Assembly: GCF_020166515.1 (NCBI RefSeq)
Contig: NZ_JAINZT010000007.1
Coordinates: 124,001 to 188,000 of the forward strand
Reading direction: 5' to 3'
DNA length: 64,000 nt
Origin: Robertkochia flava
GTDB taxonomy: Bacteria > Bacteroidota > Bacteroidia > Flavobacteriales > Flavobacteriaceae
Shown: piece by piece, positions 1-64,000 of the stretch
How positions within the stretch are numbered: the stretch's first letter is position 1
Layout of the letters: every line of letters starts with the position of its first letter
Program-made: the position numbers and the translations under genes
Notes under the pieces: generated by a model
Told to the model about the DNA's origin: nothing
What the model saw: only the letters and a program-made list of their open reading frames with translations
Database searches by the model: none

Positions 1-384
1 GCCGCCGCCCATGGTATTGGGGCGAGCAGTTTTTATTTTGGTTACGGTAAGGTCTTTTTCCCGGTCCGGACTTTCAATGGCTACGATAATGGTTTCCGGC
101 ATTAAATGATTCCCGGCGCGAGGAGAACTCATAAAATGGGTAACCCCGATGGCGGTCTTAAAATGAACGGCACCGTCCAGCAGGATAAGCACGGGATAAT
201 CCCGGCCTTCTTCAGAAGTATCATCATAAGAATCCGGAAGGCTAACCAGGCACACCCGGTCTTCATTTAAAATGGCAGAGTGGAGGATGAGTTTTTGCTC
301 CGATTCAGCGGCAATCTGCTTTTTACAGGAACTGAATGGTATGCAGGTAAAGAGGATGTAAAGAATTGTCAGGGTATGTTTCAT
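1..384 (-). CDS. Alpha/beta-hydrolase esterase lipoprotein, 3'-truncated by window edge
   Basis: Open from an ATG at 384 to the window edge, so only the first 128 residues are visible. The N-terminus is a lipoprotein signal ending in FSSC (Cys20), predicting a membrane-anchored exported protein. Residues around YPVLILLDG and the phrase ETIIVAIESPDREKDLT match the start of the Fes/esterase-D type alpha/beta-hydrolase fold, also seen in the gene at 5868-7043. The nucleophile elbow lies outside the window. The specific substrate cannot be told. Confidence 0.75.
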   Translation of the reverse strand, partial: MKHTLTILYILFTCIPFSSCKKQIAAESEQKLILHSAILNEDRVCLVSLPDSYDDTSEEGRDYPVLILLDGAVHFKTAIGVTHFMSSPRAGNHLMPETIIVAIESPDREKDLTVTKIKTARPNTMGGG

Positions 385-408
385 GAGTGGTTTAAATGAA
401 GGGGGTCT

Positions 409-717
409 TTAGGAATCTTTTTTGAACTTTTTAGAATTGGTTCGAATCAGCAAATATGGAAGTCCGATGATTACAGCCAGTATCAGGGCATACATTTTTA
501 TCTTTTCTGAAGCCAACCAGTTTCCTGCCAGGTATCCTGCGAAAACCATAAAAGCCATCCCAAACATAACATTCCTGAATACAGTGGCAATACCTTCAAT
601 GTCATATTTATCTTTTTCTTCTTTGGATAGGGTATTATATCCCGCTATAAGCTGGTGCATCCTGCCATGTTTAACCATGATACCCAGGGCGATAAAAATT
701 AAGGCTGTGATCCACAT
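409..717 (-). CDS. Small DUF3784-like membrane protein
   Basis: 102 residues with three hydrophobic stretches (about 3-15, 50-68, 73-92). The cytosolic loop has LIAGYNTLSKEEKDKYD, the hallmark of the DUF3784 family of small integral membrane proteins of unknown function. It sits alone between the esterase lipoprotein and the FMN reductase, on the same strand. No function is assigned. Family membership is from the motif; the biological role is unknown. Confidence 0.75.
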   Translation of the reverse strand: MWITALIFIALGIMVKHGRMHQLIAGYNTLSKEEKDKYDIEGIATVFRNVMFGMAFMVFAGYLAGNWLASEKIKMYALILAVIIGLPYLLIRTNSKKFKKDS

Positions 718-797
718 TGGGTTTTAACGCTAATAGCTAAGGTATCCAGGGCTTAAATTAAGAAAAAATCGATCAGGATAATTTTAAATGACAGGCT

Positions 798-1316
798 TTA
801 TGGCTCTATGGCCACTTCCAATACCCGGTTCGCGAACAGGTCTATCTGGTCAGAAACTTCCTTTTCGGGTTTGTCCCGGGAGATCCAGGTATGCAATTCC
901 CCGAGGTAGTTCATGCTTAAATAGGCTGCACTGAGCTGAAAAGGGATGAAAAACCCAGGGTGCTGTGTGGCATCAGACCCGCAGGAAACGGCCAGCATAT
1001 TCATGCCCCTGAGCTTTCTGCCCGTTTGTTTGTGTACTTTTAAACAGTCGGTGATCCGGTCAAAAAAGTTTTTCATGATGCCGCTCATGGAATACCAGTA
1101 CACCGGGGTGATAAAGACAATGGTGTCATAGTGAACGATCTCCTCCAGCGTCGGGAGAAAATCATCATCCGTATGATGATGTTCGTAACTGTAAGGGTGG
1201 ATCTTTTTTTCGGCCAGGTTGATGATAGGGGCATCAAATTTTTCCTGAAACATTTTTGCTATCTGATAGGAGTTTCCATCGACCCTGGAGCTCCCTTGTA
1301 CAATTATGGTTTTCAT
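798..1316 (-). CDS. Flavodoxin-fold NADPH-dependent FMN reductase family protein
   Basis: 172 residues from ATG at 1316; an upstream in-frame start at 1340 exists but would add residues before the beta-strand KTIIVQGSSR that normally opens this fold. The phosphate-binding loop GSSRVDGNSYQIAK and the FMN-contacting TPVYWYSMSGIMKNFFDR are clear. Proteins of this family are cytosolic flavin or quinone reductases using NAD(P)H. It stands alone, about 110 bp from the acyltransferase gene. Confidence 0.8.
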   Translation of the reverse strand: MKTIIVQGSSRVDGNSYQIAKMFQEKFDAPIINLAEKKIHPYSYEHHHTDDDFLPTLEEIVHYDTIVFITPVYWYSMSGIMKNFFDRITDCLKVHKQTGRKLRGMNMLAVSCGSDATQHPGFFIPFQLSAAYLSMNYLGELHTWISRDKPEKEVSDQIDLFANRVLEVAIEP

Positions 1317-1425
1317 TTCGCGGTTGGTTTGAAAGGCCAAAATAGGTTATTGACAAAGATCTGGTGGTCCGGGATGATCTTTATTTCAATACTAAAACCT
1401 TATAGGCTCATAGAATTTTTTCATA

Positions 1426-2601
1426 TTAATCCTCCGGAAGGAAATCACCGGCCAGGTCTTTGGTAAGTATGGGTTTCGGTCTTTTCAGGATACGCGACTG
1501 GTACTCATAGGCCAGGAGGCCGGATAGCGGGATCACTGCCAACCAGATCCAGAACCCGCCGAAAACAGTATTCAGGAGGCTGGCTGTTAACAGGGCAAAC
1601 AGCGGAACTCCGACCATAACACAGATAAAATTCACGGAGGCGATGAAATGCGGATCTTTAACGAGCTTCTTAAGTACGAGTTTAACGGTAATGATCCATC
1701 CGAGATTCAGGACCACTCCAAGCAGCCAGAACGGGAAGCCTGCCAGAAGCAGGAGGGTACGTAAGATTCTTTTTCGGGGTTTAGGCGTATCAGCTCCGAG
1801 GGGCTTTGAAGCTGCGAGGGTATCGACAAGCTCCTTATCGTTTAAGAACCGCCGGGTTAGTGATGGTGATACCGTTCTTTGGGTCTGCCAGGCGTATTCC
1901 AGATAGTCATAGTGCTCTTTCGGACGGATATCGATCATCAATTCGCTGAGTTGATGAGCCAGCTCTTCTCTTAACTCCTTTAAGGCGGCGGCCTCAGGTT
2001 TTTCCTGACCTTCAATGAAGCTTTTAACTGAAATCGGGCTGCCAAAATTCAATAGAAGATCGGTACGCATCCGGGTGGGATGTTCGTAATTGATGCCTAC
2101 CGGAACGATCATCACATCCCGCTCTGGATGGTCTTTTAGGGCCTCTGCAGCTCTTAAGGCAATGCGTCCGATCCCCTTTTTGAGAGGGGTGCGCAATCGC
2201 TTTTGCATGCCGTGGTTACCTTCCGGAAAAATTAGAATGGATCTCCCGTCGAGAAGCACCTCCTGGCAAAATTTAAAGGTACTGTTGTTCGCTGTTTTCA
2301 GATCGACCATATCCCGTGGGCGGTATACCGGAACCATATGCATGATCTTTAACAGGGATTTTACCAAATCCCCTTTAAAAACACTGGCCCTGGTGAGGAA
2401 CCACGGATCGCGATCGGTGTTAACGGCAATAACAATGGGGTCAAGGAAGGCACTCTGATGGTTGGGAGCAAAAATCACTGAAGCCCCTTTCGGAATTTTT
2501 TCTTTATGGGTTACAGCGATCTTTCGGAAATAAAAGAAAGTGGTGATACGTGCCCATATTTTCACAAACCGGTATACAATCATGGTCCTGTATTTAGGCA
2601 T
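1426..2601 (-). CDS. PlsC-like 1-acylglycerol-3-phosphate acyltransferase family protein
   Basis: 391 residues. The acyltransferase block I is NHQSAFLDP (His48, Asp54), with one residue more between His and Asp than the usual HX4D, a spacing seen in several Bacteroidota members. Block III is FPEGNH at about 125-130. Two or three C-terminal hydrophobic segments (about 285-375) anchor it in the inner membrane. It would transfer acyl groups to lysophospholipid or another lipid acceptor. The ATG overlaps the last 8 bases of the upstream symporter gene, so the two are probably translationally coupled. Confidence 0.8.
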   Translation of the reverse strand: MPKYRTMIVYRFVKIWARITTFFYFRKIAVTHKEKIPKGASVIFAPNHQSAFLDPIVIAVNTDRDPWFLTRASVFKGDLVKSLLKIMHMVPVYRPRDMVDLKTANNSTFKFCQEVLLDGRSILIFPEGNHGMQKRLRTPLKKGIGRIALRAAEALKDHPERDVMIVPVGINYEHPTRMRTDLLLNFGSPISVKSFIEGQEKPEAAALKELREELAHQLSELMIDIRPKEHYDYLEYAWQTQRTVSPSLTRRFLNDKELVDTLAASKPLGADTPKPRKRILRTLLLLAGFPFWLLGVVLNLGWIITVKLVLKKLVKDPHFIASVNFICVMVGVPLFALLTASLLNTVFGGFWIWLAVIPLSGLLAYEYQSRILKRPKPILTKDLAGDFLPED

Positions 2602-3520
2602 TCACACTTATGAGTCCCCACTTTTTGTACAATTGAGAGACAAGGAGTCCCGCAATGATGTTCCAGATACCCCACCAGGCAACCAGGAGTACGAGTCCGC
2701 CCCTGGGTTCAAAGAAGGTAAATACCAGGGCAAGGGCCAGTCCGGCATTCTGCACCCCGGTTTCTATGGAAATGGTTTTTGTGTCTTCGGTATTTCGGGA
2801 AGTAAACCGTCCCAGAAGATAACCACTTAGCAGGGCTACCAGGTTTTGAGCAAAAACAAGAAAAACGAAATGGGGCCAGTATTTCATAAAAATATGGCCG
2901 TTTCCGTAGAAGGCAAAAACGATGAAGGCGATTAGTATCAGGATACTCAGCCGTTGCAGGGGGGAGGATATCCTCTGGCTCAGTACTGGAAATCTCGAGG
3001 TAAACCAGATCCCGATTACCAGCGGAACTACAAGGATCTGAAGTACCGTCAGACTGAGATCGGTATAGTTCAGGGCTATCCCGTTAAACACAGGCTGTAA
3101 GTAGGGGAGTTTGGTGGTCCAGAACTCAAAATTTAAAGGGGTCATCAATGGGGCCAGTAAGGTGGCTATAATGGTAAGGCTTACACTCAGCGCTACATTG
3201 CCTCCGCATTGCATCGAAAAGAAATTGGAAATATTCCCTCCGGGACAGGCCGCAATAAGAAGCATCCCCACGGCTAACCCGGCCTCTGGCTTGAGCAGCC
3301 ATACCAAAAGAAAACTCACAGCCGGTAAAACCAGGTATTGAGACAGCACCCCCGTGGCCACGGAGGCCGGGGTGCGCATGATCTCCTTTAAGTCACTGAT
3401 CTTAACCGACAAGGCCACGCTGAACATAATGATCGACAAACAAATGTTGATCAACCAGATATTGTTATCACTAAAGGCGATACTGACGTCTTGCAGTTCT
3501 GTAGAGGGGTTATAAAGCAT
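2594..3520 (-). CDS. BASS-family (bile acid:sodium symporter-like) transporter
   Basis: 308 residues from ATG at 3520. The open frame extends to 3652, but that extension is not hydrophobic and reads like translated leader. About nine membrane segments are visible. The stretch AACPGGNISNFFSMQCGGN is the conserved Pro/Gly/Asn unwound helix of SBF-type transporters, and IETGVQNAGLALAL is the second conserved crossover motif. It likely imports an organic anion with sodium; the substrate is unknown. First gene of a two-gene unit with the acyltransferase (8 bp overlap). Confidence 0.85.
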   Translation of the reverse strand: MLYNPSTELQDVSIAFSDNNIWLINICLSIIMFSVALSVKISDLKEIMRTPASVATGVLSQYLVLPAVSFLLVWLLKPEAGLAVGMLLIAACPGGNISNFFSMQCGGNVALSVSLTIIATLLAPLMTPLNFEFWTTKLPYLQPVFNGIALNYTDLSLTVLQILVVPLVIGIWFTSRFPVLSQRISSPLQRLSILILIAFIVFAFYGNGHIFMKYWPHFVFLVFAQNLVALLSGYLLGRFTSRNTEDTKTISIETGVQNAGLALALVFTFFEPRGGLVLLVAWWGIWNIIAGLLVSQLYKKWGLISVNA

Positions 3521-3845
3521 GGCGGCAAAGTAATAAAAAAAGCTGTGAACTCCCTTTATTTTATAATTCCCCGCGGTATCGATATGGCCAATCTGATGGT
3601 AATTGCAAGAAGTTAGGGTATGATAATGACAGCCTCCTGGCACGTAGTTCATTGATCATAAGTTATTTGTTCAGGATTAAGGGGGCATGCAGCATCCTTA
3701 TAACTATTAGGCTTGCATTTGGTTGAAAATTCTGTTAGGTCCTTTTGATATGTAAATGAATACCTCACACTAATAATTGTACCGAGCTTTTTTTAATTCT
3801 TTATCATTTGGCCGCTACCCCATAAATCCTTTTTAATCCGTACGA

Positions 3846-4009
3846 CCTTAGGGGGCACTACCCTAAGGAGAAGTGTCGCTGTTATTTAAGGACCACTTCC
3901 CGATGGAAAAAGGTTTAGAGATACGCACGTATCTCCCTTCCGGTTCCTTGAAAAATTAAACAACAGGGTATGTTCCTGAGACGATCTCAGGGATTAAAGG
4001 GTTTAATCC
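3846..4009. other. Cluster of four strong hairpins in a 530 bp intergenic region
   Basis: Between the symporter start and the RluA-type gene lie four near-perfect inverted repeats: 3846-3868 (8 bp stem, 7 nt loop), 3918-3935 (8 bp stem, 2 nt loop), 3975-3991 (7 bp stem, 3 nt loop) and 3991-4009 (8 bp stem, 3 nt loop). None has a T-run typical of an intrinsic terminator. No ORF is convincing here. The outer parts of this gap (about 3702-3722 and 4011-4026) faintly resemble the two arms of the attC-like sites further right. Confidence 0.5.
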
Positions 4010-4053
4010 TGTAGCCGAATATTGGCTTTTAGCGATTGCTCCTGCAACCTGGC

Positions 4054-4878
4054 TCAGTCATCAGAAAGTTTCTGTTGCTCTCCTTTTTCGGTAAAAATTT
4101 TCATGAACTTTTTCGGAAGCGCATCCTTTATGCAGATGTGTTCGTTGGAAAAGGGATGTTGAAATTCCAGGGAGCAGGCGTGCAGATACAAACCTTTGCC
4201 TCTTAAAATGAATCCATCAATGGCATACTCCTTATCTCCCAATATCGGATGGCCGATCCCGTATAAATGTTTTCTTAATTGATGCCTTCGGCCGGTTTTG
4301 GGACGCAATCGAACCAGATTAAGGCTTCCGAATCTGGGTGATGCCACAGAGGCAGTTACCTGGTAATGGGTTTGTGCTTTTTTTCCATCGACAGGAGCGG
4401 TAATGAGGCCTTCGTTTTGCATTTTTCCAATGGTAATGGCGAAGTATTCCTTTGCAATGGCTTTGTCGGCAAACATTTTGTTTAAAACGCGAATGCTGTC
4501 ATGCGTTTTCCCTACCAGCAGCGCCCCCGTTGTGAGGTAATCCAAGCGGTGCACAGGCTGCGGGTTTGTGGCATCCGAAAGCGTACCCGGTTTGAGGTTC
4601 TGTGCCAAAGCATTAGCAATGGTTCTGTGTTTATTGCCACTTACAACGATCCCGGATGGTTTATGGATCACTGCCAGGTAATCATCCTCGAACAGCGTTT
4701 TAAGAGGGAAATCCAACCGGGTTTGCTTCCTGTTTTTTTCCGGGACCGTAAGTGCGATGGTCTCTCCTCCTTGAAGCAGTTTCCCAGTACCTGCTACTTC
4801 CCCGTTTACAGTGATGTACCGTTTTTTAATAGCCTTCTTTAGCGCCGATTTGGTAGCGGTAGCCCTGAAAATTCCCAC
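4054..4878 (-). CDS. RluA-family pseudouridine synthase
   Basis: 274 residues from GTG at 4878. An S4-like RNA-binding segment (KKAIKKRYITVNGEVAG) is followed by the synthase domain with HRLDYLTTGALL (catalytic Asp113). It isomerises uridine in rRNA or tRNA. Oddity: the frame continues upstream to about 4969 with residues like those at the start of flavobacterial homologues (VPNLPSIIRLQDYGVGIF), yet contains no ATG, GTG or TTG before the stop at about 4970. Either a rare start codon is used or the original start was lost and GTG 4878 serves instead. Confidence 0.85.
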   Translation of the reverse strand: MGIFRATATKSALKKAIKKRYITVNGEVAGTGKLLQGGETIALTVPEKNRKQTRLDFPLKTLFEDDYLAVIHKPSGIVVSGNKHRTIANALAQNLKPGTLSDATNPQPVHRLDYLTTGALLVGKTHDSIRVLNKMFADKAIAKEYFAITIGKMQNEGLITAPVDGKKAQTHYQVTASVASPRFGSLNLVRLRPKTGRRHQLRKHLYGIGHPILGDKEYAIDGFILRGKGLYLHACSLEFQHPFSNEHICIKDALPKKFMKIFTEKGEQQKLSDD

Positions 4879-5163
4879 CCCATAATCCTGTAAGCGGATG
4901 ATGGATGGTAAATTGGGAACAATATGGATTTCAGTTTCCGGAATGCTTAGGTAAAATTTAAATCAATTGGTCTCAGACAATAAAGGTACGCTTGTTATTG
5001 AATTAAAGGTGTATTTCAGGTATTAAGAGTTGTTATGCGAAAAAGAAGGCATGTAGGTTTGTTAGAGCATGAGCGGGCCATAACAGGGTTTGTGCCCTGA
5101 CACGTGCTTCAGACTACAAGACGTTCTTGCTGCCCGTGTGGCTCATCTTTTCATTTTAGGAGA

Positions 5164-5655
5164 CTATTGCCGTTCGTCCATCGTTACCTTGTCTCTTAAT
5201 AACCAGGTTCCGTTCTCCCGGGTCATGATATAAGTCGTGTTGATCTTCCGTACAGGGGTTACCTTATCATTGATCTTTTGGCCTTCCCTTTCGTGATATT
5301 GATGCACCACAGCCACATCCGGTCTTAAGAACCGGATCTCGGGAGCACCTGCGTTGATTCGTTTCGATACCCGGTATCCCGGATCGGCATGGAGCTTTTT
5401 GATAAAATTGTTTATGGTATCCCTTCCGTGAAAAACGCGACCAAAAGCCTGCAGCCAACGTCCGTCTTCTGCCCAGATGCTTTTACGTTCTTCAGGAGTT
5501 CCCATGGTTTGTATGTTTACAATATTAAAAATGGCAAGGGTATCCCTTGCTGTAACGGTGGGAGCAGCTTCGGCAATACTATCCGGACGGGCCTGATTTT
5601 CCTCAGGTTTACAACCCAAAAGGAGTAGGGCGATTAAGACAAGTGTTACTCTCAT
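5164..5655 (-). CDS. NTF2/SnoaL-like (DUF4440-type) lipoprotein
   Basis: 163 residues. The signal ends in LLLLGC (Cys15), so the protein is a lipoprotein. The rest has the cone-shaped NTF2-like pattern: TMGTPEERKSIWAEDGRWL followed by GRDTINNFIKKLHAD, as in DUF4440/SgcJ-type proteins. These domains bind small ligands or act as accessory enzymes. One of four NTF2-like genes in the window (also at 21661, 24604 and 36054). No operon partner. Confidence 0.75.
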   Translation of the reverse strand: MRVTLVLIALLLLGCKPEENQARPDSIAEAAPTVTARDTLAIFNIVNIQTMGTPEERKSIWAEDGRWLQAFGRVFHGRDTINNFIKKLHADPGYRVSKRINAGAPEIRFLRPDVAVVHQYHEREGQKINDKVTPVRKINTTYIMTRENGTWLLRDKVTMDERQ

Positions 5656-5867
5656 GTCAGGAATTTTATGTTAAGATATGGAAAACGGGAACAGACATTT
5701 TAAAAATAATTTTTCGCCGGGTGTTGTATCATAGGGGAAGGCCGACAGGAGGGCCGGTCTTTTTGGAGAGCGATCGCAGTCTTTAATTTGATTTACGGCC
5801 TGATCCTGCCTTAAGCGCATCTACCCGGTTCTGGATCCCGGGTGACCACTTTAGACTGTAATTTGGG

Positions 5868-7043
5868 TTAATTTCTCTGCGCTTTATTTTTGATCAATTC
5901 CAGTATTCTGGCATGTTTTTCATTGAGGTCTTCCAGCTTGTCAGGGTATTTAATCCTGGCCAGTTTGATACTGTTTTCGATAGCGGTAAGGGCCATATCA
6001 TATTTTTCTAATTCAATACAGGCATCCGAGAGACTGTCCCAGGCATTGGCCGAGGTTGGATACAGCCGGGTGGCAAGTTCAAAGGCAGCCAGGGCATCAT
6101 CCGGCGATTCGAAAAGGAGCATATAACCCAGATCGTTCAATACGGCTTCCGGTATCTTTTCGGGGGCCCCGATTTCTCCTTTTACAGAATCATAATGTTG
6201 AATAACGGCATCCAGTCCATCAAACATGACTGCTTCAGAGACCTTGTATCCATTGTACAGGGAGCGCAGGGCCCTTATGCTACCCATCATGGGAATGCTG
6301 GCATGGGTTTCGTCCGGCAGTGGATCGTAGACCCATCGAAGGTGATTTGGGGCGTGGTTTTCCAACATGGAGGCCATACTTCCAAAAAAGTTCTGACCGG
6401 GGTCGATGGCCGTACGGAGGTAACTGCTGTTGAAATACAGAAAACTTTTCCCGGAAGCTCCGGAAGTCAGGAATTTTTGCAACAAGCGTTCACTTACCTG
6501 GTCATCCCAGTCAAGGGAACCGTCGTTTACCAGGTGGGCATCGAAAAGGCCCGGAGCGGCATACAGGGTATACATCGCAAACAGGCCTGCGGCGGAGTGC
6601 CCCCAAATAATCCGGGTTGTATTTTTTACCCGGTATGTCTTTTCTAAATGCGGTAATAATTCGGTTTTAAGGAACTCCAGAAATTCTTTTCCCCCACCAT
6701 CGCCCTCCCAGTATGGGGAGTCTGTCGGGGAGTAATCCCGCAGGCGATTCCCGGAGTCCAGGGCCACAATAAGGTGTTCAGGAATTTCATCAATCCCGGA
6801 GAGAAAGGTAGCATTGGTAGCCACCAGGTCCCCATACCTTTGTCCGTCCAGAAGCAGTAATAAAGGATACTGCTTTTCGGGAGTTTCGCTATACCCGGAT
6901 GGGAGCATAACCCGATAGGGACGAGGTTCATCTAAAATTTCAGATGCATAAGCCATTGGGATTTGCCATTTAAGGGTACTTTGTGCAGCAATTCCAATAG
7001 AAAAAAGACAAAGAAGCAGGGAACTGAAAAGTGTTCTGATCAT
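5868..7043 (-). CDS. Exported Fes-type esterase with C-terminal TPR
   Basis: 391 residues with a cleavable signal (about 1-20, ending IAA-QS). The hydrolase domain has YPLLLLLDGQRYGD and the nucleophile elbow GHSAAG (Ser150), as in esterase-D/enterochelin-esterase-like enzymes. Residues about 300-390 form one to two TPR-like helical pairs (ANAWDSLSDACIELEKYDMA). A periplasmic carboxylesterase is likely; the substrate is unknown. The same esterase-then-TPR plan recurs in the next gene, a serine hydrolase, suggesting a shared architecture in this lineage. Confidence 0.8.
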   Translation of the reverse strand: MIRTLFSSLLLCLFSIGIAAQSTLKWQIPMAYASEILDEPRPYRVMLPSGYSETPEKQYPLLLLLDGQRYGDLVATNATFLSGIDEIPEHLIVALDSGNRLRDYSPTDSPYWEGDGGGKEFLEFLKTELLPHLEKTYRVKNTTRIIWGHSAAGLFAMYTLYAAPGLFDAHLVNDGSLDWDDQVSERLLQKFLTSGASGKSFLYFNSSYLRTAIDPGQNFFGSMASMLENHAPNHLRWVYDPLPDETHASIPMMGSIRALRSLYNGYKVSEAVMFDGLDAVIQHYDSVKGEIGAPEKIPEAVLNDLGYMLLFESPDDALAAFELATRLYPTSANAWDSLSDACIELEKYDMALTAIENSIKLARIKYPDKLEDLNEKHARILELIKNKAQRN

Positions 7044-7124
7044 TTTATATGGGTAGTCGATGTAACTTTTAATTCGCAGGTTAAGGCTGCTGCAATTTAT
7101 TAATTAAAAAGGATGAACTGAATT

Positions 7125-8579
7125 TTACCGATCACTTACCAACTCGTTAAGCTTGCTTTGTGAGGTAGTATACCCCAATTCGATAGCTTTTTTATAACTG
7201 GAGATGGCTTCTTCCGTCATATTGTTCGACTTGTATCCGTCTCCAAGGGAGTCCCATAGGTTCCCGTCTTGAGGATAAATTTCAACATTTTTTTTAAACA
7301 GCTCCAGTGCCCAATCTATGTGTTGATCTCTGCCAAGCAGGAAATTGCCAATAGTATTTAAAAGGCTGGAATTCGAAAATTCTTCCGGGTACTCTTCCCT
7401 GAGCAAGCTGAAAAGCTCGTCTCTATGGTCTGCCGGGTATTGCTTTATGTAGTCTATGGTAAAGGCATAGACATTATTTTTTATAGGGGCAGGGACGTAA
7501 CTGTCGTCCAAAACCATTTTTTCTACCTCATAACCAAGACCTTCGACCCTGGAGCTGTTGGCATTGGTAGCATACACGATATAGAGGTCCTCTTCCGGGT
7601 ACCAGATCATAGTATGGGAGAAGGTCCCGTTGGAACCGTTGTGGGAAATTCTTAAGGTATTTTCATTGGTGGTTCTCACCACCCATCCATAGCCGTAACT
7701 GTAGTTGCCTTCGGGTGCGGAAATATAAGGTGTGGTTAACTTTTTAAACGATTCGGGAGTCAGGATGGTATTACCCTTTAATGCTTTATACCAAAGTAAC
7801 AGATCTTTTTGTGAAGCATTGATCCCTCCATTTGCGTTGAGATGCCAGCTTATATCCCCGGAGGCTCTGTACCGGGTAACGGGTGAGCCAGTCTCGAGTA
7901 CATTCCTGTTGTAACCATGGGCCAGTTTTGTTGTGTCCCAGTCGGGAAGGAGGTACCCGGTTTGTTTCATTCCGGCCGGGGTAAAGAGATATTGGTTCAG
8001 AAAGGCCTCGTAGGGTTGTTCAGATGTGATTTCTATGATCCGTCCTAAAACGCTGTACCCGATGTTGGAGTAGGAGTATTTCGTGCCGGGTTCATGTAAT
8101 AATTCGGTTGCGAATAGCTGCTTAAAGAATTCCTCCCGGGTGATCTCATCAAAGTCATTACCTATCGCGTCCGGCAGGCCGGCCGTATGAGTAAGCAATT
8201 GATGGATGGTGATATTTTGTTTGTCGGCAGGAAGGTTTTTGAAATACTTACTGACAGGATCATCAAGGTTGAGTTTTCCTTGTTCTGCAAGTTTTAAGAT
8301 GGCCGTAGCGGTAAATTGCTTGGTGTTCGAACCAATATCAAAAATGGTGTTGGGGGTATTTGCGGTCTGGGTGTCCTTATTCGCAAGTCCGTACCCCTTG
8401 TTAATGATGGTCTCTCCGTTTTTAACCACGGCAATGGCCCCGGAAAATCCATTTTCTGATCCGGCTGACAGGTAGGAATCTATTCTTGAATTCAGGGGAG
8501 CAGCGGCAGATGGTTGTTGGGCGAAGGTGTTTACCACAGTAAAAGTAATGGCAAGAAAAAGGCCTAAAGGGTGGTTCAT
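7125..8579 (-). CDS. Exported beta-lactamase-family serine hydrolase with C-terminal TPR
   Basis: 484 residues with a signal peptide (1-20, ending TFA-QQ). The class C beta-lactamase/DD-peptidase motifs are SNTK (Ser84, Lys87), YSN (170-172) and a HNG triad in ISHNGSNGTF. Residues about 420-480 resemble TPR (DGNLWDSLGDGYKSNNMTEEA). Proteins of this kind are periplasmic peptidases or esterases and are usually not antibiotic-resistance enzymes. It lies 81 bp upstream of the esterase at 5868-7043, on the same strand, possibly co-transcribed. Confidence 0.85.
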   Translation of the reverse strand: MNHPLGLFLAITFTVVNTFAQQPSAAAPLNSRIDSYLSAGSENGFSGAIAVVKNGETIINKGYGLANKDTQTANTPNTIFDIGSNTKQFTATAILKLAEQGKLNLDDPVSKYFKNLPADKQNITIHQLLTHTAGLPDAIGNDFDEITREEFFKQLFATELLHEPGTKYSYSNIGYSVLGRIIEITSEQPYEAFLNQYLFTPAGMKQTGYLLPDWDTTKLAHGYNRNVLETGSPVTRYRASGDISWHLNANGGINASQKDLLLWYKALKGNTILTPESFKKLTTPYISAPEGNYSYGYGWVVRTTNENTLRISHNGSNGTFSHTMIWYPEEDLYIVYATNANSSRVEGLGYEVEKMVLDDSYVPAPIKNNVYAFTIDYIKQYPADHRDELFSLLREEYPEEFSNSSLLNTIGNFLLGRDQHIDWALELFKKNVEIYPQDGNLWDSLGDGYKSNNMTEEAISSYKKAIELGYTTSQSKLNELVSDR

Positions 8580-8769
8580 CTTTTGGTTTGTTTACACAGT
8601 AAGACGAACAGAAACCATTAAAAGTTACATTTTTATGTGAGTTTTATTTTGGGTTTTAAATTCAATTGAAGATTAGTGTTCTCCCACCGGGCACCTGCTG
8701 AATTCTGTCTTTTAAACCACGTATTTGGAGCGGTATTCCAAGAGGAAGTATACTTCTCAATCGCCTAAT

Positions 8770-8863
8770 CCCTGTATCCCCGTTTCCCTGCATCCCTGTC
8801 TCCCTGCATCCCCGTTTCCCTGCATCCCCGTTTCCCTGAATCCCCGTTTCCCTGCATCCCCGC
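8770..8863. repeat. 16-bp tandem repeat, about six units
   Basis: Units of the form CCCTGCATCCCCGTTT follow each other at 8770, 8786, 8802, 8818, 8834 and 8850 (last unit incomplete), with one to three changes per unit. It lies in the 747 bp gap between the serine hydrolase and the plus-strand gene at 9327. A related 16-bp array in inverted orientation sits at 44403-44466, beyond the recombinase. ORFs drawn across it are artefacts of the repeat. The rest of this gap shows nothing convincing except a weak promoter before 9327. Confidence 0.85.
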
Positions 8864-9268
8864 ATAAAACCCTATTCCTATACCAACCCCGAGTAGGGCG
8901 ACAGAACAATTGGGTAGTCTTCAAGTGTTCCTCTGTGTGCATATCAAATTGGATTTGATTTTAAGGTTAAGTGATTTTCTGATCAGAATCTGTCCCGTAT
9001 TACCCTGATTGTGCTGCTATTTTCTTATTTATATTGACTTTTAAAGGAAAGGCTAAAGGGAGGTATGGCTTGTTTAAGCCAAGGATGTAAATCCCGAAGG
9101 AATACCCACTTACGTTCTCTTGTAATTGTCGGCTTGCATATTTTTATGTATTTCCCGTCCTTCAAATGGTTTTCCTCAGGTGGAGTTCGGCAGGGTTGAT
9201 GACATAAAGAAAAAGGCAGAATTAAAAACCGGGATTAACTCCCCTTTAAAATGTGCTATACTTCTGAT

Positions 9269-9304
9269 TTTGTGTACATTATATTAATCGTATTCTTATC
9301 TTTA
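9269..9304 (+). promoter_or_regulatory. Weak Bacteroidota-type promoter candidate
   Basis: TTTG at 9269-9272 and TATCTTTA at 9297-9304 loosely match the -33 (TTTG) and -7 (TAnnTTTG) boxes of Bacteroidota promoters. They end 22 bp before the ATG at 9327. The spacing is slightly long and the -7 box lacks the final G, so this is tentative. Confidence 0.25.
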
Positions 9305-9326
9305 GGGTACACTTTTACAAACTACT

Positions 9327-11228
9327 ATGATGTTACGCTGGCTTTTATGTACAGGGTTGTTGATATTATTTCTGCCTGGAAGAGCATCCGACGGAATTCC
9401 CGAAGCGACTCCTGTCTGGGTATATCCCGAACACAGGGAGATCACGGCCCTGGCCATTAATAATTTAGATCCCGACCAGAGAACTATCCTTGAGCAGATG
9501 TGGGCCGAGGTTCGTATTGGGTATGAGACCCGGTTGTCTGCTTCAGCTGTTGATCCCGAACATGGGTTAGATTCGGAAGTACTGGACCTGGCTTCCTGGC
9601 CGGCTATCGCCGGCGACCATAGTTGTTCTCCGGTGCAATTAATGGATATTATACTTTTGAGCGACTGGATATTGAACGTAGACCGGATCGCTACACGATT
9701 GCGGAATGATCTCGACGAGGCAGAACGGGAGGATCAGATCATCAATGCGATACGAAATTCTGATATACGATTGCAACGGGCAGATCTGGACTATGCGACA
9801 AGGGCAGGGGCTAACAACGTGCACTTTCTTTTAGAAAGGAATGCTGTTGACGAGACGGCTGAAGATTATATGAAACGGTCGCTGCAGGCAGGGGCTCCCC
9901 TCAATGCCCTGGGGGCCTATGCGTTTTTCCATACCAAGGCATTGGAAAAAGTTACTCAATCTAAATTACCCAACCTGAGACAGGAGCAACGATCGGCCAT
10001 CCTGAGGGCGGCATTGGCCAATGAAGCCTTTGCCCTCCACTTTATCGAGGACGTGTTTGCTGCCGGGCATACGGCGGGAACCTGGGGTGTTGCGGCGCAG
10101 CGAAAAGGAACACACGATCACTATAATGAGGCCGGACTAGAGGTGGAAACCTGGGATAATGAGCCCCTGGTGCTTACCGGAGACGCTTATATGCGGCCGG
10201 AGGATGCCATGGTAGCTGCCAAAGCGGTTCAAATAAGCCTGGAGCAGTTGGTATCAGCAATGACAGCAGGAGCAGGCCACCTCCCTGTACCCTCAGGAAA
10301 TCTCGAATTCTCTCCCGAAACATTCGATGTATGCACAAATAGCGAGATGCCCAAAGTCGAATTTGACCTGGAGCTGCTCGACACGGTGTTGATGAGTACC
10401 CCAAAACCAGGGCTCTCTGAGGGATTGGGGCAATTGAATCGTTTTCGCACCGAATTAGGCCCTTTCATTGGCGTATCATCATCATTGGAGACCAGCTCCC
10501 TCGATGGGGGGTTCGGTACCGATCAAAATGAAGCCGCCCTGATCGGAACTATTGAAGCCAACCTGATCTTTGGTCTCGGCCTGGACGGGGTGATGAACCA
10601 GGCGGGAGACGGACTGACATTCTTCCAGGTGGGCTGGCGACAGGATTCGGCGACCACCAGCCAGTTTACCGATCCGGAGTCCACCTACCAGGGGAGCTCC
10701 ATAACCTCTACCATCCCGGGGCGTTCTGCCTTCAACCTGCGCATGCGCATGCCTTTCTGGCTTATCCCCGGCGATCTCATCCTGGTGGCACCTATTCTTT
10801 CATGGGCCTCGCCCAAAACCTTCCAGCGCATGGCCGTTACTGCAGGTAATGGAGGGGTTATTCCATGGCAATCGGGTATATCCACCCCGATCGGGCGCTT
10901 CCAGTTCGTCCTGGGCAGGGAAGTAGGGGTAACCCTGTACGGAAGGGGTCGGATCAGGGAATCCCTGATTATTCCCACCAATAATTTTAGCGATCCCTAC
11001 CTGGTAACTTATAGGTCCACCAAATGGGACTTTCCGTTTTTAGAGTATCAGCCCACGAGAATTTTCTCCAACACCCAAAGTGCGATATTGAAGCTTCAGT
11101 TTTCTGTAGGGGTGGACGTGCCCTCCAGGGAGCAGGTCCTGGCGCCGGAAGCCGCAACCGATATTGAGCTTGGAAATGTGTGGTATTTGGGCATAAGAAC
11201 AGTATTTCACTGGAGGCGTTATCTCTGA
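9327..11228 (+). CDS. Large exported protein with alpha-helical zinc-phospholipase-like domain
   Basis: 633 residues, the only long plus-strand gene in the left 44 kb. A signal peptide (about 1-21, ending GRAS-DG) is followed by a helical domain. Its HREITALAI near the mature N-terminus, FALHFIEDVFAAGHTAGTWG and KGTHDHYNEAGLE recall the His/Asp zinc-binding pattern of phospholipase C/P1-nuclease-like folds. Residues beyond about 350 are rich in Gly, aromatic and alternating hydrophobic residues, like an outer-membrane or beta-rich domain, and the protein ends in an aromatic stretch (VFHWRRYL). Function is unproven: zinc-dependent hydrolase activity is inference. Confidence 0.6.
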   Translation: MMLRWLLCTGLLILFLPGRASDGIPEATPVWVYPEHREITALAINNLDPDQRTILEQMWAEVRIGYETRLSASAVDPEHGLDSEVLDLASWPAIAGDHSCSPVQLMDIILLSDWILNVDRIATRLRNDLDEAEREDQIINAIRNSDIRLQRADLDYATRAGANNVHFLLERNAVDETAEDYMKRSLQAGAPLNALGAYAFFHTKALEKVTQSKLPNLRQEQRSAILRAALANEAFALHFIEDVFAAGHTAGTWGVAAQRKGTHDHYNEAGLEVETWDNEPLVLTGDAYMRPEDAMVAAKAVQISLEQLVSAMTAGAGHLPVPSGNLEFSPETFDVCTNSEMPKVEFDLELLDTVLMSTPKPGLSEGLGQLNRFRTELGPFIGVSSSLETSSLDGGFGTDQNEAALIGTIEANLIFGLGLDGVMNQAGDGLTFFQVGWRQDSATTSQFTDPESTYQGSSITSTIPGRSAFNLRMRMPFWLIPGDLILVAPILSWASPKTFQRMAVTAGNGGVIPWQSGISTPIGRFQFVLGREVGVTLYGRGRIRESLIIPTNNFSDPYLVTYRSTKWDFPFLEYQPTRIFSNTQSAILKLQFSVGVDVPSREQVLAPEAATDIELGNVWYLGIRTVFHWRRYL

Positions 11229-11397
11229 TCCTTTTCGCGACCGGAATCTTGCATGCAGCATAGCATTCAGCAGGAAATGCGGTGCCGTCACAGGAACGGG
11301 TTCCCAGATCATGTCAGGATATACCGTGTAATAAAAATATAAATCAGGATCAAGACGATTTGGAATCTATGGACTTAAATTCTTATAAACTTTCACG

Positions 11398-11736
11398 TCA
11401 TGTCACGGTGCGGTAGACCACCATAAGGAGTCCGACAAAAAAAATGGTAGTAAAGATGACCTTATTATGTTTAGCCAGCCAATTGGGTAAAAAAATATCA
11501 AAATTATCTTTCTGAGAGTCCGAATAGTTACGTGCAACAACGGTTAACGGACAGGACATCTTAAACAATACTAAAATAAGCCCTTCCGCAATGATAAGAC
11601 CTATACCTATCCAGGTGTAAATCGTTACAGTGTTGGTAATTCCCGCGTACAAAATGTAAAAGATAACCGCTACGAAAAACCCCCAGATGAGGGTATGAAG
11701 AACCTTAATAGCAAGGAGTTTATGAGTTGGTTTCAT
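11398..11736 (-). CDS. Small membrane protein with CPLTVVAR motif
   Basis: 112 residues with three hydrophobic segments (about 10-32, 38-58 and 92-108). The loop has CPLTVVARNYSDSQKDNFDIF, reminiscent of the CPLT motif in DUF2784-like small membrane proteins, but I cannot confirm the family. No function can be assigned. Isolated, with 169 and 229 bp gaps on either side. Confidence 0.6.
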   Translation of the reverse strand: MKPTHKLLAIKVLHTLIWGFFVAVIFYILYAGITNTVTIYTWIGIGLIIAEGLILVLFKMSCPLTVVARNYSDSQKDNFDIFLPNWLAKHNKVIFTTIFFVGLLMVVYRTVT

Positions 11737-11758
11737 ACGATGTTTTTCCTGTAGGGTA

Positions 11759-11960
11759 CACCAGGGTAAGACGATGCTCCCCCCGGGATTGGTTCAGATG
11801 TTTCATCTGTTGGTTACCTAAGCCCCTGTTGAGACATTAAATTAATGGATTTTAAGTAAAGAAGCCAGCACAATTGTCTGTCATCCTGGTTGTGAGCATG
11901 CATCTATTATTTTAGCGGATGATGTAGTTGGGTACCTGTCGGCCGGTTAATACCAGGTAG
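11759..11960 (-). repeat. Possible very decayed attC-like site
   Basis: The left part reads GGTAAGACGATGCTCC, like the arm of the site at 28239 (TGTAAGGCGATGCATCC). A GCCAGCACAATTGTCTG stretch near 11860 recalls sites such as that at 21495. No complementary core boxes can be recognised, so this is a weak call. Confidence 0.2.
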
Positions 11961-11965
11961 GAAGG

Positions 11966-12694
11966 TCATAACCAGGGTTGTGCTTTTGTTATTTCTTTTT
12001 GATACCGGAGCAGGACTTTTAACAGTTCGCTGCATTCATCAGATACATTTTCTACAGATCTTAATCTTCCATTCGCAAAATTTTTTCTGATGGTATTAGC
12101 CACTTTGGGTTCCCTTAACAATAGTTTTATTTCCTCACCGGAGGAAGAGTTAATGTTTTTCAGTCTTTCTTTAGCCATAGTAAATATTTCACGTGTCGCT
12201 TCCCTGTACAAATTCTCATCCTGTAGAAAGAGGTCATAGGTGTAATAGATACCTACTATTTTTTTTCTGAGAACATCATCTTTAATGATATCCAGATTGC
12301 TACTGCTTTTCATTTCGTCAATAGTAGAAGTGCTTGGAGAAAAAATTTTGTAGGGATTCCATTGGTATAGAAAATACCTGGGAAGGGAATCCATTGAAAG
12401 TTCAGGATGGTTTAATAATTTAACTATGGAATCTTTGGCATTGGAAGTTAGGGTAGCCTCTGCATAAACACTTTGAAGATTCGTAGAATCTTTTCTCAGA
12501 TCACTTATGATATCGGTAATGTATCTAACCTCAAGATTTCTGTTTTGAATTTCATGCTGCCGGTTATTAATGGAAAGTGCAATGAGAATACCTATGACCA
12601 CGAGAAAAATTTCTCCAAAGGCATATTTTAAATAGTTTACGATCTTACCTTCCTTTAAATTCGTCTTGCGAATATTTCTGAAAAATTTTATCAT
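11966..12694 (-). CDS. DUF6090 family membrane protein (paralogue 1)
   Basis: 242 residues. The N-terminus MIKFFRNIRK, the amphipathic segment NYLKYAFGEIFLVVIGILIAL and the following NN are the DUF6090 signature. One membrane helix is at about 26-45; the remainder is long, charged and helical. Three further paralogues lie at 25500, 26369 and 27447. The function is unknown. It is bounded on its 5' side by a decayed attC-like site, so it may be an old cassette. Confidence 0.85.
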   Translation of the reverse strand: MIKFFRNIRKTNLKEGKIVNYLKYAFGEIFLVVIGILIALSINNRQHEIQNRNLEVRYITDIISDLRKDSTNLQSVYAEATLTSNAKDSIVKLLNHPELSMDSLPRYFLYQWNPYKIFSPSTSTIDEMKSSSNLDIIKDDVLRKKIVGIYYTYDLFLQDENLYREATREIFTMAKERLKNINSSSGEEIKLLLREPKVANTIRKNFANGRLRSVENVSDECSELLKVLLRYQKEITKAQPWL

Positions 12695-12721
12695 CGGTTA
12701 TAAGTTGGTCATGTGGGAGTT

Positions 12722-12874
12722 CATAGGTAAGGCTTTGCGCTCTTGCTATCCTTGACCGAGGTAGGCGTGGAGGCCGGTAACCCGTAAAGAAGCCTTTTCT
12801 TTTTGTAATTAGTTCTCCATGAAGATAAAGAAAATAGTCTGATTCTTACAGAATTGGAGCGCTACGATATTGTA
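12722..12874 (-). repeat. Decayed attC-like site (class B)
   Basis: The left arm ATAGGTAAGGCTTTGCGC corresponds to the arm AACGGTAAGGCTATGCAC of intact sites. The middle holds GATAAAGAAAATAGTCTGAT and TTCTTACAG, nearly identical to class B sites such as that at 37265. It continues as GAGCGCTACGATATTGTAA, corresponding to GCGCTTGGGTATAGCC plus core. The core boxes are no longer complementary to the neighbours. Confidence 0.55.
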
Positions 12875-12875
12875 A

Positions 12876-12910
12876 AGGTTTCAGGCTGATCTTAGACCAG
12901 CCTGAAACCT
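12876..12910. terminator. Long perfect hairpin, possible bidirectional terminator
   Basis: A 13-bp perfect inverted repeat (12876-12888 with 12898-12910) with a 9-nt loop. It follows the decayed attC-like site in the gap between the CPBP protease gene and the DUF6090 gene. No clear T-run, so termination is only a suggestion. Confidence 0.4.
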
Positions 12911-13074
12911 GTCGCAGCCCTGATTTCCCGCAGATCACTCCGTTTAGTTATGTATAACCTCTTCTTTACAGTATTCTTATATGCTTTTCCTCTTCACCAC
13001 TTGAATTGCCAAGGTGATTCATGGCTATCGTAAAGAGTGAAATCCCACATAGTCTTTGTTGTAAAAAGGATAGC

Positions 13075-13890
13075 CTATTGCACTTTGGCAACCTTATGAT
13101 TAACAAATTTCTTAGTGCTGAGAACGCCCCGGAACAACACAATACTCCCTGTTACCAGCATGAATAACAGCACAAGGGTATTCAGGGTGTTCGCCTCTCG
13201 CAGTACGTCCGGGGAAAAATACAACAGTAAAAAGCTAATCATATCTACCAGGAAATGAGCCATAATAACCACCCCTGTAGATCTTAAGTGGTCTGCAACA
13301 TAACTAAACAGAACAGAAACCAACAGGTAGGGTATCAAGAGTGGCAAGGGTAGAAAGTGAAGCGCAGCGAAGATAAGTCCGGTCAGGGCAAAACCTATCC
13401 ACCTTCCATAACTTCTCACCAATACATTTTGAATATGGGCCCGGTACACTATTTCTTCTATTAACCCTGCTGAAAAGGCCAGCACAATGAGCATAGGCAC
13501 TGCAGTGGTGGCTTTTAAAGCCGTAAAGCTTTGTATGTAGACCAATTGCTCGGTACTCTGTATATCAAATGCATAAGAAAAAAGAGTGATGATGGATGGG
13601 AGAATCAGGATAATGGCCAGAATAAATGACCAGTTTAAAGGGCTTTTATAATCAAAACAAAATGATAACCGGACATCCGATTCCTTATCAAATTGTGTAT
13701 ATCGTTTATTGAGTTTATAGAAGAAATACAAGAAGAGGGAGACCAGGGGAACAGACCACGGCCATTCATTTCCATATTGGGCATTGATACCGATCAAACC
13801 CTGAATAGCAATAATTATCGGGTAAAGCAGCACAATGTTCAGAAGGATGGCTTTTACCCAGGCAGGCATTTTTTTCCAAAGTGTTTTCAT
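13075..13890 (-). CDS. CPBP-family intramembrane glutamic protease
   Basis: 271 residues with about eight hydrophobic helices. The CAAX-protease/bacteriocin-processing (CPBP) motifs are EEIVYR (Glu145, Glu146, Arg150) and FAALH (Phe174 to His178), followed by a third motif region HFLVDM. Such proteins are membrane-embedded endopeptidases of the Rce1 type. It lies 75 bp downstream of the AraC-type regulator gene on the same strand, so co-transcription is plausible. Confidence 0.85.
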   Translation of the reverse strand: MKTLWKKMPAWVKAILLNIVLLYPIIIAIQGLIGINAQYGNEWPWSVPLVSLFLYFFYKLNKRYTQFDKESDVRLSFCFDYKSPLNWSFILAIILILPSIITLFSYAFDIQSTEQLVYIQSFTALKATTAVPMLIVLAFSAGLIEEIVYRAHIQNVLVRSYGRWIGFALTGLIFAALHFLPLPLLIPYLLVSVLFSYVADHLRSTGVVIMAHFLVDMISFLLLYFSPDVLREANTLNTLVLLFMLVTGSIVLFRGVLSTKKFVNHKVAKVQ

Positions 13891-13964
13891 TGTTATAGAT
13901 TTTAATTACAATGCAAACATGTTCAAATAAAGCCGTTTAGACGTCCATTTAAGATTAAACGGAC

Positions 13965-15083
13965 TTATTTATGTGTACTTCTGTACTGTTTAGGGGTAAG
14001 GCCGGTTTTTTCCTTGAAAATTTTATTAAAGGTAGATTTACTTTTAAAGCCATTTTGGTAGGCCAGGACGATGATCTGTTCCTCGGTTTCGATCAACTCT
14101 TTTTTTACGCCTTCTATTCTGTAGTGGTTGACCAGGTCATAAAAATTATCGAATTCACTCCACTTGATCAGGTCGGTTAATTGAGCCGATTTTATATCCA
14201 TATGCCGGGCTAATTTCTTTAAGGTTAATTCTTCATCCAGATAGTATTTTTCTTTTTGTAGCCCTTCTTTTAATTTTTTCAGGAGATCAACCTGGCTTTC
14301 GTCCGGATGTGTTTTTTGAGGATTTGCCGACTTTGATTTTCTGCCCAATGATTTTGTGGGTACATACGTCTGGTTTAATAATTTAAAACTAAAGAATACA
14401 CTAAATCCAACCAATGCAATGAGCACAGCCCCGGCTATATAAAATGAGGGGAAAAAGGGATAGATATATAAAATGAAATAGATTAGAACAGGAATAAAAA
14501 ACAGTCCGACCCATAAACGGTGAAAAGTGATGATCCAGGTGGCTGTTCGATTGTCGATGGAGGAATAATGGTCAAATAAACGTTGATTGTACAATCTAGC
14601 GATCCTCGCGGCTTTATAAATGTAAACCAGGCTTATTCCAAGTACGATAAGAATGTATACACTATCATAAATATCAGCCATGGCCTTACCGTCGAGCATA
14701 TTACGGACGGCGGATTGATATTCCGCCATGATCGCATTGGGAGCATACATCAATAAATAGGTGGAATAAACAAAAAGTAGCAGGAATGGAACAAAGTGTA
14801 ACCAATCGGTTCTTTTAAATCCTTTTGGATCCACCAGTGATCGGGTATACAACCAAAACAGGGGGCCGTCCAGTAAGAGCAGGGTTTGATCATAAATGAT
14901 GTAAAAAGCCGGAGGGGTTTGGTTCACATCAAGTTTTACGTAGATCAGCAAAAACCGTATCAGCCAGAGCAATAACAGCAAAAGGCCAAATTTCTTGGAA
15001 CTTTTATTGAGTACATCCTTATTGATAATTTGTACACCAACAAATACCAAAATTCCAATAATGCCGGCAATTAAAAGTCTCAT
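13965..15083 (-). CDS. AraC-family transcriptional regulator with membrane-spanning N-terminus
   Basis: 372 residues. The N-terminal 230 residues form about seven membrane helices. The C-terminal 100 residues are an AraC/XylS double helix-turn-helix ending in FKSKSTFNKIFKEKTGLTP and KQYR. This membrane-bound AraC arrangement is common in Flavobacteriia and links an extracytoplasmic or membrane signal to transcription. A possible target is the adjacent CPBP protease gene; this is inference from proximity. Confidence 0.85.
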   Translation of the reverse strand: MRLLIAGIIGILVFVGVQIINKDVLNKSSKKFGLLLLLLWLIRFLLIYVKLDVNQTPPAFYIIYDQTLLLLDGPLFWLYTRSLVDPKGFKRTDWLHFVPFLLLFVYSTYLLMYAPNAIMAEYQSAVRNMLDGKAMADIYDSVYILIVLGISLVYIYKAARIARLYNQRLFDHYSSIDNRTATWIITFHRLWVGLFFIPVLIYFILYIYPFFPSFYIAGAVLIALVGFSVFFSFKLLNQTYVPTKSLGRKSKSANPQKTHPDESQVDLLKKLKEGLQKEKYYLDEELTLKKLARHMDIKSAQLTDLIKWSEFDNFYDLVNHYRIEGVKKELIETEEQIIVLAYQNGFKSKSTFNKIFKEKTGLTPKQYRSTHK

Positions 15084-15159
15084 TAGTTGATATTAGCTGT
15101 TTTTGATGGGGGAATTAGTGAGGTGTAAATTTAGATAAATGGAACAGATTAACAGACCG

Positions 15160-15243
15160 TTACCAATCAGGCTATGTGCTTTTATACGCGTCCGCTACCC
15201 CGGGTACCGGGAATCCAGATAGTTGCGTTATAGCCATTGCCAG
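15160..15243 (-). repeat. Short decayed attC-like site
   Basis: The plus-strand left arm GTTACCAATCAGGCTATGTGC and right arm GTTATAGCCATTGCCAGG preserve the GGCTAT / TATAGCC pairing of intact sites, with a GC-rich palindrome (CCCCGGGTACCGGG) in the centre. At about 85 bp it is the shortest site. The sequence beside the amidohydrolase stop (CCAGGTATA) partly matches the complement of the sequence before its start (TGTACCTGAT), hinting that this gene was once a cassette. Confidence 0.45.
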
Positions 15244-15249
15244 GTATAG

Positions 15250-16158
15250 TTATTCCAGTTTCAAAAATCTGGCGGCATTGTTATAGAAAATATCTTCCCT
15301 TTCTTTCTCAGTAAGGAAATCCAGCCCATTAAGAAAATCAATCGATTTTTCAATGGCATACGGCCAAACCATTTGGTCAGAACCAAACATCACCCTATCC
15401 AGGTAGCCGGCCTCTTTAATGTCTTTTAGAAATTGCTTTACATATCGCTGTGTGTTGGGCTCTACCCAAAGCAAAACAGCGATATCCGTATAGAGCTGAG
15501 GGTAATAGGCCATAAGCCGAATGGCGTGTTCCGGCCAATCTTCTCCACCGGCATGCATCAAATAAATCCTGAGTTTAGGATATTTTACCAATACATCTTC
15601 TATCAGATAGGGATCTCCAAGAGCGAGCCTTGCTTTCGGCGCCCAGGAGTAGGTGCCTCCGGGATCTCCTCCACCGGTATGTACGGCTACGGGAATGTCA
15701 TATTTTTCGCAGATCCGGAGGTACGGCTGCCAGATGTCATCACTTAACGTAGTCCCCCCATAATAGGGACCCAATTCACCAAAGATCGTGATCTTCTTTT
15801 CCCTGACCAGTTGTTCAAATTTGATGCTATCCATTTCATAATCCTTCGGATCAAACATAAGAATACCCCTGATAATACGGTTGTCCTGATCTTCCCGGGC
15901 CCAATGCGCTACGCTTTCAGGACTTCCGCTCACTGCAGCTTTAACAATGTTAAACTTTTTAAATGCAGCAAAGCATTCCTGCATATGGGTTTGAGCATCG
16001 GGGGATCCTTTTACCCCGTAAAAATCGGTTGCAGGCTCCCTTACCCCAAAGTCATCCTCTGAATAGGAGTGGACATGCATGTCAATGATCCGGGTTTGCG
16101 CACTTACCAACCAAGATTGGGTAAGAATAATTAATGTAACTAAAAGAATTCTTTTCAT
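15250..16158 (-). CDS. Exported amidohydrolase-family metal-dependent hydrolase
   Basis: 302 residues from ATG at 16158. The frame is open to 16260, but that extension lies inside a decayed attC-like site. The signal peptide ends VSA-QT. Metal-binding motifs are DMHVHS (His28, His30), AVHTGGG, YLMHAGGEDW and FGSDQM. These define the amidohydrolase-2 (ACMSD-like) TIM-barrel clan, which acts on C-N bonds or decarboxylates. The substrate is unknown. Sites on both sides suggest an ancient cassette. Confidence 0.8.
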   Translation of the reverse strand: MKRILLVTLIILTQSWLVSAQTRIIDMHVHSYSEDDFGVREPATDFYGVKGSPDAQTHMQECFAAFKKFNIVKAAVSGSPESVAHWAREDQDNRIIRGILMFDPKDYEMDSIKFEQLVREKKITIFGELGPYYGGTTLSDDIWQPYLRICEKYDIPVAVHTGGGDPGGTYSWAPKARLALGDPYLIEDVLVKYPKLRIYLMHAGGEDWPEHAIRLMAYYPQLYTDIAVLLWVEPNTQRYVKQFLKDIKEAGYLDRVMFGSDQMVWPYAIEKSIDFLNGLDFLTEKEREDIFYNNAARFLKLE

Positions 16159-16175
16159 ATCATGCCATTTAATTG

Positions 16176-16389
16176 TACCTGATGGTAAGGCCATGCACAC
16201 CCGACATCCCTTTTCGGCAGGAAATCCAACAGGGGTTAAGGCAGGCAGGGTATGCGGCAATTTTAACGCTGTTCCCGGCGGAAACCGAAAGCCTGGTTGT
16301 GTTTATGAATTTATAACATTTTGTGGTAAGAAACCAGCTATTTGTCTGCCTGTTGTAAGCAGGTAGATGCACTACCCGCAGTAAGGTAA
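16176..16389 (-). repeat. Decayed attC-like site (class A with inserted palindrome)
   Basis: The left arm GGTAAGGCCATGCACACC, the middle GCCTGGTTGTGTTTATGAAT and GTAAGAAACCAGCTATTTG match class A sites. It carries an extra GC-rich palindromic stretch (CCCTTTTCGGCAGGAAATCC) found in other decayed sites. Gap 16159-16550 otherwise shows nothing convincing. Confidence 0.6.
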
Positions 16390-16550
16390 ATAGTTTTGTT
16401 ATTATCCGGTTATTTCGACAAGTACGGTGTCTTTATGTATTGTTTTTCCGAGCGCATACCGCGATAGATCACTCCCTGTAAAAAACAGCAAGCGGAGTTA
16501 TAGCCGGGAATAGTGCATATCCAACTAAAAATTTCCTTAGGACCAGGAAA

Positions 16551-19547
16551 CTAATCCAACACATCCTTGATTTGATCCATCTGTTGCAGCAGCTCGTTGT
16601 ACCTGTCGTAGGCATCCTTACCTGGCAGCTGATCTGCCCTGTTGAGCATACTGTACAAATAGGATATCTGGTCAGTCAGTTGGGGCTGCATATAAATGCC
16701 TTCCGCGGTTTGCAGTTTATTCAGTACCTCCTGCAATTCTTTTGATTTCGTCTTGTCTTCAGTGTTTTTTATTTCTTTTTCCAGGGAATCTTCCAATTTT
16801 CTTGATGTTTCCAATAGAGACAACACCTTTTCCTGTAACCTGGCTTGCTCGGTTATATCCTCTAAAGAAACACCCACATCTTTTAATCTTGGATCGATCC
16901 ATAGTTCGAATTCCCGGGTAGCCTTCCATGATCCGGCGGTGAGGGTTACTGTGTACGTTCCGGGGGGTACTATCGGTCCGTTTTTGTATCGTCTGTTGGG
17001 CTCTTTATGCCAGGCTCCTGTACTTACAAAATCCCATTCAAAACGGTTCATGCCTTTATTCGTCGACAAACTTTTATTTGTGATAAACCTGATATCTTCC
17101 GTAGACATATCTCTTACAGTTGTTGGTTTCTCTTTTAGTTGCGTAGTATCGCTCACTATGTAATACACCACCTTTCCCTTTTCGTCTTTAATTTCAAGGC
17201 TAATAGGTTGTTCCGGTTGTTCCGGGAAATGGTAATCAATTTTAACCGAGGGCCTCGGATATTCCGGGCTCGAACTGTTCGATGCACCTGAAGGCATGCG
17301 ATACTTAAAGGTGTTTTTCGGTTTGAATAAAATATTTTCACCCGTTTTTTCAGGCGTATATTGTCTAAGGGTGGTAATATTATCCAGGATCCAGAAGCCT
17401 CTTCCCATGGTGCTCAATACAATATCATCCCGATGAATCTTGAGGTCGGTTACGGTAGTAACGGGTAAATTTTGCTGAAAAGGTTTCCATGTCTTTCCAT
17501 CATCGAAAGAGACAAACACACCATATTCAGTGCCTGCGTACAGCAAACCTTCTTTTTTAGGGTCTTCACGGATAACCCTGGTAGGGTAATCCATTGGGAT
17601 GCCATTTTCTCCATCGGTAAGGAGTTCCCATGATTTCCCGTAGTTCGACGTTTTAAAAATATAGGGTTTGGGATCCCCTAACTGCTGCCTTATTACGCTT
17701 ACATATGCTTTTGCCGGGTTATGTGGTGAAGGTTCCACCGCATCCACCCTTCCTCCGGAAGGCAGTTTTTTAGGAGTTACTTTAGCCCATGTTTTACCTC
17801 CATCCTGAGTAACGTGAACCGGCCCATCGTTAGCTCCAACCCAAATTACCCCTTGTTTTACGGGCGATTCCCGAATGGCATAGATGGTACTGTAAAATTC
17901 CTCTCCGGTAATATCCCGGGTAATCGGGGCCCCTGATATCACTTGTTTATCGGCTTCAAAGGCAGTTAAGTCAGGTGAGATCGTCTCCCAGGTTTTGCCT
18001 TCATCGGTTGTTTTGTGAACGAACTGGCTGCAATGATACACCACAGAAGGATCGTGAGGAGATACGTGAATGGGGGATACCCGTTGAAACCTGTACTCAA
18101 GGTCCTTCGGATTATGCCCATACATGAAGGAAGCACCCACATAATACTGCATTTCCATGCCGGTTTCTTTATTAAACACGCCAAACCTGCCCTTGCAATT
18201 GGAATAAACAATATTGGGGTTCCCAGGCTTAGGTACTGCCGGACCGGTCTCACAGCCCCCTGTATTGATGATATACCCCGTTCCGGGGGTTTGTACGGCG
18301 TAGGGCGCCTGGGTGGGTACAGCAATGGTACTGTAGTTATCCTGCTGTCCGCCATATACCCAGTACGGATACTGGTCGTCTGCTTCTACCTGGTAAATTT
18401 CGGCAGTAGGCTGGTTAAACTGGCTTGACCACGAGGCACCGCCATTTAGGGTTACATTGGCCCCACCATCATTGGACTGAATAAAAATGTCCGGATTGTC
18501 GGGGTTCATCCACATATCATGATTATCTCCGTGAGGAGAGGAGATCTCCTTCCAGGTTTTACCTCCGTCTACCGATTTATAATAATTGGTAGCCAGGGAA
18601 TACACTACCTCAGGATTTTTCGGATCTACTCTTAGATTGGTGTAATAAAAGGGTCGTGTTCGTATGCCTTCATCGCTGGAAACCTGCTTGAACGATTGCC
18701 CTTGGTCAACCGATTTGTACAATCCACCCTCATCCCCGGGGGCCTCAACCAATGCATAGACGAGTTTTTAATCGGCCTGAGTTACCGCCAGGTCGATCTT
18801 GCCGACCAGCTCCTCTGGCAGGCCTTTAGTGATTTTGTCCCAACTCTTTCCACCATCAACTGATTTGTAAATACCCCCTTCCGAAGGAGTTCCTCCACTA
18901 ATGATGGACCAGGGTTTACGTTCGGCTTTCCACGCTGTGGCAAACAGTATTTCCGGATTTGATGGTAAAAATTCAATATCATAAACCCCGGTCTCTTCAG
19001 AGATCGACAACACTTTCTCCCAGGTTTTACCTCCGTTCGTCGTTTTGTAAACCCCACGTTCCGGATTGGACCTGAAGGCCTTTCCAATTGCCGCTACATA
19101 TACGATATTATGGTTATCCGGGTGAATTCTCACCGCCCCGATTTGTCCGACGTCCGGCAATCCAATAAAATCCCAGGTGGTACCCCCATCAATGGATTTA
19201 TACATTCCGCGGCCTTCAATGACGTTGCTTCTTAATCCATCGCTACCCGTGCCCACATATACGATATTCGGATCGTTTTGCACCACTGCTATGGCGCCAA
19301 TGGAAGGTGTTGAAAAGAATCCATCAGAAACGTTCTTCCAATTCTTCCCATAGTCATCGGTTTTCCATACCCCACCTCCTGTTGCTCCCAGATAAAAGGT
19401 GGATGGAGCCACCCGGACACCGGCAACGGCAGTAACCCTGCCACCCCGATAGGGGCCTAGGTTTCGGTATTGCAATGCATCGAAGTCTTGTGCAATGGTA
19501 GCGCTCGTCATGAGCAGCGCAGCAAAAAAGAATAGAAATCGTAACAT
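16551..19547 (-). pseudogene. VPS10/sortilin-like BNR-repeat exoprotein interrupted by an in-frame stop
   Basis: A signal peptide from ATG 19547 (MLRFLFFFAALLM, ending IAQ) leads into BNR/Asp-box repeats such as GGGVWKTDDYGKNW, GVYKTTNGGKTWEKV and DDGKTWKPF. The frame is broken once, by TAA at 18768-18770 (AVTQAD-stop-KLVYALVEAPGDEGG). After it the same frame runs to 16551 without any shift. Together the halves make about 998 residues, the usual length of these secreted glycosyl-hydrolase-annotated beta-propeller proteins. Either a recent nonsense mutation inactivated the gene, the stop is read through, or it is a sequencing error. Both flanks carry decayed attC-like sites. Confidence 0.85.
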
Positions 19548-19590
19548 GGAATTGATTTTGGTTGGCAAAATATATTTTTAGTGCTCAATA

Positions 19591-19818
19591 ACTTACATCG
19601 GTCCTGCTAAACAGCCCTGCCATTCCTTCGGGAGGGGCCAGCAGCGATACTCCTGCCGCTTCAGAAGCAAGGACCGGCACAGCAAGTCATCTGCATTGGT
19701 TTTTAATCCTGATCAAGATAAAGAAAATAGTCTGATTCTTACAGTAAAGTAAGCGCTCCTGCCATTCCTTTGGGAGGAAATCCTGCCCGAAGACAGGTGG
19801 GTACAGGCAGTGTTAGGA
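19591..19818 (-). repeat. Decayed attC-like site (class B) with inserted palindrome
   Basis: Contains GATCAAGATAAAGAAAATAG and TCTGATTCTTACAG of class B, then a GC-rich palindrome TGGGAGGAAATCCTGCCCGA, then GTACAGGCAGTGTTAGGAT. The right core, R'' on the minus strand, is TCCTAAC (19812-19818). It matches the 5' flank of the hydrolase gene (TCCTGAA at 20790-20796) in 5 of 7 positions. Confidence 0.6.
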
Positions 19819-20760
19819 TTAGTTGATGATCCATTGAATTGCATTTTCAGACATCTTCCTGTAGTCGTGACCAATATTATTAATTGTGTCGATTTCCCAT
19901 TTAAATGGCCATTCATTTTGTCCTGCTAGCGTCTTGTTTCTTTGATAGTAATTGGTTCCCCGTTCAAGCCTGTGAGCTCCCTGTTGCATCGCCAATTCTG
20001 TAGTTCTAAATGTTCCTAAGGCAGGATCGTTATCTAATGCGCCGAGTAAGATGATTAGTTTTTTATCGTATGCATTTTGTAATTTGTGTTTTTGACTGAC
20101 TTCAGTATTCTTAAGTCCATAGGGGTATTTAAGATTTTCATCCGGCAGTGTATAAAGTCCGGCATTTGCAGCTATGGCTGTGGTAATCCGGGATTCAGGC
20201 ATTAGCATGATCATTCTATGAACGAACTGGGCTCCTGCCGAATGACCGAAAATGTAGTAATGGCTATTTGTAATTTCGTTGACGGATTTTATGTGATCGA
20301 AGATATTTTCAACTACAGAAAAGGCCCATTCATGTTTTGGGTTATTAGTTCCGAAAAAGGTGAATAAATTACCCTCTTGGTAATCGTTAGTGGTGATATT
20401 TGAAAAATTGTTTTCGAATTCCGGGGCAACAATTAACAGGTTATGTGTGTCCGCTAATTCAATCCAGGCATCCAGGTAGTCGGCTGCATTTCTTCCGCCT
20501 CCGTGCATTACAAAAACTATTTTGTTTTGGTCTTTCCAATGTTCAGGCTTGTAAGTCCATACCTTAATAGATTTTCTCTCACTATTATTATAAGCATGCA
20601 TAACAAAAGAGTCTGTTCCAATGTTCAATGTTTTGACCGCGGTAATTTCAGGTCCCTTGGGAAGTACATAGAGATAGGTGTAACCGGCAATAGTTAGTAG
20701 AACGAAGAAGGTGAACGCATAGAAAAATACCTTCTTTATTGTGCTAAATGTTTTTTTCAT
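19819..20760 (-). CDS. Membrane-anchored alpha/beta-hydrolase (PHB-depolymerase/esterase-like)
   Basis: 313 residues from ATG at 20760; the longer open frame to 20802 runs into an attC-like site. An N-terminal hydrophobic segment (about 10-30) is a signal anchor. The oxyanion region is FVMHGGGRNAADYLDAW and the nucleophile elbow GHSAGAQ. The terminal part has the catalytic His in INNIGHDYRKM. Similar proteins hydrolyse esters or polymers outside the cytoplasm. Its flanking cores are related (TCCTAAC/TCCTGAA), so it probably arrived as a cassette. Confidence 0.75.
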   Translation of the reverse strand: MKKTFSTIKKVFFYAFTFFVLLTIAGYTYLYVLPKGPEITAVKTLNIGTDSFVMHAYNNSERKSIKVWTYKPEHWKDQNKIVFVMHGGGRNAADYLDAWIELADTHNLLIVAPEFENNFSNITTNDYQEGNLFTFFGTNNPKHEWAFSVVENIFDHIKSVNEITNSHYYIFGHSAGAQFVHRMIMLMPESRITTAIAANAGLYTLPDENLKYPYGLKNTEVSQKHKLQNAYDKKLIILLGALDNDPALGTFRTTELAMQQGAHRLERGTNYYQRNKTLAGQNEWPFKWEIDTINNIGHDYRKMSENAIQWIIN

Positions 20761-20789
20761 TTTAATTCCAGATTGCATACTTAAATTGA

Positions 20790-20972
20790 TCCTGAATATC
20801 AATGTATGACTTGTTTCGGTTAAGCAGGTCAGGCTTATTCACCCTTGCTTTTGGCACTGACAGAGCCATAGTCGCTATGACGGGTTGATTCATCCAGGTT
20901 TTGAAACCTAATCTAAGAAAATATTCTAAATGAAGTAGGATGAATTCAATGGCTTGATACACATTGTTGAAG
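20790..20972 (-). repeat. attC-like site, class C, partly decayed
   Basis: Minus-strand R'' CTTCAAC (20966-20972), R' TTCAGGA (20790-20796). The interior shares TAATCTAAGAAAATATTCTA and AATGAAGTAGGA with the class C sites at 31082 and 34732. The arms preserve ATCAATGTATGAC opposite TTGATACACATTG. Confidence 0.75.
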
Positions 20973-20975
20973 CCG

Positions 20976-21476
20976 TTAATTTATTATTTCGTTCAGTTTC
21001 ATGAATTGCATTTTTTGTTCTTTAGAAAGTTTAAGCAACTCAATTATTTTTTCTTTCCTGGGGAATAATAATACCATTGCTATTAATGGTATGATTGCAC
21101 ACATTAAGAATAGTGGATTTGAACTATCTGGGTTAGTTATGATACAATAAAATGCAGCTCCTTCTAAAATCGCAAACCTTATTAGGTAACTCGTAAATAG
21201 TTGTCCCATTTTTTCTTTAAGACTGTTTGTGCGATCGTATTTACTGATATACTGTTTAAATAGAATTTCTGAGGCTATTAAACTTCCAGTGCTTATTAAT
21301 ACTGGTATTAAATGACTAATCTCAAAATTTTCAGAAAATTGAAAACTCCATTCCTCTGGAACTTCTAATAAAAATATCATGCTTATTACAGGACCTGCAA
21401 TTAATGCAAGATGAATAATTGTGAATGTCTGCAGGTAGCTTTTTGGTGTTGCTTGGGATTGTTCTGATTGGTTCAT
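20976..21476 (-). CDS. Unknown four-helix membrane protein
   Basis: 166 residues with four hydrophobic helices (about 17-38, 50-68, 93-110, 118-137) and charged tails; the C-terminus EKIIELLKLSKEQKMQFMKL is helical. I do not recognise a family. It is AT-rich and flanked by attC-like sites whose cores still pair in 6 of 7 positions (CTTCAAC against GTTGTAG), so it is a cassette gene. Its stop lies 4 bp from the site. Confidence 0.65.
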   Translation of the reverse strand: MNQSEQSQATPKSYLQTFTIIHLALIAGPVISMIFLLEVPEEWSFQFSENFEISHLIPVLISTGSLIASEILFKQYISKYDRTNSLKEKMGQLFTSYLIRFAILEGAAFYCIITNPDSSNPLFLMCAIIPLIAMVLLFPRKEKIIELLKLSKEQKMQFMKLNEIIN

Positions 21477-21494
21477 ATGGGTGTTATTAATGGG

Positions 21495-21653
21495 CTACAA
21501 CGTTAAGGATATGCACCGTGGGGGGGGGGAAGCTGAATCCGACGGAGAAGGAGAGCCTGGTTGTGTTCATGAATTTATTGTTTTTTGGAGTAAGAACCTG
21601 GCCACTTGTCTGCCTGTTAAAAACAGGTAGGTAAGTAATAGGCAATGTCGGAT
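21495..21653 (-). repeat. attC-like site, class A, partly decayed
   Basis: Minus-strand R'' ATCCGAC (21647-21653), R' GTTGTAG (21495-21501). The interior has TCCGACGGAGAAGGAGAGCC, GGTTGTGTTCATGAATTTAT and TTTTTTGGAGTAAGAACC, as in intact class A sites. A run of nine or more G occurs near 21522. Confidence 0.7.
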
Positions 21654-21660
21654 ACCGGTT

Positions 21661-22038
21661 TTATCCGTTTAATTCGTTTATTAATTTTCTGGAAACCACG
21701 GTGTCGTAAATAATTTTCAGCGTCTTTATTTTGTTTTCAACGTCAAGTTCAATAATATCCACAACATCGAACGCTACTTTCTGATTATTTTTTAAAGTCC
21801 ACTTATAAGTAAAATAAAGCGCCAGACTATTCGAATCATGCTGTTCAAAAATTCCTTTAAGAATAAGTTCTGAATTTGAGGTGTCATTATTTAATTCCCG
21901 GTAAAACACATCGGCTTTTTTAATTCCATAGATAGGCGATTCAACAGTTCCATCATCATTAAACAGATCAATTACCTTTTCCATAGCTCCATTTTCGAGA
22001 TACCTCAAATATGTTTTTGCGATTTCAGTTTTATTCAT
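21661..22038 (-). CDS. NTF2/SnoaL-like protein
   Basis: 125 residues from ATG at 22038 (the GTG one codon upstream is less likely). It has no signal peptide. The pattern KTYLRYLENGAMEKVIDLFNDDGTVESPIYG, followed by five beta-strands ending in IIELDVENKIKTLKIIYD, is the ketosteroid-isomerase/SnoaL fold. A cytosolic ligand-binding or small enzymatic role is likely; the substrate is unknown. Flanked by decayed attC-like sites. Confidence 0.7.
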   Translation of the reverse strand: MNKTEIAKTYLRYLENGAMEKVIDLFNDDGTVESPIYGIKKADVFYRELNNDTSNSELILKGIFEQHDSNSLALYFTYKWTLKNNQKVAFDVVDIIELDVENKIKTLKIIYDTVVSRKLINELNG

Positions 22039-22060
22039 CACTTTATTTTTAAAAGTTTAC

Positions 22061-22200
22061 GTACCACATTCAGGCGATGCAATCCCACCTGACACCAGGC
22101 ACGCAGAAGCAAACCGGACAGTTTTTTTGTTCTGGAATTCAATATAAGAAAATAGGGGCAACATGTAGTAAAAGAATGGTAGATGAAGGCCCGAACCCCT
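22061..22200 (-). repeat. Strongly decayed attC-like site (class B)
   Basis: The left arm GTACCACATTCAGGCGATGC and the central GTTCTGGAATTCAATATAAG with AAAATAG are recognisable. The right arm and core are not. The rest of the 22201-22386 gap shows nothing I can name. Confidence 0.4.
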
Positions 22201-22386
22201 GACGTGTGTCTTTGTTCTTTTCTCTGATACCGTCGTACGGGATATGGAAATGGCAGGTATTTCCCGGAGCGGTTCCTTTGCAGATGTTCAGAAAAAAGCA
22301 AGTGGCTTAAAGTGCAGCCCGGGTTAAACCCTTATTCATTATGAACATCGTGCAGGGAGGAATCGGTTGGATGATAAATTTGGGGA

Positions 22387-24168
22387 TTAGTTGTTCTGAC
22401 CAAACCTGTAGTTTAATGAAAATACGACCTTGCTATTAGATTGGTAGTCCGGAATATACGGGTCATCTTCTTTAAAAATATACATGACATTAATTCCAAG
22501 TTGTGGAGTTATCAGGGCTTCGGCAGAAATATAATTTGTATCCAGGTTCAAAATACGGCCATATCTCAAACTATAGTTGTCACTGATGCCGAAACCGCTA
22601 CCAATGCTCGCGCGTGCAAACACCGTAGGAAATGCAGAAGGGTGGAGGAACCCGTAATTAAAATCGGCATCCAGGTATTTCTTTGGACCTAATCTTAAGT
22701 ACAGTTCAGGAAGAAAAGTGTTGGTATTTACAGCGTTTTCAAAGTTACTTGCCTCAATTCTTTCTTCATTATTAGAGGGTATCTGACCCAACTGAAATCC
22801 AATACCCGCACCGTACCATTTTCTATCGGCTTTCACAAATGGATTCACCGCAAAAATAAATTTGGAACCACTGAACTCTGTGGTTAATCCGCTGCTGCTA
22901 ACTTGTCCGGCTGAAATATTTGCACCATAGGTGAATTTGGTTTTTTCTTTTTCCACGATTTGGGAATATCCTCCTCCTGCAACCCAATAGGTTGACTCAA
23001 AATATTGACCGCTATAGCTGGTTCCGCATTCTGTTGACCTGGGATTATACAATACCTCGTTACTGAAATTCCCAAAGGAACCCCCAACATCGACGCGATG
23101 GTATTTATTAATCACCTGTTTTTGGTCGGGAATGGTTTGTGCCAGCACATAGAATGGCAGTAATACGATCATACTTGTAACCCAGCGGTAGGGCTGTAAC
23201 CGTTTGTCTGTATAAAAATAGTAGAGCGAAAGGAGGATCGCAGGAAGGAATTTGATCCAGATAACGATATTTTCATAGAATGAGAAAAGATCCTTAAATG
23301 CAAATAATAAGGCGGAAATAAAAACTATATATATAGCGTCGGCGTGAAGATATGGACCGTTCTGCCGGCCTTTAATCCAGTCTATTTGAAGAAACTTTTC
23401 ATAAAACAGGAAGACAGCTGTCATTAGAATCCCGCCGCCTAACATACTCCATTGATACAGGTTCAAACCGAAGTAATAGACCTGATTGAATTGCAGACTA
23501 TCGGGATCTCTAAAGAACATAAGGCTAAAGCGCATGATCAGGAACAAAACAGTCACCAGAAGAATGGAACTGAGGTTTTTGTTCCAGTGTTTATGCGTTC
23601 GGAAAATGATAAAGCCAATGAAAAAAAGTGCCATGCTTTCATAAAGCTGAACAGGGTGAACGGGTACCGACATGGCCATACCCGGTTCCATTACACCTTC
23701 AGACCAATGATTAAAATGTGCAGGCGTCCCCGTAGGATATCGAACACCCCAAAGTGCCTCGGTACCCCTTCCGTAACAACATCCATTAAGGAAGCATCCT
23801 AATTTTATGATTCCCAATACAATGGGGCCTAACCAGGCATACAGGTCAAGTATTGGCCGGTTAAATCCAAATATGCGCTGGGATATGATTAATCCGGTAA
23901 CAGCAAGGATCAAAGCCCCTACGGCAGATCGGTTAGTGAATACATGTGAATTTGCCTGAAGCGCATAGACCCATTCGGTAACCGGGATGGTAAATAATTT
24001 TGAGCCGAGTACGGTGCACAAGGTTGTGGTGGTTAACATTAAAAGCACTGATCTCAAATGGAATCCCCATCTGATGCTTTTATAGATAACCATCACATAG
24101 ACAAAAGCAAAGGCGAGTACATAAAACAAGCTGAAGAAGGACCCCGGATTTTCAATAGCTATATCCAT
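22387..24168 (-). CDS. Lgt-like diacylglyceryl transferase domain fused to a beta-rich C-terminal domain
   Basis: 593 residues. Residues 1-320 are a multi-spanning membrane domain with KLGCFLNGCCYG (122-133) and HPVQLYE (171-177), the signature of prolipoprotein diacylglyceryl transferase (Lgt). At about 331-345 a hydrophobic stretch IVLLPFYVLAQT resembles a signal peptide. From about 346 on, alternating strands rich in Gly, Tyr and Asn ending in VVFSLNYRFGQNN look like an outer-membrane beta-barrel. Lgt normally ends near residue 280-300, so this is an unusual fusion. No frameshift or stop separates the parts. A role in modifying a lipoprotein or lipid is inference. Confidence 0.75.
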   Translation of the reverse strand: MDIAIENPGSFFSLFYVLAFAFVYVMVIYKSIRWGFHLRSVLLMLTTTTLCTVLGSKLFTIPVTEWVYALQANSHVFTNRSAVGALILAVTGLIISQRIFGFNRPILDLYAWLGPIVLGIIKLGCFLNGCCYGRGTEALWGVRYPTGTPAHFNHWSEGVMEPGMAMSVPVHPVQLYESMALFFIGFIIFRTHKHWNKNLSSILLVTVLFLIMRFSLMFFRDPDSLQFNQVYYFGLNLYQWSMLGGGILMTAVFLFYEKFLQIDWIKGRQNGPYLHADAIYIVFISALLFAFKDLFSFYENIVIWIKFLPAILLSLYYFYTDKRLQPYRWVTSMIVLLPFYVLAQTIPDQKQVINKYHRVDVGGSFGNFSNEVLYNPRSTECGTSYSGQYFESTYWVAGGGYSQIVEKEKTKFTYGANISAGQVSSSGLTTEFSGSKFIFAVNPFVKADRKWYGAGIGFQLGQIPSNNEERIEASNFENAVNTNTFLPELYLRLGPKKYLDADFNYGFLHPSAFPTVFARASIGSGFGISDNYSLRYGRILNLDTNYISAEALITPQLGINVMYIFKEDDPYIPDYQSNSKVVFSLNYRFGQNN

Positions 24169-24352
24169 GATGGAAGTTCCGAATTACAATAATTATTTTC
24201 GGGTGGGTGCTATAAATCAAGTGTTTATATCGGGGAGAGTCTTTTAAAGATACGTAATTATTTCGAAATGATCTGCAAGATAACAGGAGCCACTTTCTGT
24301 AACAGGTAAAGAAACATTCCCGGGTTTTGTGTTACCAGGTGAATTTAGTTTC

Positions 24353-24550
24353 GACAGCAATGGTAAGCCTATGGATCCCTGCCATTCTTTTCCCGGAGGA
24401 ACTCCTGAATGGCGCCAGGAAGGCTATCGGGTGTTTTAAAGTTGTTTCCGGCAGTGAAGGAAAGTCTGGTTAGGCTTATAAATTTTTATTTTATGTAGCA
24501 GTACCCAGAACACTTGTCTGCATGTTGAAAACTGGTAGATTAGTTAGCGC
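24353..24550 (-). repeat. Decayed attC-like site with inserted palindrome
   Basis: The left arm GGTAAGCCTATGGATCC, the interior GTCTGGTTAGGCTTATAAAT and the right-hand core GTTAGCG (24544-24550, plus strand) are recognisable. It carries the GC-rich palindromic insert TCCCGGAGGAACTCCTGAAT. The preceding part of this 435 bp gap (24169-24352) shows nothing convincing. Confidence 0.5.
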
Positions 24551-24603
24551 CGTAAAGGGTGTCCGAGCTGTTCATAACCAACGATACCATTTCAGATTTG
24601 CCC

Positions 24604-25131
24604 TTAATCATTTTTGTTTTCAGAAGACTCCTGAACTATTTTCTCATAAGCTGCGTTTGTGTAACTGCCCTGTGATCTGGTAATAAGCCCGTTTTCGATT
24701 TGCATTACTTCGTAACCTGTCATTTTTATTTTAACACCTCTTGTGTTAGTTCCTTTAAGTGTCCAGTGGAACTCAATACCATTAGCTGTATCTGCCATGC
24801 TGTCAAGACTCACAATCATATCTGGAATTTCCTCATGAAATATTTTCGAAATGTATGCAATGGAATCCCTTCCGGTAACAGATATTCCGTCACCATCGAG
24901 TAAAATCCCGTTTGTTGAATAAAAATTAGCCAGGTCCATAGGATCTTTACTTGACCAGGCACCTGCATACATTTTTCCAAAATTTGTGAGACTGTCTTGT
25001 ACAATATTCTGATTGGTTTGGACACTTTCGTCTGGTGGAGTAACAGCAGATTTTTCATGCTTACAACCCATTAAAATGACTAATGCCAGGGTACAAATAA
25101 GGCAGGTAAAAGGGTATTGCTTATGTTTCAT
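24604..25131 (-). CDS. NTF2/SnoaL-like lipoprotein
   Basis: 175 residues. The signal peptide ends LVILMGC (Cys23), so it is a lipoprotein. The mature part has the SnoaL/DUF4440 pattern FGKMYAGAWSSKDPMDLANFYSTNGILLDGDG, then DSIAYISKIFHEEIPDM and a final strand GYEVMQIENGLITRSQGSY. Very similar in plan to the lipoprotein at 5164-5655. Likely ligand-binding or hydrolase-like; no substrate can be inferred. Confidence 0.75.
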   Translation of the reverse strand: MKHKQYPFTCLICTLALVILMGCKHEKSAVTPPDESVQTNQNIVQDSLTNFGKMYAGAWSSKDPMDLANFYSTNGILLDGDGISVTGRDSIAYISKIFHEEIPDMIVSLDSMADTANGIEFHWTLKGTNTRGVKIKMTGYEVMQIENGLITRSQGSYTNAAYEKIVQESSENKND

Positions 25132-25222
25132 ATCGTTTATTTTTTACCACATATGAAGTTATTTGATTTTTTGACATCCTTTTAAATAATTGCCTGGTTT
25201 TCAGTTGATTCATTTCAATTCA

Positions 25223-25423
25223 GACTGGGGCCCGGTACATTCCTTGTTCAAGGTGCGGCTGCCATGTCATGCCAAATAAGAAAGGTGGCCTGCAGTTTCA
25301 ATATTGCTCCCCAAAGAGAGCAGAAAGCTGGGGAGCGTTTATGAATGTAATGTTTTTGGGGTAAGAAACTGGGCCCATGTTTGCCTGTTCTATACAGGAA
25401 GATGAGTTATAGGCCATGAAATA
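25223..25423 (-). repeat. Decayed attC-like site (class A-like)
   Basis: GCGTTTATGAATGTAATGTT and GGGGTAAGAAACTGGGCCCA, followed by TGAGTTATAGGCC, correspond to the right half of class A. The left arm ACTGGGGCCC pairs with ACTGGGCCC on the right. Cores are degenerate. Confidence 0.5.
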
Positions 25424-25499
25424 CATTTGTTATTAATAGAATTCTACTATAATTCATTTAAATTTTCATGAGTGCTGTAGTGGAAATTTTTTAAATAAC

Positions 25500-26225
25500 T
25501 TATTTGTATGCCAAAATGGTTTCGTCAAGTATAGGAAGAATCTCTTGAATCTCCCTGGCCCCAGTCTTCAAGGCTTCTAATGTGCTTTCTGAGTTTTTGA
25601 CGTTTAGCATTAAACAGGTAAGAAAATATTTATCAGACTTTAGTTGTTCATAATCTGCAGGTACGCCTCGTTTACTAAAATCCCAATCGAGAAAATGGTT
25701 GCGAACATAGGGAAGGAAGACCGTTATGAATTCGTGTTCGTCATCTGCGGTATCATCCATTATATTTTTTACCGAATGGGTATAGTAGTTTATCAGTTCA
25801 TTTCTTAGTTCTTGATTCTTTAAACGCTCTAATCCGAATTTTTTCATCAATTGATACCCATTGTCGACAAAAACGATTCGTCTTGCGATCATGACCCTCC
25901 CAAGATGATACTCGATAGAGTCGTAAGGAATATTGCGATTTTTTAATGCATGGATCACCGTGGACTGGATTTCGATATCCTCCGATTTATCCAAACGAGT
26001 TTGACGAATATTTAAACTATCGCTGATTAGATTACTGCGAATCTCGGTCAGGGCTTTCACGATTTCTCCGTCAACTTTCCTTTGTTCATTCCAATTATTT
26101 ATTTGAAGAGCAATTAAAATCCCCAAAACTACCAGGATAATCTCGCCAATGGCATATTTGATATAGTTTGTCGTTTTACCTTCCATTAATAATTTTTTGC
26201 GGACATTTCTAAAAATTTTTATCAT
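25500..26225 (-). CDS. DUF6090 family membrane protein (paralogue 2)
   Basis: 241 residues. The N-terminus MIKIFRNVRKKLLMEGKTTN, a helix GEIILVVLGILIALQINNWN and a long charged helical tail identify DUF6090. First of three tandem DUF6090 cassettes (with 26369 and 27447). The copies share the N-terminal 45 residues strongly but diverge afterwards. Function unknown. Confidence 0.85.
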   Translation of the reverse strand: MIKIFRNVRKKLLMEGKTTNYIKYAIGEIILVVLGILIALQINNWNEQRKVDGEIVKALTEIRSNLISDSLNIRQTRLDKSEDIEIQSTVIHALKNRNIPYDSIEYHLGRVMIARRIVFVDNGYQLMKKFGLERLKNQELRNELINYYTHSVKNIMDDTADDEHEFITVFLPYVRNHFLDWDFSKRGVPADYEQLKSDKYFLTCLMLNVKNSESTLEALKTGAREIQEILPILDETILAYK

Positions 26226-26248
26226 GTGTATTCTTGTATATCAATGCA

Positions 26249-26368
26249 GTACAACGGTAAGAAAATAACTTATGTACGTGGGGAACAATTTATTTCCCTA
26301 CAGCAATGGAAGGCCTGGTTGGGTTCATGAATTTATTATTTTCTTTGGAGGTGTTGTTCTTGGCTAGT
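26249..26368 (-). repeat. Truncated attC-like site (class A)
   Basis: Minus-strand R' GTTGTAC (26249-26255) is intact. The interior GCCTGGTTGGGTTCATGAAT plus TTATTATTTTC is class A. The right arm is cut short (TTGGCTAGTTTATTCC) and abuts the stop of the next DUF6090 gene. Confidence 0.6.
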
Positions 26369-27100
26369 TTATTCCTTCTCCAGTTCAATTATTAGTTTAC
26401 CAATGCTTAGTCTCATTTTGTTGTTTTGATCGGTTCGGAAATAATAAGTTCGTAATAAAGCTAGTGCCCTATTGTTAAACAATCTGTATTGTTCCGATTT
26501 TAAATCAAACCTCCAGTCATTTAGGTTTTTATATTCACTCGTAGGGTGATCTATAAAAGAGAGCATATCAGAAACCTTTTCAAATTCAAGATCACTTAAA
26601 ACCCATTTTTGCACCACCTCAGCCCTGTTTATATCATAAAATTCCTGAATGGCCTTAAATTCTAAAATGGCATGTTTGATCTCTTTATTAAATAGTTCCA
26701 GGTTTCCCGTATTAATAATATCATCAATGGTATAGGCAATACTTTGAAAGAAGTCACCATAATAATTTACCTTATCCATTTCATGAATTACTTCCCCAAT
26801 TTCCTTATCCGGCTTTTTGAAAATGGAGAGATAATTATTAATGTCTTCCTGCTTTTTATGGCATAGAGTATCTAACTGATTTAATCTTATTAAATCAGCT
26901 TTAAGCTCAGTAATTAAGGTGTTTTTATAGTTTTTTACTTTTTGTTCCTGTTTTGAGATTTCATTCGCATTGTTGATTTGCAGTGCAATCAGGATTCCAA
27001 TAACAACCAGTATAATCTCACCAATTACATAAATCAGATATTTAGAGAATTTGTTTTCGGTGAGTAAACCTAGCCGAATTTTTCTGAAGAATTTTATCAT
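26369..27100 (-). CDS. DUF6090 family membrane protein (paralogue 3)
   Basis: 243 residues. MIKFFRKIRLGLLTENKFSK and GEIILVVIGILIALQINNAN mark DUF6090. One membrane helix is at about 26-45, followed by an extracytoplasmic or cytosolic helical region rich in Lys, Glu and Asn. Middle member of the DUF6090 trio, separated from its neighbours by decayed attC-like sites. Function unknown. Confidence 0.85.
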   Translation of the reverse strand: MIKFFRKIRLGLLTENKFSKYLIYVIGEIILVVIGILIALQINNANEISKQEQKVKNYKNTLITELKADLIRLNQLDTLCHKKQEDINNYLSIFKKPDKEIGEVIHEMDKVNYYGDFFQSIAYTIDDIINTGNLELFNKEIKHAILEFKAIQEFYDINRAEVVQKWVLSDLEFEKVSDMLSFIDHPTSEYKNLNDWRFDLKSEQYRLFNNRALALLRTYYFRTDQNNKMRLSIGKLIIELEKE

Positions 27101-27123
27101 TGGTTAGTATTTTGACTTAATGC

Positions 27124-27379
27124 AGCACAAAGGTAGGGCTAGCCAAACCTGAAATCCCTTTTCGGAAGGCAATCCTGCCTGGCGCCAGGGTGGCAGGGGT
27201 AGCTGGCCTGGTCCCGCCTGCCCCTTGAGCCGTTTTAGGGTCATATTAGGGTGGCGCCGGCCGTTATCCCGACGCTTCGGGAGCAAGTGACAGGGGATCG
27301 CTTTGGGTTTTAATGCTGTTCAAGATAAAGAAAATAGTCTGATTCTTACAGAATGATGGTGCTACTAAACAGGTTATTT
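27124..27379 (-). repeat. Decayed attC-like site (class B) with inserted palindrome
   Basis: GCACAAAGGTAGGGCTAGCC is the left arm. The interior holds CAAGATAAAGAAAATAGTCT and GATTCTTACAGAATG of class B. A GC-rich palindromic block (CCTGCCTGGCGCCAGGGTGG) is inserted. The right end carries plus-strand GTTATTT (27373-27379). Confidence 0.6.
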
Positions 27380-27446
27380 TTCACTTATTTTTTCATAATC
27401 TACGCTGGCCTTTGCTTTTCCTTGTGCAATGGGATCAGGGTATAAT

Positions 27447-28217
27447 TCATACCCTTTTAACGGTTTTATAGTTTTCAATTTCTTTTCTCAAATGGTCATT
27501 TATTTTCTTGTAACTATCGAGGTTCCTAAATATGAAATCACTTTGCTTAAGCATTCGGGTTAAAATATTAATTGCCCATTTGGAACGCACTAATTCATTA
27601 TAATTCGTTTGAAATTTTTTGTTGGTTATACCCCAATTGGGAATTGCATTGTTTCTGTTTAGTTGGATAAGCCCGTCTTGAGCATTGTAAAATTCACTAT
27701 GGTTGTAATCTATGGATTCTAAGATGTTTTCGTAGATTTCTGTTGACCAGGTAAGATATGGACTTTCGTAATATCTTATTATCTCATTCACTAAGTCTTT
27801 ATTGTTCACCTTATTTATGAACCCATCATTTATCAGGGAAAGATAGTTGCTTTTTTTATTTGAAAATTTTTTGTACTCAAGTACTGAGTTAAACATTTTT
27901 CCTAATTCATCATTCGATACATTGGTGTTCTGATCACTGGAGGTAAGTAAATGTTGAATGGAATTGGTTTTGTTTGAATAGAAAGCATACAGGCTATCCA
28001 TTCGCTCGTAGTCCTGGTATAATTCAGAATATAGACCATCCATATATTTCATCACTTCAGCATGCTCTTCAGCTTCTGTTTTCCATGCGTTGAGTTGTAT
28101 GGCTATCAAAATTCCAATGACTACGAGGAAAATTTCTCCCATGGCATAAAGAAGGTAGTTTCTGAATCTATTTTCAGAGAGCATTTTTTGTCTAATTCTT
28201 CTAAAGAATTTTATCAT
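27447..28217 (-). CDS. DUF6090 family membrane protein (paralogue 4)
   Basis: 256 residues. MIKFFRRIRQKMLSENRFRN and GEIFLVVIGILIAIQLNAW mark DUF6090. The C-terminal portion is helical and Asn/Lys-rich with several aromatic residues. It is the last of the three adjacent DUF6090 genes. Function unknown; repeated acquisition or duplication of the same family as cassettes is the notable point. Confidence 0.85.
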   Translation of the reverse strand: MIKFFRRIRQKMLSENRFRNYLLYAMGEIFLVVIGILIAIQLNAWKTEAEEHAEVMKYMDGLYSELYQDYERMDSLYAFYSNKTNSIQHLLTSSDQNTNVSNDELGKMFNSVLEYKKFSNKKSNYLSLINDGFINKVNNKDLVNEIIRYYESPYLTWSTEIYENILESIDYNHSEFYNAQDGLIQLNRNNAIPNWGITNKKFQTNYNELVRSKWAINILTRMLKQSDFIFRNLDSYKKINDHLRKEIENYKTVKRV

Positions 28218-28238
28218 TGGTTTTTGTTTGTTTAATGA

Positions 28239-28444
28239 AGGTCAACTGTAAGGCGATGCATCCCTGTTATCCTTTTCCGGGAGGAAATCCAGCCTGACGG
28301 CAGGCTGGGGCTGTTATCCCAAAACTTGGCGAGGCAGGATCAGGACCGCGGGATACCTGAAATTGATTTGGTTATTGAAATGAAGATATACAAGATAGTC
28401 AATACTGGCAGGATATAGCCATGGAGGTTTAGCCGCTGTTCGTT
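28239..28444 (-). repeat. Decayed attC-like site with inserted palindrome
   Basis: The left arm GTCAACTGTAAGGCGATGC and right arm GATATAGCCATGGAGG retain the GGC-AT / ATAGCC pairing. The insert CGGGAGGAAATCCAGCCTGA resembles those at 19591 and 29251. The interior ATACAAGATAGTCAATACTG is a degraded class B centre. Confidence 0.5.
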
Positions 28445-28457
28445 TGTGTTTTTTTAA

Positions 28458-29237
28458 TCACTTATGCTGCCTGAATAACCAATTCATCATCATCGGATCG
28501 CTGTATGCCGCGATCCACGCGAAATGCCCTGTTTCAGGGTACTGGGTAAATCCAGGATGCGCCCCAAGGTTGGTTAAGGCTTTAAACATGTCCTGAACAT
28601 ATTCCGGACTTACGGCCGAGTCCAATGCTCCATGAAAAATCCAGAGGGGAATATGAGCGATGGTCTGTGAAGACGAAATGTTTGCTGCTCCGCAAACAGG
28701 TACTGCAGCAGCAAATCTGTTTGGAAACAAGGATATCGCTTCAAAAGTTCCGATACCACCCATCGATAGCCCCGTAATATAAATTCGATCCGGGTCAATA
28801 GGCAAGTCTGCAATTAAGTTGTCGATTAATTCCATTACAAGTTTTAAGGGCTTTGTGGGCTTCGAGTTTGATTCCGACAATCCTGCCTTGTCCAAATTAA
28901 AATTGCCCCAACGCATATCTTTCGGACATTGTGGTGCAATAACTATGGGCCGATAAGTTTTCATAATGTCATCCTTGGCAAAATTCATTACCCCCCATTT
29001 TAATTGAGCTTCATTGTCATCGCCGCGTTCGCCAGAACCGTGTAAAAAAACCACAAGCGGATGTAGGCTAATCGTATCGGCATCAGAAACAAGTAGTCTG
29101 TAATTTAGGGTCTCGCCATTTGCATTAATGTATTTTTCATGACTGAATAATGAGGATTGTGCTAATAACCTGTTTACTCCTCCGGGGAAATAAAGCGCCA
29201 TCATTACCATGACCAAATTAATATGTAATGTCTTCAT
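28458..29237 (-). CDS. Exported alpha/beta-hydrolase (dienelactone-hydrolase/prolyl-oligopeptidase-like)
   Basis: 259 residues with a signal peptide (MALYFPGGVNRLLAQ-SS). VVFLHGSGERGDDNEAQL is the oxyanion loop, GLSMGG the nucleophile elbow, LDSAVSPEYV the acidic region and ETGHFAWIAAYSDPMM the catalytic His with the C-terminus. Such enzymes are periplasmic or secreted esterases/peptidases. It is the right-most non-small gene before the compact cassette array and is itself bounded by attC-like sites. Confidence 0.8.
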   Translation of the reverse strand: MKTLHINLVMVMMALYFPGGVNRLLAQSSLFSHEKYINANGETLNYRLLVSDADTISLHPLVVFLHGSGERGDDNEAQLKWGVMNFAKDDIMKTYRPIVIAPQCPKDMRWGNFNLDKAGLSESNSKPTKPLKLVMELIDNLIADLPIDPDRIYITGLSMGGIGTFEAISLFPNRFAAAVPVCGAANISSSQTIAHIPLWIFHGALDSAVSPEYVQDMFKALTNLGAHPGFTQYPETGHFAWIAAYSDPMMMNWLFRQHK

Positions 29238-29250
29238 AGTTGTTTATTAG

Positions 29251-29460
29251 TGGCAACGGCCAGGCTATGTATGCCTGCCTTTCGGCAGGGGCAGAGGCCA
29301 GCAACCTGGGCGGGACCTTTTTTATTATTCAGTACTGAATATCAAGATAAAGAAAATAGTCTGATTATTGTAGAAGGGGAGTGCTCCTGCCATCCCCTTC
29401 CGGGAGGAAATCCTGCCGGCAGGCAGGTGGGTACAGGCAGTTTGACGGCCAGTGTTTTTT
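29251..29460 (-). repeat. attC-like site (class B) with inserted palindrome
   Basis: Minus-strand R' GTTGCCA (29251-29257), R'' AAAAAAC (29454-29460). Interior ATCAAGATAAAGAAAATAGT of class B, GC-rich insert GAAATCCTGCCGGCAGGCAG. The arms GGCCAGGCTATG and the right end GGCCAGTG remain. The R'' does not complement the next upstream R', so the site looks altered. Confidence 0.6.
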
Positions 29461-29956
29461 ATTTTTCTTTTATCGATTTCAAATTGTAGTAGATTATCGG
29501 AAGTAGTGGTGTTATTAAAATCAGGATCATTAACCATGAACCGAATCCTTTTGAATTTTCTTCTGTATAATTTATTGTCTTTATTGCTATAATTAAGAAG
29601 GTAGCCAGAATGATCAAATTTAATACCCGGATCATTCTTGTCATTAATGCATATTGTTTCCGGGCGTTATCCGGAGTTATCTTTTTCGGGTAGTTTAAGA
29701 TATGAGGAAATCTATTCAAAAGGAATAGACCCAGGTACAAAAAGGTTGCAATAACTGGAATTATGAATATGCTGTTCTTACTGCCAAAAGCGTCTGCTTC
29801 TCCATGAAAATTGTAATGTGTTGGTATTTTATCCGGAAGCTCTTGATAGTTAATTAAAATATACACCCACATCCCAAAAAGAAGAATTAAAGAACTTAGT
29901 TCAATAAGCTTATCGGTTAATTTAAGCTCGGGTTTTATTTTGGGTTTAACGGGCAT
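29459..29956 (-). CDS. DUF1648-domain membrane protein
   Basis: 165 residues with four hydrophobic helices (about 17-36, 60-80, 110-128, 140-158). The loop LPDKIPTHYNFHGEADAFGSKN is the DUF1648 signature, as in SdpI-type immunity proteins and growth-related membrane proteins. It lacks the SdpI second domain. The stop codon lies inside the neighbouring site. Its flanking cores do not match, unlike all cassettes to the right. Function unknown. Confidence 0.75.
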   Translation of the reverse strand: MPVKPKIKPELKLTDKLIELSSLILLFGMWVYILINYQELPDKIPTHYNFHGEADAFGSKNSIFIIPVIATFLYLGLFLLNRFPHILNYPKKITPDNARKQYALMTRMIRVLNLIILATFLIIAIKTINYTEENSKGFGSWLMILILITPLLPIIYYNLKSIKEK

Positions 29957-29984
29957 TTAATTTTACCTGGTTATTTTTCGACAT

Positions 29985-30114
29985 GGGCTACGGTTGGGCT
30001 ATGAGCAGAAAGGCTTTAGAAGCGCTTTCCTGTATGCATTGACCGAAGTTAGTTAATAGTTTTAATATCTCGTTTTATCACTGTCCATCGGGTTGCTTAT
30101 AGGTTTTGTTACCT
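29985..30114 (-). repeat. attC-like site, degenerate on one side
   Basis: Minus-strand R'' AGGTAAC (30108-30114), R' GTAGCCC (29985-29991, altered). The left arm GGTTGGGCTATGAGC pairs with GCTTATAGGTTTT on the right. The R'' and adjoining bases match the complement of the 5' flank of the next cassette over 13 of 14 positions. Confidence 0.7.
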
Positions 30115-30185
30115 ACAGTTGTTTTTCTTTATTTCCTTTTTTATACTTCAATTCCATAAGCTTGTTCAAAAGTTGAATCAATGTA

Positions 30186-30377
30186 TTAATTAGATTTTTG
30201 TTGACCCTGATTTTTTCTTTCACGAATTCTTCCTATCATACCTAATATTATAAAACTATTCGCTACCATTCGAAGCCAAAATCCTAAATCCATTTCATCT
30301 GAATTGAAAGTGAGATCCAGAATTATTAAGATCAAACAAATGGTGATTAATATGAATGGTAGGTGTTCTTTTTTCAT
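30186..30377 (-). CDS. Small two-helix membrane protein
   Basis: 63 residues from ATG at 30377 (an in-frame start at 30395 is close to the attC core and less likely). Two hydrophobic segments (about 5-22 and 31-50) with a short loop SDEMDLG and a basic C-terminus REKNQGQQK. No family recognised. The cassette is bounded by GTTACCT and AGGTAAC cores with an extended 13-of-14 match, the clearest oldest cassette of the compact array. Confidence 0.6.
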   Translation of the reverse strand: MKKEHLPFILITICLILIILDLTFNSDEMDLGFWLRMVANSFIILGMIGRIRERKNQGQQKSN

Positions 30378-30399
30378 CAAGTTAGTTTTTATCAATTGT

Positions 30400-30582
30400 A
30401 GGTAACGGTAAGGCTATGCACAGGCGCGGCTAGGGCCGCTGGCCGACCTTTTGGCCTTTGGCGTTGGCGGAGGCCAGCAACCTGGGCGGGACCTTTTTTG
30501 GTTATTTAGTATTGGAGTTCAATATAAGAAAATAGTCTAATTCCTACAGAAATGTAGCGCTTGGGTATAGCCAGTGTTAGCA
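30400..30582 (-). repeat. attC-like site, class B
   Basis: Minus-strand R'' TGCTAAC (30576-30582), R' GTTACCT (30400-30406). The arm GGTAAGGCTATGCACAGG faces AGCGCTTGGGTATAGCCAG. GC-rich palindromic centre with TTGGCGGAGGCCAGCAACC. Confidence 0.9.
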
Positions 30583-30594
30583 TACGTACCTTTT

Positions 30595-31068
30595 TTATTT
30601 TAATACTGATTTCCATTTTTCAGTTTCAGCAAATTCTTTGATTACCTCATTCCTCTTCTCTAATAAATCTTTCATGTATCTCTTTAAGAATATAGAATTA
30701 GCTAATTGCCCAAGAATACCCATTGGAGATTGGAATTCAAAGATATCTGTCATTAGTACCCCATCATCTTTACTCTCAAATATATGCTGATGCTTAAATG
30801 ATTTAAAAGCCCCTTCAACCATTTCGTCGGTAAAGGAATTTGGAGGATTGAATTCAGTGATTTTAGAGGTGAGTAATTGTGTTATTCCAAGATGTTTGGC
30901 TTTCCAGGTTACTGACTCATTTAAATTTATCAAACCTTCAGTTTTACCAGCAATAGCTTCCTCTTTTGTGTGTTCAGTTGAAATTTTGTGTAGATCAATA
31001 CTTCGAGCGAGATCAAATACGACTTTAATCTCTGATTTGATGTAGGTTGTTAATTCTATTACGGGCAT
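30595..31068 (-). CDS. SRPBCC (START-like) superfamily protein
   Basis: 157 residues, no signal peptide. The pattern PVIELTTYIKSEIKVVFDLARSIDLH, a middle GITQLLTSKITEFNPPNSFTDE, then FKHQHIFE and the long C-terminal helix ANSIFLKRYMKDLLEKRNEVI is the helix-grip SRPBCC fold. These proteins bind hydrophobic ligands or act as cyclase/aromatase-like enzymes. A cassette gene between TGCTAAC/GTTAGCA cores; the outer match extends 13 of 14 bases (GTTAGCATAC...). Confidence 0.8.
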   Translation of the reverse strand: MPVIELTTYIKSEIKVVFDLARSIDLHKISTEHTKEEAIAGKTEGLINLNESVTWKAKHLGITQLLTSKITEFNPPNSFTDEMVEGAFKSFKHQHIFESKDDGVLMTDIFEFQSPMGILGQLANSIFLKRYMKDLLEKRNEVIKEFAETEKWKSVLK

Positions 31069-31081
31069 TTTTTGGTATGTA

Positions 31082-31264
31082 TGCTAACGGTCAGTGTATG
31101 AACCGTTGCGGTTGAGCGGATCAGGCTGCGCGTGGGCCGTTACCTTTTGGCAAAAGCCTGAGCCGCTGTGACGGGCTGGTTCATTTTAGTTCTGAAGTCT
31201 AATCTAAGAAAATATTCTAAATGAAGTAGGAAGGGAGCAATGGCTTTATACACATATGTTATAC
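31082..31264 (-). repeat. attC-like site, class C
   Basis: Minus-strand R'' GTATAAC (31258-31264), R' GTTAGCA (31082-31088). The arms GTGTATGAACCGTTGC and GCAATGGCTTTATACAC pair well. The interior shares TCTAAGAAAATATTCTAAAT with the sites at 20790 and 34732. It is the attC part of the ORF-less cassette at 31088-31485. Confidence 0.9.
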
Positions 31265-31485
31265 GGCGTTTACTGCTGGACTCCCCGGGAAATTGCAAGT
31301 ACACCCCCGCAAGGCGTGGAGATTGTTAAGGTTGTAAGGGAGAGGAAGCCTTGCGGCTTTTAACCTGGTAAGCTTTGCCCAAGCAATGGCTATTTTATTT
31401 TTTGAGTGACCAAAGAAGTGCTTGCCATTTTCCAAACACACCAAGGTTTTAAGACAGTGGCTTTTTTTTAGTAAATGACGTATAA
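31088..31485 (-). mobile_element. Cassette without a convincing ORF (copy 1)
   Basis: Cassette bounded by the cut points of the two GTTATAC/GTATAAC cores, including its class C attC-like site (31082-31264). The non-site part (31265-31479) is about 90 percent identical by eye to 34916-35128. A 61-codon frame on the minus strand here (31259-31444) is shifted by a one-base insertion in the other copy, arguing against coding. GGGAAATTGCAAG near its left end and CTTGCCATTTTCC near its right end form a long-range inverted repeat. A structured RNA or regulatory cassette is possible. Confidence 0.75.
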
Positions 31486-31615
31486 CGGTCAGGCTATGGC
31501 TCGTGGCGGACGGTTTTAATGCTGGTTCCGACAGCGATGGAAAGCCTGGTTGAGTTCATGAATTTATTAGTTTTTGAGGTAAGAAACTAGCCATGAGCTA
31601 TAGCCAATGTTATGC
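31480..31615 (-). repeat. attC-like site, class A
   Basis: Minus-strand R'' GCATAAC (31609-31615), R' GTTATAC (31480-31486). The arms GGCTATGGCTCGTGGC and GCCATGAGCTATAGCC pair. R'' contains the TAA stop of the gene at 31610. Confidence 0.9.
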
Positions 31616-32035
31616 GTATTTGTTAAATAAAATTGCAAGAATAATGGGAGCAACAAAAAATCCTAGGACCATCGGAAGTATATGTACCGTAACATCTAGC
31701 CAGTTTTGTTTGCGGCCCTCCTCTTTGTCATACCATGAAAATCTATTATAGGTGGGTTCAACTTTATATAATTTTTTATACAACATTCTCAAAAGCGAAT
31801 AGGACGATAAATACACAAAGGGAGCAATTAGAAATTCTGCCCCGTTACCATTAATCGTTTCAGTTTTTACACCACTTATAAGCATTCCCCAAAGACCAAC
31901 TACGAGTGATATAGGAGTTAGAATTAGCAAAATTCTATTTGAGCGCAACAACTTCATAAAACCTAATACTACGAGTATTCCTGTTAGGACAAGACTTAAT
32001 ATTAATATTTGTTTTTCTGTTAGTGTCATTTTCAA
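31610..32035 (-). CDS. Unknown multi-helix membrane protein; stop codon lies in attC
   Basis: 141 residues (an ATG two codons downstream is also possible). About four hydrophobic helices: 8-27, 33-50, 62-78 and a C-terminal pair around 115-138. The loop YNRFSWYDKEEGRKQNWLDV is charged. I recognise no family. The TAA stop is formed by the R'' box (GCA-TAA-C), so the recombination site terminates the reading frame. Confidence 0.65.
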   Translation of the reverse strand: MKMTLTEKQILILSLVLTGILVVLGFMKLLRSNRILLILTPISLVVGLWGMLISGVKTETINGNGAEFLIAPFVYLSSYSLLRMLYKKLYKVEPTYNRFSWYDKEEGRKQNWLDVTVHILPMVLGFFVAPIILAILFNKYA

Positions 32036-32039
32036 TTAC

Positions 32040-32219
32040 GCATAACGGTCGGGCTATGCACAGGCGTGGGTGGCTGGCCTGGCTGACCTTTGGGCCTTTT
32101 GCTTTGGAGGAGGCCAGGGCAGCGAGCACATAGCTTTGGGTTTGTTCTGGTTTTGAAGATAAGTAATATAGTCGAAACTTGTAAGAATGTTAGCGCTTGG
32201 GTATAGCCTCATGTTGTGT
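32040..32219 (-). repeat. attC-like site, class B
   Basis: Minus-strand R'' ACACAAC (32213-32219), R' GTTATGC (32040-32046). The arm GGGCTATGCACAGGCG faces CGCTTGGGTATAGCCTC. The interior has GATAAGTAATATAGTCGAAA, a variant of the class B centre shared with 33422. Confidence 0.9.
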
Positions 32220-32705
32220 TTAGTGTCTTTTGTTTTTTAAGATGAAATTAGTTTTGATTCCTGTGTAAATAAGTAATAGAAACAGGGTTATTTCTATAGC
32301 CCAAAGGATGTAGTAGGTGTTTTTCCATGCTCGGATGTTGATGAAATTTTTAGTTGTTTCTCCTTTTATACTATGTCTAATTTCAAATGGAACTTCAAAA
32401 AAGGTATTAATCCTAGCAATTAGAATCGCAATTACAACGCCCAAGATTAAATTCGCAATTATAAAAATTAGGTTTGTTGTTAAGTTTTTAAAGTTCTGTA
32501 CTAGCTCCCTTATAAAATAAATAGAAAACAGTACGACCCCAGTATGAAGTAGTATTCGAAGCCATTTTTCAATGAAAATGGTTTTGTCAAAGATTTGAAT
32601 TACAGAATAGGTATGATTAGCCAGATCACTTGTTAGAAGCGGGTAATTAATCATTACAGTTAAAATGATAGCGAGGATTAACCAGATTAATTCTTTTCTA
32701 TTCAA
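32220..32705 (-). CDS. Unknown four-helix membrane protein
   Basis: 161 residues, with hydrophobic helices at about 6-22, 50-66, 78-96 and 131-150. Between helices 1 and 2 is a soluble loop (LANHTYSVIQIFDKTIFIEK). No family recognised. The stop begins one base beyond the R'' box. Cores ACACAAC/GTTGTGT match perfectly, with the flanking TTAAACACAAC extending the complement to 10-11 bases. Confidence 0.65.
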   Translation of the reverse strand: MNRKELIWLILAIILTVMINYPLLTSDLANHTYSVIQIFDKTIFIEKWLRILLHTGVVLFSIYFIRELVQNFKNLTTNLIFIIANLILGVVIAILIARINTFFEVPFEIRHSIKGETTKNFINIRAWKNTYYILWAIEITLFLLLIYTGIKTNFILKNKRH

Positions 32706-32727
32706 TTGACGCTTCTTTAGACATTAA

Positions 32728-32863
32728 ACACAACGGTAAGGCTATGGCTCGTGGCGGGCGGTTGCAATGCTGTGTCCGACGGAGATGGAAGGCCTGGTTG
32801 AGTTCATGAATTTATTATTTTTTGGAGTAAGAAACTAGCCATGAGATATAGCCAGTGTTGTAC
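32728..32863 (-). repeat. attC-like site, class A
   Basis: Minus-strand R'' GTACAAC (32857-32863), R' GTTGTGT (32728-32734). Typical class A interior with GGCCTGGTTGAGTTCATGAA and GGAGTAAGAAACTAGCCATG. Confidence 0.9.
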
Positions 32864-32884
32864 GCTGGCTTTTATTAGATTTTT

Positions 32885-33391
32885 TTAATGAAAAATATAA
32901 GTACCGGGAGGCACAGTGAAAATGATGTGTATGTAAAAGCCAAAAATCCAGTATACAAAGAGTAAAAACATGAACAGGAAGCTTTTGAAATTTATAAACA
33001 CTCTTTCCTTCCTATTTAAAGAATAGAATTTGGCTTCGTAATATTTTGAAATACCCTTAATCTCTCTAATGTAGTAATCGAGTCCAATAAGAATGGCAAC
33101 GATAAATAATTTTAAATAAATGGAAGTGTCTAGAAAGGTTAGTCCAGTTAATACATCAATTAGTGCGTAAGTGCTGAAAAAAGTTCCGAAAATTAGCACA
33201 ATAAAAATTCCTGAAGAATATATTTCAAAATAGTAAGAACTTAGATTCGTCCGATTGTAATTTTTCAAATTCTCAATAGAACTTTTGTCTTCAACCTTAT
33301 TAAAATCTGCACTCCAAAAGGCATAATTAGCAAGAAACCAACGGACAGAAATGTGGATGTATATATAAGTAGCGAATAGTTTCTTTAACAT
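32885..33391 (-). CDS. Unknown four-helix membrane protein
   Basis: 168 residues, with helices at about 5-22, 55-75, 85-107 and 140-162. It is rich in Tyr, Phe and Lys. The segment DYYIREIKGISKYYEAKFYSLNRKERVF is a basic cytosolic loop. No family recognised. Cassette cores GTACAAC/GTTGTAC match perfectly. Confidence 0.65.
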   Translation of the reverse strand: MLKKLFATYIYIHISVRWFLANYAFWSADFNKVEDKSSIENLKNYNRTNLSSYYFEIYSSGIFIVLIFGTFFSTYALIDVLTGLTFLDTSIYLKLFIVAILIGLDYYIREIKGISKYYEAKFYSLNRKERVFINFKSFLFMFLLFVYWIFGFYIHIIFTVPPGTYIFH

Positions 33392-33421
33392 TTTTAGAAT
33401 TTGATCTAGATTTTAGCTTGC

Positions 33422-33602
33422 GTACAACGGTCCGGCTATGCACAGGCGTGGTTGGCTGGCCTGGCTGACCTTTGGGCCTTTTGCTTTGGCGGAGGCCAGG
33501 ACAGCGAGTCACATAGCATTTGGTTTGTTCTGGTTTTGAAGATAAGTAATATAGTCGAAACTTGTAGGAATGATAGCGCTTGGGTATAGCCTAATGTTAT
33601 GT
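33422..33602 (-). repeat. attC-like site, class B
   Basis: Minus-strand R'' ACATAAC (33596-33602), R' GTTGTAC (33422-33428). Close relative of the site at 32040, sharing TTTGGGCCTTTTGCTTTGGC and TAATATAGTCGAAACTTGTA. Confidence 0.9.
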
Positions 33603-33613
33603 GCTGTCTGCTT

Positions 33614-33841
33614 TTATTTTTTCTTTTTAAAGCTAATTATGAAGCTGATTGTTATCGTTATTATTCCGATTGCAATTAAGACTATTGCTTCAATTATTTC
33701 ACCAAGGCCTCCAAGACCAGAGTCATTTTTTCTTAAAAATTCAAGCCCATTGTGATAACCATATTTATAGACCCCGATCATTAAAATTACTAGGCCGATC
33801 GTTCTTAAAGAATTTATTAATAGAGATCTAGTTTTTATCAA
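33614..33841 (-). CDS. Small two-helix membrane protein
   Basis: 75 residues: a hydrophobic helix at about 14-30, a short Gly-rich loop KNDSGLGGLGEI, a second helix at 48-70 and a basic tail KKKK. No family recognised; the plan resembles small phage or toxin-like membrane proteins, but that is not evidence of function. Cassette cores ACATAAC/GTTATGT match, extended to nine bases (GCACATAAC). Confidence 0.6.
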   Translation of the reverse strand: MIKTRSLLINSLRTIGLVILMIGVYKYGYHNGLEFLRKNDSGLGGLGEIIEAIVLIAIGIITITISFIISFKKKK

Positions 33842-33881
33842 TTGATTTCTTTTTTAAGAATTAAGAGATGCTCCAGATTGC

Positions 33882-34017
33882 ACATAACGGTCAGGCTATG
33901 GCTCGTGGCGGGCGGTTTTAATGCTGGATCCGACGGAGATGGGAAGCCTGGTTGAGTTCATGAATTTATTATTTTTTGAAGTAAGAAACGAGCCATGAGA
34001 TATAGCCAGTGTTAGCA
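33882..34017 (-). repeat. attC-like site, class A
   Basis: Minus-strand R'' TGCTAAC (34011-34017), R' GTTATGT (33882-33888). The arms GGCTATGGCTCGTGGC and GAGCCATGAGATATAGCC pair. R'' supplies the TAA stop of the SLATT gene. Confidence 0.95.
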
Positions 34018-34716
34018 AAAGTATTTTAAATTCAATTGTTTATATGCGAAAATTAAAATCGGTCCATAAATCATTAGATGATACATAAATGATACTCTAA
34101 AGTATTTTTCAATTTTAATTCTATAAACGTCTAATTTATTTAATTCAAAATAATCCGCTTTATGAGTTTTAAATTCTTTCGTGTCAATATTTGAGTGATT
34201 TTCGTGTTGTCTTAATACTATATCATATTTTTCTGATATTTCTTTAATTGACTCTTCTTCTTGTTGTTTGCTAATTAAAGTTGAAGTTTTAACCATTCTT
34301 AATTGGTTATATAGTTCAGCTATTTCTAATGAGCATTGATGAAATTTTTCCCCTTTAATTGAAAAGTTTTTTGCACTCTCAAATTGACTGTAAACCAAAA
34401 TCAATATTGATAATGCAGTTGTCCAAAAACCTAATTCATTCTCAGGTAATTGTTTAAGAAAGGGGATTTTGTAAATATTTATAAGGTTAATTATTATTAA
34501 ATATGCGGATAAATAACCAACTGTTTTGGAGGATAATTCGTTTAGTTTTTTATTCCTTTCGCTAGCAGAAAACCGAGCTCCTTTAGTAATCCATAATTTA
34601 TAGTTTAATTCAACTCCAAAATCTTTTTTTAGATATGGAGGTTGTTTTCTTTTTAAACGTTTAATTCTTTTTGCACGCTTTACTTTTTTCAAGTAAAGCT
34701 TAATTTTTTCTAGCAT
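34012..34716 (-). CDS. SLATT-domain (2TM nucleotide-signalling-associated) effector
   Basis: 234 residues. After a very basic N-terminus comes LNYKLWITKGARFSASERNKKL, then two hydrophobic helices (about 65-85 and 95-112), ESAKNFSIKGEKFHQCSLEIAELYNQL, and a C-terminal hydrophobic region. This is the layout of the SLATT family (SMODS/SLOG-associating two-membrane-helix effectors), predicted pore-forming executors of anti-phage nucleotide signalling. No cyclase or SLOG gene is adjacent; as a lone cassette it may act alone or with a partner elsewhere. The last codon and stop (TGC-TAA) lie in the attC R'' box. Very AT-rich. Confidence 0.8.
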   Translation of the reverse strand: MLEKIKLYLKKVKRAKRIKRLKRKQPPYLKKDFGVELNYKLWITKGARFSASERNKKLNELSSKTVGYLSAYLIIINLINIYKIPFLKQLPENELGFWTTALSILILVYSQFESAKNFSIKGEKFHQCSLEIAELYNQLRMVKTSTLISKQQEEESIKEISEKYDIVLRQHENHSNIDTKEFKTHKADYFELNKLDVYRIKIEKYFRVSFMYHLMIYGPILIFAYKQLNLKYFC

Positions 34717-34731
34717 TCTTGTTAATATTTT

Positions 34732-34915
34732 TGCTAACGGTCAGTGTATGAACCGTTGCGGCTGGGCGGATCAAGCTTTTGCGCGTTGGCCTTTGGCGCT
34801 GGCAAAGCTTGAGCCGCTGTGACGGGCTGGTTCATTTTGGTTCTGCAGACTAATCTAAGAAAATATTCTAAATGATGTAGGACGTGAGCAATGGCTTTAT
34901 ACACATATGTTATAC
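34732..34915 (-). repeat. attC-like site, class C
   Basis: Minus-strand R'' GTATAAC (34909-34915), R' GTTAGCA (34732-34738). Highly similar to 31082-31264. The arms GTGTATGAACCGTTGCGG and GCAATGGCTTTATACAC pair. Confidence 0.95.
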
Positions 34916-35134
34916 GGCGTTTACTGCTGGACTCCCCGGAAAATGGCAAGTACACCCCCGCAAGGCGAGGAGATTTTTAAGCTTGTGATGGAGTGGAAGC
35001 CTTACGGTTTTAACCTGGTAAGCTTTGCCCAAGCAATGGCCATTTTTATTTTTTGAGTGACCAAAGAAGCGCTTGCCATTTTCCAAACAAACCCGACTTT
35101 TCTAGGAGAACTTTTTTCTGTAAATGACGTATAA
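34738..35134 (-). mobile_element. Cassette without a convincing ORF (copy 2)
   Basis: Second copy of the cassette at 31088-31485, including the same class C site and the same GTTATAC/GTATAAC cores, but at a different position in the array. A perfect 13-bp inverted repeat brackets its body: 34938-34950 pairs with 35072-35084. Between them the sequence could fold further. The frame that is open in copy 1 is shifted here. Duplication or repeated capture of a non-coding cassette fits the observation. Confidence 0.75.
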
Positions 35135-35314
35135 CGGTCGGGCTATGCACAGGCGCGGTTGGGGCCGCTGGCCGACCTTTTGGCCTTTGGCGTTGGCGGA
35201 GGCCAGCAACCTGGACGGGGTGCATTTTTTTCTTTTTTTGTTCTGGAGATTAAGATAAAGAAAATAGTCTAATTCTTGTAGGATCCCGCGCTTGGGTATA
35301 GCCTCATGTTGTGC
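35129..35314 (-). repeat. attC-like site, class B
   Basis: Minus-strand R'' GCACAAC (35308-35314), R' GTTATAC (35129-35135). The interior has GGTTGGGGCCGCTGGCCGAC and AGATAAAGAAAATAGTCTAA. Confidence 0.9.
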
Positions 35315-35346
35315 ATAGTGTTTTGCTTTTTTCTGTTCTTATTTCA

Positions 35347-35784
35347 TTAAGTTTTATTTGATCCTTTTTTTATTATAAATGGCATTCCAATCCCAATTAG
35401 AATTATTAATGTCGAGTATAATAGAAATGGTTCACTTATAAAATATTGGGCTACTAGCGGGCTAGGTTTTCCAATATAAGTCAATATGTATAATCCTAGA
35501 AGCAATGAAAAGGTTACGAAAAGGAGTACGATTAAAATATCTTTTATCAAATCGGTTATTTTAAACTCTTTACGCTTTGAGTTTAAAAGCATTCCAAATA
35601 CGGGAATAGATGAAATAATGAAATAGTCGAGGTTTGCAAAGGCGAGGCCAAAAAAGTATCCCGTTATCTGATGCACTGAATTATTAAGACCAAATGGATT
35701 AATTCTTCCAGAGAAGAACAGGATGAAAATTAGTGCAGAAATTGCCCAAATCACATATTTAATCTGATTAGGTATTTTATTCAC
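35347..35784 (-). CDS. Unknown membrane protein
   Basis: 145 residues with about four hydrophobic helices (9-26, 40-68, 82-104, 118-138). The sequence LILIGIGMPFIIKKGSNKT ends with a basic tail. No family recognised. Cassette cores GCACAAC/GTTGTGC match perfectly, with the complement extended to GTTGTGCATA. Confidence 0.65.
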   Translation of the reverse strand: MNKIPNQIKYVIWAISALIFILFFSGRINPFGLNNSVHQITGYFFGLAFANLDYFIISSIPVFGMLLNSKRKEFKITDLIKDILIVLLFVTFSLLLGLYILTYIGKPSPLVAQYFISEPFLLYSTLIILIGIGMPFIIKKGSNKT

Positions 35785-35816
35785 TTGTTTGGGATTACGG
35801 GTTTTTTAAACATTAT

Positions 35817-35955
35817 GCACAACGGTAGGGCTATGGCTCGTGGCGGGCGGGTTGGTTAATGCGTCCGATGGAAACGAATAGCCTGGTTGAGTTCATGAAT
35901 ATTTATTCTTTTTTAGAAGTACTACACTAGCCATGAGATATAGCCGATGTTGTGC
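35817..35955 (-). repeat. attC-like site, class A2
   Basis: Minus-strand R'' GCACAAC (35949-35955), R' GTTGTGC (35817-35823). The sub-class A2 interior has GCGTCCGATGGAAACGAATA and TTTTTTAGAAGTACTACACT, ending in TATAGCCGATGTT instead of AGCCAGTGTT. Confidence 0.95.
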
Positions 35956-36053
35956 TTTCGTTATTTTTAAAATTCATTATTACATACTTTACATATTATT
36001 TCGTTTTTACCTTAAACTAGTAATGTATCCTATTACATTTATGGCAGGAATAC

Positions 36054-36509
36054 TTATTTTCCATTATTATTGAACATATACCTGTAAATCTTTAAATCCC
36101 CATTTTGATCGGGTTTTAATATCAGCAATCCTTTCACTTCAAAGTTTCCACTTTCAGCCGTCTTTGGATCTTTCCAGCTTCCTATATTTCTAGTTCGGGC
36201 GATACTATATTCACCTGCCGTGATTACTTCTTCAATGATGAACTGTTCAGCAAAGTCAAGGGATTCAAACCATTTGAAACTTTCTATGATTTCTTTACGG
36301 CCTTTAACAATTGGTTTCCCCTCCGGTAGGATCATCGCATCGTCGTGGAAGCAGTCTGCCATCTTTGAGAATGATTTACTGCCCACAGCACTCCCGTATT
36401 GATCAAGCACTTCCCTAACATCCTTTCCTAAGCTGCTTTCTTGCGCATGGGTTAAAGTTATTGATAAGAGGGAAAAAAAAGTTAAAAGTGTAAGTAGTTT
36501 TGTTTTCAT
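36054..36509 (-). CDS. Exported NTF2/SnoaL-like (DUF4440-type) protein
   Basis: 151 residues with a clear signal peptide (ending THAQ). The pattern VREVLDQYGSAVGSKSFSKMADCFHDDAMILPEGKPIVKG, then KEIIESFKWF and a final strand LLILKPDQNGDLKIYRY is a SnoaL/DUF4440 fold. Fourth NTF2-like gene of the window and the only one in the compact array. There is a 117 bp leader between the site and the start, longer than in most cassettes, and a 98 bp 3' tail. The cassette may carry its own promoter. Confidence 0.8.
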   Translation of the reverse strand: MKTKLLTLLTFFSLLSITLTHAQESSLGKDVREVLDQYGSAVGSKSFSKMADCFHDDAMILPEGKPIVKGRKEIIESFKWFESLDFAEQFIIEEVITAGEYSIARTRNIGSWKDPKTAESGNFEVKGLLILKPDQNGDLKIYRYMFNNNGK

Positions 36510-36626
36510 GTTGAAAAATTTTGTGGTTTATTAAAACTATTCGAATTCTTTCTCAATGTAAGTTAAAAGCTCTCGGCTTATTGTTATTAAATGGCTCCAA
36601 AACATGATTTGGTTGATTGTAATGAA

Positions 36627-36790
36627 GCACAACGGTAAGGCTATGGCTCCCTGCCTACCTGCCGCTAGGCAGGCAGGGTGGCGGGCGGTTTTAGTGCTGT
36701 TGCCGACAGCGATGGAAAGCCTGGTTGCGTTCATGAATTTATTATTTTTTGGAGTAAGAAACTAGCCATGAGATATAGCCAGTGTTAGCA
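36627..36790 (-). repeat. attC-like site, class A, with inserted palindrome
   Basis: Minus-strand R'' TGCTAAC (36784-36790), R' GTTGTGC (36627-36633). Normal class A except for a 30-nt palindromic insertion in the left arm (36649-36678). Confidence 0.95.
36649..36678. repeat. REP-like palindrome inserted in an attC-like site
   Basis: A 30-nt near-perfect palindrome (arms CCCTGCCTACC and GGCAGGCAGGG) interrupts GGCTATGGCTCGTGGC of a class A site. Related CCTGCC/GGCAGG blocks sit in the decayed sites at 19591, 27124, 28239 and 29251. Confidence 0.7.
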
Positions 36791-36798
36791 CCTGTTTC

Positions 36799-37239
36799 TT
36801 ATAGTTTTCTTGTTGATTTTACTTTTTCATTTTTAATGTCAAATACTATTTTCTTAGGGTTATTTCTTGGGCTGTTAATGGCTTTTAATTTTTCATTTTT
36901 AAACCCAGTGAATTGTAGTAGGTTAAAAGTTCTCTTGTATTGAATTACTTCTTTTTTCTTGACGTCTAAAATGGTAATGATCTGAACTGTACCTTTTAAA
37001 AATTTCTTAGTCCATTTTGGAATGGCGGCCATGGTGCCATCTTCATTCCATATTGCAGGACCACCAAAGTTGTCACCTAAGAAAGTTTTAATTTCATTTT
37101 CATCGATCCATTGACAGCTTCCTATTAAAGGTGAGCCCATTGCAATTTCTTTCAATCCAAAGTATTTAATTCTGTTATCCGTTGAATTCAATTCTTTAAT
37201 ACCGTTATGAAAATCCCATGGGTTTGGATAAGTTGTCAT
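36799..37239 (-). CDS. Unknown soluble protein
   Basis: 146 residues with no signal peptide or membrane helix. It starts MTTYPNPWDFHNGIKELNST; the core ETFKEIAMG-like stretch IKYFGLKEIAMGSPLIGSC and IWNEDGTMAAIPKWTKKFL suggest a beta-rich fold; the tail is Lys-rich. I do not recognise a family. Cassette cores TGCTAAC/GTTAGCA match, extended to nine bases (GTTAGCACC). Confidence 0.65.
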   Translation of the reverse strand: MTTYPNPWDFHNGIKELNSTDNRIKYFGLKEIAMGSPLIGSCQWIDENEIKTFLGDNFGGPAIWNEDGTMAAIPKWTKKFLKGTVQIITILDVKKKEVIQYKRTFNLLQFTGFKNEKLKAINSPRNNPKKIVFDIKNEKVKSTRKL

Positions 37240-37264
37240 TGGGTTGCGATTTTTCAGAAATTGG

Positions 37265-37445
37265 TGCTAACGGTAAGGCTATGCACAGGCGTGGGTGGCT
37301 GGCCTGGCCCCGTGGCGTTGGCCGTTACCTCTGGCAAGGGCCAGGGCAGCAGGTACAATAGCTTTGGTTTTTAATGCTGATCAAGATAAAGAAAATAGTC
37401 TAATTCTTACAGAAATGTAGCGCTTGGGTATAGCCAGTGTTAGCA
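37265..37445 (-). repeat. attC-like site, class B
   Basis: Minus-strand R'' TGCTAAC (37439-37445), R' GTTAGCA (37265-37271). The interior has ATCAAGATAAAGAAAATAGT and CTAATTCTTACAGAAATGTA; the right arm is CGCTTGGGTATAGCCAG. Confidence 0.95.
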
Positions 37446-37454
37446 AACGGTTTT

Positions 37455-37904
37455 TTATTTTATTTGAGTCCATTGTCCTATCAGAATAAGAAATTCAGAT
37501 AGCTCATAAAAAGCTAGAACTGTCAAAACAGAAAGTCCGTTTTCCGTTTTCCATTTTTTGATTAAAGTCCAGATGTAAATTCCTATTGGAAGGAGCATTA
37601 AGAATCTCAATTCTCCAATGAAAGGATATTGAAATAAGGGCCAAAAAAAAAGTAAAAATGAAAAAAGTCCAATTGCAAAATTTGGCCATTTTAGTTTTGT
37701 AGCTTGGTGGACTGAAAAGATTAAAGTTAGAATTCCAAAGCTGAAAAAAGATAAGTTGGTTAACAATTGATTCTTAAAAAGAGTCAGTACAAAACTAACT
37801 GTAAGACCTATCAAGATAACTTTGAGTAATTTCGGTTTCGTTTTTGGGTAAAGTAGTAGCCCAGCAAAAATTCCAATTCCGATTATAATTATGTGTTCTG
37901 TCAT
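37455..37904 (-). CDS. Unknown five-helix membrane protein
   Basis: 149 residues, with about five hydrophobic helices (4-18, 27-42, 50-64, 77-98 and 120-143). The N-terminus is Ile-rich and TKPKLLK is the first cytosolic loop. No family recognised. Cassette cores TGCTAAC/GTTAGCA match, extended to GTTAGCAAAC. Confidence 0.65.
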   Translation of the reverse strand: MTEHIIIIGIGIFAGLLLYPKTKPKLLKVILIGLTVSFVLTLFKNQLLTNLSFFSFGILTLIFSVHQATKLKWPNFAIGLFSFLLFFWPLFQYPFIGELRFLMLLPIGIYIWTLIKKWKTENGLSVLTVLAFYELSEFLILIGQWTQIK

Positions 37905-37913
37905 TCAACTGTT

Positions 37914-38051
37914 TGCTAACGGTAAGGCTATGGCTCGTGGCGGACTGGTTGTATGCTGCGTCCGATGGAAACGAATAGCCTGGTTGGGTTCATGAATATT
38001 TTTCTTTTTTAGAAGTACTACACTAGCCATGAGATATAGCCGATGTTAGCC
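37914..38051 (-). repeat. attC-like site, class A2
   Basis: Minus-strand R'' GGCTAAC (38045-38051), R' GTTAGCA (37914-37920). The interior has GCGTCCGATGGAAACGAATA and TTTTTTAGAAGTACTACACT. Confidence 0.95.
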
Positions 38052-38083
38052 ACTGTTGTTTTTTTATTTTCTTTTTTTAGGCT

Positions 38084-38302
38084 TTAGAAACTTATTACTT
38101 CAATCCATTTTAGGAGCAGAATTATTAATGCTGTTATGCCCGTGCTCACGAAAATTGATCCCTGCCAGTAATATGTTTTCGTTACCCAATTATTGAAAAG
38201 CTTTTTGCCATATTCATTTTGGAAATGAACGTGCGTTAGTTTCCAAAAAAGGAAATTGGTAATCAAAAAGATTACAATTGCTATGATGATAGTTGTCTTC
38301 AT
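38084..38302 (-). CDS. Small two-helix membrane protein
   Basis: 72 residues: a helix at 3-22 (IIIAIVIFLITNFLFW), a middle loop FQNEYGKKLFNNWVTKTYYW and a second helix at 50-68. No family recognised. Cassette cores GGCTAAC/GTTAGCC match perfectly (GTTAGCCAC extended). Confidence 0.65.
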   Translation of the reverse strand: MKTTIIIAIVIFLITNFLFWKLTHVHFQNEYGKKLFNNWVTKTYYWQGSIFVSTGITALIILLLKWIEVISF

Positions 38303-38338
38303 TATTTCCTTTTTTTAACGGTTGTGTTTTACAATTGT

Positions 38339-38474
38339 GGCTAACGGTCAGGCTATGGCTCGTGGCGGGCGGTTTTAATGCTGTGTCCGACGGAGACGGA
38401 AAGCCTGGTTGAGTTCATGAATTTATTATTTTTTGGAGTAAGAAACTAGCCATGAGATATAGCCAGTGTTACCT
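38339..38474 (-). repeat. attC-like site, class A
   Basis: Minus-strand R'' AGGTAAC (38468-38474), R' GTTAGCC (38339-38345). Nearly identical to the site at 33882 apart from the core boxes. Confidence 0.95.
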
Positions 38475-38481
38475 GCTGGCT

Positions 38482-39747
38482 TTACTTTTTCAACATTAAA
38501 TTTAACCCTTCCTTTTCAAATAAAATTCGGCCAACTTTTATATCTGACCAACCTTTTTTTAGTTGATAAGTAAAAGTTGGCTTATTTTCAATCAATTCAC
38601 AATTGATGTCATAGTTTTCTATTTTCCCGTTTGAAACTTGTTTCAGGTCTTGAATATGAGTAGAAATGAAGAAGTATGAATTGTCGAATTTGGTCAATCC
38701 GTTTATTGTTGTTTTACAAATTTCAAAACCATCCTCTATATTAGTCCCACTAAAAAGCTCATCAAAAACAGCAAAGCATCTTTTTTCTCTTGATGCTTGT
38801 TCAACTACCCTTTTCAAGTTCAGAATTTCAGTCATAAAATGACTGTAACCATTTAAAATATCATCTCTTCTGTTTATCTCAATGGAAAAGCAATCACAAA
38901 AGGGGATCTCTCCTTTTGATGCAGGTATACCAATTCCTAAATGACCAAAATAGATACATAAAGCAACAGCCTTAAGAAAGGTTGATTTTCCAGACATATT
39001 CGGGCCGTTCAATACAATTACGTTACTACTCGTTTCAAGGTTATTTTTGACGGGATTCTCCAATAATGGATGATAGAATTTATGGAGCTTGATCTGTCCT
39101 TGTATAAAGGTTGGATATGAGAAATTGTGTTTTTTTATACCGACATTAATTGACAAGTAGGCTTCGAACAGAAAGAAATCTTCCCAAAAAGGTATTAGCA
39201 ATTCCTTTTCCCTTATCGTATTGATTATTTGAGTTAGTTCAATTATGTGTCTGTCCTTTAATCCATTATCTCGGACAAGAGCCTCATATTTATGAAGTTT
39301 GAAATGAGATAAGAACTGCAATATTGCTTTAATACTTGAAGCGTATTCATTTGGGAAAGCCTCTAATTTTAACCTGGTAAAATACTTTGATTCCAGGCGA
39401 TGGAAAAAAAGAATCAATTGATTGAACTTACTTACATATCTTGTTTTTGCTTGTTTTGATCCAAACAATATGTAACTAAGTTTTTTTTGCGAAAGATCAT
39501 CTATTTCTTCCTCATTGAGGAAATAATAAACTTCATTTAAATATAAAACCGTGTAAGAGTAGTCCTTTAAGATTTCACTATTTAGGGCATACCCTTGTAA
39601 TATATTTTGACGTTCAGTTATTTCTTCTGTCGACTTTAATGGTGTTTGAAGTATCTCAAGAATTTTATTTTTCGCAAATACGTTCAACGAAAAATCGAAT
39701 AAGGGCAAAATTTCCTGGTTAATATTTAAGTCATTAAGATTATTCAT
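38482..39747 (-). CDS. MutS-like ATPase lacking mismatch-recognition domains
   Basis: 421 residues. An N-terminal helical lever region (about 1-235) resembles MutS domain III. Then comes the MutS ATPase with Walker A GPNMSGKST (248-256), EINRRDDILNGYSHF, Walker B CFAVFDELFSGTN (about 324-336) and FFISTHIQDL. It lacks MutS domains I and II, as in short MutS-related proteins of Bacteroidota whose substrates are unsettled. By far the largest cassette gene of the compact array. A role in binding branched or recombining DNA, possibly including cassette hairpins, is speculation. Confidence 0.8.
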   Translation of the reverse strand: MNNLNDLNINQEILPLFDFSLNVFAKNKILEILQTPLKSTEEITERQNILQGYALNSEILKDYSYTVLYLNEVYYFLNEEEIDDLSQKKLSYILFGSKQAKTRYVSKFNQLILFFHRLESKYFTRLKLEAFPNEYASSIKAILQFLSHFKLHKYEALVRDNGLKDRHIIELTQIINTIREKELLIPFWEDFFLFEAYLSINVGIKKHNFSYPTFIQGQIKLHKFYHPLLENPVKNNLETSSNVIVLNGPNMSGKSTFLKAVALCIYFGHLGIGIPASKGEIPFCDCFSIEINRRDDILNGYSHFMTEILNLKRVVEQASREKRCFAVFDELFSGTNIEDGFEICKTTINGLTKFDNSYFFISTHIQDLKQVSNGKIENYDINCELIENKPTFTYQLKKGWSDIKVGRILFEKEGLNLMLKK

Positions 39748-39778
39748 TTCTTATTCGGGATGGTGTTTTCAAGCTTGC

Positions 39779-39914
39779 AGGTAACGGTAAGGCTATGACT
39801 CGTGGCGGTCGGTTTTAATGCTGGATCCGACAGCGATTGTGAGCCTGGTTGCGTTCATGAATTTATTATTTTTTGGAGTAGGAACCTAGCCATGAGTTAT
39901 AGGCAGTGTTGGCA
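39779..39914 (-). repeat. attC-like site, class A
   Basis: Minus-strand R'' TGCCAAC (39908-39914), R' GTTACCT (39779-39785). The interior has GCCTGGTTGCGTTCATGAAT and GGAGTAGGAACCTAGCCATG. Confidence 0.95.
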
Positions 39915-39924
39915 ATATGTTTTA

Positions 39925-40467
39925 CTACATTAATTCTGCAAGTGTTTCATTTTTAAATGCTTCAACATATTTTTTCATTTGACGATTTAATTTGAGATTA
40001 TTTGATTTCTCAGAACAATATTCTATTAAGATCCCTGCAGCACCTAATTGAATTTCTTTGACATCTTTTTGTTCTCTAAAAACTTCACCAGGTATAGGTT
40101 TACAAGTTAAGAGCCGGTTGTGATTAAATTTTTGATTTAAAGCATAATTTACCAATGCGACACGGTAATAATATTTTTGATATTCCTTGTTGCTTAAATC
40201 TTCATAAAATGGACCAAATAAAGGAAACCCAAAATCGGTGGTATCATTCATCCATTTCCCTATTAATTTATTTGCATAAAAGTATTTCTCGGATTTATAA
40301 TCAACAGGATTTTCGAATACGTAGTTAGAAGCCTCAAAAACGACTTTATCATATTTGGAATAGTCCACACTATCAGACGAAGTTATATTTTGAAAGGCTT
40401 CTTTAAATTGAGAAAAGGTAGAAGTTGAAAAGATTAAAAATCCAATAAGGAATAAGGTTTTTTTCAT
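39925..40467 (-). CDS. Unknown exported protein
   Basis: 180 residues with a signal peptide (ending TSTFSQ). The mature part is helical with conserved-looking stretches YDKVVFEASNYVFENPVD, GKWMNDTTDFGFPLFGPFY and KEIQLGAAGILIEYCSEK, resembling an uncharacterised flavobacterial secreted family. No catalytic motif is obvious. Cassette cores TGCCAAC/GTTGGCA match, extended to GTTGGCAATA. Confidence 0.65.
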   Translation of the reverse strand: MKKTLFLIGFLIFSTSTFSQFKEAFQNITSSDSVDYSKYDKVVFEASNYVFENPVDYKSEKYFYANKLIGKWMNDTTDFGFPLFGPFYEDLSNKEYQKYYYRVALVNYALNQKFNHNRLLTCKPIPGEVFREQKDVKEIQLGAAGILIEYCSEKSNNLKLNRQMKKYVEAFKNETLAELM

Positions 40468-40500
40468 TTTATAAGGATGAGTAGATTAAAATAAAATTAT

Positions 40501-40639
40501 TGCCAACGGTCAGGCTATGGCTCGTGGCGGGCGGTTTGTGAAAAGCGTCCGATGGAAACGAGTAGCCTGGTTGAGTTCATGAATATTTTTTCTTTTTTAG
40601 AAGTACTGCACTAGCCATGAGCTATAGCCGATGTTGGCA
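40501..40639 (-). repeat. attC-like site, class A2
   Basis: Minus-strand R'' TGCCAAC (40633-40639), R' GTTGGCA (40501-40507). Sub-class A2 interior. Confidence 0.95.
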
Positions 40640-40666
40640 GCTGGTTTTATTTCTTGACTTCTATAG

Positions 40667-41551
40667 CTAGTCAATTCCAAGTCGTTTTTCCATTTCCTGC
40701 CATTGTTTTCCAAATTCGATACTTTCTAATGCAGCTTTTCTTTTTTCTTCTGGCAAACATTGAATACATGTTGGATATTGAATTCCTTTATACTCTTTTT
40801 TGCATTTTGGACATAATTCCAAGTTGTGCATGTCAAAATTAGTTGCACATTTTTTACAAGCCGTTATGGTATCTTCAAAGGAGAGATATTTAATATTGTC
40901 GTCTAGATAAAGTAAAAACGCCTCTTTTTCAATGGTTTCAGTGTCTTTGTTTTTTACTAATTCTCTTTGAAACCAATACTTGATGTTAGATAGGTTATGC
41001 TTATTTCTATATTGATCCTTCGAAACGAAGCATTTATCCCGAACTTCATAAGCATCCTCATTTTCGAAAAAGATAGAAATAAGTTCGTCTGCCTCCCTAT
41101 AATTTGCTTCTTCAAATTCATGCTTACAATCAACGCAACGATATTTTGGAATTTTTCTTTTCCTTTCGTTGGGGTTTTTACTCATACATTTTGGGCACAA
41201 AGGAATCGCCTTATAAACATATTTATTTAATACATGATCCCTAAAAATTGGTTTTTTAAATTCAGAATTGTCATTTATGTATTCCCTGGTGTAAGCACTT
41301 GTAACCTCGCGTAAAAAATCTCCATATTTCCTTGGATGAGAAAGATGCTGAATAGTTAATGTTTTTTTACTCGAACATATTTCACATTTGTCTTTAATGA
41401 TTTTTGCCCTTCTTTCTTTCCAGTCCTTTGTATGCCAAGACCGTTTGTCCTCATTGAAGTTTTTCCAATATTGTTCTTTGGCAATTTCTAATTCAATCTC
41501 ATCATTTACGAGTTTGTCTCTTAATTCTATGATCTCATTATATGTTAACAT
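40667..41551 (-). CDS. Zinc-ribbon protein with HNH-like segment
   Basis: 294 residues from ATG at 41551; the open frame reaches 41605, but only through a TTG in the attC-like site. Cys pairs: CEICSSKKTLTIQHLSHP (about 55-73), where the following Q-H and preceding W--RR resemble an HNH nuclease entry; CPKCMSKN with CVDCKHEFEE; CKKCATNF with CPKCKKEYKG; and CIQC near the end. Several zinc ribbons or an HNH plus ribbons are likely. A DNA- or RNA-binding or nuclease function is inference. Cassette cores TGCCAAC/GTTGGCA match. Confidence 0.7.
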   Translation of the reverse strand: MLTYNEIIELRDKLVNDEIELEIAKEQYWKNFNEDKRSWHTKDWKERRAKIIKDKCEICSSKKTLTIQHLSHPRKYGDFLREVTSAYTREYINDNSEFKKPIFRDHVLNKYVYKAIPLCPKCMSKNPNERKRKIPKYRCVDCKHEFEEANYREADELISIFFENEDAYEVRDKCFVSKDQYRNKHNLSNIKYWFQRELVKNKDTETIEKEAFLLYLDDNIKYLSFEDTITACKKCATNFDMHNLELCPKCKKEYKGIQYPTCIQCLPEEKRKAALESIEFGKQWQEMEKRLGID

Positions 41552-41599
41552 CTCGATTTTTGATTTATCTATTTGCAAAAGGGTGTTTGTCAAACTTGC

Positions 41600-41784
41600 T
41601 GCCAACGGCAGGGCTATGCACTGGCGCGGGTGGGGGCAGCTGGCCGAGCTTTTGGCCTTTGGCGTTGGCGGAGGCCAGCAACCGAGACGTGGTGCATTTT
41701 TTTCTTTTTGTTCTGGATTTGAAGATAGAAAAAATACTCTAATTCTTACAAGAATCTAGCGCTTGTGTATAGCCGAAGTTGTAC
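41600..41784 (-). repeat. attC-like site, class B
   Basis: Minus-strand R'' GTACAAC (41778-41784), R' GTTGGCA (41600-41606). The interior has GGCCTTTGGCGTTGGCGGAG and GATAGAAAAAATACTCTAAT. Confidence 0.9.
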
Positions 41785-41789
41785 TGCGT

Positions 41790-42362
41790 TTATTTATTTT
41801 TTTCGTATTCATTAATTATCTTATGTATTAATTGATTTAGATGCACAATCGGTTGTTTTATGTTTCGATTGTGATATTGATTTTCTTCATCGAAATAAAA
41901 ATCATAAAACTCTAAATTTTGACTCCCTTCTAAGGAGATTAGTTCGATTTTGTAGAAAGAATGATGAACTGCGTAATATTCAGTCATGAATTTTGAAGAA
42001 AAATAGTTGTCTTTGTTTGCATTTAATTCGTTCCAAAATTCGCTAATATCGATAGATTCAGGTTTGTGAGATTTACAACAATCAATTTTTAAAATTTCAG
42101 AATTGTTTATTGTTTTCCAGATGATATAAACAGATTTATAGCCTGAACTACATTCACATTCATCGGGGTCAATCGTTTCACAACCAATACAACCATGTGT
42201 ATATATTAAGACTGAATCTACTTCAAGGCTGCTTAAAATTTCTAATGCTTTTTTGTTTGCAGTAGAATCAATTTTGTCAAAGGTGAATTCTTGAGCTTTT
42301 ATTCCAGGAATAAAATATCCAATATTAAAAAGTAGGATATATAGAAAGTAGCGGTTTTTCAT
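41790..42362 (-). CDS. Unknown exported Cys-rich protein
   Basis: 190 residues from ATG at 42362, which begins about 10 bases after the attC core; the longer frame to 42413 is translated attC. The signal peptide ends GIKAQ. The mature domain has a Cys cluster THGCIGCETIDPDECECSSGYKSVYIIW and IDCCKSHK, so metal binding or disulphides are likely. No family recognised. The core match is the longest in the array: the flanks are complementary over about 15 of 16 bases around GTTGTAC. Confidence 0.65.
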   Translation of the reverse strand: MKNRYFLYILLFNIGYFIPGIKAQEFTFDKIDSTANKKALEILSSLEVDSVLIYTHGCIGCETIDPDECECSSGYKSVYIIWKTINNSEILKIDCCKSHKPESIDISEFWNELNANKDNYFSSKFMTEYYAVHHSFYKIELISLEGSQNLEFYDFYFDEENQYHNRNIKQPIVHLNQLIHKIINEYEKNK

Positions 42363-42369
42363 AAATGCA

Positions 42370-42548
42370 GTACAACGGTAAGTGTATGACCCGTTGTGGC
42401 TGGGCGTGCTCAAGCTGAGCGTTGGCCATTACCTCTGGCAGAGCTTGAGCCGCCAGGACGGATTGTTCACTTTTGTTCAGGAGTCTAATCTATGGAAATA
42501 TTCGAAATTTAGTAGGATTTGAGCAATGGGTTATACACATTGTTGGCA
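42370..42548 (-). repeat. attC-like site, class C
   Basis: Minus-strand R'' TGCCAAC (42542-42548), R' GTTGTAC (42370-42376). The arms GTGTATGACCCGTTGTGG and GCAATGGGTTATACAC pair. First site of the array after the attI-like core. Confidence 0.9.
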
Positions 42549-42552
42549 ATAG

Positions 42553-42954
42553 TTATTTATTTAGATATTTTTTTACAAATTTCAGATCCGATTGATTATC
42601 AATTTGGGTATTCGAAACGCATACACTTGTCCACAATTTTCCGTTTTCATCTAATCTTCCAAAGACTAAATATTTTTTGTTTTTTTCAAAAAAATAGTCA
42701 CAAATGTTTTTCTCCTCCTTTTCCTCTATCAGTTTTTTATTTGGTAGTATATTAATTCCGCGATAAAATTTTATGGGTTCAAATTTCCCATGTCCAATAT
42801 ATTTCCCGTAAAAGATTACAGTCGAATTTTCGAAACTGTCTTCCAATTTTAGTTCCGATTGACTTTTGTCCTTAGTAATCGGATACGTTTTGCATTCACA
42901 AGCAAAGGATTGATTGAAAAAGGTCAAAAAAATGATGATTACTATCGATTTCAT
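42553..42954 (-). CDS. TIMP/NTR-like small exported protein (attI-proximal cassette)
   Basis: 133 residues. The signal peptide ends in SFACEC, so the mature protein starts at or next to Cys-Glu-Cys, as in TIMP/netrin-like (NTR) domains. Following strands include NSTVIFYGKYIGHGKFEPIKFYRG and KNKKYLVFGRLDENGKLWTSVCV. Bacterial TIMP-like domains of unknown target are known; protease inhibition is only a possibility. It is the first cassette next to the recombinase, so by integron logic the most recently inserted and best expressed. Cores TGCCAAC/GTTGGCA match over 14 of 15 bases. Confidence 0.65.
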   Translation of the reverse strand: MKSIVIIIFLTFFNQSFACECKTYPITKDKSQSELKLEDSFENSTVIFYGKYIGHGKFEPIKFYRGINILPNKKLIEEKEEKNICDYFFEKNKKYLVFGRLDENGKLWTSVCVSNTQIDNQSDLKFVKKYLNK

Positions 42955-42972
42955 AATGTTTTAAATAATTAT

Positions 42973-43062
42973 TGCCAACTTGTTTATATCGATTGCTTTA
43001 TGGTTTATATGCCGTCATATTGGTGGGTAAACCGCAGGCAATTCGGTTGTATCGAATATAGG
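42973..43062 (-). other. attI-like primary attachment site
   Basis: On the minus strand the recombinase stop is followed by about 83 bp, then the core GTTGGCA (42973-42979) that starts the first cassette. Unlike every other site, no L-type arm (GGCTAT or GTGTAT) follows the core on the 5' side; instead there is CGATATAAACAA. This simple, non-palindromic form is what an attI site looks like in integrons. An AAACCG...CGGTT inverted repeat lies at 43029-43048. A cassette promoter may be here but no clear box is visible. Confidence 0.65.
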
Positions 43063-44199
43063 CTATAGATGGAGATCGTCAAAAGGATTTCGGATCTTTT
43101 GTAAACTCCGGGTGGTGCCATGGGTGTATAACATGGTGGTCTTCGGGTCGTTGTGGCCCAGTAGTTCCTGGATGTACCTGATGTCCGTACCGTTCTCCAG
43201 TAAATGAGTGGCATAACTGTGCCTTAAGGTATGGAGGGTGACTTTCTTGGTGATTCCCAATTCTTCCAGTAAACTTTTGAAAATACTCCTGGCACTGGAT
43301 TGCGTATACTGTCCGCCTTTTTGACCTTCAAATAAATAATATTTTGGATGGTAAGTTCTGAGATATTCGTTCAGCTTCTCCAGGGTCTTGTCGCTTATAG
43401 GGATAAACCGGTCCTTAGCGCCCTTGGGATGCCTTATATGCATGAATTGACGATGAGTATCGATATCGGAAATTCTTAAATTCAAAGCCTCCCCGATACG
43501 TAAACCACAGGAGTAAATAAGACTGAAGAGGAAGCGATGCTTTATATTCTTCACAGCCGACAGGATACGGAACACTTCTTCCTTTGATAAAACCTCCGGT
43601 AGCTTCCTTTCTCTACGCGGACGTTCCAGGTTATAGGTGTCCAGTTTGCGATCGTGAAAACGCATGTAAAATAATTTTAAAGCACTGATGATCTGGTTCT
43701 GAAATACCCTGCTGTATCCCTTGGCAATAATATAAGCTTCGTTAAACCTTTCTACATCTGCCCGGTCGATGTCAATGGGATCCTTATCGCAGAAAAAATC
43801 AAAAAATACCCGTAATAGCCCTGTGTAGGTGTTAATGGTATTTTTACTGTAGCGCATCTGTTCCATCCAATGGCGATAATCCTCAAGTTCTATGGCCACC
43901 TTCCTTGCTATGGTCTCATCGGGGATCCTGTCCTTAGTATCATCAGCATCAGATAGTTCGGATTCAGATTCGAATCTCAATTTACTGTAATCTACATACC
44001 AGCCTTCCGAACGGAAATGCTGGAAAATAGCGTTTAAATGAAAACGGGAGTAGGGCATAAGATAGGCCCGTTGTTCATGTGACCAATGCAGCCCGTTGTA
44101 TGCGCGGATGAGTGTCCTGAAATCCGGATCGTCTATTACTTCAATTCGTATGTGATGCTGCCCTTCATGCATAAACGGCAGTAAGGTGACTGTTTTCAT
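43063..44199 (-). CDS. Tyrosine recombinase of the cassette array (XerC/IntI-like, Bacteroidota type)
   Basis: 378 residues from ATG at 44199 (a TTG six codons upstream is possible). Residues 1-100 are a Bacteroidota-type extension; 100-190 the core-binding SAM-like domain (YSKNTINTYTGLLRVF); 200-378 the catalytic domain with Arg234 (SCGLRIGEAL), Lys near 259-262, His323 and Arg326 (HTLRHSYATHLL), His349 (LLGHNDP) and nucleophile Tyr358. The end IRNPFDDL resembles the IntI end. Only about 55 residues separate FIPIS from HTLRH, so the IntI-specific insertion is missing. It is co-directional with the cassettes and ends 83 bp before the first core. It probably inserts and excises cassettes. Confidence 0.85.
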   Translation of the reverse strand: MKTVTLLPFMHEGQHHIRIEVIDDPDFRTLIRAYNGLHWSHEQRAYLMPYSRFHLNAIFQHFRSEGWYVDYSKLRFESESELSDADDTKDRIPDETIARKVAIELEDYRHWMEQMRYSKNTINTYTGLLRVFFDFFCDKDPIDIDRADVERFNEAYIIAKGYSRVFQNQIISALKLFYMRFHDRKLDTYNLERPRRERKLPEVLSKEEVFRILSAVKNIKHRFLFSLIYSCGLRIGEALNLRISDIDTHRQFMHIRHPKGAKDRFIPISDKTLEKLNEYLRTYHPKYYLFEGQKGGQYTQSSARSIFKSLLEELGITKKVTLHTLRHSYATHLLENGTDIRYIQELLGHNDPKTTMLYTHGTTRSLQKIRNPFDDLHL

Positions 44200-44214
44200 G
44201 ATGTAAGTAAAACA

Positions 44215-44222
44215 CAAATATA
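44215..44222 (-). promoter_or_regulatory. Putative -7 promoter box for the recombinase
   Basis: TATATTTG on the minus strand is a perfect TAnnTTTG box, 15 bp upstream of the ATG at 44199. A matching -33 TTTG is not evident. If used, the transcript would have a very short leader. Confidence 0.35.
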
Positions 44223-44402
44223 GAAAATAATCTACATAGTTGCTCCTTTAGGAAAACTTTGATAGCGACCATTGCACTCGTTCAAAGCTTACAATTTCTT
44301 TGCTTATCATGAGAATACTTCCTAGCCGGTTTCATCCGTATGCTCTCCGGATAACCTCGCAGAATACCCAATATGCGGTGAATCAAAAATTACTCAACTA
44401 TA

Positions 44403-44466
44403 GGGAAGTGGGGAGGTAGGGAAATGGGGAGACAGGGAAGTGGGGATATAGGGATATTGGGTAATG
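44403..44466. repeat. 16-bp tandem repeat, four units
   Basis: Units GGGAAGTGGGGAGGTA, GGGAAATGGGGAGACA, GGGAAGTGGGGATATA and a diverged GGGATATTGGGTAATG at 44403, 44419, 44435 and 44451. It is the reverse complement type of the repeat at 8770-8863. It lies between the recombinase and the fad cluster. The remainder of the 44223-44549 gap holds nothing else I can name. Confidence 0.8.
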
Positions 44467-44549
44467 GAGGGTAATTATATTATACTATGTTAGATTCTTA
44501 GTCTTTTCTCCTTCGTCCCGGGTCTTTAATTCCGGGGCTATCCTATCCC

Positions 44550-44578
44550 AAAAAAAACCGCCCGGTTTCCCGGACGGC
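44550..44578 (-). terminator. Rho-independent terminator of the beta-oxidation operon
   Basis: On the minus strand an 8-bp GC-rich stem closed by a GAAA loop (CCGTCCGG GAAA CCGGGCGG) is followed by eight T. It lies 55 bp beyond the acyl-CoA dehydrogenase stop. Confidence 0.85.
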
Positions 44579-44632
44579 TTATCAACAAACAACTAAATTC
44601 TAAAACCCTATGTCAAGAGTAAAAAAAGGGAA

Positions 44633-46435
44633 TTAAAAGCAATACTTATTCTCTGCCGTTACTTTCTCGGCAATCATATCTCTTAGTGCAATAACGTTTG
44701 GCAGGTTGGTGTACTTGGTGAAACGTTTAAGTCCCATTAGCATCATACGCTGCTCGTCTCCTTCGCTGATGGCTGCAATACCTTCTTTCCCGCTGGTATT
44801 GATCTTTTCCACCGCGTTGTAGAGGTAGAGTTTCGCCATGGCGATCTGCTCTTTCTGGCTTTCCTCACCAAAACGTTTTGCATTCTTTTCTGTTCTCAGA
44901 ATGGCCGACTCTGCCATGTAGATCTCAATAAGGATATCGGCAGCCGCCATTAACAATTGCTGGTGCTCTTCCAGTTGTGGTCCGTACTTCTGCACCGCAG
45001 CTCCGGCTACCATAAGGAATACTTTCTTGAGTTTCCCCAGCATTTCTTTTTCTTCAGCAAACAGCTCGGAATAATCCGGAGTATCAAAAGATGGAATGCT
45101 CATCAACTCATCCTTAACCTTCATGGCAGGTCCAAGAAGATCTACCTGGCCTTTCATGGCTTTTTTGATCAGCATACCCACCGAAAGCATTCTGTTGATC
45201 TCGTTGGTTCCTTCGTAGATCCTTGAGATCCTTGCGTCTCTCCATGCCGATTCCATAGGAGTATCGGCAGAGAAGCCCATACCTCCGAAGATCTGTATCC
45301 CTTCGTCGGTTACGAACTGGCAATCTTCAGAAACGGCTACTTTTAAAATCGAACACTCAATGGCGTATTCCTCGACACCTTTTAGTTCTGCCTCCGAATG
45401 GGAAGCACCTTCCGCTTTTCTAATAGCGATGCGGTCTTCAATATCCTTGGCAGCCCTGTAGCTTGCACTTTCGTCTACATAAGCACTGGTGGCCATTTCG
45501 GCGATCTTGGCCTTGATTGCTCCAAACTTGGCGATCGGTGTCTTGAACTGGATACGCTCGTTCGCATATTTTACCGCTTCCGTAATCACTCTTCGCTCTG
45601 CATCCAGACAGGCAGCAGCCAGCTTGATACGTCCTACGTTCAGGGCGTTCATTGCGATCTTAAAGCCCATTCCACGCTCGGCCAGCATGTTCTCAACTGG
45701 AACCTTGGTTTCGTTAAAGAAAACCTGTCGGGTGGAGGAGGAGTGGATACCCAGCTTCTTCTCTTCATCCCCGAGGGTGATCCCGTTCTCAGGATCCATT
45801 TCTACGATAAACCCGGTGATGTTCTTATCGTCTTCTATACGGGCAAAAACGATAAACAGGTTGGCAAATCCCGCATTGGAGATCCACATTTTTTGTCCGC
45901 TGATCAGGTAGTGCTTTCCGTCTTCAGAAAGAACCGCTTTGGTTTTTCCGCTGTTGGCATCAGACCCTGCTCCGGGCTCCGTCAAACAGTAGGCCCCGAA
46001 CCACTCTCCGGTAGCCAGCCTGGGCACATACTTCTTTTTCTGCTCTTCGGTTCCATACATTACAATAGGCATGGTTCCAATCCCGGTGTGGGCACCGAAA
46101 GCGGTAGCCAAACTACCGGTGGCTCCTGAAATATAATCGCATACCAGCATGGTGGTTACGAAATCCATTCCCAGTCCGTCGTATTCTTCCGGTACCGCAA
46201 TCCCCAGTAATCCGAGCTCTCCTGCCTTGCGCATGATCTCTTCGGTAAGGGCGTAATTTTTCTTTTCGAATTCCTCTTTTTTAGGCCACACTTCTCTGTC
46301 GACAAATTCCTTTACCGACTCCTTCATCATTTGCTGCTCCTCAGTAAAATCCTCCGGGGTAAATACATCCTCCGCCTTGGTCTCTTTTACCAGAAACTGC
46401 CCGCCACGGGTAAGTTCTCTCTTTATAGTTTCCAT
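44633..46435 (-). CDS. Acyl-CoA dehydrogenase
   Basis: 600 residues, the long flavobacterial type. It contains the FAD/substrate motifs AYCLTEPGAGSDANS and KMWISNAGFANLFIVFARI, and the catalytic-helix region FGGMGFSADTPMESAWRDARISRIYEGTNEI with the conserved Glu of IYEGTNEI. An extra C-terminal helical domain of about 150 residues follows (as in VLCAD/ACAD9-type enzymes). It performs the first oxidation step of fatty-acid beta-oxidation, passing electrons to ETF. Last gene of the fad cluster, followed by a terminator at 44550. Confidence 0.92.
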   Translation of the reverse strand: METIKRELTRGGQFLVKETKAEDVFTPEDFTEEQQMMKESVKEFVDREVWPKKEEFEKKNYALTEEIMRKAGELGLLGIAVPEEYDGLGMDFVTTMLVCDYISGATGSLATAFGAHTGIGTMPIVMYGTEEQKKKYVPRLATGEWFGAYCLTEPGAGSDANSGKTKAVLSEDGKHYLISGQKMWISNAGFANLFIVFARIEDDKNITGFIVEMDPENGITLGDEEKKLGIHSSSTRQVFFNETKVPVENMLAERGMGFKIAMNALNVGRIKLAAACLDAERRVITEAVKYANERIQFKTPIAKFGAIKAKIAEMATSAYVDESASYRAAKDIEDRIAIRKAEGASHSEAELKGVEEYAIECSILKVAVSEDCQFVTDEGIQIFGGMGFSADTPMESAWRDARISRIYEGTNEINRMLSVGMLIKKAMKGQVDLLGPAMKVKDELMSIPSFDTPDYSELFAEEKEMLGKLKKVFLMVAGAAVQKYGPQLEEHQQLLMAAADILIEIYMAESAILRTEKNAKRFGEESQKEQIAMAKLYLYNAVEKINTSGKEGIAAISEGDEQRMMLMGLKRFTKYTNLPNVIALRDMIAEKVTAENKYCF

Positions 46436-46507
46436 TTCAATTTCTTTTGGGTTAATGCTTTCTTTTTATTCGTATGTTGTATACGGTTTGTTCTTCACAG
46501 GTAACTC

Positions 46508-46549
46508 ATCACGCATCACGCATCACGCATCACGCTTCACGCTTCACGC
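46508..46549. repeat. 7-bp simple tandem repeat (ATCACGC/TTCACGC)
   Basis: Four ATCACGC and two TTCACGC units lie head to tail and end directly at the stop codon of the thiolase gene, in the 114 bp gap before the acyl-CoA dehydrogenase. Possible slipped-strand locus; it does not alter a reading frame. Confidence 0.85.
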
Positions 46550-47740
46550 TTAACTAAGGAATTCATAAACTCCCGCAGCTCCCTGGCCGGTACCTACACA
46601 CATGGTTACCATCCCGTATTTGCTGTTTCTTCTTCGCATCTCGTCAAAGAGCTGAACCGAAAGCTTGGCTCCTGTACATCCCAGAGGGTGGCCAAGGGCG
46701 ATAGCACCTCCGTTTACGTTTACGATCTCAGGGTTGAGTCCGAGTTCGCGAATCACAGCCAGCGATTGGGATGCGAAGGCTTCGTTCAGCTCTACCAGGT
46801 CAAGCTGATCCTGCTTTAATCCGGCTTGTGCCAATGCCTTCGGAATGGCCTTTACCGGGCCTATTCCCATAATTCGGGGTTCTACCCCTACAGCGGCATA
46901 AGAAACAAGTCGTGCAATAGGCTCCAGGTTGAGCTCTTTTACCATTTCCTCGCTCATCACAAGGGCAAAGGCTGCACCATCACTCATTTGTGAAGAGTTT
47001 CCGGCTGTAACGCTGCCTCCCTGGGCAAATACAGGGCGTAATCTGGCAAGCGCCTCTACGTTGGTGTCGGCTCTTGGGCCCTCATCCTGCTTTACTGTAT
47101 AATTGCGGGTTTCCTTCTTGCTTTTTGCGTTTACAAAAGTTTCTTCTATGTCTATGGGAACGATCTGGTCACTAAACTTGCCTTCCTCCAGAGCCTTCAG
47201 GGCCTTCATGTGGGAGTTGTAGGCAAATTCGTCCTGGTCGTCACGGGAAACCTTGAATTGGTTCGCTACCGCTTCTGCAGTAAGTCCCATACCCCAGTAA
47301 TAATCTTCATTGCCTTCTTTGGCTACCTTGTAATCGGGTACCGGTTTGTAACCTCCCATTGGGATGAAACTCATACTCTCGGCTCCCCCGGCTATGATAC
47401 AATCGGCCATTCCCGACTGGATCTTGGCAGTTGCCATGGCAATGGTTTCCAAACCGGAAGCACAGTAACGGTTTACCGTTACCCCCGGTACTTCTTCGGT
47501 CTTAAGTCCCATCAGGGAGATAAGCCGCCCCATGTTCAGGCCCTGTTCGGCCTCCGGCATGGCATTCCCCACGATCACGTCATCAATGCGGTTCTTATCC
47601 AGCTGCGGAACCTGCTGCATCAGGTACTCAATGGTCTCTGCTGCCAGTTCATCCGGTCTTTTAAATCGGAACAGGCCTCTCGGGGCTTTCCCAACAGCCG
47701 TTCTGTATGCTTTTACTATATATGCGGTTCTCGTTTTCAT
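46550..47740 (-). CDS. fadA: Acetyl-CoA C-acyltransferase (3-ketoacyl-CoA thiolase)
   Basis: 396 residues from ATG at 47740 ([18 protein letters not shown]; the frame is open to 47761). Catalytic Cys is in [12 protein letters not shown], the second part has [18 protein letters not shown] (active His) and the final Cys in [12 protein letters not shown]. It cleaves 3-ketoacyl-CoA with CoA, the last step of beta-oxidation. Operon partner of the FadB/J-type enzyme and the dehydrogenase, with a foreign-looking small gene between (47782-48150). Confidence 0.93.
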
Positions 47741-47781
47741 TTTAATTGATGTTAGAGTCAAGAGCCAGGAATAAAGACTTG

Positions 47782-48150
47782 TTATTCTGAGCTCTTTGGT
47801 TGAATTATTTTCTTTTTAAATCCGAATATCATTTTCTGAAGGTCCAATAATCGATTGTGGAAAGAATGGTATGAACTCTCGTCGATATAACCTTCCTTTC
47901 TGGCAATTTCGAGCTGCGTTTCCAGTTCGAATGCTGATCCTAAACTGTGCTCCAGGTAACGGTGAAAGTCTTTGTCAGAACTTTTACTGGTTCCCTCTGC
48001 GATATTTGACGGTATAGAAACAGCAGATCTGTTCATTTGCGAAACAAGCCCATAACGTTCAAATTCAGGAAACCCTTTGGTCAATCGATAGGTACTGGAG
48101 GTAATCTCCATACCATCTATCCAAATATTTAGCTTTCTGAAATTGTGCAT
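47782..48150 (-). CDS. Four-helix-bundle protein (23S rRNA intervening-sequence family)
   Basis: 122 residues. FRKLNIWIDGMEITSSTYRLTKGFPEFERYGLVSQMNRSAVSIPSNIAEGTSK and the helical repeat behind it are the S23/IVP four-helix-bundle signature, originally described in intervening sequences of 23S rRNA genes. Here it lies inside a beta-oxidation operon, between thiolase and FadB/J genes, co-oriented. In Bacteroidota such genes are scattered and behave as hitchhiking inserts. Molecular function unknown. Confidence 0.85.
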   Translation of the reverse strand: MHNFRKLNIWIDGMEITSSTYRLTKGFPEFERYGLVSQMNRSAVSIPSNIAEGTSKSSDKDFHRYLEHSLGSAFELETQLEIARKEGYIDESSYHSFHNRLLDLQKMIFGFKKKIIQPKSSE

Positions 48151-48215
48151 CTTTTGATTTTTAAGTATTCAAAAACTATGGTCTTTGCTCTTGGTTCTTG
48201 ATTCGTCTTTTTTAC

Positions 48216-50621
48216 TTAGTTACGAAGCGGCTTCCCCGTCTTCAACATATGCTGTATCCTCTCCAGGGTCTTTCGCTCTGTACACAACGAGAGGAAAGCT
48301 TCTCTCTCGATATCCAGGAGGTATTGCTCACTTACGTAATTAGGCTCCGAAAGGTCGCCTCCGGCCATTACCCAGGCCAGTTTGTTGGCGATCTTTTTGT
48401 CGTGCTCCGAGATGTAATTTCCGGCTTCCATAGAATCTGTTCCCACCAGGAACATACCCAGGGCCTGCTTTCCGAGTACCTTGATATCCTTGCGTTTTGG
48501 TGGCTGGGTGTATCCGGCCTCTGCGATAAGCAAGGCGTGCTTTTTAGCCTCTGCCAGCTGACGGTCCTTGTTGACCACCACAACATCTTTTCCTTTTTGC
48601 AGTAATCCCAGGTCAAAGGCTTCATAGGCTGAGGTCGATACCTTGGCCATACCAATGTTCAGGAAGTATTCCCGGAGTACATTCAGCTCTACATCGTCTT
48701 TTCTGAAGGTGTCAGCAGCTCTCAGCGCCATTTCCTTGGATCCTCCACCGCCGGGGATCACCCCAACGCCGAATTCAACCAGTCCCATGTAGGTCTCTGC
48801 CGCAGCAACTACCTTATCGGCGTGGAGCGATAGCTCGCAACCTCCACCGAGGGTCATGCCGTGTGGGGCAGAAATGGTTGGGATGGCCGAATAACGCATC
48901 CGCATCATGGTGTCCTGGAACATCTTGATGGCCATGTTCAGTTCGTCGTATTCCTGCTCTACAGCCATCATAAAGATCATTCCGATATTGGCTCCCACGG
49001 AGAAATTTGCCCCCTGGTTACCTACGATAAGCCCCTGGAAGTCTTTTTCTGCCAGGTCGATACCTTTATTGATACCGGCCAGTACGTCTCCTCCAATGGT
49101 GTTCATCTTAGAGCGGAACTCCACATTGAGAATACCATCTCCAAGATCTTCAATTACTACCCCGCTGTTCTTCCATACCTCTTTCGATTTCCTGATATTG
49201 TCAAGAATGATAAAGGCATCCTGTCCGGGTTTTTTGATATGTTTTTTCTGTGGAATGTCATAGTAGAACGTGGCGCCGTCCTTTACCGTGTAGAAGGAGG
49301 TAATTCCGGCATCCAGCATTTCCTTAACCCAGGCTGCAGGCTCGTGGCCCTCGGCCTTCATCATCTCGATCGCCTTTTGTACCCCAATGGCATCCCAGAT
49401 CTCGAACGGACCGTTCTCCCATCCAAATCCTGCCTTCATGGCGTCGTCAATACGGTACAATTCGTCTGAGATCTCAGGGATCCTGTTCTGTACATACGCA
49501 AAGAGAGCGGCAAAGTTCTTTCTGTAAAATGCACCTGCCTTGTCTTTTCCGCCAACAAGAACGGGGAAACGCTCGATCACATTGTCGATGGTCTTGGTGA
49601 GCTCCAGGGTGGCGAAAGACGCCTTTTTCGACTTGCGGTATTCCATGGTGTCCAGGTCTAATGCCAGGATCTCACTTTTACCATTGTCGCCTGTTACTTT
49701 CTTATAAAATCCCTGACCGGTCTTGCTTCCCAGCCATTTGTTGTCCATCATGGTCTGGATAAAATCCGGCAGCTTGAACAACTCATGCGCCTCATCGTCA
49801 GGGCAATTGTCATAAATTCCATTGGCTACGTGTACCAGGGTGTCTAACCCTACCACGTCTACGGTTCTGAAGGTAGCCGATTTTGGACGGCCAATAACCG
49901 GGCCGGTAAGTTTATCAACCTCTTCAACGGTAAGTCCCAGTTCCTTTACCTGGTGGAAAAGACTCTGGATCCCGAAGATCCCGATACGGTTTCCGATAAA
50001 GGCAGGCGTATCTTTGGCCATTACCGAAGTTTTGCCAAGAAACTTATCGCCGTATTCCATCAGGAAATCGGTAACTTCCTGCTTACAGTTAGGTCCGGGG
50101 ATCACCTCGAATAATTTCAGGTATCGCGGTGGATTAAAAAAGTGGGTAATGGCAAAATGCTGCTGGAAATCCTCACTTCGGCCTTCGTTCATAAAAGCGA
50201 TCGGGATACCCGAAGTATTCGACGTGATCAGGGTTCCCGGAGTACGGTACTTCTCGATCTTTTCAAATACCTGCTTTTTGATGTCAAGGCGCTCTACCAC
50301 CACCTCAATGATCCAGTCTACATCAGACAGTTTAGAAAGATCATCCTCCATGTTCCCGGTGGAGATCCTGTCTGCAAATTTTTGATTGTAAATAGGGGAA
50401 GGCTTGGATTTCAGGGCCGACTTCAGGTTGTCGTTTACGATCCTGTTTCTAACAGCCGGACTGTCCAGGGTTAATCCTTTTGCCTTTTCGGTATCATTGA
50501 GTTCTCTCGGTGCAATATCAAGTAAGAGCACTTCGGCACCGATGTTGGCAAAATGGCATGCGATCCCGCTTCCCATGATACCCGATCCGATAACTGCTAC
50601 TTTTCTAATACGTCGTTTCAT
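48216..50621 (-). CDS. 3-hydroxyacyl-CoA dehydrogenase/enoyl-CoA hydratase (FadB/FadJ-like)
   Basis: 801 residues. An N-terminal NAD-binding domain (VAVIGSGIMGSGIACHFANIGAEV) is followed by the hydroxyacyl-CoA dehydrogenase C-terminal domain (NRIGIFGIQSLFHQ). The crotonase/hydratase part comes last (from about 480, with HGMTLGGGCELSLHADKV and GVGVIPGGGGSKEMALR), the reverse order of E. coli FadB. It would carry out hydration and NAD-dependent dehydrogenation of enoyl-CoA. MarR regulator and thiolase are its neighbours in one operon. Confidence 0.92.
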   Translation of the reverse strand: MKRRIRKVAVIGSGIMGSGIACHFANIGAEVLLLDIAPRELNDTEKAKGLTLDSPAVRNRIVNDNLKSALKSKPSPIYNQKFADRISTGNMEDDLSKLSDVDWIIEVVVERLDIKKQVFEKIEKYRTPGTLITSNTSGIPIAFMNEGRSEDFQQHFAITHFFNPPRYLKLFEVIPGPNCKQEVTDFLMEYGDKFLGKTSVMAKDTPAFIGNRIGIFGIQSLFHQVKELGLTVEEVDKLTGPVIGRPKSATFRTVDVVGLDTLVHVANGIYDNCPDDEAHELFKLPDFIQTMMDNKWLGSKTGQGFYKKVTGDNGKSEILALDLDTMEYRKSKKASFATLELTKTIDNVIERFPVLVGGKDKAGAFYRKNFAALFAYVQNRIPEISDELYRIDDAMKAGFGWENGPFEIWDAIGVQKAIEMMKAEGHEPAAWVKEMLDAGITSFYTVKDGATFYYDIPQKKHIKKPGQDAFIILDNIRKSKEVWKNSGVVIEDLGDGILNVEFRSKMNTIGGDVLAGINKGIDLAEKDFQGLIVGNQGANFSVGANIGMIFMMAVEQEYDELNMAIKMFQDTMMRMRYSAIPTISAPHGMTLGGGCELSLHADKVVAAAETYMGLVEFGVGVIPGGGGSKEMALRAADTFRKDDVELNVLREYFLNIGMAKVSTSAYEAFDLGLLQKGKDVVVVNKDRQLAEAKKHALLIAEAGYTQPPKRKDIKVLGKQALGMFLVGTDSMEAGNYISEHDKKIANKLAWVMAGGDLSEPNYVSEQYLLDIEREAFLSLCTERKTLERIQHMLKTGKPLRN

Positions 50622-50644
50622 ATGGTTGTTAATGAATTTTATTT

Positions 50645-51088
50645 TTAGTCTTTGTTCAGATAAATCTTTCGCTCTGCAATGAGTTCGTGAATGGTTTGCG
50701 CAACATTGTAAAATCCTTTCAGATCCTGCTCGCTGACATTGGCGCGTATGGTATCGTTAAACCGCAATACCACCTCCCTGGAAACATCCCGTTTCTCTTT
50801 TCCTAAAGGAGTGAGTTTAATGATCACCCCACGGCCATCATCCGGATTCGGGGTCCGAAAGATCAGTCCCTTACTCTCCATGCTCTTTAAGATCCGCGAT
50901 AAACTGGTGGCCTCCATCCCCATTCTCGGACCCAGGGTGGTGGAAGGAGATCCTTTCTCCGGGTCGATACTCAAAAGGGTGAAGCCTGTGGCCATCGTAC
51001 TGTCAAATTTGTTTGCCTCCTCATTATACATACGAGTAACAGCCTGCCAGGTAGATCTCAAAACATAATCAATGGTCTTATCTTTCAT
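50645..51088 (-). CDS. MarR-family transcriptional regulator of the fad operon
   Basis: 147 residues. The winged helix contains EEANKFDSTMATGFTLLSID, GMEATSLSRILKSMESKGLI and TPNPDDGRGVIIKLTPLGKEK (wing). MarR-type repressors in such positions sense fatty acyl-CoA or lipophilic ligands. It is the first gene of the operon that continues into the FadB/J gene 23 bp downstream. A 20-bp palindrome at 51125-51144 is its likely operator, suggesting autoregulation. Confidence 0.88.
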   Translation of the reverse strand: MKDKTIDYVLRSTWQAVTRMYNEEANKFDSTMATGFTLLSIDPEKGSPSTTLGPRMGMEATSLSRILKSMESKGLIFRTPNPDDGRGVIIKLTPLGKEKRDVSREVVLRFNDTIRANVSEQDLKGFYNVAQTIHELIAERKIYLNKD

Positions 51089-51124
51089 ACTTTTTGGAGT
51101 GATGCGATCAAATATATAAAAATT

Positions 51125-51144
51125 TTACTATGCATGCATAATAA
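51125..51144. promoter_or_regulatory. Palindromic operator candidate upstream of marR
   Basis: A 20-bp near-perfect palindrome centred on ATGCATGCAT (one mismatched pair), 37-56 bp upstream of the marR start. Its size and position fit a MarR dimer site. Confidence 0.5.
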
Positions 51145-51191
51145 AAAGTGGTGAAATCCCTGAATTAGATAAACTGCTGATTTTTGGGCAT

Positions 51192-51218
51192 AAAAAAAGC
51201 TCCCGTAAACAGGAGCTT
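51192..51218 (-). terminator. Rho-independent terminator after the acyl-CoA ligase gene
   Basis: On the minus strand AAGCTCC, a 7-nt loop and GGAGCTT are followed by seven T. It lies 23 bp beyond the ligase stop and separates that gene from marR. Confidence 0.85.
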
Positions 51219-51240
51219 TATAGAACAGGTTGGTTGGTTA

Positions 51241-53016
51241 TCAGGACCTGTCGTAGATCTTATTGTATAAGTCCATGTATTTTTCCTTGATCACCTTGCG
51301 CTTTAATTTCATAGTAGGCGTAAGGTGCCCCTCATCGATACTCCAGGTATCCGGGGTAAGTTCGAATTTTTTAATGCGTTCCCATTTCCCGAAACGCTCG
51401 TTATACATGTCAATTTCTTCCTGTATACGATCGATCACCTTTTGATTGGTAACCAGGCTGTTGTTATCACCATTTAATTGTACCTGGTGACGACGGGCCC
51501 ATTCTCTTACGAAATCAAAGTTTGGCTGTATAAGCGCTGCCGGCATTTTTTCGCCTTCTCCTACCACCATGATCTGCTCGATGAAGCGGGATTGCTTCAT
51601 GTCGTTTTCTATAAGCTGAGGTGCCACGTATTTTCCGCCCGAGGTTTTGAACATTTCCTTTTTACGGTCGGTGATCTTCAGGAAGCCGTCACTGTCGATC
51701 TCCCCGATATCCCCGGTGTGAAAATAGTCTCCGGTCATGACCTCGGCAGTACGCTCCTTATCCTTGAAATACCCCATCATTACATTTGGTCCCTTACAAA
51801 GTATTTCTCCGTCTTCTGCGATCTTTACTTCAATTCCGGGCATAACCCTTCCTACAGTTCCGATCTTCCACCCTCTGTTATTCTGGTCGTTCACCGCGAT
51901 TACAGGAGAGGTTTCTGTGAGACCGTAACCCTCCATTACAGGCATTCCCGCTGCTCCGAAAACACGGGCAAGGGTGGGTTGCAAGGCAGCACTCCCCGAT
52001 ACCAGTATCTTCAGGTTACCACCAAGGCCCTCCTGCCATTTGCTGAAAATGAGTTTTCGCGCAATATTAAGCTGGAATTCATACCAGGCCCCGTTGGCAT
52101 TATACGGCTCGAATTTTTTACCGAGCTCAATAGCCCAGAAAAATAATTTCTTTTTAACTCCTGTAAGCTCTGCTCCCTTTGCGTAGATCTTGTCGTATAC
52201 CTTTTCCAGCAGTCGGGGTACTACGGTCATTACCTCCGGTTTTACTTCCTTGAGGTTGTCGCTGATCTTTTCTATAGATTCGGCAAAATAAATGCTGATG
52301 CCGCAATACTGGTACAGGTAGGTAACCATGCGTTCAAAAATATGGCATATGGGCAGAAAGCTCAGGGCAGAATCTCCGTGACTAAGCGGTACCCGCTCTT
52401 CACTGGAGATCACGTTAGACACGATGTTATGATGCGAAAGCATCACTCCTTTAGGCCTTCCTGTGGTACCTGAAGTATAAATGATCGTGGCCAGGTCTTC
52501 CGGTTTTACCTTCTCCTTGGTTTCTTCCAGTGCCTTCTGATTGCTCTCGTTCTTCCCGCTTTCCAGAATTTCCTTATAATTCCGGGCTCCTTCGATCTCA
52601 TCAAAGGTGTAGATTTCTTTCAGGGTGGGAACCTGGTCCCGAATGCTGCTTACCTTATCGAGTAACTCCTTATCTGATACAAAACAATAGGTACTCTCAG
52701 AGTGGTTCAGGATGTAAGCGTAATCTTCTTCTGAAATGGTAGGGTAGATGGGAACGTTAACAGCTCCGGTTTGTAAAACGCCTATATCTGCGATATGCCA
52801 CTCGGTTCGGTTGTTGGTGGATATCAGGGCGATCTTATCATTTGGTTTTACCCCCATGTTCAGCAATCCGCGACTAAACTGATCGGTAAGTCTTATGAAT
52901 TCTTTGGTGGATGTTTTCACCCACTTATCTCCGTATTTAGTGCAAAATGCGGTATCCAGGTTAAATTTATCCAGTTGGTACTGTGGAAAATCAAATAAAC
53001 GGGTAACGTTGGTCAT
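51241..53016 (-). CDS. fadD: Long-chain fatty-acid--CoA ligase (AMP-forming)
   Basis: 591 residues. The P-loop of the adenylate-forming superfamily is TIIYTSGTTGRPKGVMLSH; further motifs are GYGLTETSP, YFHTGDIGEIDSDGFLKITDRKKE (hinge) and KFELTPDTWSIDEGHLTPTM, as in bacterial long-chain acyl-CoA synthetases. It activates fatty acids to acyl-CoA, feeding the beta-oxidation enzymes encoded downstream. Own transcription unit (terminator at 51192) but functionally part of the fad cluster. Confidence 0.9.
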   Translation of the reverse strand: MTNVTRLFDFPQYQLDKFNLDTAFCTKYGDKWVKTSTKEFIRLTDQFSRGLLNMGVKPNDKIALISTNNRTEWHIADIGVLQTGAVNVPIYPTISEEDYAYILNHSESTYCFVSDKELLDKVSSIRDQVPTLKEIYTFDEIEGARNYKEILESGKNESNQKALEETKEKVKPEDLATIIYTSGTTGRPKGVMLSHHNIVSNVISSEERVPLSHGDSALSFLPICHIFERMVTYLYQYCGISIYFAESIEKISDNLKEVKPEVMTVVPRLLEKVYDKIYAKGAELTGVKKKLFFWAIELGKKFEPYNANGAWYEFQLNIARKLIFSKWQEGLGGNLKILVSGSAALQPTLARVFGAAGMPVMEGYGLTETSPVIAVNDQNNRGWKIGTVGRVMPGIEVKIAEDGEILCKGPNVMMGYFKDKERTAEVMTGDYFHTGDIGEIDSDGFLKITDRKKEMFKTSGGKYVAPQLIENDMKQSRFIEQIMVVGEGEKMPAALIQPNFDFVREWARRHQVQLNGDNNSLVTNQKVIDRIQEEIDMYNERFGKWERIKKFELTPDTWSIDEGHLTPTMKLKRKVIKEKYMDLYNKIYDRS

Positions 53017-53076
53017 TAGTAGTGCTTTTTTCAGTCTTGCAAATTATAAAAATTTGGGGATAAAAAATCAAATTCA

Positions 53077-53107
53077 TAAAAAAAGGAGTTGCCGTTTAGC
53101 AACTCCT
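53077..53107 (-). terminator. Rho-independent terminator of purL
   Basis: A perfect 10-bp stem (53082-53091 with 53098-53107), loop of six, followed on the minus strand by a T-run (53077-53083). Lies 27 bp beyond the purL stop. Confidence 0.9.
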
Positions 53108-53133
53108 TAATATTAAGCGTGTTTTCTTGCTGA

Positions 53134-56100
53134 TTATTTTTTCTCCAGCCATTTTCTGGCATTGACAAAGGCCTCGATCCATGGCGAAACTTCGTCTTTG
53201 CGCCCTTCCGGGTAGTATCCCCAGTTCCATGGGAAGGTGGAGCGTTCCAGGTGCGGCATCATAACCAGGTGCCTGCCCGTGTCGTCAGTGAGCATGGCCG
53301 TATTGAAGTCAGATCCGTTCGGATTCGCAGGATACCCTTCATAACCATATTTTCCTACGATGTTGTATCGCTGCTCTGCATAAGGGAAACTGAACTTCCC
53401 TTCTCCGTGTGCTGCCCAGATACCCAGGGTGGTTCCGGCAAGACTGGAAAGCATGACCGAGTGGTTCTCCTCAATTTTTACCGAGGTAAAATTACATTCG
53501 AACTTATGTGAATCGTTATGAAGCATCTTGGGTTTGTCTTCATGGTCCGGATTGATCAGTCCCAGTTCTATGAACAACTGACATCCGTTACATACTCCGA
53601 GTGACAGGGTATCTTCTCTTTCAAAGAAGTTTTTAAGGCTCGTGTTGGCCTGTTCGTTATACAGGAAGGCACCTGCCCATCCCTTTGCACTTCCCAGTAC
53701 ATCAGAATTCGAGAAACCACCCACGGCTGCTATAAAACGGATGTCCTCGAGGGTTTCCCTTCCGCTGATCAGGTCGGTCATGTGAACGTCCTTAACGTCA
53801 AAACCGGCCAGGTACATGGCGTTTGCCATCTCCCGTTCAGAATTACTTCCCTTTTCCCTTATAATAGCAGCTTTGATGCGTTTGTTTGCTGCAACAGGTT
53901 CCGGTTTTTTTCCGGTGAATTGTGCCGGGAAGGTATATTCAAGAGGTTGATTCTTGTAATTGATATAACGCTCTTCCGCTTTGCTCTTACCACTTTGTTT
54001 CTGGTCGAGCAGGTACGAGGTTTTGTACCAGATGTCTCTGAGCTGGGGTATGTTAAAGTTGAATTCCTCCTCGCCGTTGGTGATGTGAAGTTCTTCTCCG
54101 GCGGTTACCGCTCCGATCTTTACAAAGTCCACGCCTCGGGAACTCAGAAGAGCCTCAACTTCCTTATCATCCTTAGCCTGGATAACCACGGCAACATTTT
54201 CATTGAACAATGCTTTAACAGAATCGGCCGCTCCCAGGGCTGTAAGGTTGAGGTCAGCTCCGACAGCGTTGTCTGCAAAACACATCTCAAGAAGGGTGGT
54301 AATTAGTCCGCCGCTGGCCACGTCGTGTCCTGCCAGTACCTGCTCGTTTCTTATCAGGTCCTGTATGGCGTTAAAGGCGGTTTCCAGGTAGGCAGCCTCA
54401 TGCACGCCGGCACCCTGGTTGCCTACGGTGTTCAGGATCTGGGCAAAGGACGTACCTCCCAGTTCCAGGGAAGCTCCCGAAAGGTTCAGGTAGTACATAC
54501 TGCCTCCGTCTTTCTGAAGTACCGGGGTTACCACCTTGGTGATGTCGTTGCAGTTTCCTGCTGCAGAAATGATCACTGTACCCGGTGCGATCACCTCGTC
54601 ATCAGGATATTTTTGTTTCATGGATAGCGAATCCTTACCGGTAGGAATGTTGATCCCGAGGTCTATGGCAAACTGGGAACACCCTTCCACGGCCTCGTAA
54701 AGACGGGCATCTTCTCCTTCGTTCTTACAGGGCCACATCCAGTTGGCAGACAAAGACACCGATTTGAGACCGTCTTTCATAGGCGCCCAGACAATGTTGG
54801 TAAGCGCCTCTGCAATGGCTACACGGCTTCCGGCAACCGGATCAATAAGGGCCAGTACTGGAGCGTGACCGATGGAGGTGGCGATACCTTCCTTACCCTG
54901 GTAATCCAGGGCCATAACCCCGCAGTTGCTCAATGGCAATTGCAGTGGGCCTACACATTGCTGGCGGGCCACCTTTCCGGTTACACAGCGGTCTACTTTA
55001 TTGGTGAGCCAGTCTTTACAGGCTACTGCTTCCAGTTGAAGAACCCGCTCCAGGTAGGCAGGGATCTCTTCAGTTTTATAATCCGGAGACTGGTAGTTTC
55101 TTTCTATTTTGCGATCGTTCATGATCGTCTTAGGAGAGCTTCCGAACATATCGGCCATGTCCAGGTCCATAGGTTTGGCTCCGGTTTTTCCCGACGCGAA
55201 GGTAAAGCGATGATCACCGGTCACTTCTCCAACCTCATACATGGGCGAGCGTTCCCGCTCGGCGATCCTTCTTAGTTTCTCCTTATGTTCCTCGGCGATC
55301 ACCAGTCCCATTCGCTCCTGGCTTTCGTTTCCGATAAGTTCTTTGAGCGATAGGGTAGGGTCTCCTATAGGTAATTTGTCAGTATCAATGGTGCCTCCGG
55401 TCTCTTCTACGAGCTCAGAAAGACAATTCAGGTGGCCTCCGGCCCCGTGATCGTGTATAGAGACGATCTCGTTGATATCGCTTTCTACCATACCCCGCAC
55501 CGCGTTGGCAACCCTTTTCTGCATTTCAGGGTTCGATCGCTGGATGGCGTTAAGTTCGATACCGCTGGAAAATTCTCCGGTATCAGCAGAAGAAACCGCA
55601 GCTCCTCCCATCCCGATACGGTAGTTATCTCCGCCAAGTACCACGATCTTGTCACTCTTCTTCGGCGTTTCTTTTTTGGCTTGCGATTCCTTGCCGTATC
55701 CGATTCCACCGGCGAGCATGATCACCTTGTCAAAACCGAGTTTTCGCGCCTCTTCTTCATGTTCGAAGGTAAGTACAGAACCCGCAATAAGGGGTTGCCC
55801 GAACTTATTACCAAAGTCAGAAGCTCCGTTGGAGGCCTTGATCAGGATGTCCATAGGGGTCTGGTAAAGCCATTCCCTTTCCTTCATTTTCTGCTCCCAT
55901 GGACGGTTTTCTTCCAGCCTGGAGTACGAGGTCATGTAAACGGCAGTTCCGGCCATCGGAATTGAACCCTGTCCTCCCGCGAGACGGTCTCTGATCTCTC
56001 CTCCCGACCCGGTGGCAGCCCCGTTAAAAGGTTCTACCGTTGTAGGGAAATTGTGAGTTTCGGCTTTCAGGGAGATCACAGAATCAAAATCCTTGATCTC

Positions 56101-56799
56101 GTAATAATCGGGTTTTTCCGGACTTTTAGGAGCAAACTGCTGCACCCTTGGCCCCTTAAGAAAAGCTACATTATCCTTGTAGGCCGAAACGATCCCGTTG
56201 GGATGAGCCTCTGAGGTCTTACGGATCATTTTGAACAGGGAAACCGGTTTCTCTTCTCCGTCAATAACAAAGGTGCCGTTAAAGATCTTGTGCCTGCAGT
56301 GTTCAGAATTGATCTGTGCAAATCCGTAAACCTCGGCATCCGTTAGTTTTCTGCCCAGTCGGCTGGAAAGGTTCTCGAGATAAGTGATCTCTTCTTCGCT
56401 TAAGGCTAACCCTTCCTTTTGGTTATACCCTGAGATATCGTCGATCGCTTCAATGGGTTTGGGGTCGAGGTGAATATCAAAGATATCCTGATCAAGCCGC
56501 GTGTATTTCTGGCTTAACATAGGGTCGTAGTCCTTATCGTCTGCAGAAGAGGCTACAAATTCCTCGATTCGCACCAAACCTTCAATACCCATGTTCTGGG
56601 TGATCTCTACGGCGTTGGTGCTCCATGGGGTTACCATGGCTGCTCTGGGGCCTATGAAATAATGGTTGATGGTTTCCAGCCCGGTTTCGGGTTGATTTCC
56701 AAACAGCCATGTGAGTTTTGAAATATCTTCTTTAGAGAGTGGGTGGGTGGTTTCTACTGCAAAAACCTTCTCTTTTGGATTCCCGAAGAAAACGATCAT
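53134..56799 (-). CDS. purL: Phosphoribosylformylglycinamidine synthase (single-chain)
   Basis: 1221 residues, the long single-polypeptide type. N-terminal FGAM-synthase domains have QINSEHCRHKIFNG and LKAETHNFPTTVEPFNGAATGSGGEIRD. The C-terminal glutamine amidotransferase has LGVCNGCQLF (nucleophile Cys) and AHGEGKF. It converts FGAR, ATP and glutamine to FGAM in purine biosynthesis. Monocistronic, bounded by its own terminator. Confidence 0.96.
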   Translation of the reverse strand: MIVFFGNPKEKVFAVETTHPLSKEDISKLTWLFGNQPETGLETINHYFIGPRAAMVTPWSTNAVEITQNMGIEGLVRIEEFVASSADDKDYDPMLSQKYTRLDQDIFDIHLDPKPIEAIDDISGYNQKEGLALSEEEITYLENLSSRLGRKLTDAEVYGFAQINSEHCRHKIFNGTFVIDGEEKPVSLFKMIRKTSEAHPNGIVSAYKDNVAFLKGPRVQQFAPKSPEKPDYYEIKDFDSVISLKAETHNFPTTVEPFNGAATGSGGEIRDRLAGGQGSIPMAGTAVYMTSYSRLEENRPWEQKMKEREWLYQTPMDILIKASNGASDFGNKFGQPLIAGSVLTFEHEEEARKLGFDKVIMLAGGIGYGKESQAKKETPKKSDKIVVLGGDNYRIGMGGAAVSSADTGEFSSGIELNAIQRSNPEMQKRVANAVRGMVESDINEIVSIHDHGAGGHLNCLSELVEETGGTIDTDKLPIGDPTLSLKELIGNESQERMGLVIAEEHKEKLRRIAERERSPMYEVGEVTGDHRFTFASGKTGAKPMDLDMADMFGSSPKTIMNDRKIERNYQSPDYKTEEIPAYLERVLQLEAVACKDWLTNKVDRCVTGKVARQQCVGPLQLPLSNCGVMALDYQGKEGIATSIGHAPVLALIDPVAGSRVAIAEALTNIVWAPMKDGLKSVSLSANWMWPCKNEGEDARLYEAVEGCSQFAIDLGINIPTGKDSLSMKQKYPDDEVIAPGTVIISAAGNCNDITKVVTPVLQKDGGSMYYLNLSGASLELGGTSFAQILNTVGNQGAGVHEAAYLETAFNAIQDLIRNEQVLAGHDVASGGLITTLLEMCFADNAVGADLNLTALGAADSVKALFNENVAVVIQAKDDKEVEALLSSRGVDFVKIGAVTAGEELHITNGEEEFNFNIPQLRDIWYKTSYLLDQKQSGKSKAEERYINYKNQPLEYTFPAQFTGKKPEPVAANKRIKAAIIREKGSNSEREMANAMYLAGFDVKDVHMTDLISGRETLEDIRFIAAVGGFSNSDVLGSAKGWAGAFLYNEQANTSLKNFFEREDTLSLGVCNGCQLFIELGLINPDHEDKPKMLHNDSHKFECNFTSVKIEENHSVMLSSLAGTTLGIWAAHGEGKFSFPYAEQRYNIVGKYGYEGYPANPNGSDFNTAMLTDDTGRHLVMMPHLERSTFPWNWGYYPEGRKDEVSPWIEAFVNARKWLEKK

Positions 56800-56972
56800 A
56801 AACGCTTTTTTAAGGTCCGTTCTTAATGACGGACAAGTGAATGATTTTGAAAGCGCAAAAATACAATTTTCCGTACAATTAATCAGACTAATTTTGGCAT
56901 ATCCTCAGGGTCTGAAAAAGCATAAAAACCGGAGGTTTGTAAGGAATACAATCTCTTGGTGCTCAGATGGGA

Positions 56973-57137
56973 TTATGCCAGGTCAATGTGGAAGGGGAGG
57001 GTAGGGTGGGAGAAGGATATGCTGTTCTGCTGTGGTTTCTCAGCAGCATCGTCATCCTTGGTGTTTTCGCAATACGCCATAAGCAGGGCTAAAATTATGC
57101 CCAGTAATACTGCCAGCTTTATAGTTCTGGGTTTCAT
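56973..57137 (-). CDS. Small lipoprotein-like peptide
   Basis: 54 residues from ATG at 57137: MKPRTIKLAVLLGIILALLM followed by AYC, so a signal with a lipobox-like Cys23, then a charged stretch ENTKDDDAAEKPQQ. It sits alone in the 455 bp gap between purL and the rRNA methyltransferase gene; the flanking parts of the gap show nothing else. Coding is suggested by the typical signal sequence only. Confidence 0.5.
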   Translation of the reverse strand: MKPRTIKLAVLLGIILALLMAYCENTKDDDAAEKPQQNSISFSHPTLPFHIDLA

Positions 57138-57254
57138 GTTGGTGAAATTAGTAGTCTAAGGAATAAACGAGATTCCCCGAAGTTTATTGTACTGTAAAAT
57201 ACAATAAATAATTGATAGTTAACCCATTAGAAGTTGAACGACAGGTATGTACGA

Positions 57255-58469
57255 CTACTTTTTATTTTCAAGCAGGGCCAGGTAAAATCCGTCAAAGCCT
57301 GATCCGGAAGCCAGGATCTTACGATCTTTAACCAGCGAAAAGTTTTTGCCTTCTTCGCTATCCAGGAATTTGGCAACCTGTTCCTGGTTTTCTGATGGCA
57401 GAACAGAACAGGTAGCATAGACCAGTTTTCCGCCTTCTTTCACCATTTTGGAATACTCCCTCAGGATTTCTTGCTGGGTTTTCCGGATCTCATCCAGGAA
57501 TTCCGGCTGTAGCTTCCATTTGGCGTCCGGGTTCCTTCTTAGAACGCCCAAACCGCTACAGGGCGCGTCGATGAGTACCCGGTCTGCTTTTCCATGCAGT
57601 TTCTTAAGAGCTTTGGAAGAATCGATCACCCGGGTTTCCACATTGTGGGCGCCGTTTCTACGGGCTCTCCTCTTGAGTTCCTTTAGTTTATTGCCGTAGA
57701 TGTCCATGGCAATGATCTGCCCCTTGTTCTCCATCAGGCTTGCCAGGTGAAGTGTTTTTCCTCCTGCGCCTGCGCAGGCATCAACCACGCGCATCCCCGG
57801 TTCTACCTGCAGAAAGGGTGCCACCAGTTGAGAGGAGGCATCCTGAACTTCGAACCATCCTTTTTGAAAGGCTTCGGTTTTGAATACATTGGCGCGTTCT
57901 TCCAGAACCAGGGCGTCCGGATATCCCTTGAGGTCCAGGCAGTGGATGTGGTCTTCCTCCAGCGCCTTTTTAAGAGCGTTCTTGGTGGTGTTCAGCGTGT
58001 TTACCCGAAGGATCACTGCGGCCTGCTCGTTAAGAGCAGCAAGTTCTTTTTCCCAAACGGCCTCGCCCAGTTCTTTAACCCCGAGCTCATCCAGCCAGTC
58101 CGGAACCGATTCCCGGTACTTGCGAATCTGACTCAGTTCATCAAATTTTCCTTTGATCCTGCGTACAGGAGTCCCCTCAAGTTGCTTCCAGTCAGGGAGT
58201 CTGATACCGCGAAGCACCGCCCAAACCGCAAAGACCCGCCAGAGATTTTCCCTGCTGTAAGGAGGGTTTACCCCGGCAATAACCGTGTAGAGTCGTTTCC
58301 AGCGAACGATCTCGTACAGCGTTTCAGCAATGAATGCACGATCCCTGGCTCCCCAGCGCTTATCGCGCTTGAGAAGTTGTTCCACTACTTTGTCAGCATA
58401 TTCCTTATCGTTGAAGATCTTATCCAGTCCGTCTATAACAGCGTAAACCAGGTTTCTGTGTAGTCTCAT
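57255..58469 (-). CDS. RsmB/NOP-family rRNA (cytosine-5) methyltransferase
   Basis: 404 residues. An N-terminal NusB-like helical domain (DKRWGARDRAFIAETLYEIVRW) precedes the SAM domain: VVDACAGAGGKTLHLASLM (motif I), AMDIYGNKL, DAPCSGLGVLRRNPD (motif IV, Cys) and LVYATCSVLPSENQEQV (motif VI, nucleophile Cys). It methylates cytosine in rRNA. Divergent from the plus-strand BNR lipoprotein gene with a 74 bp shared upstream region. Confidence 0.9.
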   Translation of the reverse strand: MRLHRNLVYAVIDGLDKIFNDKEYADKVVEQLLKRDKRWGARDRAFIAETLYEIVRWKRLYTVIAGVNPPYSRENLWRVFAVWAVLRGIRLPDWKQLEGTPVRRIKGKFDELSQIRKYRESVPDWLDELGVKELGEAVWEKELAALNEQAAVILRVNTLNTTKNALKKALEEDHIHCLDLKGYPDALVLEERANVFKTEAFQKGWFEVQDASSQLVAPFLQVEPGMRVVDACAGAGGKTLHLASLMENKGQIIAMDIYGNKLKELKRRARRNGAHNVETRVIDSSKALKKLHGKADRVLIDAPCSGLGVLRRNPDAKWKLQPEFLDEIRKTQQEILREYSKMVKEGGKLVYATCSVLPSENQEQVAKFLDSEEGKNFSLVKDRKILASGSGFDGFYLALLENKK

Positions 58470-58543
58470 TGCTTAAAATAAATTGTTTGCAAAGGTATTG
58501 CTTTGTAAGCGATTAAACTTAATTTTAGCCTCAAATTAATGGT

Positions 58544-59587
58544 ATGATCCGATATTTCTTTCTCTTGCTGCTGCTGGCTTCCTGTGCTGCAGAACCCGAG
58601 TTTATCCCCAGAAATTTTAACCGGGTAGAGGTCCGGGAAGTGTTTTCAGATTCTGTAAGTATCAGGGCGATAACGCTTATGGGGCAGAATCTGGCTTTTT
58701 CCGGTTCGAACAACACCTATGGGTTCTACAACAGTGCAACCGGTGCAGCCCGATCTTCAAGGATCAGGATCGACAGTGTGAATACCGAATTCAGAGCTGT
58801 GGCCGCCACTTCTGCCGATTTCTTTATGCTTAGCACAGGGAATCCTGCGCTGATGTTCAAAACGGGTAATAGTGGTGAAATGGAACTGGCATATATGGAA
58901 GAACACGAGCAGGTGTTCTACGATGCCATGGCCTTTTGGAACGACCAGGAAGGGATCGCCATGGGAGACCCTACAGAAGGATGTATTTCTGTGATCATTA
59001 CCCGTAACGGCGGACGAAGCTGGAAGAAATTATCCTGTGATGAGCTTCCGTCTGCTGCTGCCGGAGAGGCGGCATTCGCAGCAAGTGACACCAATATTGC
59101 GATCATTGGCGATCATACCTGGATCGCTACCGGAGGTGCGCGTTCCAGAATACTCTATTCTCCTGATAAGGGAATGACCTGGGAAGTTTTTGATACCCCC
59201 GTAATTCAGGGGACGTCTACCCAGGGGATCTATTCCATTGACTTTTATGATGAAAAGACCGGTTTTGCCATCGGAGGCGATTATACCCAACCGGAACAAA
59301 ATGCAGCGAACAAGGCGGTCACCACCGATGGGGGTAAAACCTGGTCCCTGGTAGGTGTCGGGAAAGCTCCGGGATACCTTTCATGCGTGCAGTACATTCC
59401 GGGGAGAAAGGGAAAAGAACTGGTGGCAGTAGGTTTTCAGGGTATATGGTTTTCCAGTGACGGCGGAGCAAACTTCTCCAAAATCTCGGACGAGCCTTTT
59501 TACACCCTGAGATTCAACAGTGATTCCACGGCCTTTGCGGCAGGTAAGAATCGTATTGCTGTACTTACTTTTGAAGAGAACCCTTAG
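58544..59587 (+). CDS. BNR/Ycf48-like beta-propeller lipoprotein
   Basis: 347 residues. A short lipoprotein signal ends LLLASC (Cys14). Repeated blade motifs such as ITRNGGRSWKKL, YSPDKGMTWEVF, TTDGGKTWSLV and FSSDGGANFSKI are Asp-box/BNR units, as in Ycf48-type assembly proteins and WD40/YVTN-like exported propellers. Probably a periplasmic scaffold. Its last four bases overlap the convergent gene at 59584. Confidence 0.85.
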   Translation: MIRYFFLLLLLASCAAEPEFIPRNFNRVEVREVFSDSVSIRAITLMGQNLAFSGSNNTYGFYNSATGAARSSRIRIDSVNTEFRAVAATSADFFMLSTGNPALMFKTGNSGEMELAYMEEHEQVFYDAMAFWNDQEGIAMGDPTEGCISVIITRNGGRSWKKLSCDELPSAAAGEAAFAASDTNIAIIGDHTWIATGGARSRILYSPDKGMTWEVFDTPVIQGTSTQGIYSIDFYDEKTGFAIGGDYTQPEQNAANKAVTTDGGKTWSLVGVGKAPGYLSCVQYIPGRKGKELVAVGFQGIWFSSDGGANFSKISDEPFYTLRFNSDSTAFAAGKNRIAVLTFEENP

Positions 59588-60033
59588 TGGTCGTTCCGGG
59601 CTGCTCTTCTCGCCTGCAGCCTTTTCAGGAGTTCCTTTTTGAACAATTCTTCATGAATGTCCAGAAGAAGCGCCTTCCTGGCGCCAAGTAGCTCGGGAGT
59701 TTCTTTGCGGAAAAGCGATTCCGTTCTGGCGATCTCATCCTTTAGACCGGAGATTTCTTCCAGGGTCGAAAGGGCTTCGGCCTTGGACATCGTATTCATA
59801 TCACCCCTCACAACCGTTTGCTGTAAGGTGTTTAAAGTAGATTTTAGCTCGAAAAGTGTATCGTCATACTGGTTGTATCGGGGCCAGAAAATGGCAGCTT
59901 CATCCGGAAGTAATTCGAGTTTTTCCGTGAGGTAGGCCACTTTGAGCGATTTTATGCGTTCTCTTCTGCTCTCCTGGGCATTTACCTGAAAAGAGAAGAA
60001 CACTAAGGCAGTTAAAATAAAAATTCGTTTCAT
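59584..60033 (-). CDS. Spy/CpxP-like periplasmic sensor of the ECF sigma operon
   Basis: 149 residues with a signal peptide (ending VNAQ). The helical mature part with KVAYLTEKLELLPDEAAIFWPRYNQYDDTL resembles CpxP/Spy-like and the flavobacterial 'sensor of ECF-type sigma factor' proteins. Third gene of the sigma (60567), anti-sigma-like (60057) and sensor operon, 23 bp behind the second. It probably monitors the envelope; the signal is unknown. Confidence 0.8.
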   Translation of the reverse strand: MKRIFILTALVFFSFQVNAQESRRERIKSLKVAYLTEKLELLPDEAAIFWPRYNQYDDTLFELKSTLNTLQQTVVRGDMNTMSKAEALSTLEEISGLKDEIARTESLFRKETPELLGARKALLLDIHEELFKKELLKRLQARRAARNDH

Positions 60034-60056
60034 CGTAAGGAGGATTGTTGTATTTC

Positions 60057-60563
60057 TTATTCTGTTAAATCGTAAATATCCAGTTCGTCCAGGAGGTAGG
60101 ACTCCAGGGCGTTGGGCTCTATGGTGTTTCCGCTAAAGTTGATCGCGGAGATATCGGCCATAACCGGGTTTTCCATCAGGTAGCTTTCGGGAATCTCCAG
60201 CATCCCGCTGTCGAGCAGCCATTCAATATCAGAGGTTTTCAATTCAGAAAAAACCGGGGTGGAGCGGACATCTAATGTGAAAAGGGTGCTGATCAGGATT
60301 AAGCACACCGCAGCTGCAGCATAATACCCATACTTGCGGTACGTTTGCAGAAAGTGCAGTACTGGCGTTTGGCCCCTCATTCTTTTACGAAGGTGAACTT
60401 CGAAACCTGCAAAATACTGTTCAGGAACCTCAAACCCTTCTTCATCTGGTATCGCTTCCTTAAAAGCAGCAGCGGACTTTGCGCGGGCTTCGAGCCCTTC
60501 AAAATACCCCTGAGGGAACTTAAATCCTTCGTCTTTGCTGTTATGTGAGTGTTTGCTTTTCAT
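60057..60563 (-). CDS. Anti-sigma-like single-pass membrane protein
   Basis: 168 residues. The cytosolic N-terminus has two similar segments (FKFPQGYFEGLEARAKS and FEVPEQYFAGFEVHLRK), then one membrane helix (about 75-93) and an extracytoplasmic C-terminus. Position immediately after the ECF sigma gene (3 bp gap) fits an anti-sigma factor. Direct family motifs such as the zinc-binding HCC are absent, so the role is inferred from context. Confidence 0.75.
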   Translation of the reverse strand: MKSKHSHNSKDEGFKFPQGYFEGLEARAKSAAAFKEAIPDEEGFEVPEQYFAGFEVHLRKRMRGQTPVLHFLQTYRKYGYYAAAAVCLILISTLFTLDVRSTPVFSELKTSDIEWLLDSGMLEIPESYLMENPVMADISAINFSGNTIEPNALESYLLDELDIYDLTE

Positions 60564-60566
60564 GGG

Positions 60567-61109
60567 TTACCCGTTTTGTTTAAGGTATTCCTGTATCTTT
60601 TTTACGGCATGATGGTAGGAGGCCTTTAACGCCCCTACAGAGGTATCTGTAACAGCGGAGATCTCTTCGTACTTCATCTCCTCATAATACCTCATGTTAA
60701 ATACAGCCAGTTGTTTTTCCGGGAGCGTAGCCAATGCCTTTTGCAGTTTTAACTGTATGGCATCTCCATCAAAATAGGGGTCAGAAACCAGGTTATTAAC
60801 CAGCTGTGCTCTTAATTCTTCGTTCGATATCCGGTACTTATTGGCCTGCTTTTGCAGGAAGTTGATCGCTTCATTGGTTGCAATACGGTACATCCATGAA
60901 TAAACTGCGCTGTCTCCCCTGAAGGTGTCTATATTCTTATACACCTTGATAAAGGTGTTCTGAAGAACATCGTCCGTATCGTCGTGGTTTAACACCATAC
61001 GCCTGATGTGCCAGTAGAGTCTTTCCTGGTAATCCCTGACCAGCTCGCTGAAAGCGCGTTCCCGGGTTTCAGGGTGCTGTAGTTCTTTAAGTAGGGTTTC
61101 CTTTTCCAA
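60567..61109 (-). CDS. ECF-subfamily RNA polymerase sigma factor
   Basis: 180 residues. Region 2 has NHDDTDDVLQNTFIKVYKNI and YSWMYRIATNEAINFL; region 4 has LPEKQLAVFNMRYYEEMKYEEISAVTDTSVGALKASYHHAVKKI. It is an extracytoplasmic-function sigma factor controlled by the two downstream gene products. First gene of the three-gene operon. Confidence 0.92.
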   Translation of the reverse strand: MEKETLLKELQHPETRERAFSELVRDYQERLYWHIRRMVLNHDDTDDVLQNTFIKVYKNIDTFRGDSAVYSWMYRIATNEAINFLQKQANKYRISNEELRAQLVNNLVSDPYFDGDAIQLKLQKALATLPEKQLAVFNMRYYEEMKYEEISAVTDTSVGALKASYHHAVKKIQEYLKQNG

Positions 61110-61163
61110 TCAGGCGGGTTTTCCTTTTTGACAGGAATAAATATAGAAGGTTTAATCTGATGC

Positions 61164-61188
61164 AAAAAAAATCCCGGTTTCCCGGGAT
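61164..61188 (-). terminator. Rho-independent terminator of the ABC exporter gene
   Basis: On the minus strand ATCCCGGGAAACCGGGAT (7-8 bp stem) is followed by eight T. It lies just beyond the exporter stop. Confidence 0.9.
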
Positions 61189-61193
61189 GTGCT

Positions 61194-63017
61194 CTAATCG
61201 AAAGATTGCATGTCGACCAGTTTTTTATACATGTTCCTGGCATCGAGGAGCTCCTCATGTGTTCCTTGCTCTACGATCTTCCCTTTTTGCATCACCACGA
61301 TCTTGTCTGCATTCTGAATGGTGGATAACCGGTGGGCGATCACTATGGAGGTTCTGTTCTTCATCATGTTTTCCAGGGCGGTCTGTACCAGTTTCTCACT
61401 TTCGGTATCCAGGGCAGAGGTGGCCTCATCCAGGATCATAATGGGTGGGTTTTTAAGCACAGCCCTCGCAATGGAAAGGCGTTGTTTTTGTCCACCGCTT
61501 AATTTGCCACCGGCATCCCCGATATTGGTTTCAAACTGCTTTGGAAGCTCCATAATAAAATCATAGGCATTGGCGATTTTAGCCGCTTCCACGACCTCTT
61601 CCATGGAGGCATCAGGCTTGCCCAGTTTGATGTTATTGGCTACGGTATCGTTAAAGAGAATGCTCTCCTGGGTTACGATACCCATAAGTGATCTCAGGCT
61701 TTTCAGACTCAGTTCCCGGATATCGGTACCATCGATCAGAATGGAGCCCTCGTTCACATCGTAGAACCGGGTAACCAGATTGGCGATGGTGCTTTTTCCG
61801 CTTCCCGATTGCCCTACAAGAGCTACAGTAGTGCCTTTAGGGATGTCCAGGGTGAAATTGGTGAGTACCGGATCGTCTTCGTACTGGAAATTCACGCCTT
61901 CCAGGTGAATGGAATGATCAAAGCTTTCCTTTTTAACTGCGTTCGGAGCGTCCTTGATGATGTTTTCGGTCTCCAGGATCTCCAGTACCCTTTCGGCAGC
62001 AGCATTTCCTTTCTTTACCCCGTAAGAAGCCTTGCTTATGGCTTTTGCAGGGGTTAGGATATTGTAGGCCAATCCCATATAGGCAATAAAAGAGGAGGCA
62101 TCAAGGGTCTTGTCTACCAGTACCATCTTCCCTCCGAACCAGAGCAGGATCCCGATCACCAGGATCCCCAGGAATTCACTGGTGGGGGAGGCCAGGTTTT
62201 GCCGGTTGAGCAGGCTGTTGGAATAGCGGAAAAAACGGTCTGTCGATTCGTTAAACCGCTCGTTGAACTTGCCTTCTGCATTAAAGGCCTTTATGACCCG
62301 TAATCCACCCAGGGTTTCTTCGATGATCGATAGAAAATGGCCCTGTTCCTTTTGTACCTTGTCTGATTTTTTCTTCAGAGATTTCCCAATCCTCGAAATA
62401 AGCATGCCCGAAATAGGGATGAATACAAATACAAAGAGGGTGAGTTTTGTACTGATACCGAACATGACAATGATGGTAAAAACGATCGTAAGGGGTTCTC
62501 TGACGATGAGTTCCAGGATAGAGAGGAAAGAATGCTGTATCTCCAGAACGTCTGAGGTGATACGCGCGATAACATCTCCCTTTCGCTTTTCGGTAAAGAA
62601 TGATATGGGCAGGTCGGTGATCTTTTTGTACATGGCATCCCGTACATCCCGAAGTACCCCGTTTCTGAGATATGCGATAAAATACATGGCCGCATAATTG
62701 AAAAAGTTCTTCATCAGGAAAAGGGCGATCACCAGGGAGATCACCAGGATAAGGGCGATCATTTGGTCGTCTCCGGCCACCTGGGTGACCTGGTAATTCA
62801 GATAGTCTTGCAGGTAGTCCTTGGCATTGCTGATTCCGGTGTATTCCGGTTTCGTATACACCCTGTCGCTCTCCTTGAATAAAACATCGAGCATCGGGAT
62901 CAGGGCCACAAAAGACAGGGCACTGAACAAGGCATACAGGATATTAAAGAAAATGTTTAAGAATCCGTACTTCTTGTACGGTTTGGCAAAGCGTAATATT
63001 TTTTTGAAATAGTTCAT
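61194..63017 (-). CDS. ABC exporter, fused membrane and ATPase domains (MsbA-like)
   Basis: 607 residues. Six membrane helices in the first 330 residues are followed by the nucleotide-binding domain with Walker A GQSGSGKST (about residue 395), Q-loop VTQESILF, signature KLSGGQKQR, Walker B IMILDEATSALD and H-loop IAHRLSTIQNADKI. Homodimeric exporters of this type flip lipids or efflux drugs in the inner membrane. The substrate cannot be told. Single-gene unit with terminator. Confidence 0.9.
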   Translation of the reverse strand: MNYFKKILRFAKPYKKYGFLNIFFNILYALFSALSFVALIPMLDVLFKESDRVYTKPEYTGISNAKDYLQDYLNYQVTQVAGDDQMIALILVISLVIALFLMKNFFNYAAMYFIAYLRNGVLRDVRDAMYKKITDLPISFFTEKRKGDVIARITSDVLEIQHSFLSILELIVREPLTIVFTIIVMFGISTKLTLFVFVFIPISGMLISRIGKSLKKKSDKVQKEQGHFLSIIEETLGGLRVIKAFNAEGKFNERFNESTDRFFRYSNSLLNRQNLASPTSEFLGILVIGILLWFGGKMVLVDKTLDASSFIAYMGLAYNILTPAKAISKASYGVKKGNAAAERVLEILETENIIKDAPNAVKKESFDHSIHLEGVNFQYEDDPVLTNFTLDIPKGTTVALVGQSGSGKSTIANLVTRFYDVNEGSILIDGTDIRELSLKSLRSLMGIVTQESILFNDTVANNIKLGKPDASMEEVVEAAKIANAYDFIMELPKQFETNIGDAGGKLSGGQKQRLSIARAVLKNPPIMILDEATSALDTESEKLVQTALENMMKNRTSIVIAHRLSTIQNADKIVVMQKGKIVEQGTHEELLDARNMYKKLVDMQSFD

Positions 63018-63036
63018 TAGCAGTTATAGCTCTATT

Positions 63037-63062
63037 GAAAAAGACCCGCCGGAAAGGCGGGT
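63037..63062 (-). terminator. Rho-independent terminator of the phosphoglucomutase gene
   Basis: A perfect 7-bp stem ACCCGCC (63044-63050) with GGCGGGT (63056-63062), loop of five, with a T-run on the minus strand (63037-63042). Confidence 0.9.
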
Positions 63063-63071
63063 AGCTTATTT

Positions 63072-64000
63072 TTATGCGAGGTCCAGTTGCCGGATAATGG
63101 TGTCCAGTTTTTGATCCAGTTCCGATTCTTTTTTCCGGAAATCTTCCGGGGATGCAATGGAAGTGTTCGCACTAAAGTAAAATTTGATCTTTGGTTCCGT
63201 GCCACTTGGCCGGGCAGCCATTTTGGTACCCTTGTCGGTGTAGTATATCAGGACATTGGACTTTGGAATGTCCATTTTTTCCTCTTTGCCGTTGCTGAGA
63301 TTACGGGCTACTGAAGTGGCGTAGTCTTCGATGCGAATTACCTTCTCGCCCCCAAGTTCTGCAATAGGTTGTTCCCTCAGGTCGATCATGATCTGTTTTA
63401 TTTCTGCCGCACCACTGATCCCTTTTTTGGTTAAGGAAACCAGTTTCTCTTTAAAGAGTCCGAATTCGGTGTAGCACTTTAGTAACTCTTCGTAAAAGGA
63501 GCTTCCGGAGGCTTTGGCCTCAGCGGCGATCTCACATGCCAGTAAAGAAGCGGTTACCGCATCTTTGTCCCGTACAAAATCGCCTACCATATATCCGAAG
63601 CTTTCCTCTCCGCCACCGATAAATTCCAGGTCAGGAAAATCCTTGATCATTTTGGCGATCCATTTAAATCCGGTGAGTCCTTCCTTGTACGTTACCCCGT
63701 ATCCTTTTGCCAGCTCTGCCATCATCGGTGTGGAAACAATGGTGGAGGCGATAAACTGATTACCGTTCAGTTTTCCCTGAGTTTTCCACAACTCCAGTAA
63801 AAAACGGGTCATAAGCACCATGGTCTGATTTCCGTTTAAAAGGGTCATCTTCCCATCGGTATCCCGAACTGCGATCCCCAGCCGATCACTGTCAGGGTCC
63901 GTGCCTATCACAATATCAGCCTGTAATTCCTCAGCCTTTTGCATGGCCAGGGTTAGGGCCTCCGGCTCTTCAGGATTTGGCGATTTTACGGTTGGGAAAT
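63072..64000 (-). CDS. Phospho-sugar mutase (phosphoglucomutase/phosphomannomutase), 5'-truncated
   Basis: About 309 C-terminal residues; the gene continues past the window. GTDPDSDRLG is the magnesium-binding loop, GGGEESFGYMVGDFVRDKDAV the sugar-binding loop and RPSGTEPKIKFYF the phosphate-binding loop of the alpha-D-phosphohexomutase superfamily. The catalytic Ser lies outside the window. It interconverts hexose 1- and 6-phosphates in the cytosol. Confidence 0.9.
   Translation of the reverse strand, partial: FPTVKSPNPEEPEALTLAMQKAEELQADIVIGTDPDSDRLGIAVRDTDGKMTLLNGNQTMVLMTRFLLELWKTQGKLNGNQFIASTIVSTPMMAELAKGYGVTYKEGLTGFKWIAKMIKDFPDLEFIGGGEESFGYMVGDFVRDKDAVTASLLACEIAAEAKASGSSFYEELLKCYTEFGLFKEKLVSLTKKGISGAAEIKQIMIDLREQPIAELGGEKVIRIEDYATSVARNLSNGKEEKMDIPKSNVLIYYTDKGTKMAARPSGTEPKIKFYFSANTSIASPEDFRKKESELDQKLDTIIRQLDLA

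Follow-up and report, generated by a model that had tools for sequence, protein, structure and literature searches.

Introduction

In an integron, the bases that follow the GTT of a junction belong to the next cassette, and in the circular cassette they pair with the bases that precede the AAC of its own site. Sedentary chromosomal integrons are among the closest described counterparts of the locus analyzed here: in both, an integrase gene lies beside an attI or attI-like site, the array is carried on a single strand, every cassette has its own site with a GTT junction, and the bottom strand of the site forms, or is predicted to form, a hairpin that contains R and L boxes as well as an unpaired spacer. 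The dif sites of Xer-dif and pdif modules are short duplex sites. In gut Bacteroidales, arrays of immunity genes headed by a tyrosine recombinase were reportedly described by Ross et al. in 2019 under the name rAID-1.

Surveys define the integron integrase, IntI, by its additional domain (relevant part of PMC8352920), which archaeal IntIs retain according to the pertinent passages of Ghaly 2022 (PMC9668308). In the portion of Escudero 2020 (PMC7790495) that bears on the question, integron integrases are described as having gained single-strand recombination via the I2 helix, and intermediates are said to be lacking. The strand choice of attC sites is directed by extrahelical bases on the R''-L'' arm, as stated in the section concerned of Bouvier 2009 (PMC2727003). 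For Bacteroidetes proper, the passages of the IntegronFinder 2 paper (PMC9024848) that deal with this group place a complete integron in Salinibacter. No report of the system described below was found in the integron literature (open-licence PMC papers, preprints excluded).

Here, we analyze a window of 64,000 nucleotides from Robertkochia flava, in which a first-pass annotation had noticed an array recombinase without the insertion that defines IntI. Judged from sequence, the locus likely represents an integron-like gene-cassette system that is driven by a Xer-like tyrosine recombinase and has no recognisable IntI. The system is present in most sampled genomes of Flavobacteriaceae; the observation of the first-pass annotation was right, and it concerns something larger than was stated.

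Results

Integrase gene and catalytic core

The cassette integrase is encoded on the minus strand at 43063..44199, where an open frame extends from 43063 to 44217 and the first ATG lies at 44199, giving a tyrosine recombinase of 378 aa. A plus-strand reading of 43063-44199 was rejected, the plus strand being non-coding there. Upstream of the gene, a tandem repeat with an 8-nt step (AGGGAAGT-like) occupies 44402-44469. The catalytic residues named by the first-pass annotation (R234, H323, R326, H349 and Y358) are all present and invariant in a 28-row alignment, and so are the lysines K259 and K262. In profile searches, the integrase obtained 232.8 bits with NCBIfam NF040815 (cut-off 220), a model labelled as archaeal XerA-like, 'site-specific tyrosine recombinase/integron integrase'. 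Its score with the integron integrase model TIGR02249 was 205.6 bits, below the cut-off of 265, and that with the XerD model was 188.8 bits. The top PDB sequence matches were XerA (5hxy, 4a8e), followed by IntI4 (2a3v). An AlphaFold2 model of the whole integrase (mean pLDDT 86.3, pTM 0.60) was aligned by VIA-align to XerA 5hxy (Z 23.0, rmsd 14.0), IntI4 2a3v (Z 21.3, rmsd 4.7, 273 residues) and XerH 5jjv (Z 20.7, rmsd 4.2). In its catalytic core, its score above the NF040815 cut-off and its closest solved structure, the enzyme resembles archaeal XerA; unlike XerA, the window system has an N-terminal domain, an array and an attI-like site.

The first-pass annotation had proposed that no IntI-type insert precedes HxLRH, and this was borne out. 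The spacing from K-D-R to HxLRH is 58 residues in the window integrase and 58-59 residues in every one of the 36 homologues measured (alignment A2, window protein included; a few of them have no nearby site). It amounts to 53-58 residues in 13 viral Xer-like relatives and 66 residues in one Xer-like protein of the host genome, and to 100 residues in all 17 measurable IntIs of the same phylum. The spacing pattern failed on seven rows (three IntIs, three recombinases of the host genome and one viral protein), and three PDB rows were omitted. The match to TIGR02249 consists of two pieces, model positions 182-244 being skipped, and the alignment to IntI4 (2a3v) is interrupted at the place of the insert, where it passes from IntI residue 188 to 253. 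Structure prediction had been suggested as a check: in the AlphaFold2 model, only two helices (270-283 and 300-314) lie between the strand at 264-267 and the helix of H323, and no I2-like helix is seen. The IntI-specific additional domain (I2 helix) that characterizes an IntI-type integron is absent from the integrase.

N-terminal extension

The same annotation had described an N-terminal extension of about 100 residues. The extension is real, and its stated length resolves into a domain of about 78 residues (approximately residues 1-78; 43966..44199, minus strand) plus a linker, with residues 79-90 forming a low-confidence linker in the model of the whole integrase. Residues 1-80 modelled alone adopt a b-b-a-b-b-a-b fold (pLDDT 91.7) with a weak likeness to XPB and MutS domains. 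Pfam gave no match at E<=1 for residues 1-90. The best match among solved structures was XPB 2fz4 (Foldseek probability 0.98, TM 0.56, E 0.098), with a VIA Z of 6.7 over 62 residues at rmsd 3.7; MutS domains followed at Z 4-5, and the unrelated CASTOR1 and eIF1 reached Z 5.4-5.9. Because E is about 0.1 and Z is at most 6.7 (under 8), the likeness to XPB and MutS serves as a lead only. SMARCAL1 HARP, which we had presumed to be a likely relative of this domain, is absent from the 50 structural matches listed for it.

A possible, if doubtful, reading is that the hairpin of a site, or its G.T pairs (see below), is bound by the N-terminal domain in the manner of XPB damage-recognition and MutS mismatch domains, and that this domain replaces the I2 helix. 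Besides the presence of XPB and MutS among its solved matches, this would agree with the distribution of the extension, whose profile scores in 27 of the 29 array-linked loci and which is covered by none of 80 viral Xer-like matches, all starting at query residue >=97. However, one of the 27 loci (L081) has a score of only 12.8, and the extension of L072 and L078 is cut off from the core by a stop or frame change. Of the two unscored loci, L064 has a gene broken by a stop, where the profile scan covered 263 nt and tblastn covers the extension (query 2-382). In the other, array-linked L076 (genome G039), the extension is absent; translation of the 1.87 kb upstream in all six frames revealed no remnant of it. 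Since L076 is array-linked without it, the extension was not adopted as an obligatory part, and the earlier suggestion that it provides the recognition solution is only partly supported, by its occurrence in 27 of the 29 loci. The weak structural E-values and the Z values under 8, with CASTOR1 and eIF1 nearly as close, also count against recognition by this domain, which might instead serve dimerisation, attI binding or a partner.

The attI-like site and cassette closure

An attI-like site (42977..43062, minus strand) adjoins the integrase stop. Its crossover lies between G (42979) and TT (42978-42977), and its left half reads GATATAAACAA. As in an IntI-type integron, an attI-like site with the same junction stands beside the integrase. 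Judged by sequence and predicted folding, the cassettes are also co-directional as in such an integron, with attC-type sites between them whose bottom strand folds. Unlike in sedentary chromosomal integrons, the integrase gene is co-directional with the array and the attI-like junction follows its stop codon. The repeats of the array are mostly 128-131 and 171-178 nt long, lie on the same strand as the integrase, start with AAC and end with GTT.

Starting from the attI-like GTT, 86 nt past the last codon, closure was observed in 18 of 18 consecutive cassettes, with 5-7 contiguous pairs. All 18 attC-like sites are on the minus strand. Nine cassettes close over 7 bp, namely those of sites 1 (42374..42544, 171 nt, closing with the attI junction), 2 (41604..41780, 177 nt), 4 (39783..39910, 128 nt), 7 (37269..37441, 173 nt), 10 (35133..35310, 178 nt), 12 (33886..34013, 128 nt), 15 (32044..32215, 172 nt), 16 (31484..31611, 128 nt) and 18 (30404..30578, 175 nt). 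Closure spans 6 bp in seven others, which carry sites 3 (40505..40635, 131 nt), 5 (38343..38470, 128 nt), 6 (37918..38047, 130 nt), 8 (36631..36786, 156 nt, low detector score of 9.5), 9 (35821..35951, 131 nt), 13 (33426..33598, 173 nt) and 14 (32732..32859, 128 nt), and 5 bp in the remaining two, with sites 11 (34736..34911, 176 nt) and 17 (31086..31260, 175 nt). Beyond these sites, a distal degenerate part of the array (21499..29442, minus strand, boundaries uncertain) contains site-related copies, most of them below the detector threshold (e.g., 29255-29442). An Rfam scan of the window gave no match.

The same relation holds across 52 loci, which include three gene fragments (L015, L016 and L017) and one broken gene (L064). 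Here, 158 neighbouring pairs closed over 5.68 contiguous bp on average, as compared with 1.27 bp in 1958 mismatched pairs. Closure was exactly 7 bp in 101 of the neighbouring pairs and exceeded 7 bp in none; 28 pairs closed over at most 4 bp, in part because intervening sites went undetected. A junction defined by closure was located between the integrase stop and the first detected site in 34 of 49 loci, some of these junctions not being that of the first cassette. The junction consensus, aTATAAacAA/GTT, was built from 20 near loci after L009, L010, L070 and L081 had been dropped along with loci whose junction is >460 nt away; L086, L092 and L094 clearly deviate from it. In some loci, a similar element was seen by eye about 50 nt upstream of the junction.

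In addition, two satellite arrays were noticed elsewhere in the host genome (G000): one at C6:678686-684097 (L224) with nine sites and closure of at least 5 bp in 8 of 8 neighbours, and one at C8:302600-304215 (L225) with four sites and such closure in 3 of 3 neighbours. Neither has a close integrase homologue; past one end of either array, there is another tyrosine recombinase (418- and 424-aa frames).

Predicted fold of the sites and proposed choice of strand

The detector used to collect sites evaluates structure, giving A.C and G.T equal scores; at the threshold used, its background was 0.39 per 20 kb of shuffled sequence, the shuffles keeping base make-up alone. Sites of 118-135 or 165-195 nt with a detector score >=12 were retained, so that those outside these limits were dropped; lower thresholds applied to junctions, other-class loci and the window array. 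The resulting 256 sites count those of one contig twice, as L010 and L073 are the same contig. When 60 of 100 picked sites were aligned as bottom strands (alignment A1), they showed a single stem of 16 bp, in which 14 of the 16 pairs have two-sided compensatory change. A G.T pair occurs at one stem position in 57 of the 60 sites and at another in 47.

On the gene strand of the 256 sites, the non-Watson-Crick stem pairs comprise 297 A.C, 20 G.T and 12 others, an imbalance which identifies the bottom strand as the pairing strand. In 132 of 141 sites, it is also the bottom strand that folds more stably. Inner arms of equal offset were found in 185 of 253 sites (eight commonest classes), an extra base on the other arm in 52, and another inequality in 16. 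Most sites of the window type are therefore equal-armed and, unlike the sites of sedentary chromosomal integrons, lack the extrahelical bases on the R''-L'' arm that mark an attC, conserved G.T pairs taking their place. The R-box pairing of a cassette, which here reaches up to 10 bp, is a further difference from those integrons.

Two observations speak against an explanation of strand choice by such wobble pairs. One site class (the 52 sites above) carries an unpaired extra base. In canonical attC sites, removal of the extrahelical bases lowered attC x attI recombination just ~6-fold, attC x attC recombination failing, according to the part of Bouvier 2009 (PMC2727003) concerned with these mutants; canonical sites thus also work without extrahelical bases in one reaction, which counts against the idea of a strand mark. 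Rather than forming a structural mark, the conserved G and T might serve as base contacts. L222, an IntI array from the same phylum with 11 repeats, shows by eye an extra base on the first arm.

Phylogenetic position of the integrase

The placement of the integrase had been another suggested check. In a 77-row tree computed from columns filled in at least 60% of rows, so that the IntI insert was removed, 21 IntI rows form one group (94/98). The window protein (P0001) pairs with L007 of Robertkochia sediminum (100/100) and is nested among array enzymes (22 rows, 100/95). Its wider group includes viral Xer-like rows (95/74) and is apart from XerA and from the Xer-like rows of its own genome. The array enzymes do not constitute one group, as L086 and L092 join two viral rows (95/92); the arrayless L080 groups with two other viral rows. 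The free tree thus sets the window integrase outside IntI; besides its missing insert, this placement would distinguish it from the integrases of sedentary chromosomal integrons. When P0001 and L007 were forced into IntI, the tree became 27 log units worse, with a borderline AU p of 0.061, so that their exclusion from IntI is favoured, not proven.

That borderline value, together with a TIGR02249 score above that of the XerD model (205.6 vs 188.8 bits), would suit a divergent IntI that lost its insert, i.e., a genuine integron lineage whose integrase has been reduced. We consider such a descent unlikely. The 21 IntI rows hold together in the free tree while P0001 falls among the array enzymes, and archaeal XerA exceeds IntI in structural Z. 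Moreover, since all 36 measured homologues lack the insert and have the Xer-like length, any loss of it would have been old and clean.

Distribution of integrase, sites and IntI

A homologue of the integrase (E<=1e-45) is present in 250 of 397 sampled genomes of Flavobacteriaceae; it is not near-universal, as a Xer dimer resolvase would be. In 13 of the best 31 homologue rows, the gene is on the minus strand and no more than 3 kb from the start of its contig, which places the contig break on the array side, as repeats would lead one to expect. Of the 37 loci with at least 5 kb downstream (the contig of L010 and L073 counting twice), 32 have a site and 30 have two or more; the five siteless loci comprise two gene fragments as well as L077, L080 and L091, which are not fragments. 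Around the integrase, 252 sites were detected in 641 kb downstream and 2 in 81 kb upstream. By comparison, a viral control of 80 loci with Xer-like genes yielded 22 sites in 1.03 Mb, equal to the background rate.

Using a site covariance model at E<=0.01 (E-values are rough and per-genome counts are lower bounds), we obtained matches in 350 of the 397 family genomes: 248 of the 250 with the integrase and 102 of the 147 without a homologue at E<=1e-45. Outside the family, in 266 genomes of the phylum sample, sites occur in 52 of 72 genomes with the integrase vs 57 of 194 without it (odds ratio 6.2, p 5e-10), and in 33 of 84 genomes with IntI vs 76 of 182 without it (odds ratio 0.90, p 0.79); Fisher tests overstate independence here because the genomes are related, and both the phylum and the family samples are draws from larger groups. 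Sites were also present in 46 of 135 of these genomes with neither integrase and in 11 of 59 with IntI alone. Sites without an integrase may be orphan arrays or reflect missed integrases, model errors or another enzyme. Six loci in other classes or orders were examined that encode this integrase; of these, L216 lacks any class-length site and L223 shows a single weak one.

These genomes bear on a reading that we regard as quite unlikely, in which the array is recombined by another enzyme, either a housekeeping Xer-like pair or an IntI from outside, and the adjacent gene is a bystander. The host genome does contain two further Xer-sized homologues (L002 and L003/L006), the core of the integrase is itself Xer-like, and the 102 site-bearing family genomes without a close homologue would be in line with this reading. 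IntI, likewise, exceeds its cut-off in 84 of 296 phylum genomes, of which one is in the class of the window and none is among the 30 family members. However, in many lineages the sites lie directly downstream of the integrase and an attI-like junction is found close to its stop codon; outside the family, the sites are uncorrelated with IntI. In the expected direction, the detector reported a single class-length site across six IntI loci (that of L215), and none of the 11 repeats of L222. An IntI elsewhere in the genome that drives the array had been named by the first-pass annotation as a refutation of its reading; no IntI over the TIGR02249 cut-off was detected in the host genome or in any of 299 sampled family genomes, in a scan whose 14 control genomes were also negative; an IntI elsewhere in the genome or family was rejected on this basis. 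The adjacent integrase is thus, on these patterns of occurrence, the enzyme that likely recombines the sites.

Several further loci were recorded. At G430 C40:3592-4530 lies the sole IntI that, in the phylum sample, exceeds the cut-off in a genome of the window's class. A Chryseobacterium plasmid (SNU WT5; L209, 12804-20700) encodes a relative of 347 aa; the repeats behind it, with sites of 140 nt, are possibly a plasmid-borne array of this kind. A Flagellimonas plasmid (L210, 10007-10825) encodes a core-only XerA-like recombinase beside erm(F), which is annotated as 'integron integrase' and behind which no array was detected.

Cassette content and mobility

The cassette genes of the window lie between the sites on the minus strand (30595..42954), and 2 of 14 scanned pass the Pfam cut-off (MutS_V and SLATT_5). 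The gene at 38482-39747 encodes a MutS domain V ATPase (PF00488, 7.9e-31), for which the Pfam scan reported no mismatch-binding domain. That at 34012-34716 encodes an effector-type membrane protein of the SLATT_5 family (PF18160, 7e-46) and is possibly a defence gene. In the degenerate distal array, three adjacent DUF6090 genes occupy 25500-28217.

Comparison of 182 cassettes (L009 and L010 excluded) yielded 20 pairs with similarity across half of their length. At 86-93% identity, three G145 cassettes reappear, reordered, in G113, which belongs to another genus, and one cassette of G339, from a third genus, recurs in G113 at 91%. These four cross-genus cassettes have differing neighbours, and every alignment end lies within 20 nt of a GTT. 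Near-identical cassette copies are also found inside some arrays (four in L093). The shared, reordered cassettes and the copies within arrays indirectly suggest that cassettes move as units. That the repeats, which are indeed palindromic, intergenic and repeated, are merely intergenic hairpins such as terminators or REP-like elements is extremely improbable and was rejected, since cassette closure and the GTT boundaries of shared cassettes, as well as the attI-like junction and the link to the integrase, would be left unexplained.

Discussion

Two other kinds of element invite comparison with the window system. Its recombinase has the Xer-like fold of Xer-dif and pdif modules; unlike in those, sites of the window type are 120-190 nt long and close per cassette. 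The rAID-1 elements are the other: in Parabacteroides and Bacteroides, arrays are headed by a related integrase and their cassettes have short sites, some of them closing on the start of their own cassette. The Parabacteroides integrase shares 37% identity with the window integrase over 372 columns, the alignment starting inside the N-terminal domain. Among neighbours in the Bacteroidales arrays, closure of at least 6 bp was found in 9 of 21, as against 5 of 153 mismatched pairs, using a loose pattern that includes false sites. The array sites of gut Bacteroidales differ from the window sites in being ~45 nt long with TAAC/ATTA ends, and their cargo includes named immunity genes, whereas the Pfam scan found no named immunity family among 20 window genes. 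Two Bacteroidales plasmids (L227, 11053-17100, and L230, 13053-22200) carry a related integrase, several immunity-annotated genes and ~45-nt TAAC...ATTA hairpins.

Returning to an integron-like system driven by the adjacent Xer-like integrase, its working may be pictured as follows. The bottom strand of a site would fold into a hairpin, and the integrase would bind the R and L boxes of this hairpin, cut at G/TT and join the site to attI or to another site, whereby cassettes would leave as circles and be inserted. Strand choice, for which the I2 helix of IntI reads the extrahelical bases of attC, would here come from the two conserved G.T pairs, which are paired on the bottom strand and appear as A.C mismatches on the top strand, together with an asymmetric spacer. 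A plain catalytic core would read the G.T pairs and the spacer, aided in most members by the N-terminal domain. As the sites associate with this enzyme class, recognition should differ from that of IntI; here, the first-pass annotation appears sound in so far as the sites track an enzyme without the insert, the part that it assigned to the extension being partly supported. The differences between these sites and attC, i.e., G.T pairs in place of extrahelical bases, may form part of the recognition solution.

More broadly, we tentatively propose that Bacteroidota could harbour a second integron lineage, distinct from IntI and represented in most of the Flavobacteriaceae genomes sampled, composed of a Xer-like integrase with a small N-terminal domain that reads DNA structure and of hairpins marked by two conserved G.T pairs, without I2 helix and extrahelical bases, in which the immunity arrays of gut Bacteroidales would be a short-site branch. 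If this were true, single-strand cassette recombination would have arisen or persisted without the I2 helix and extrahelical bases.

The results describe a widespread cassette system whose enzyme lacks the I2 helix and whose sites have a seemingly different strand mark. They suggest that IntI surveys based on the additional domain miss a large cassette pool in Bacteroidota. Since integron-like arrays are here combined with an enzyme that has no I2-type part, there may be another, second mode of folded-DNA recognition, and, if the system works, the requirements for recombining a folded single strand would become testable with a simple enzyme.
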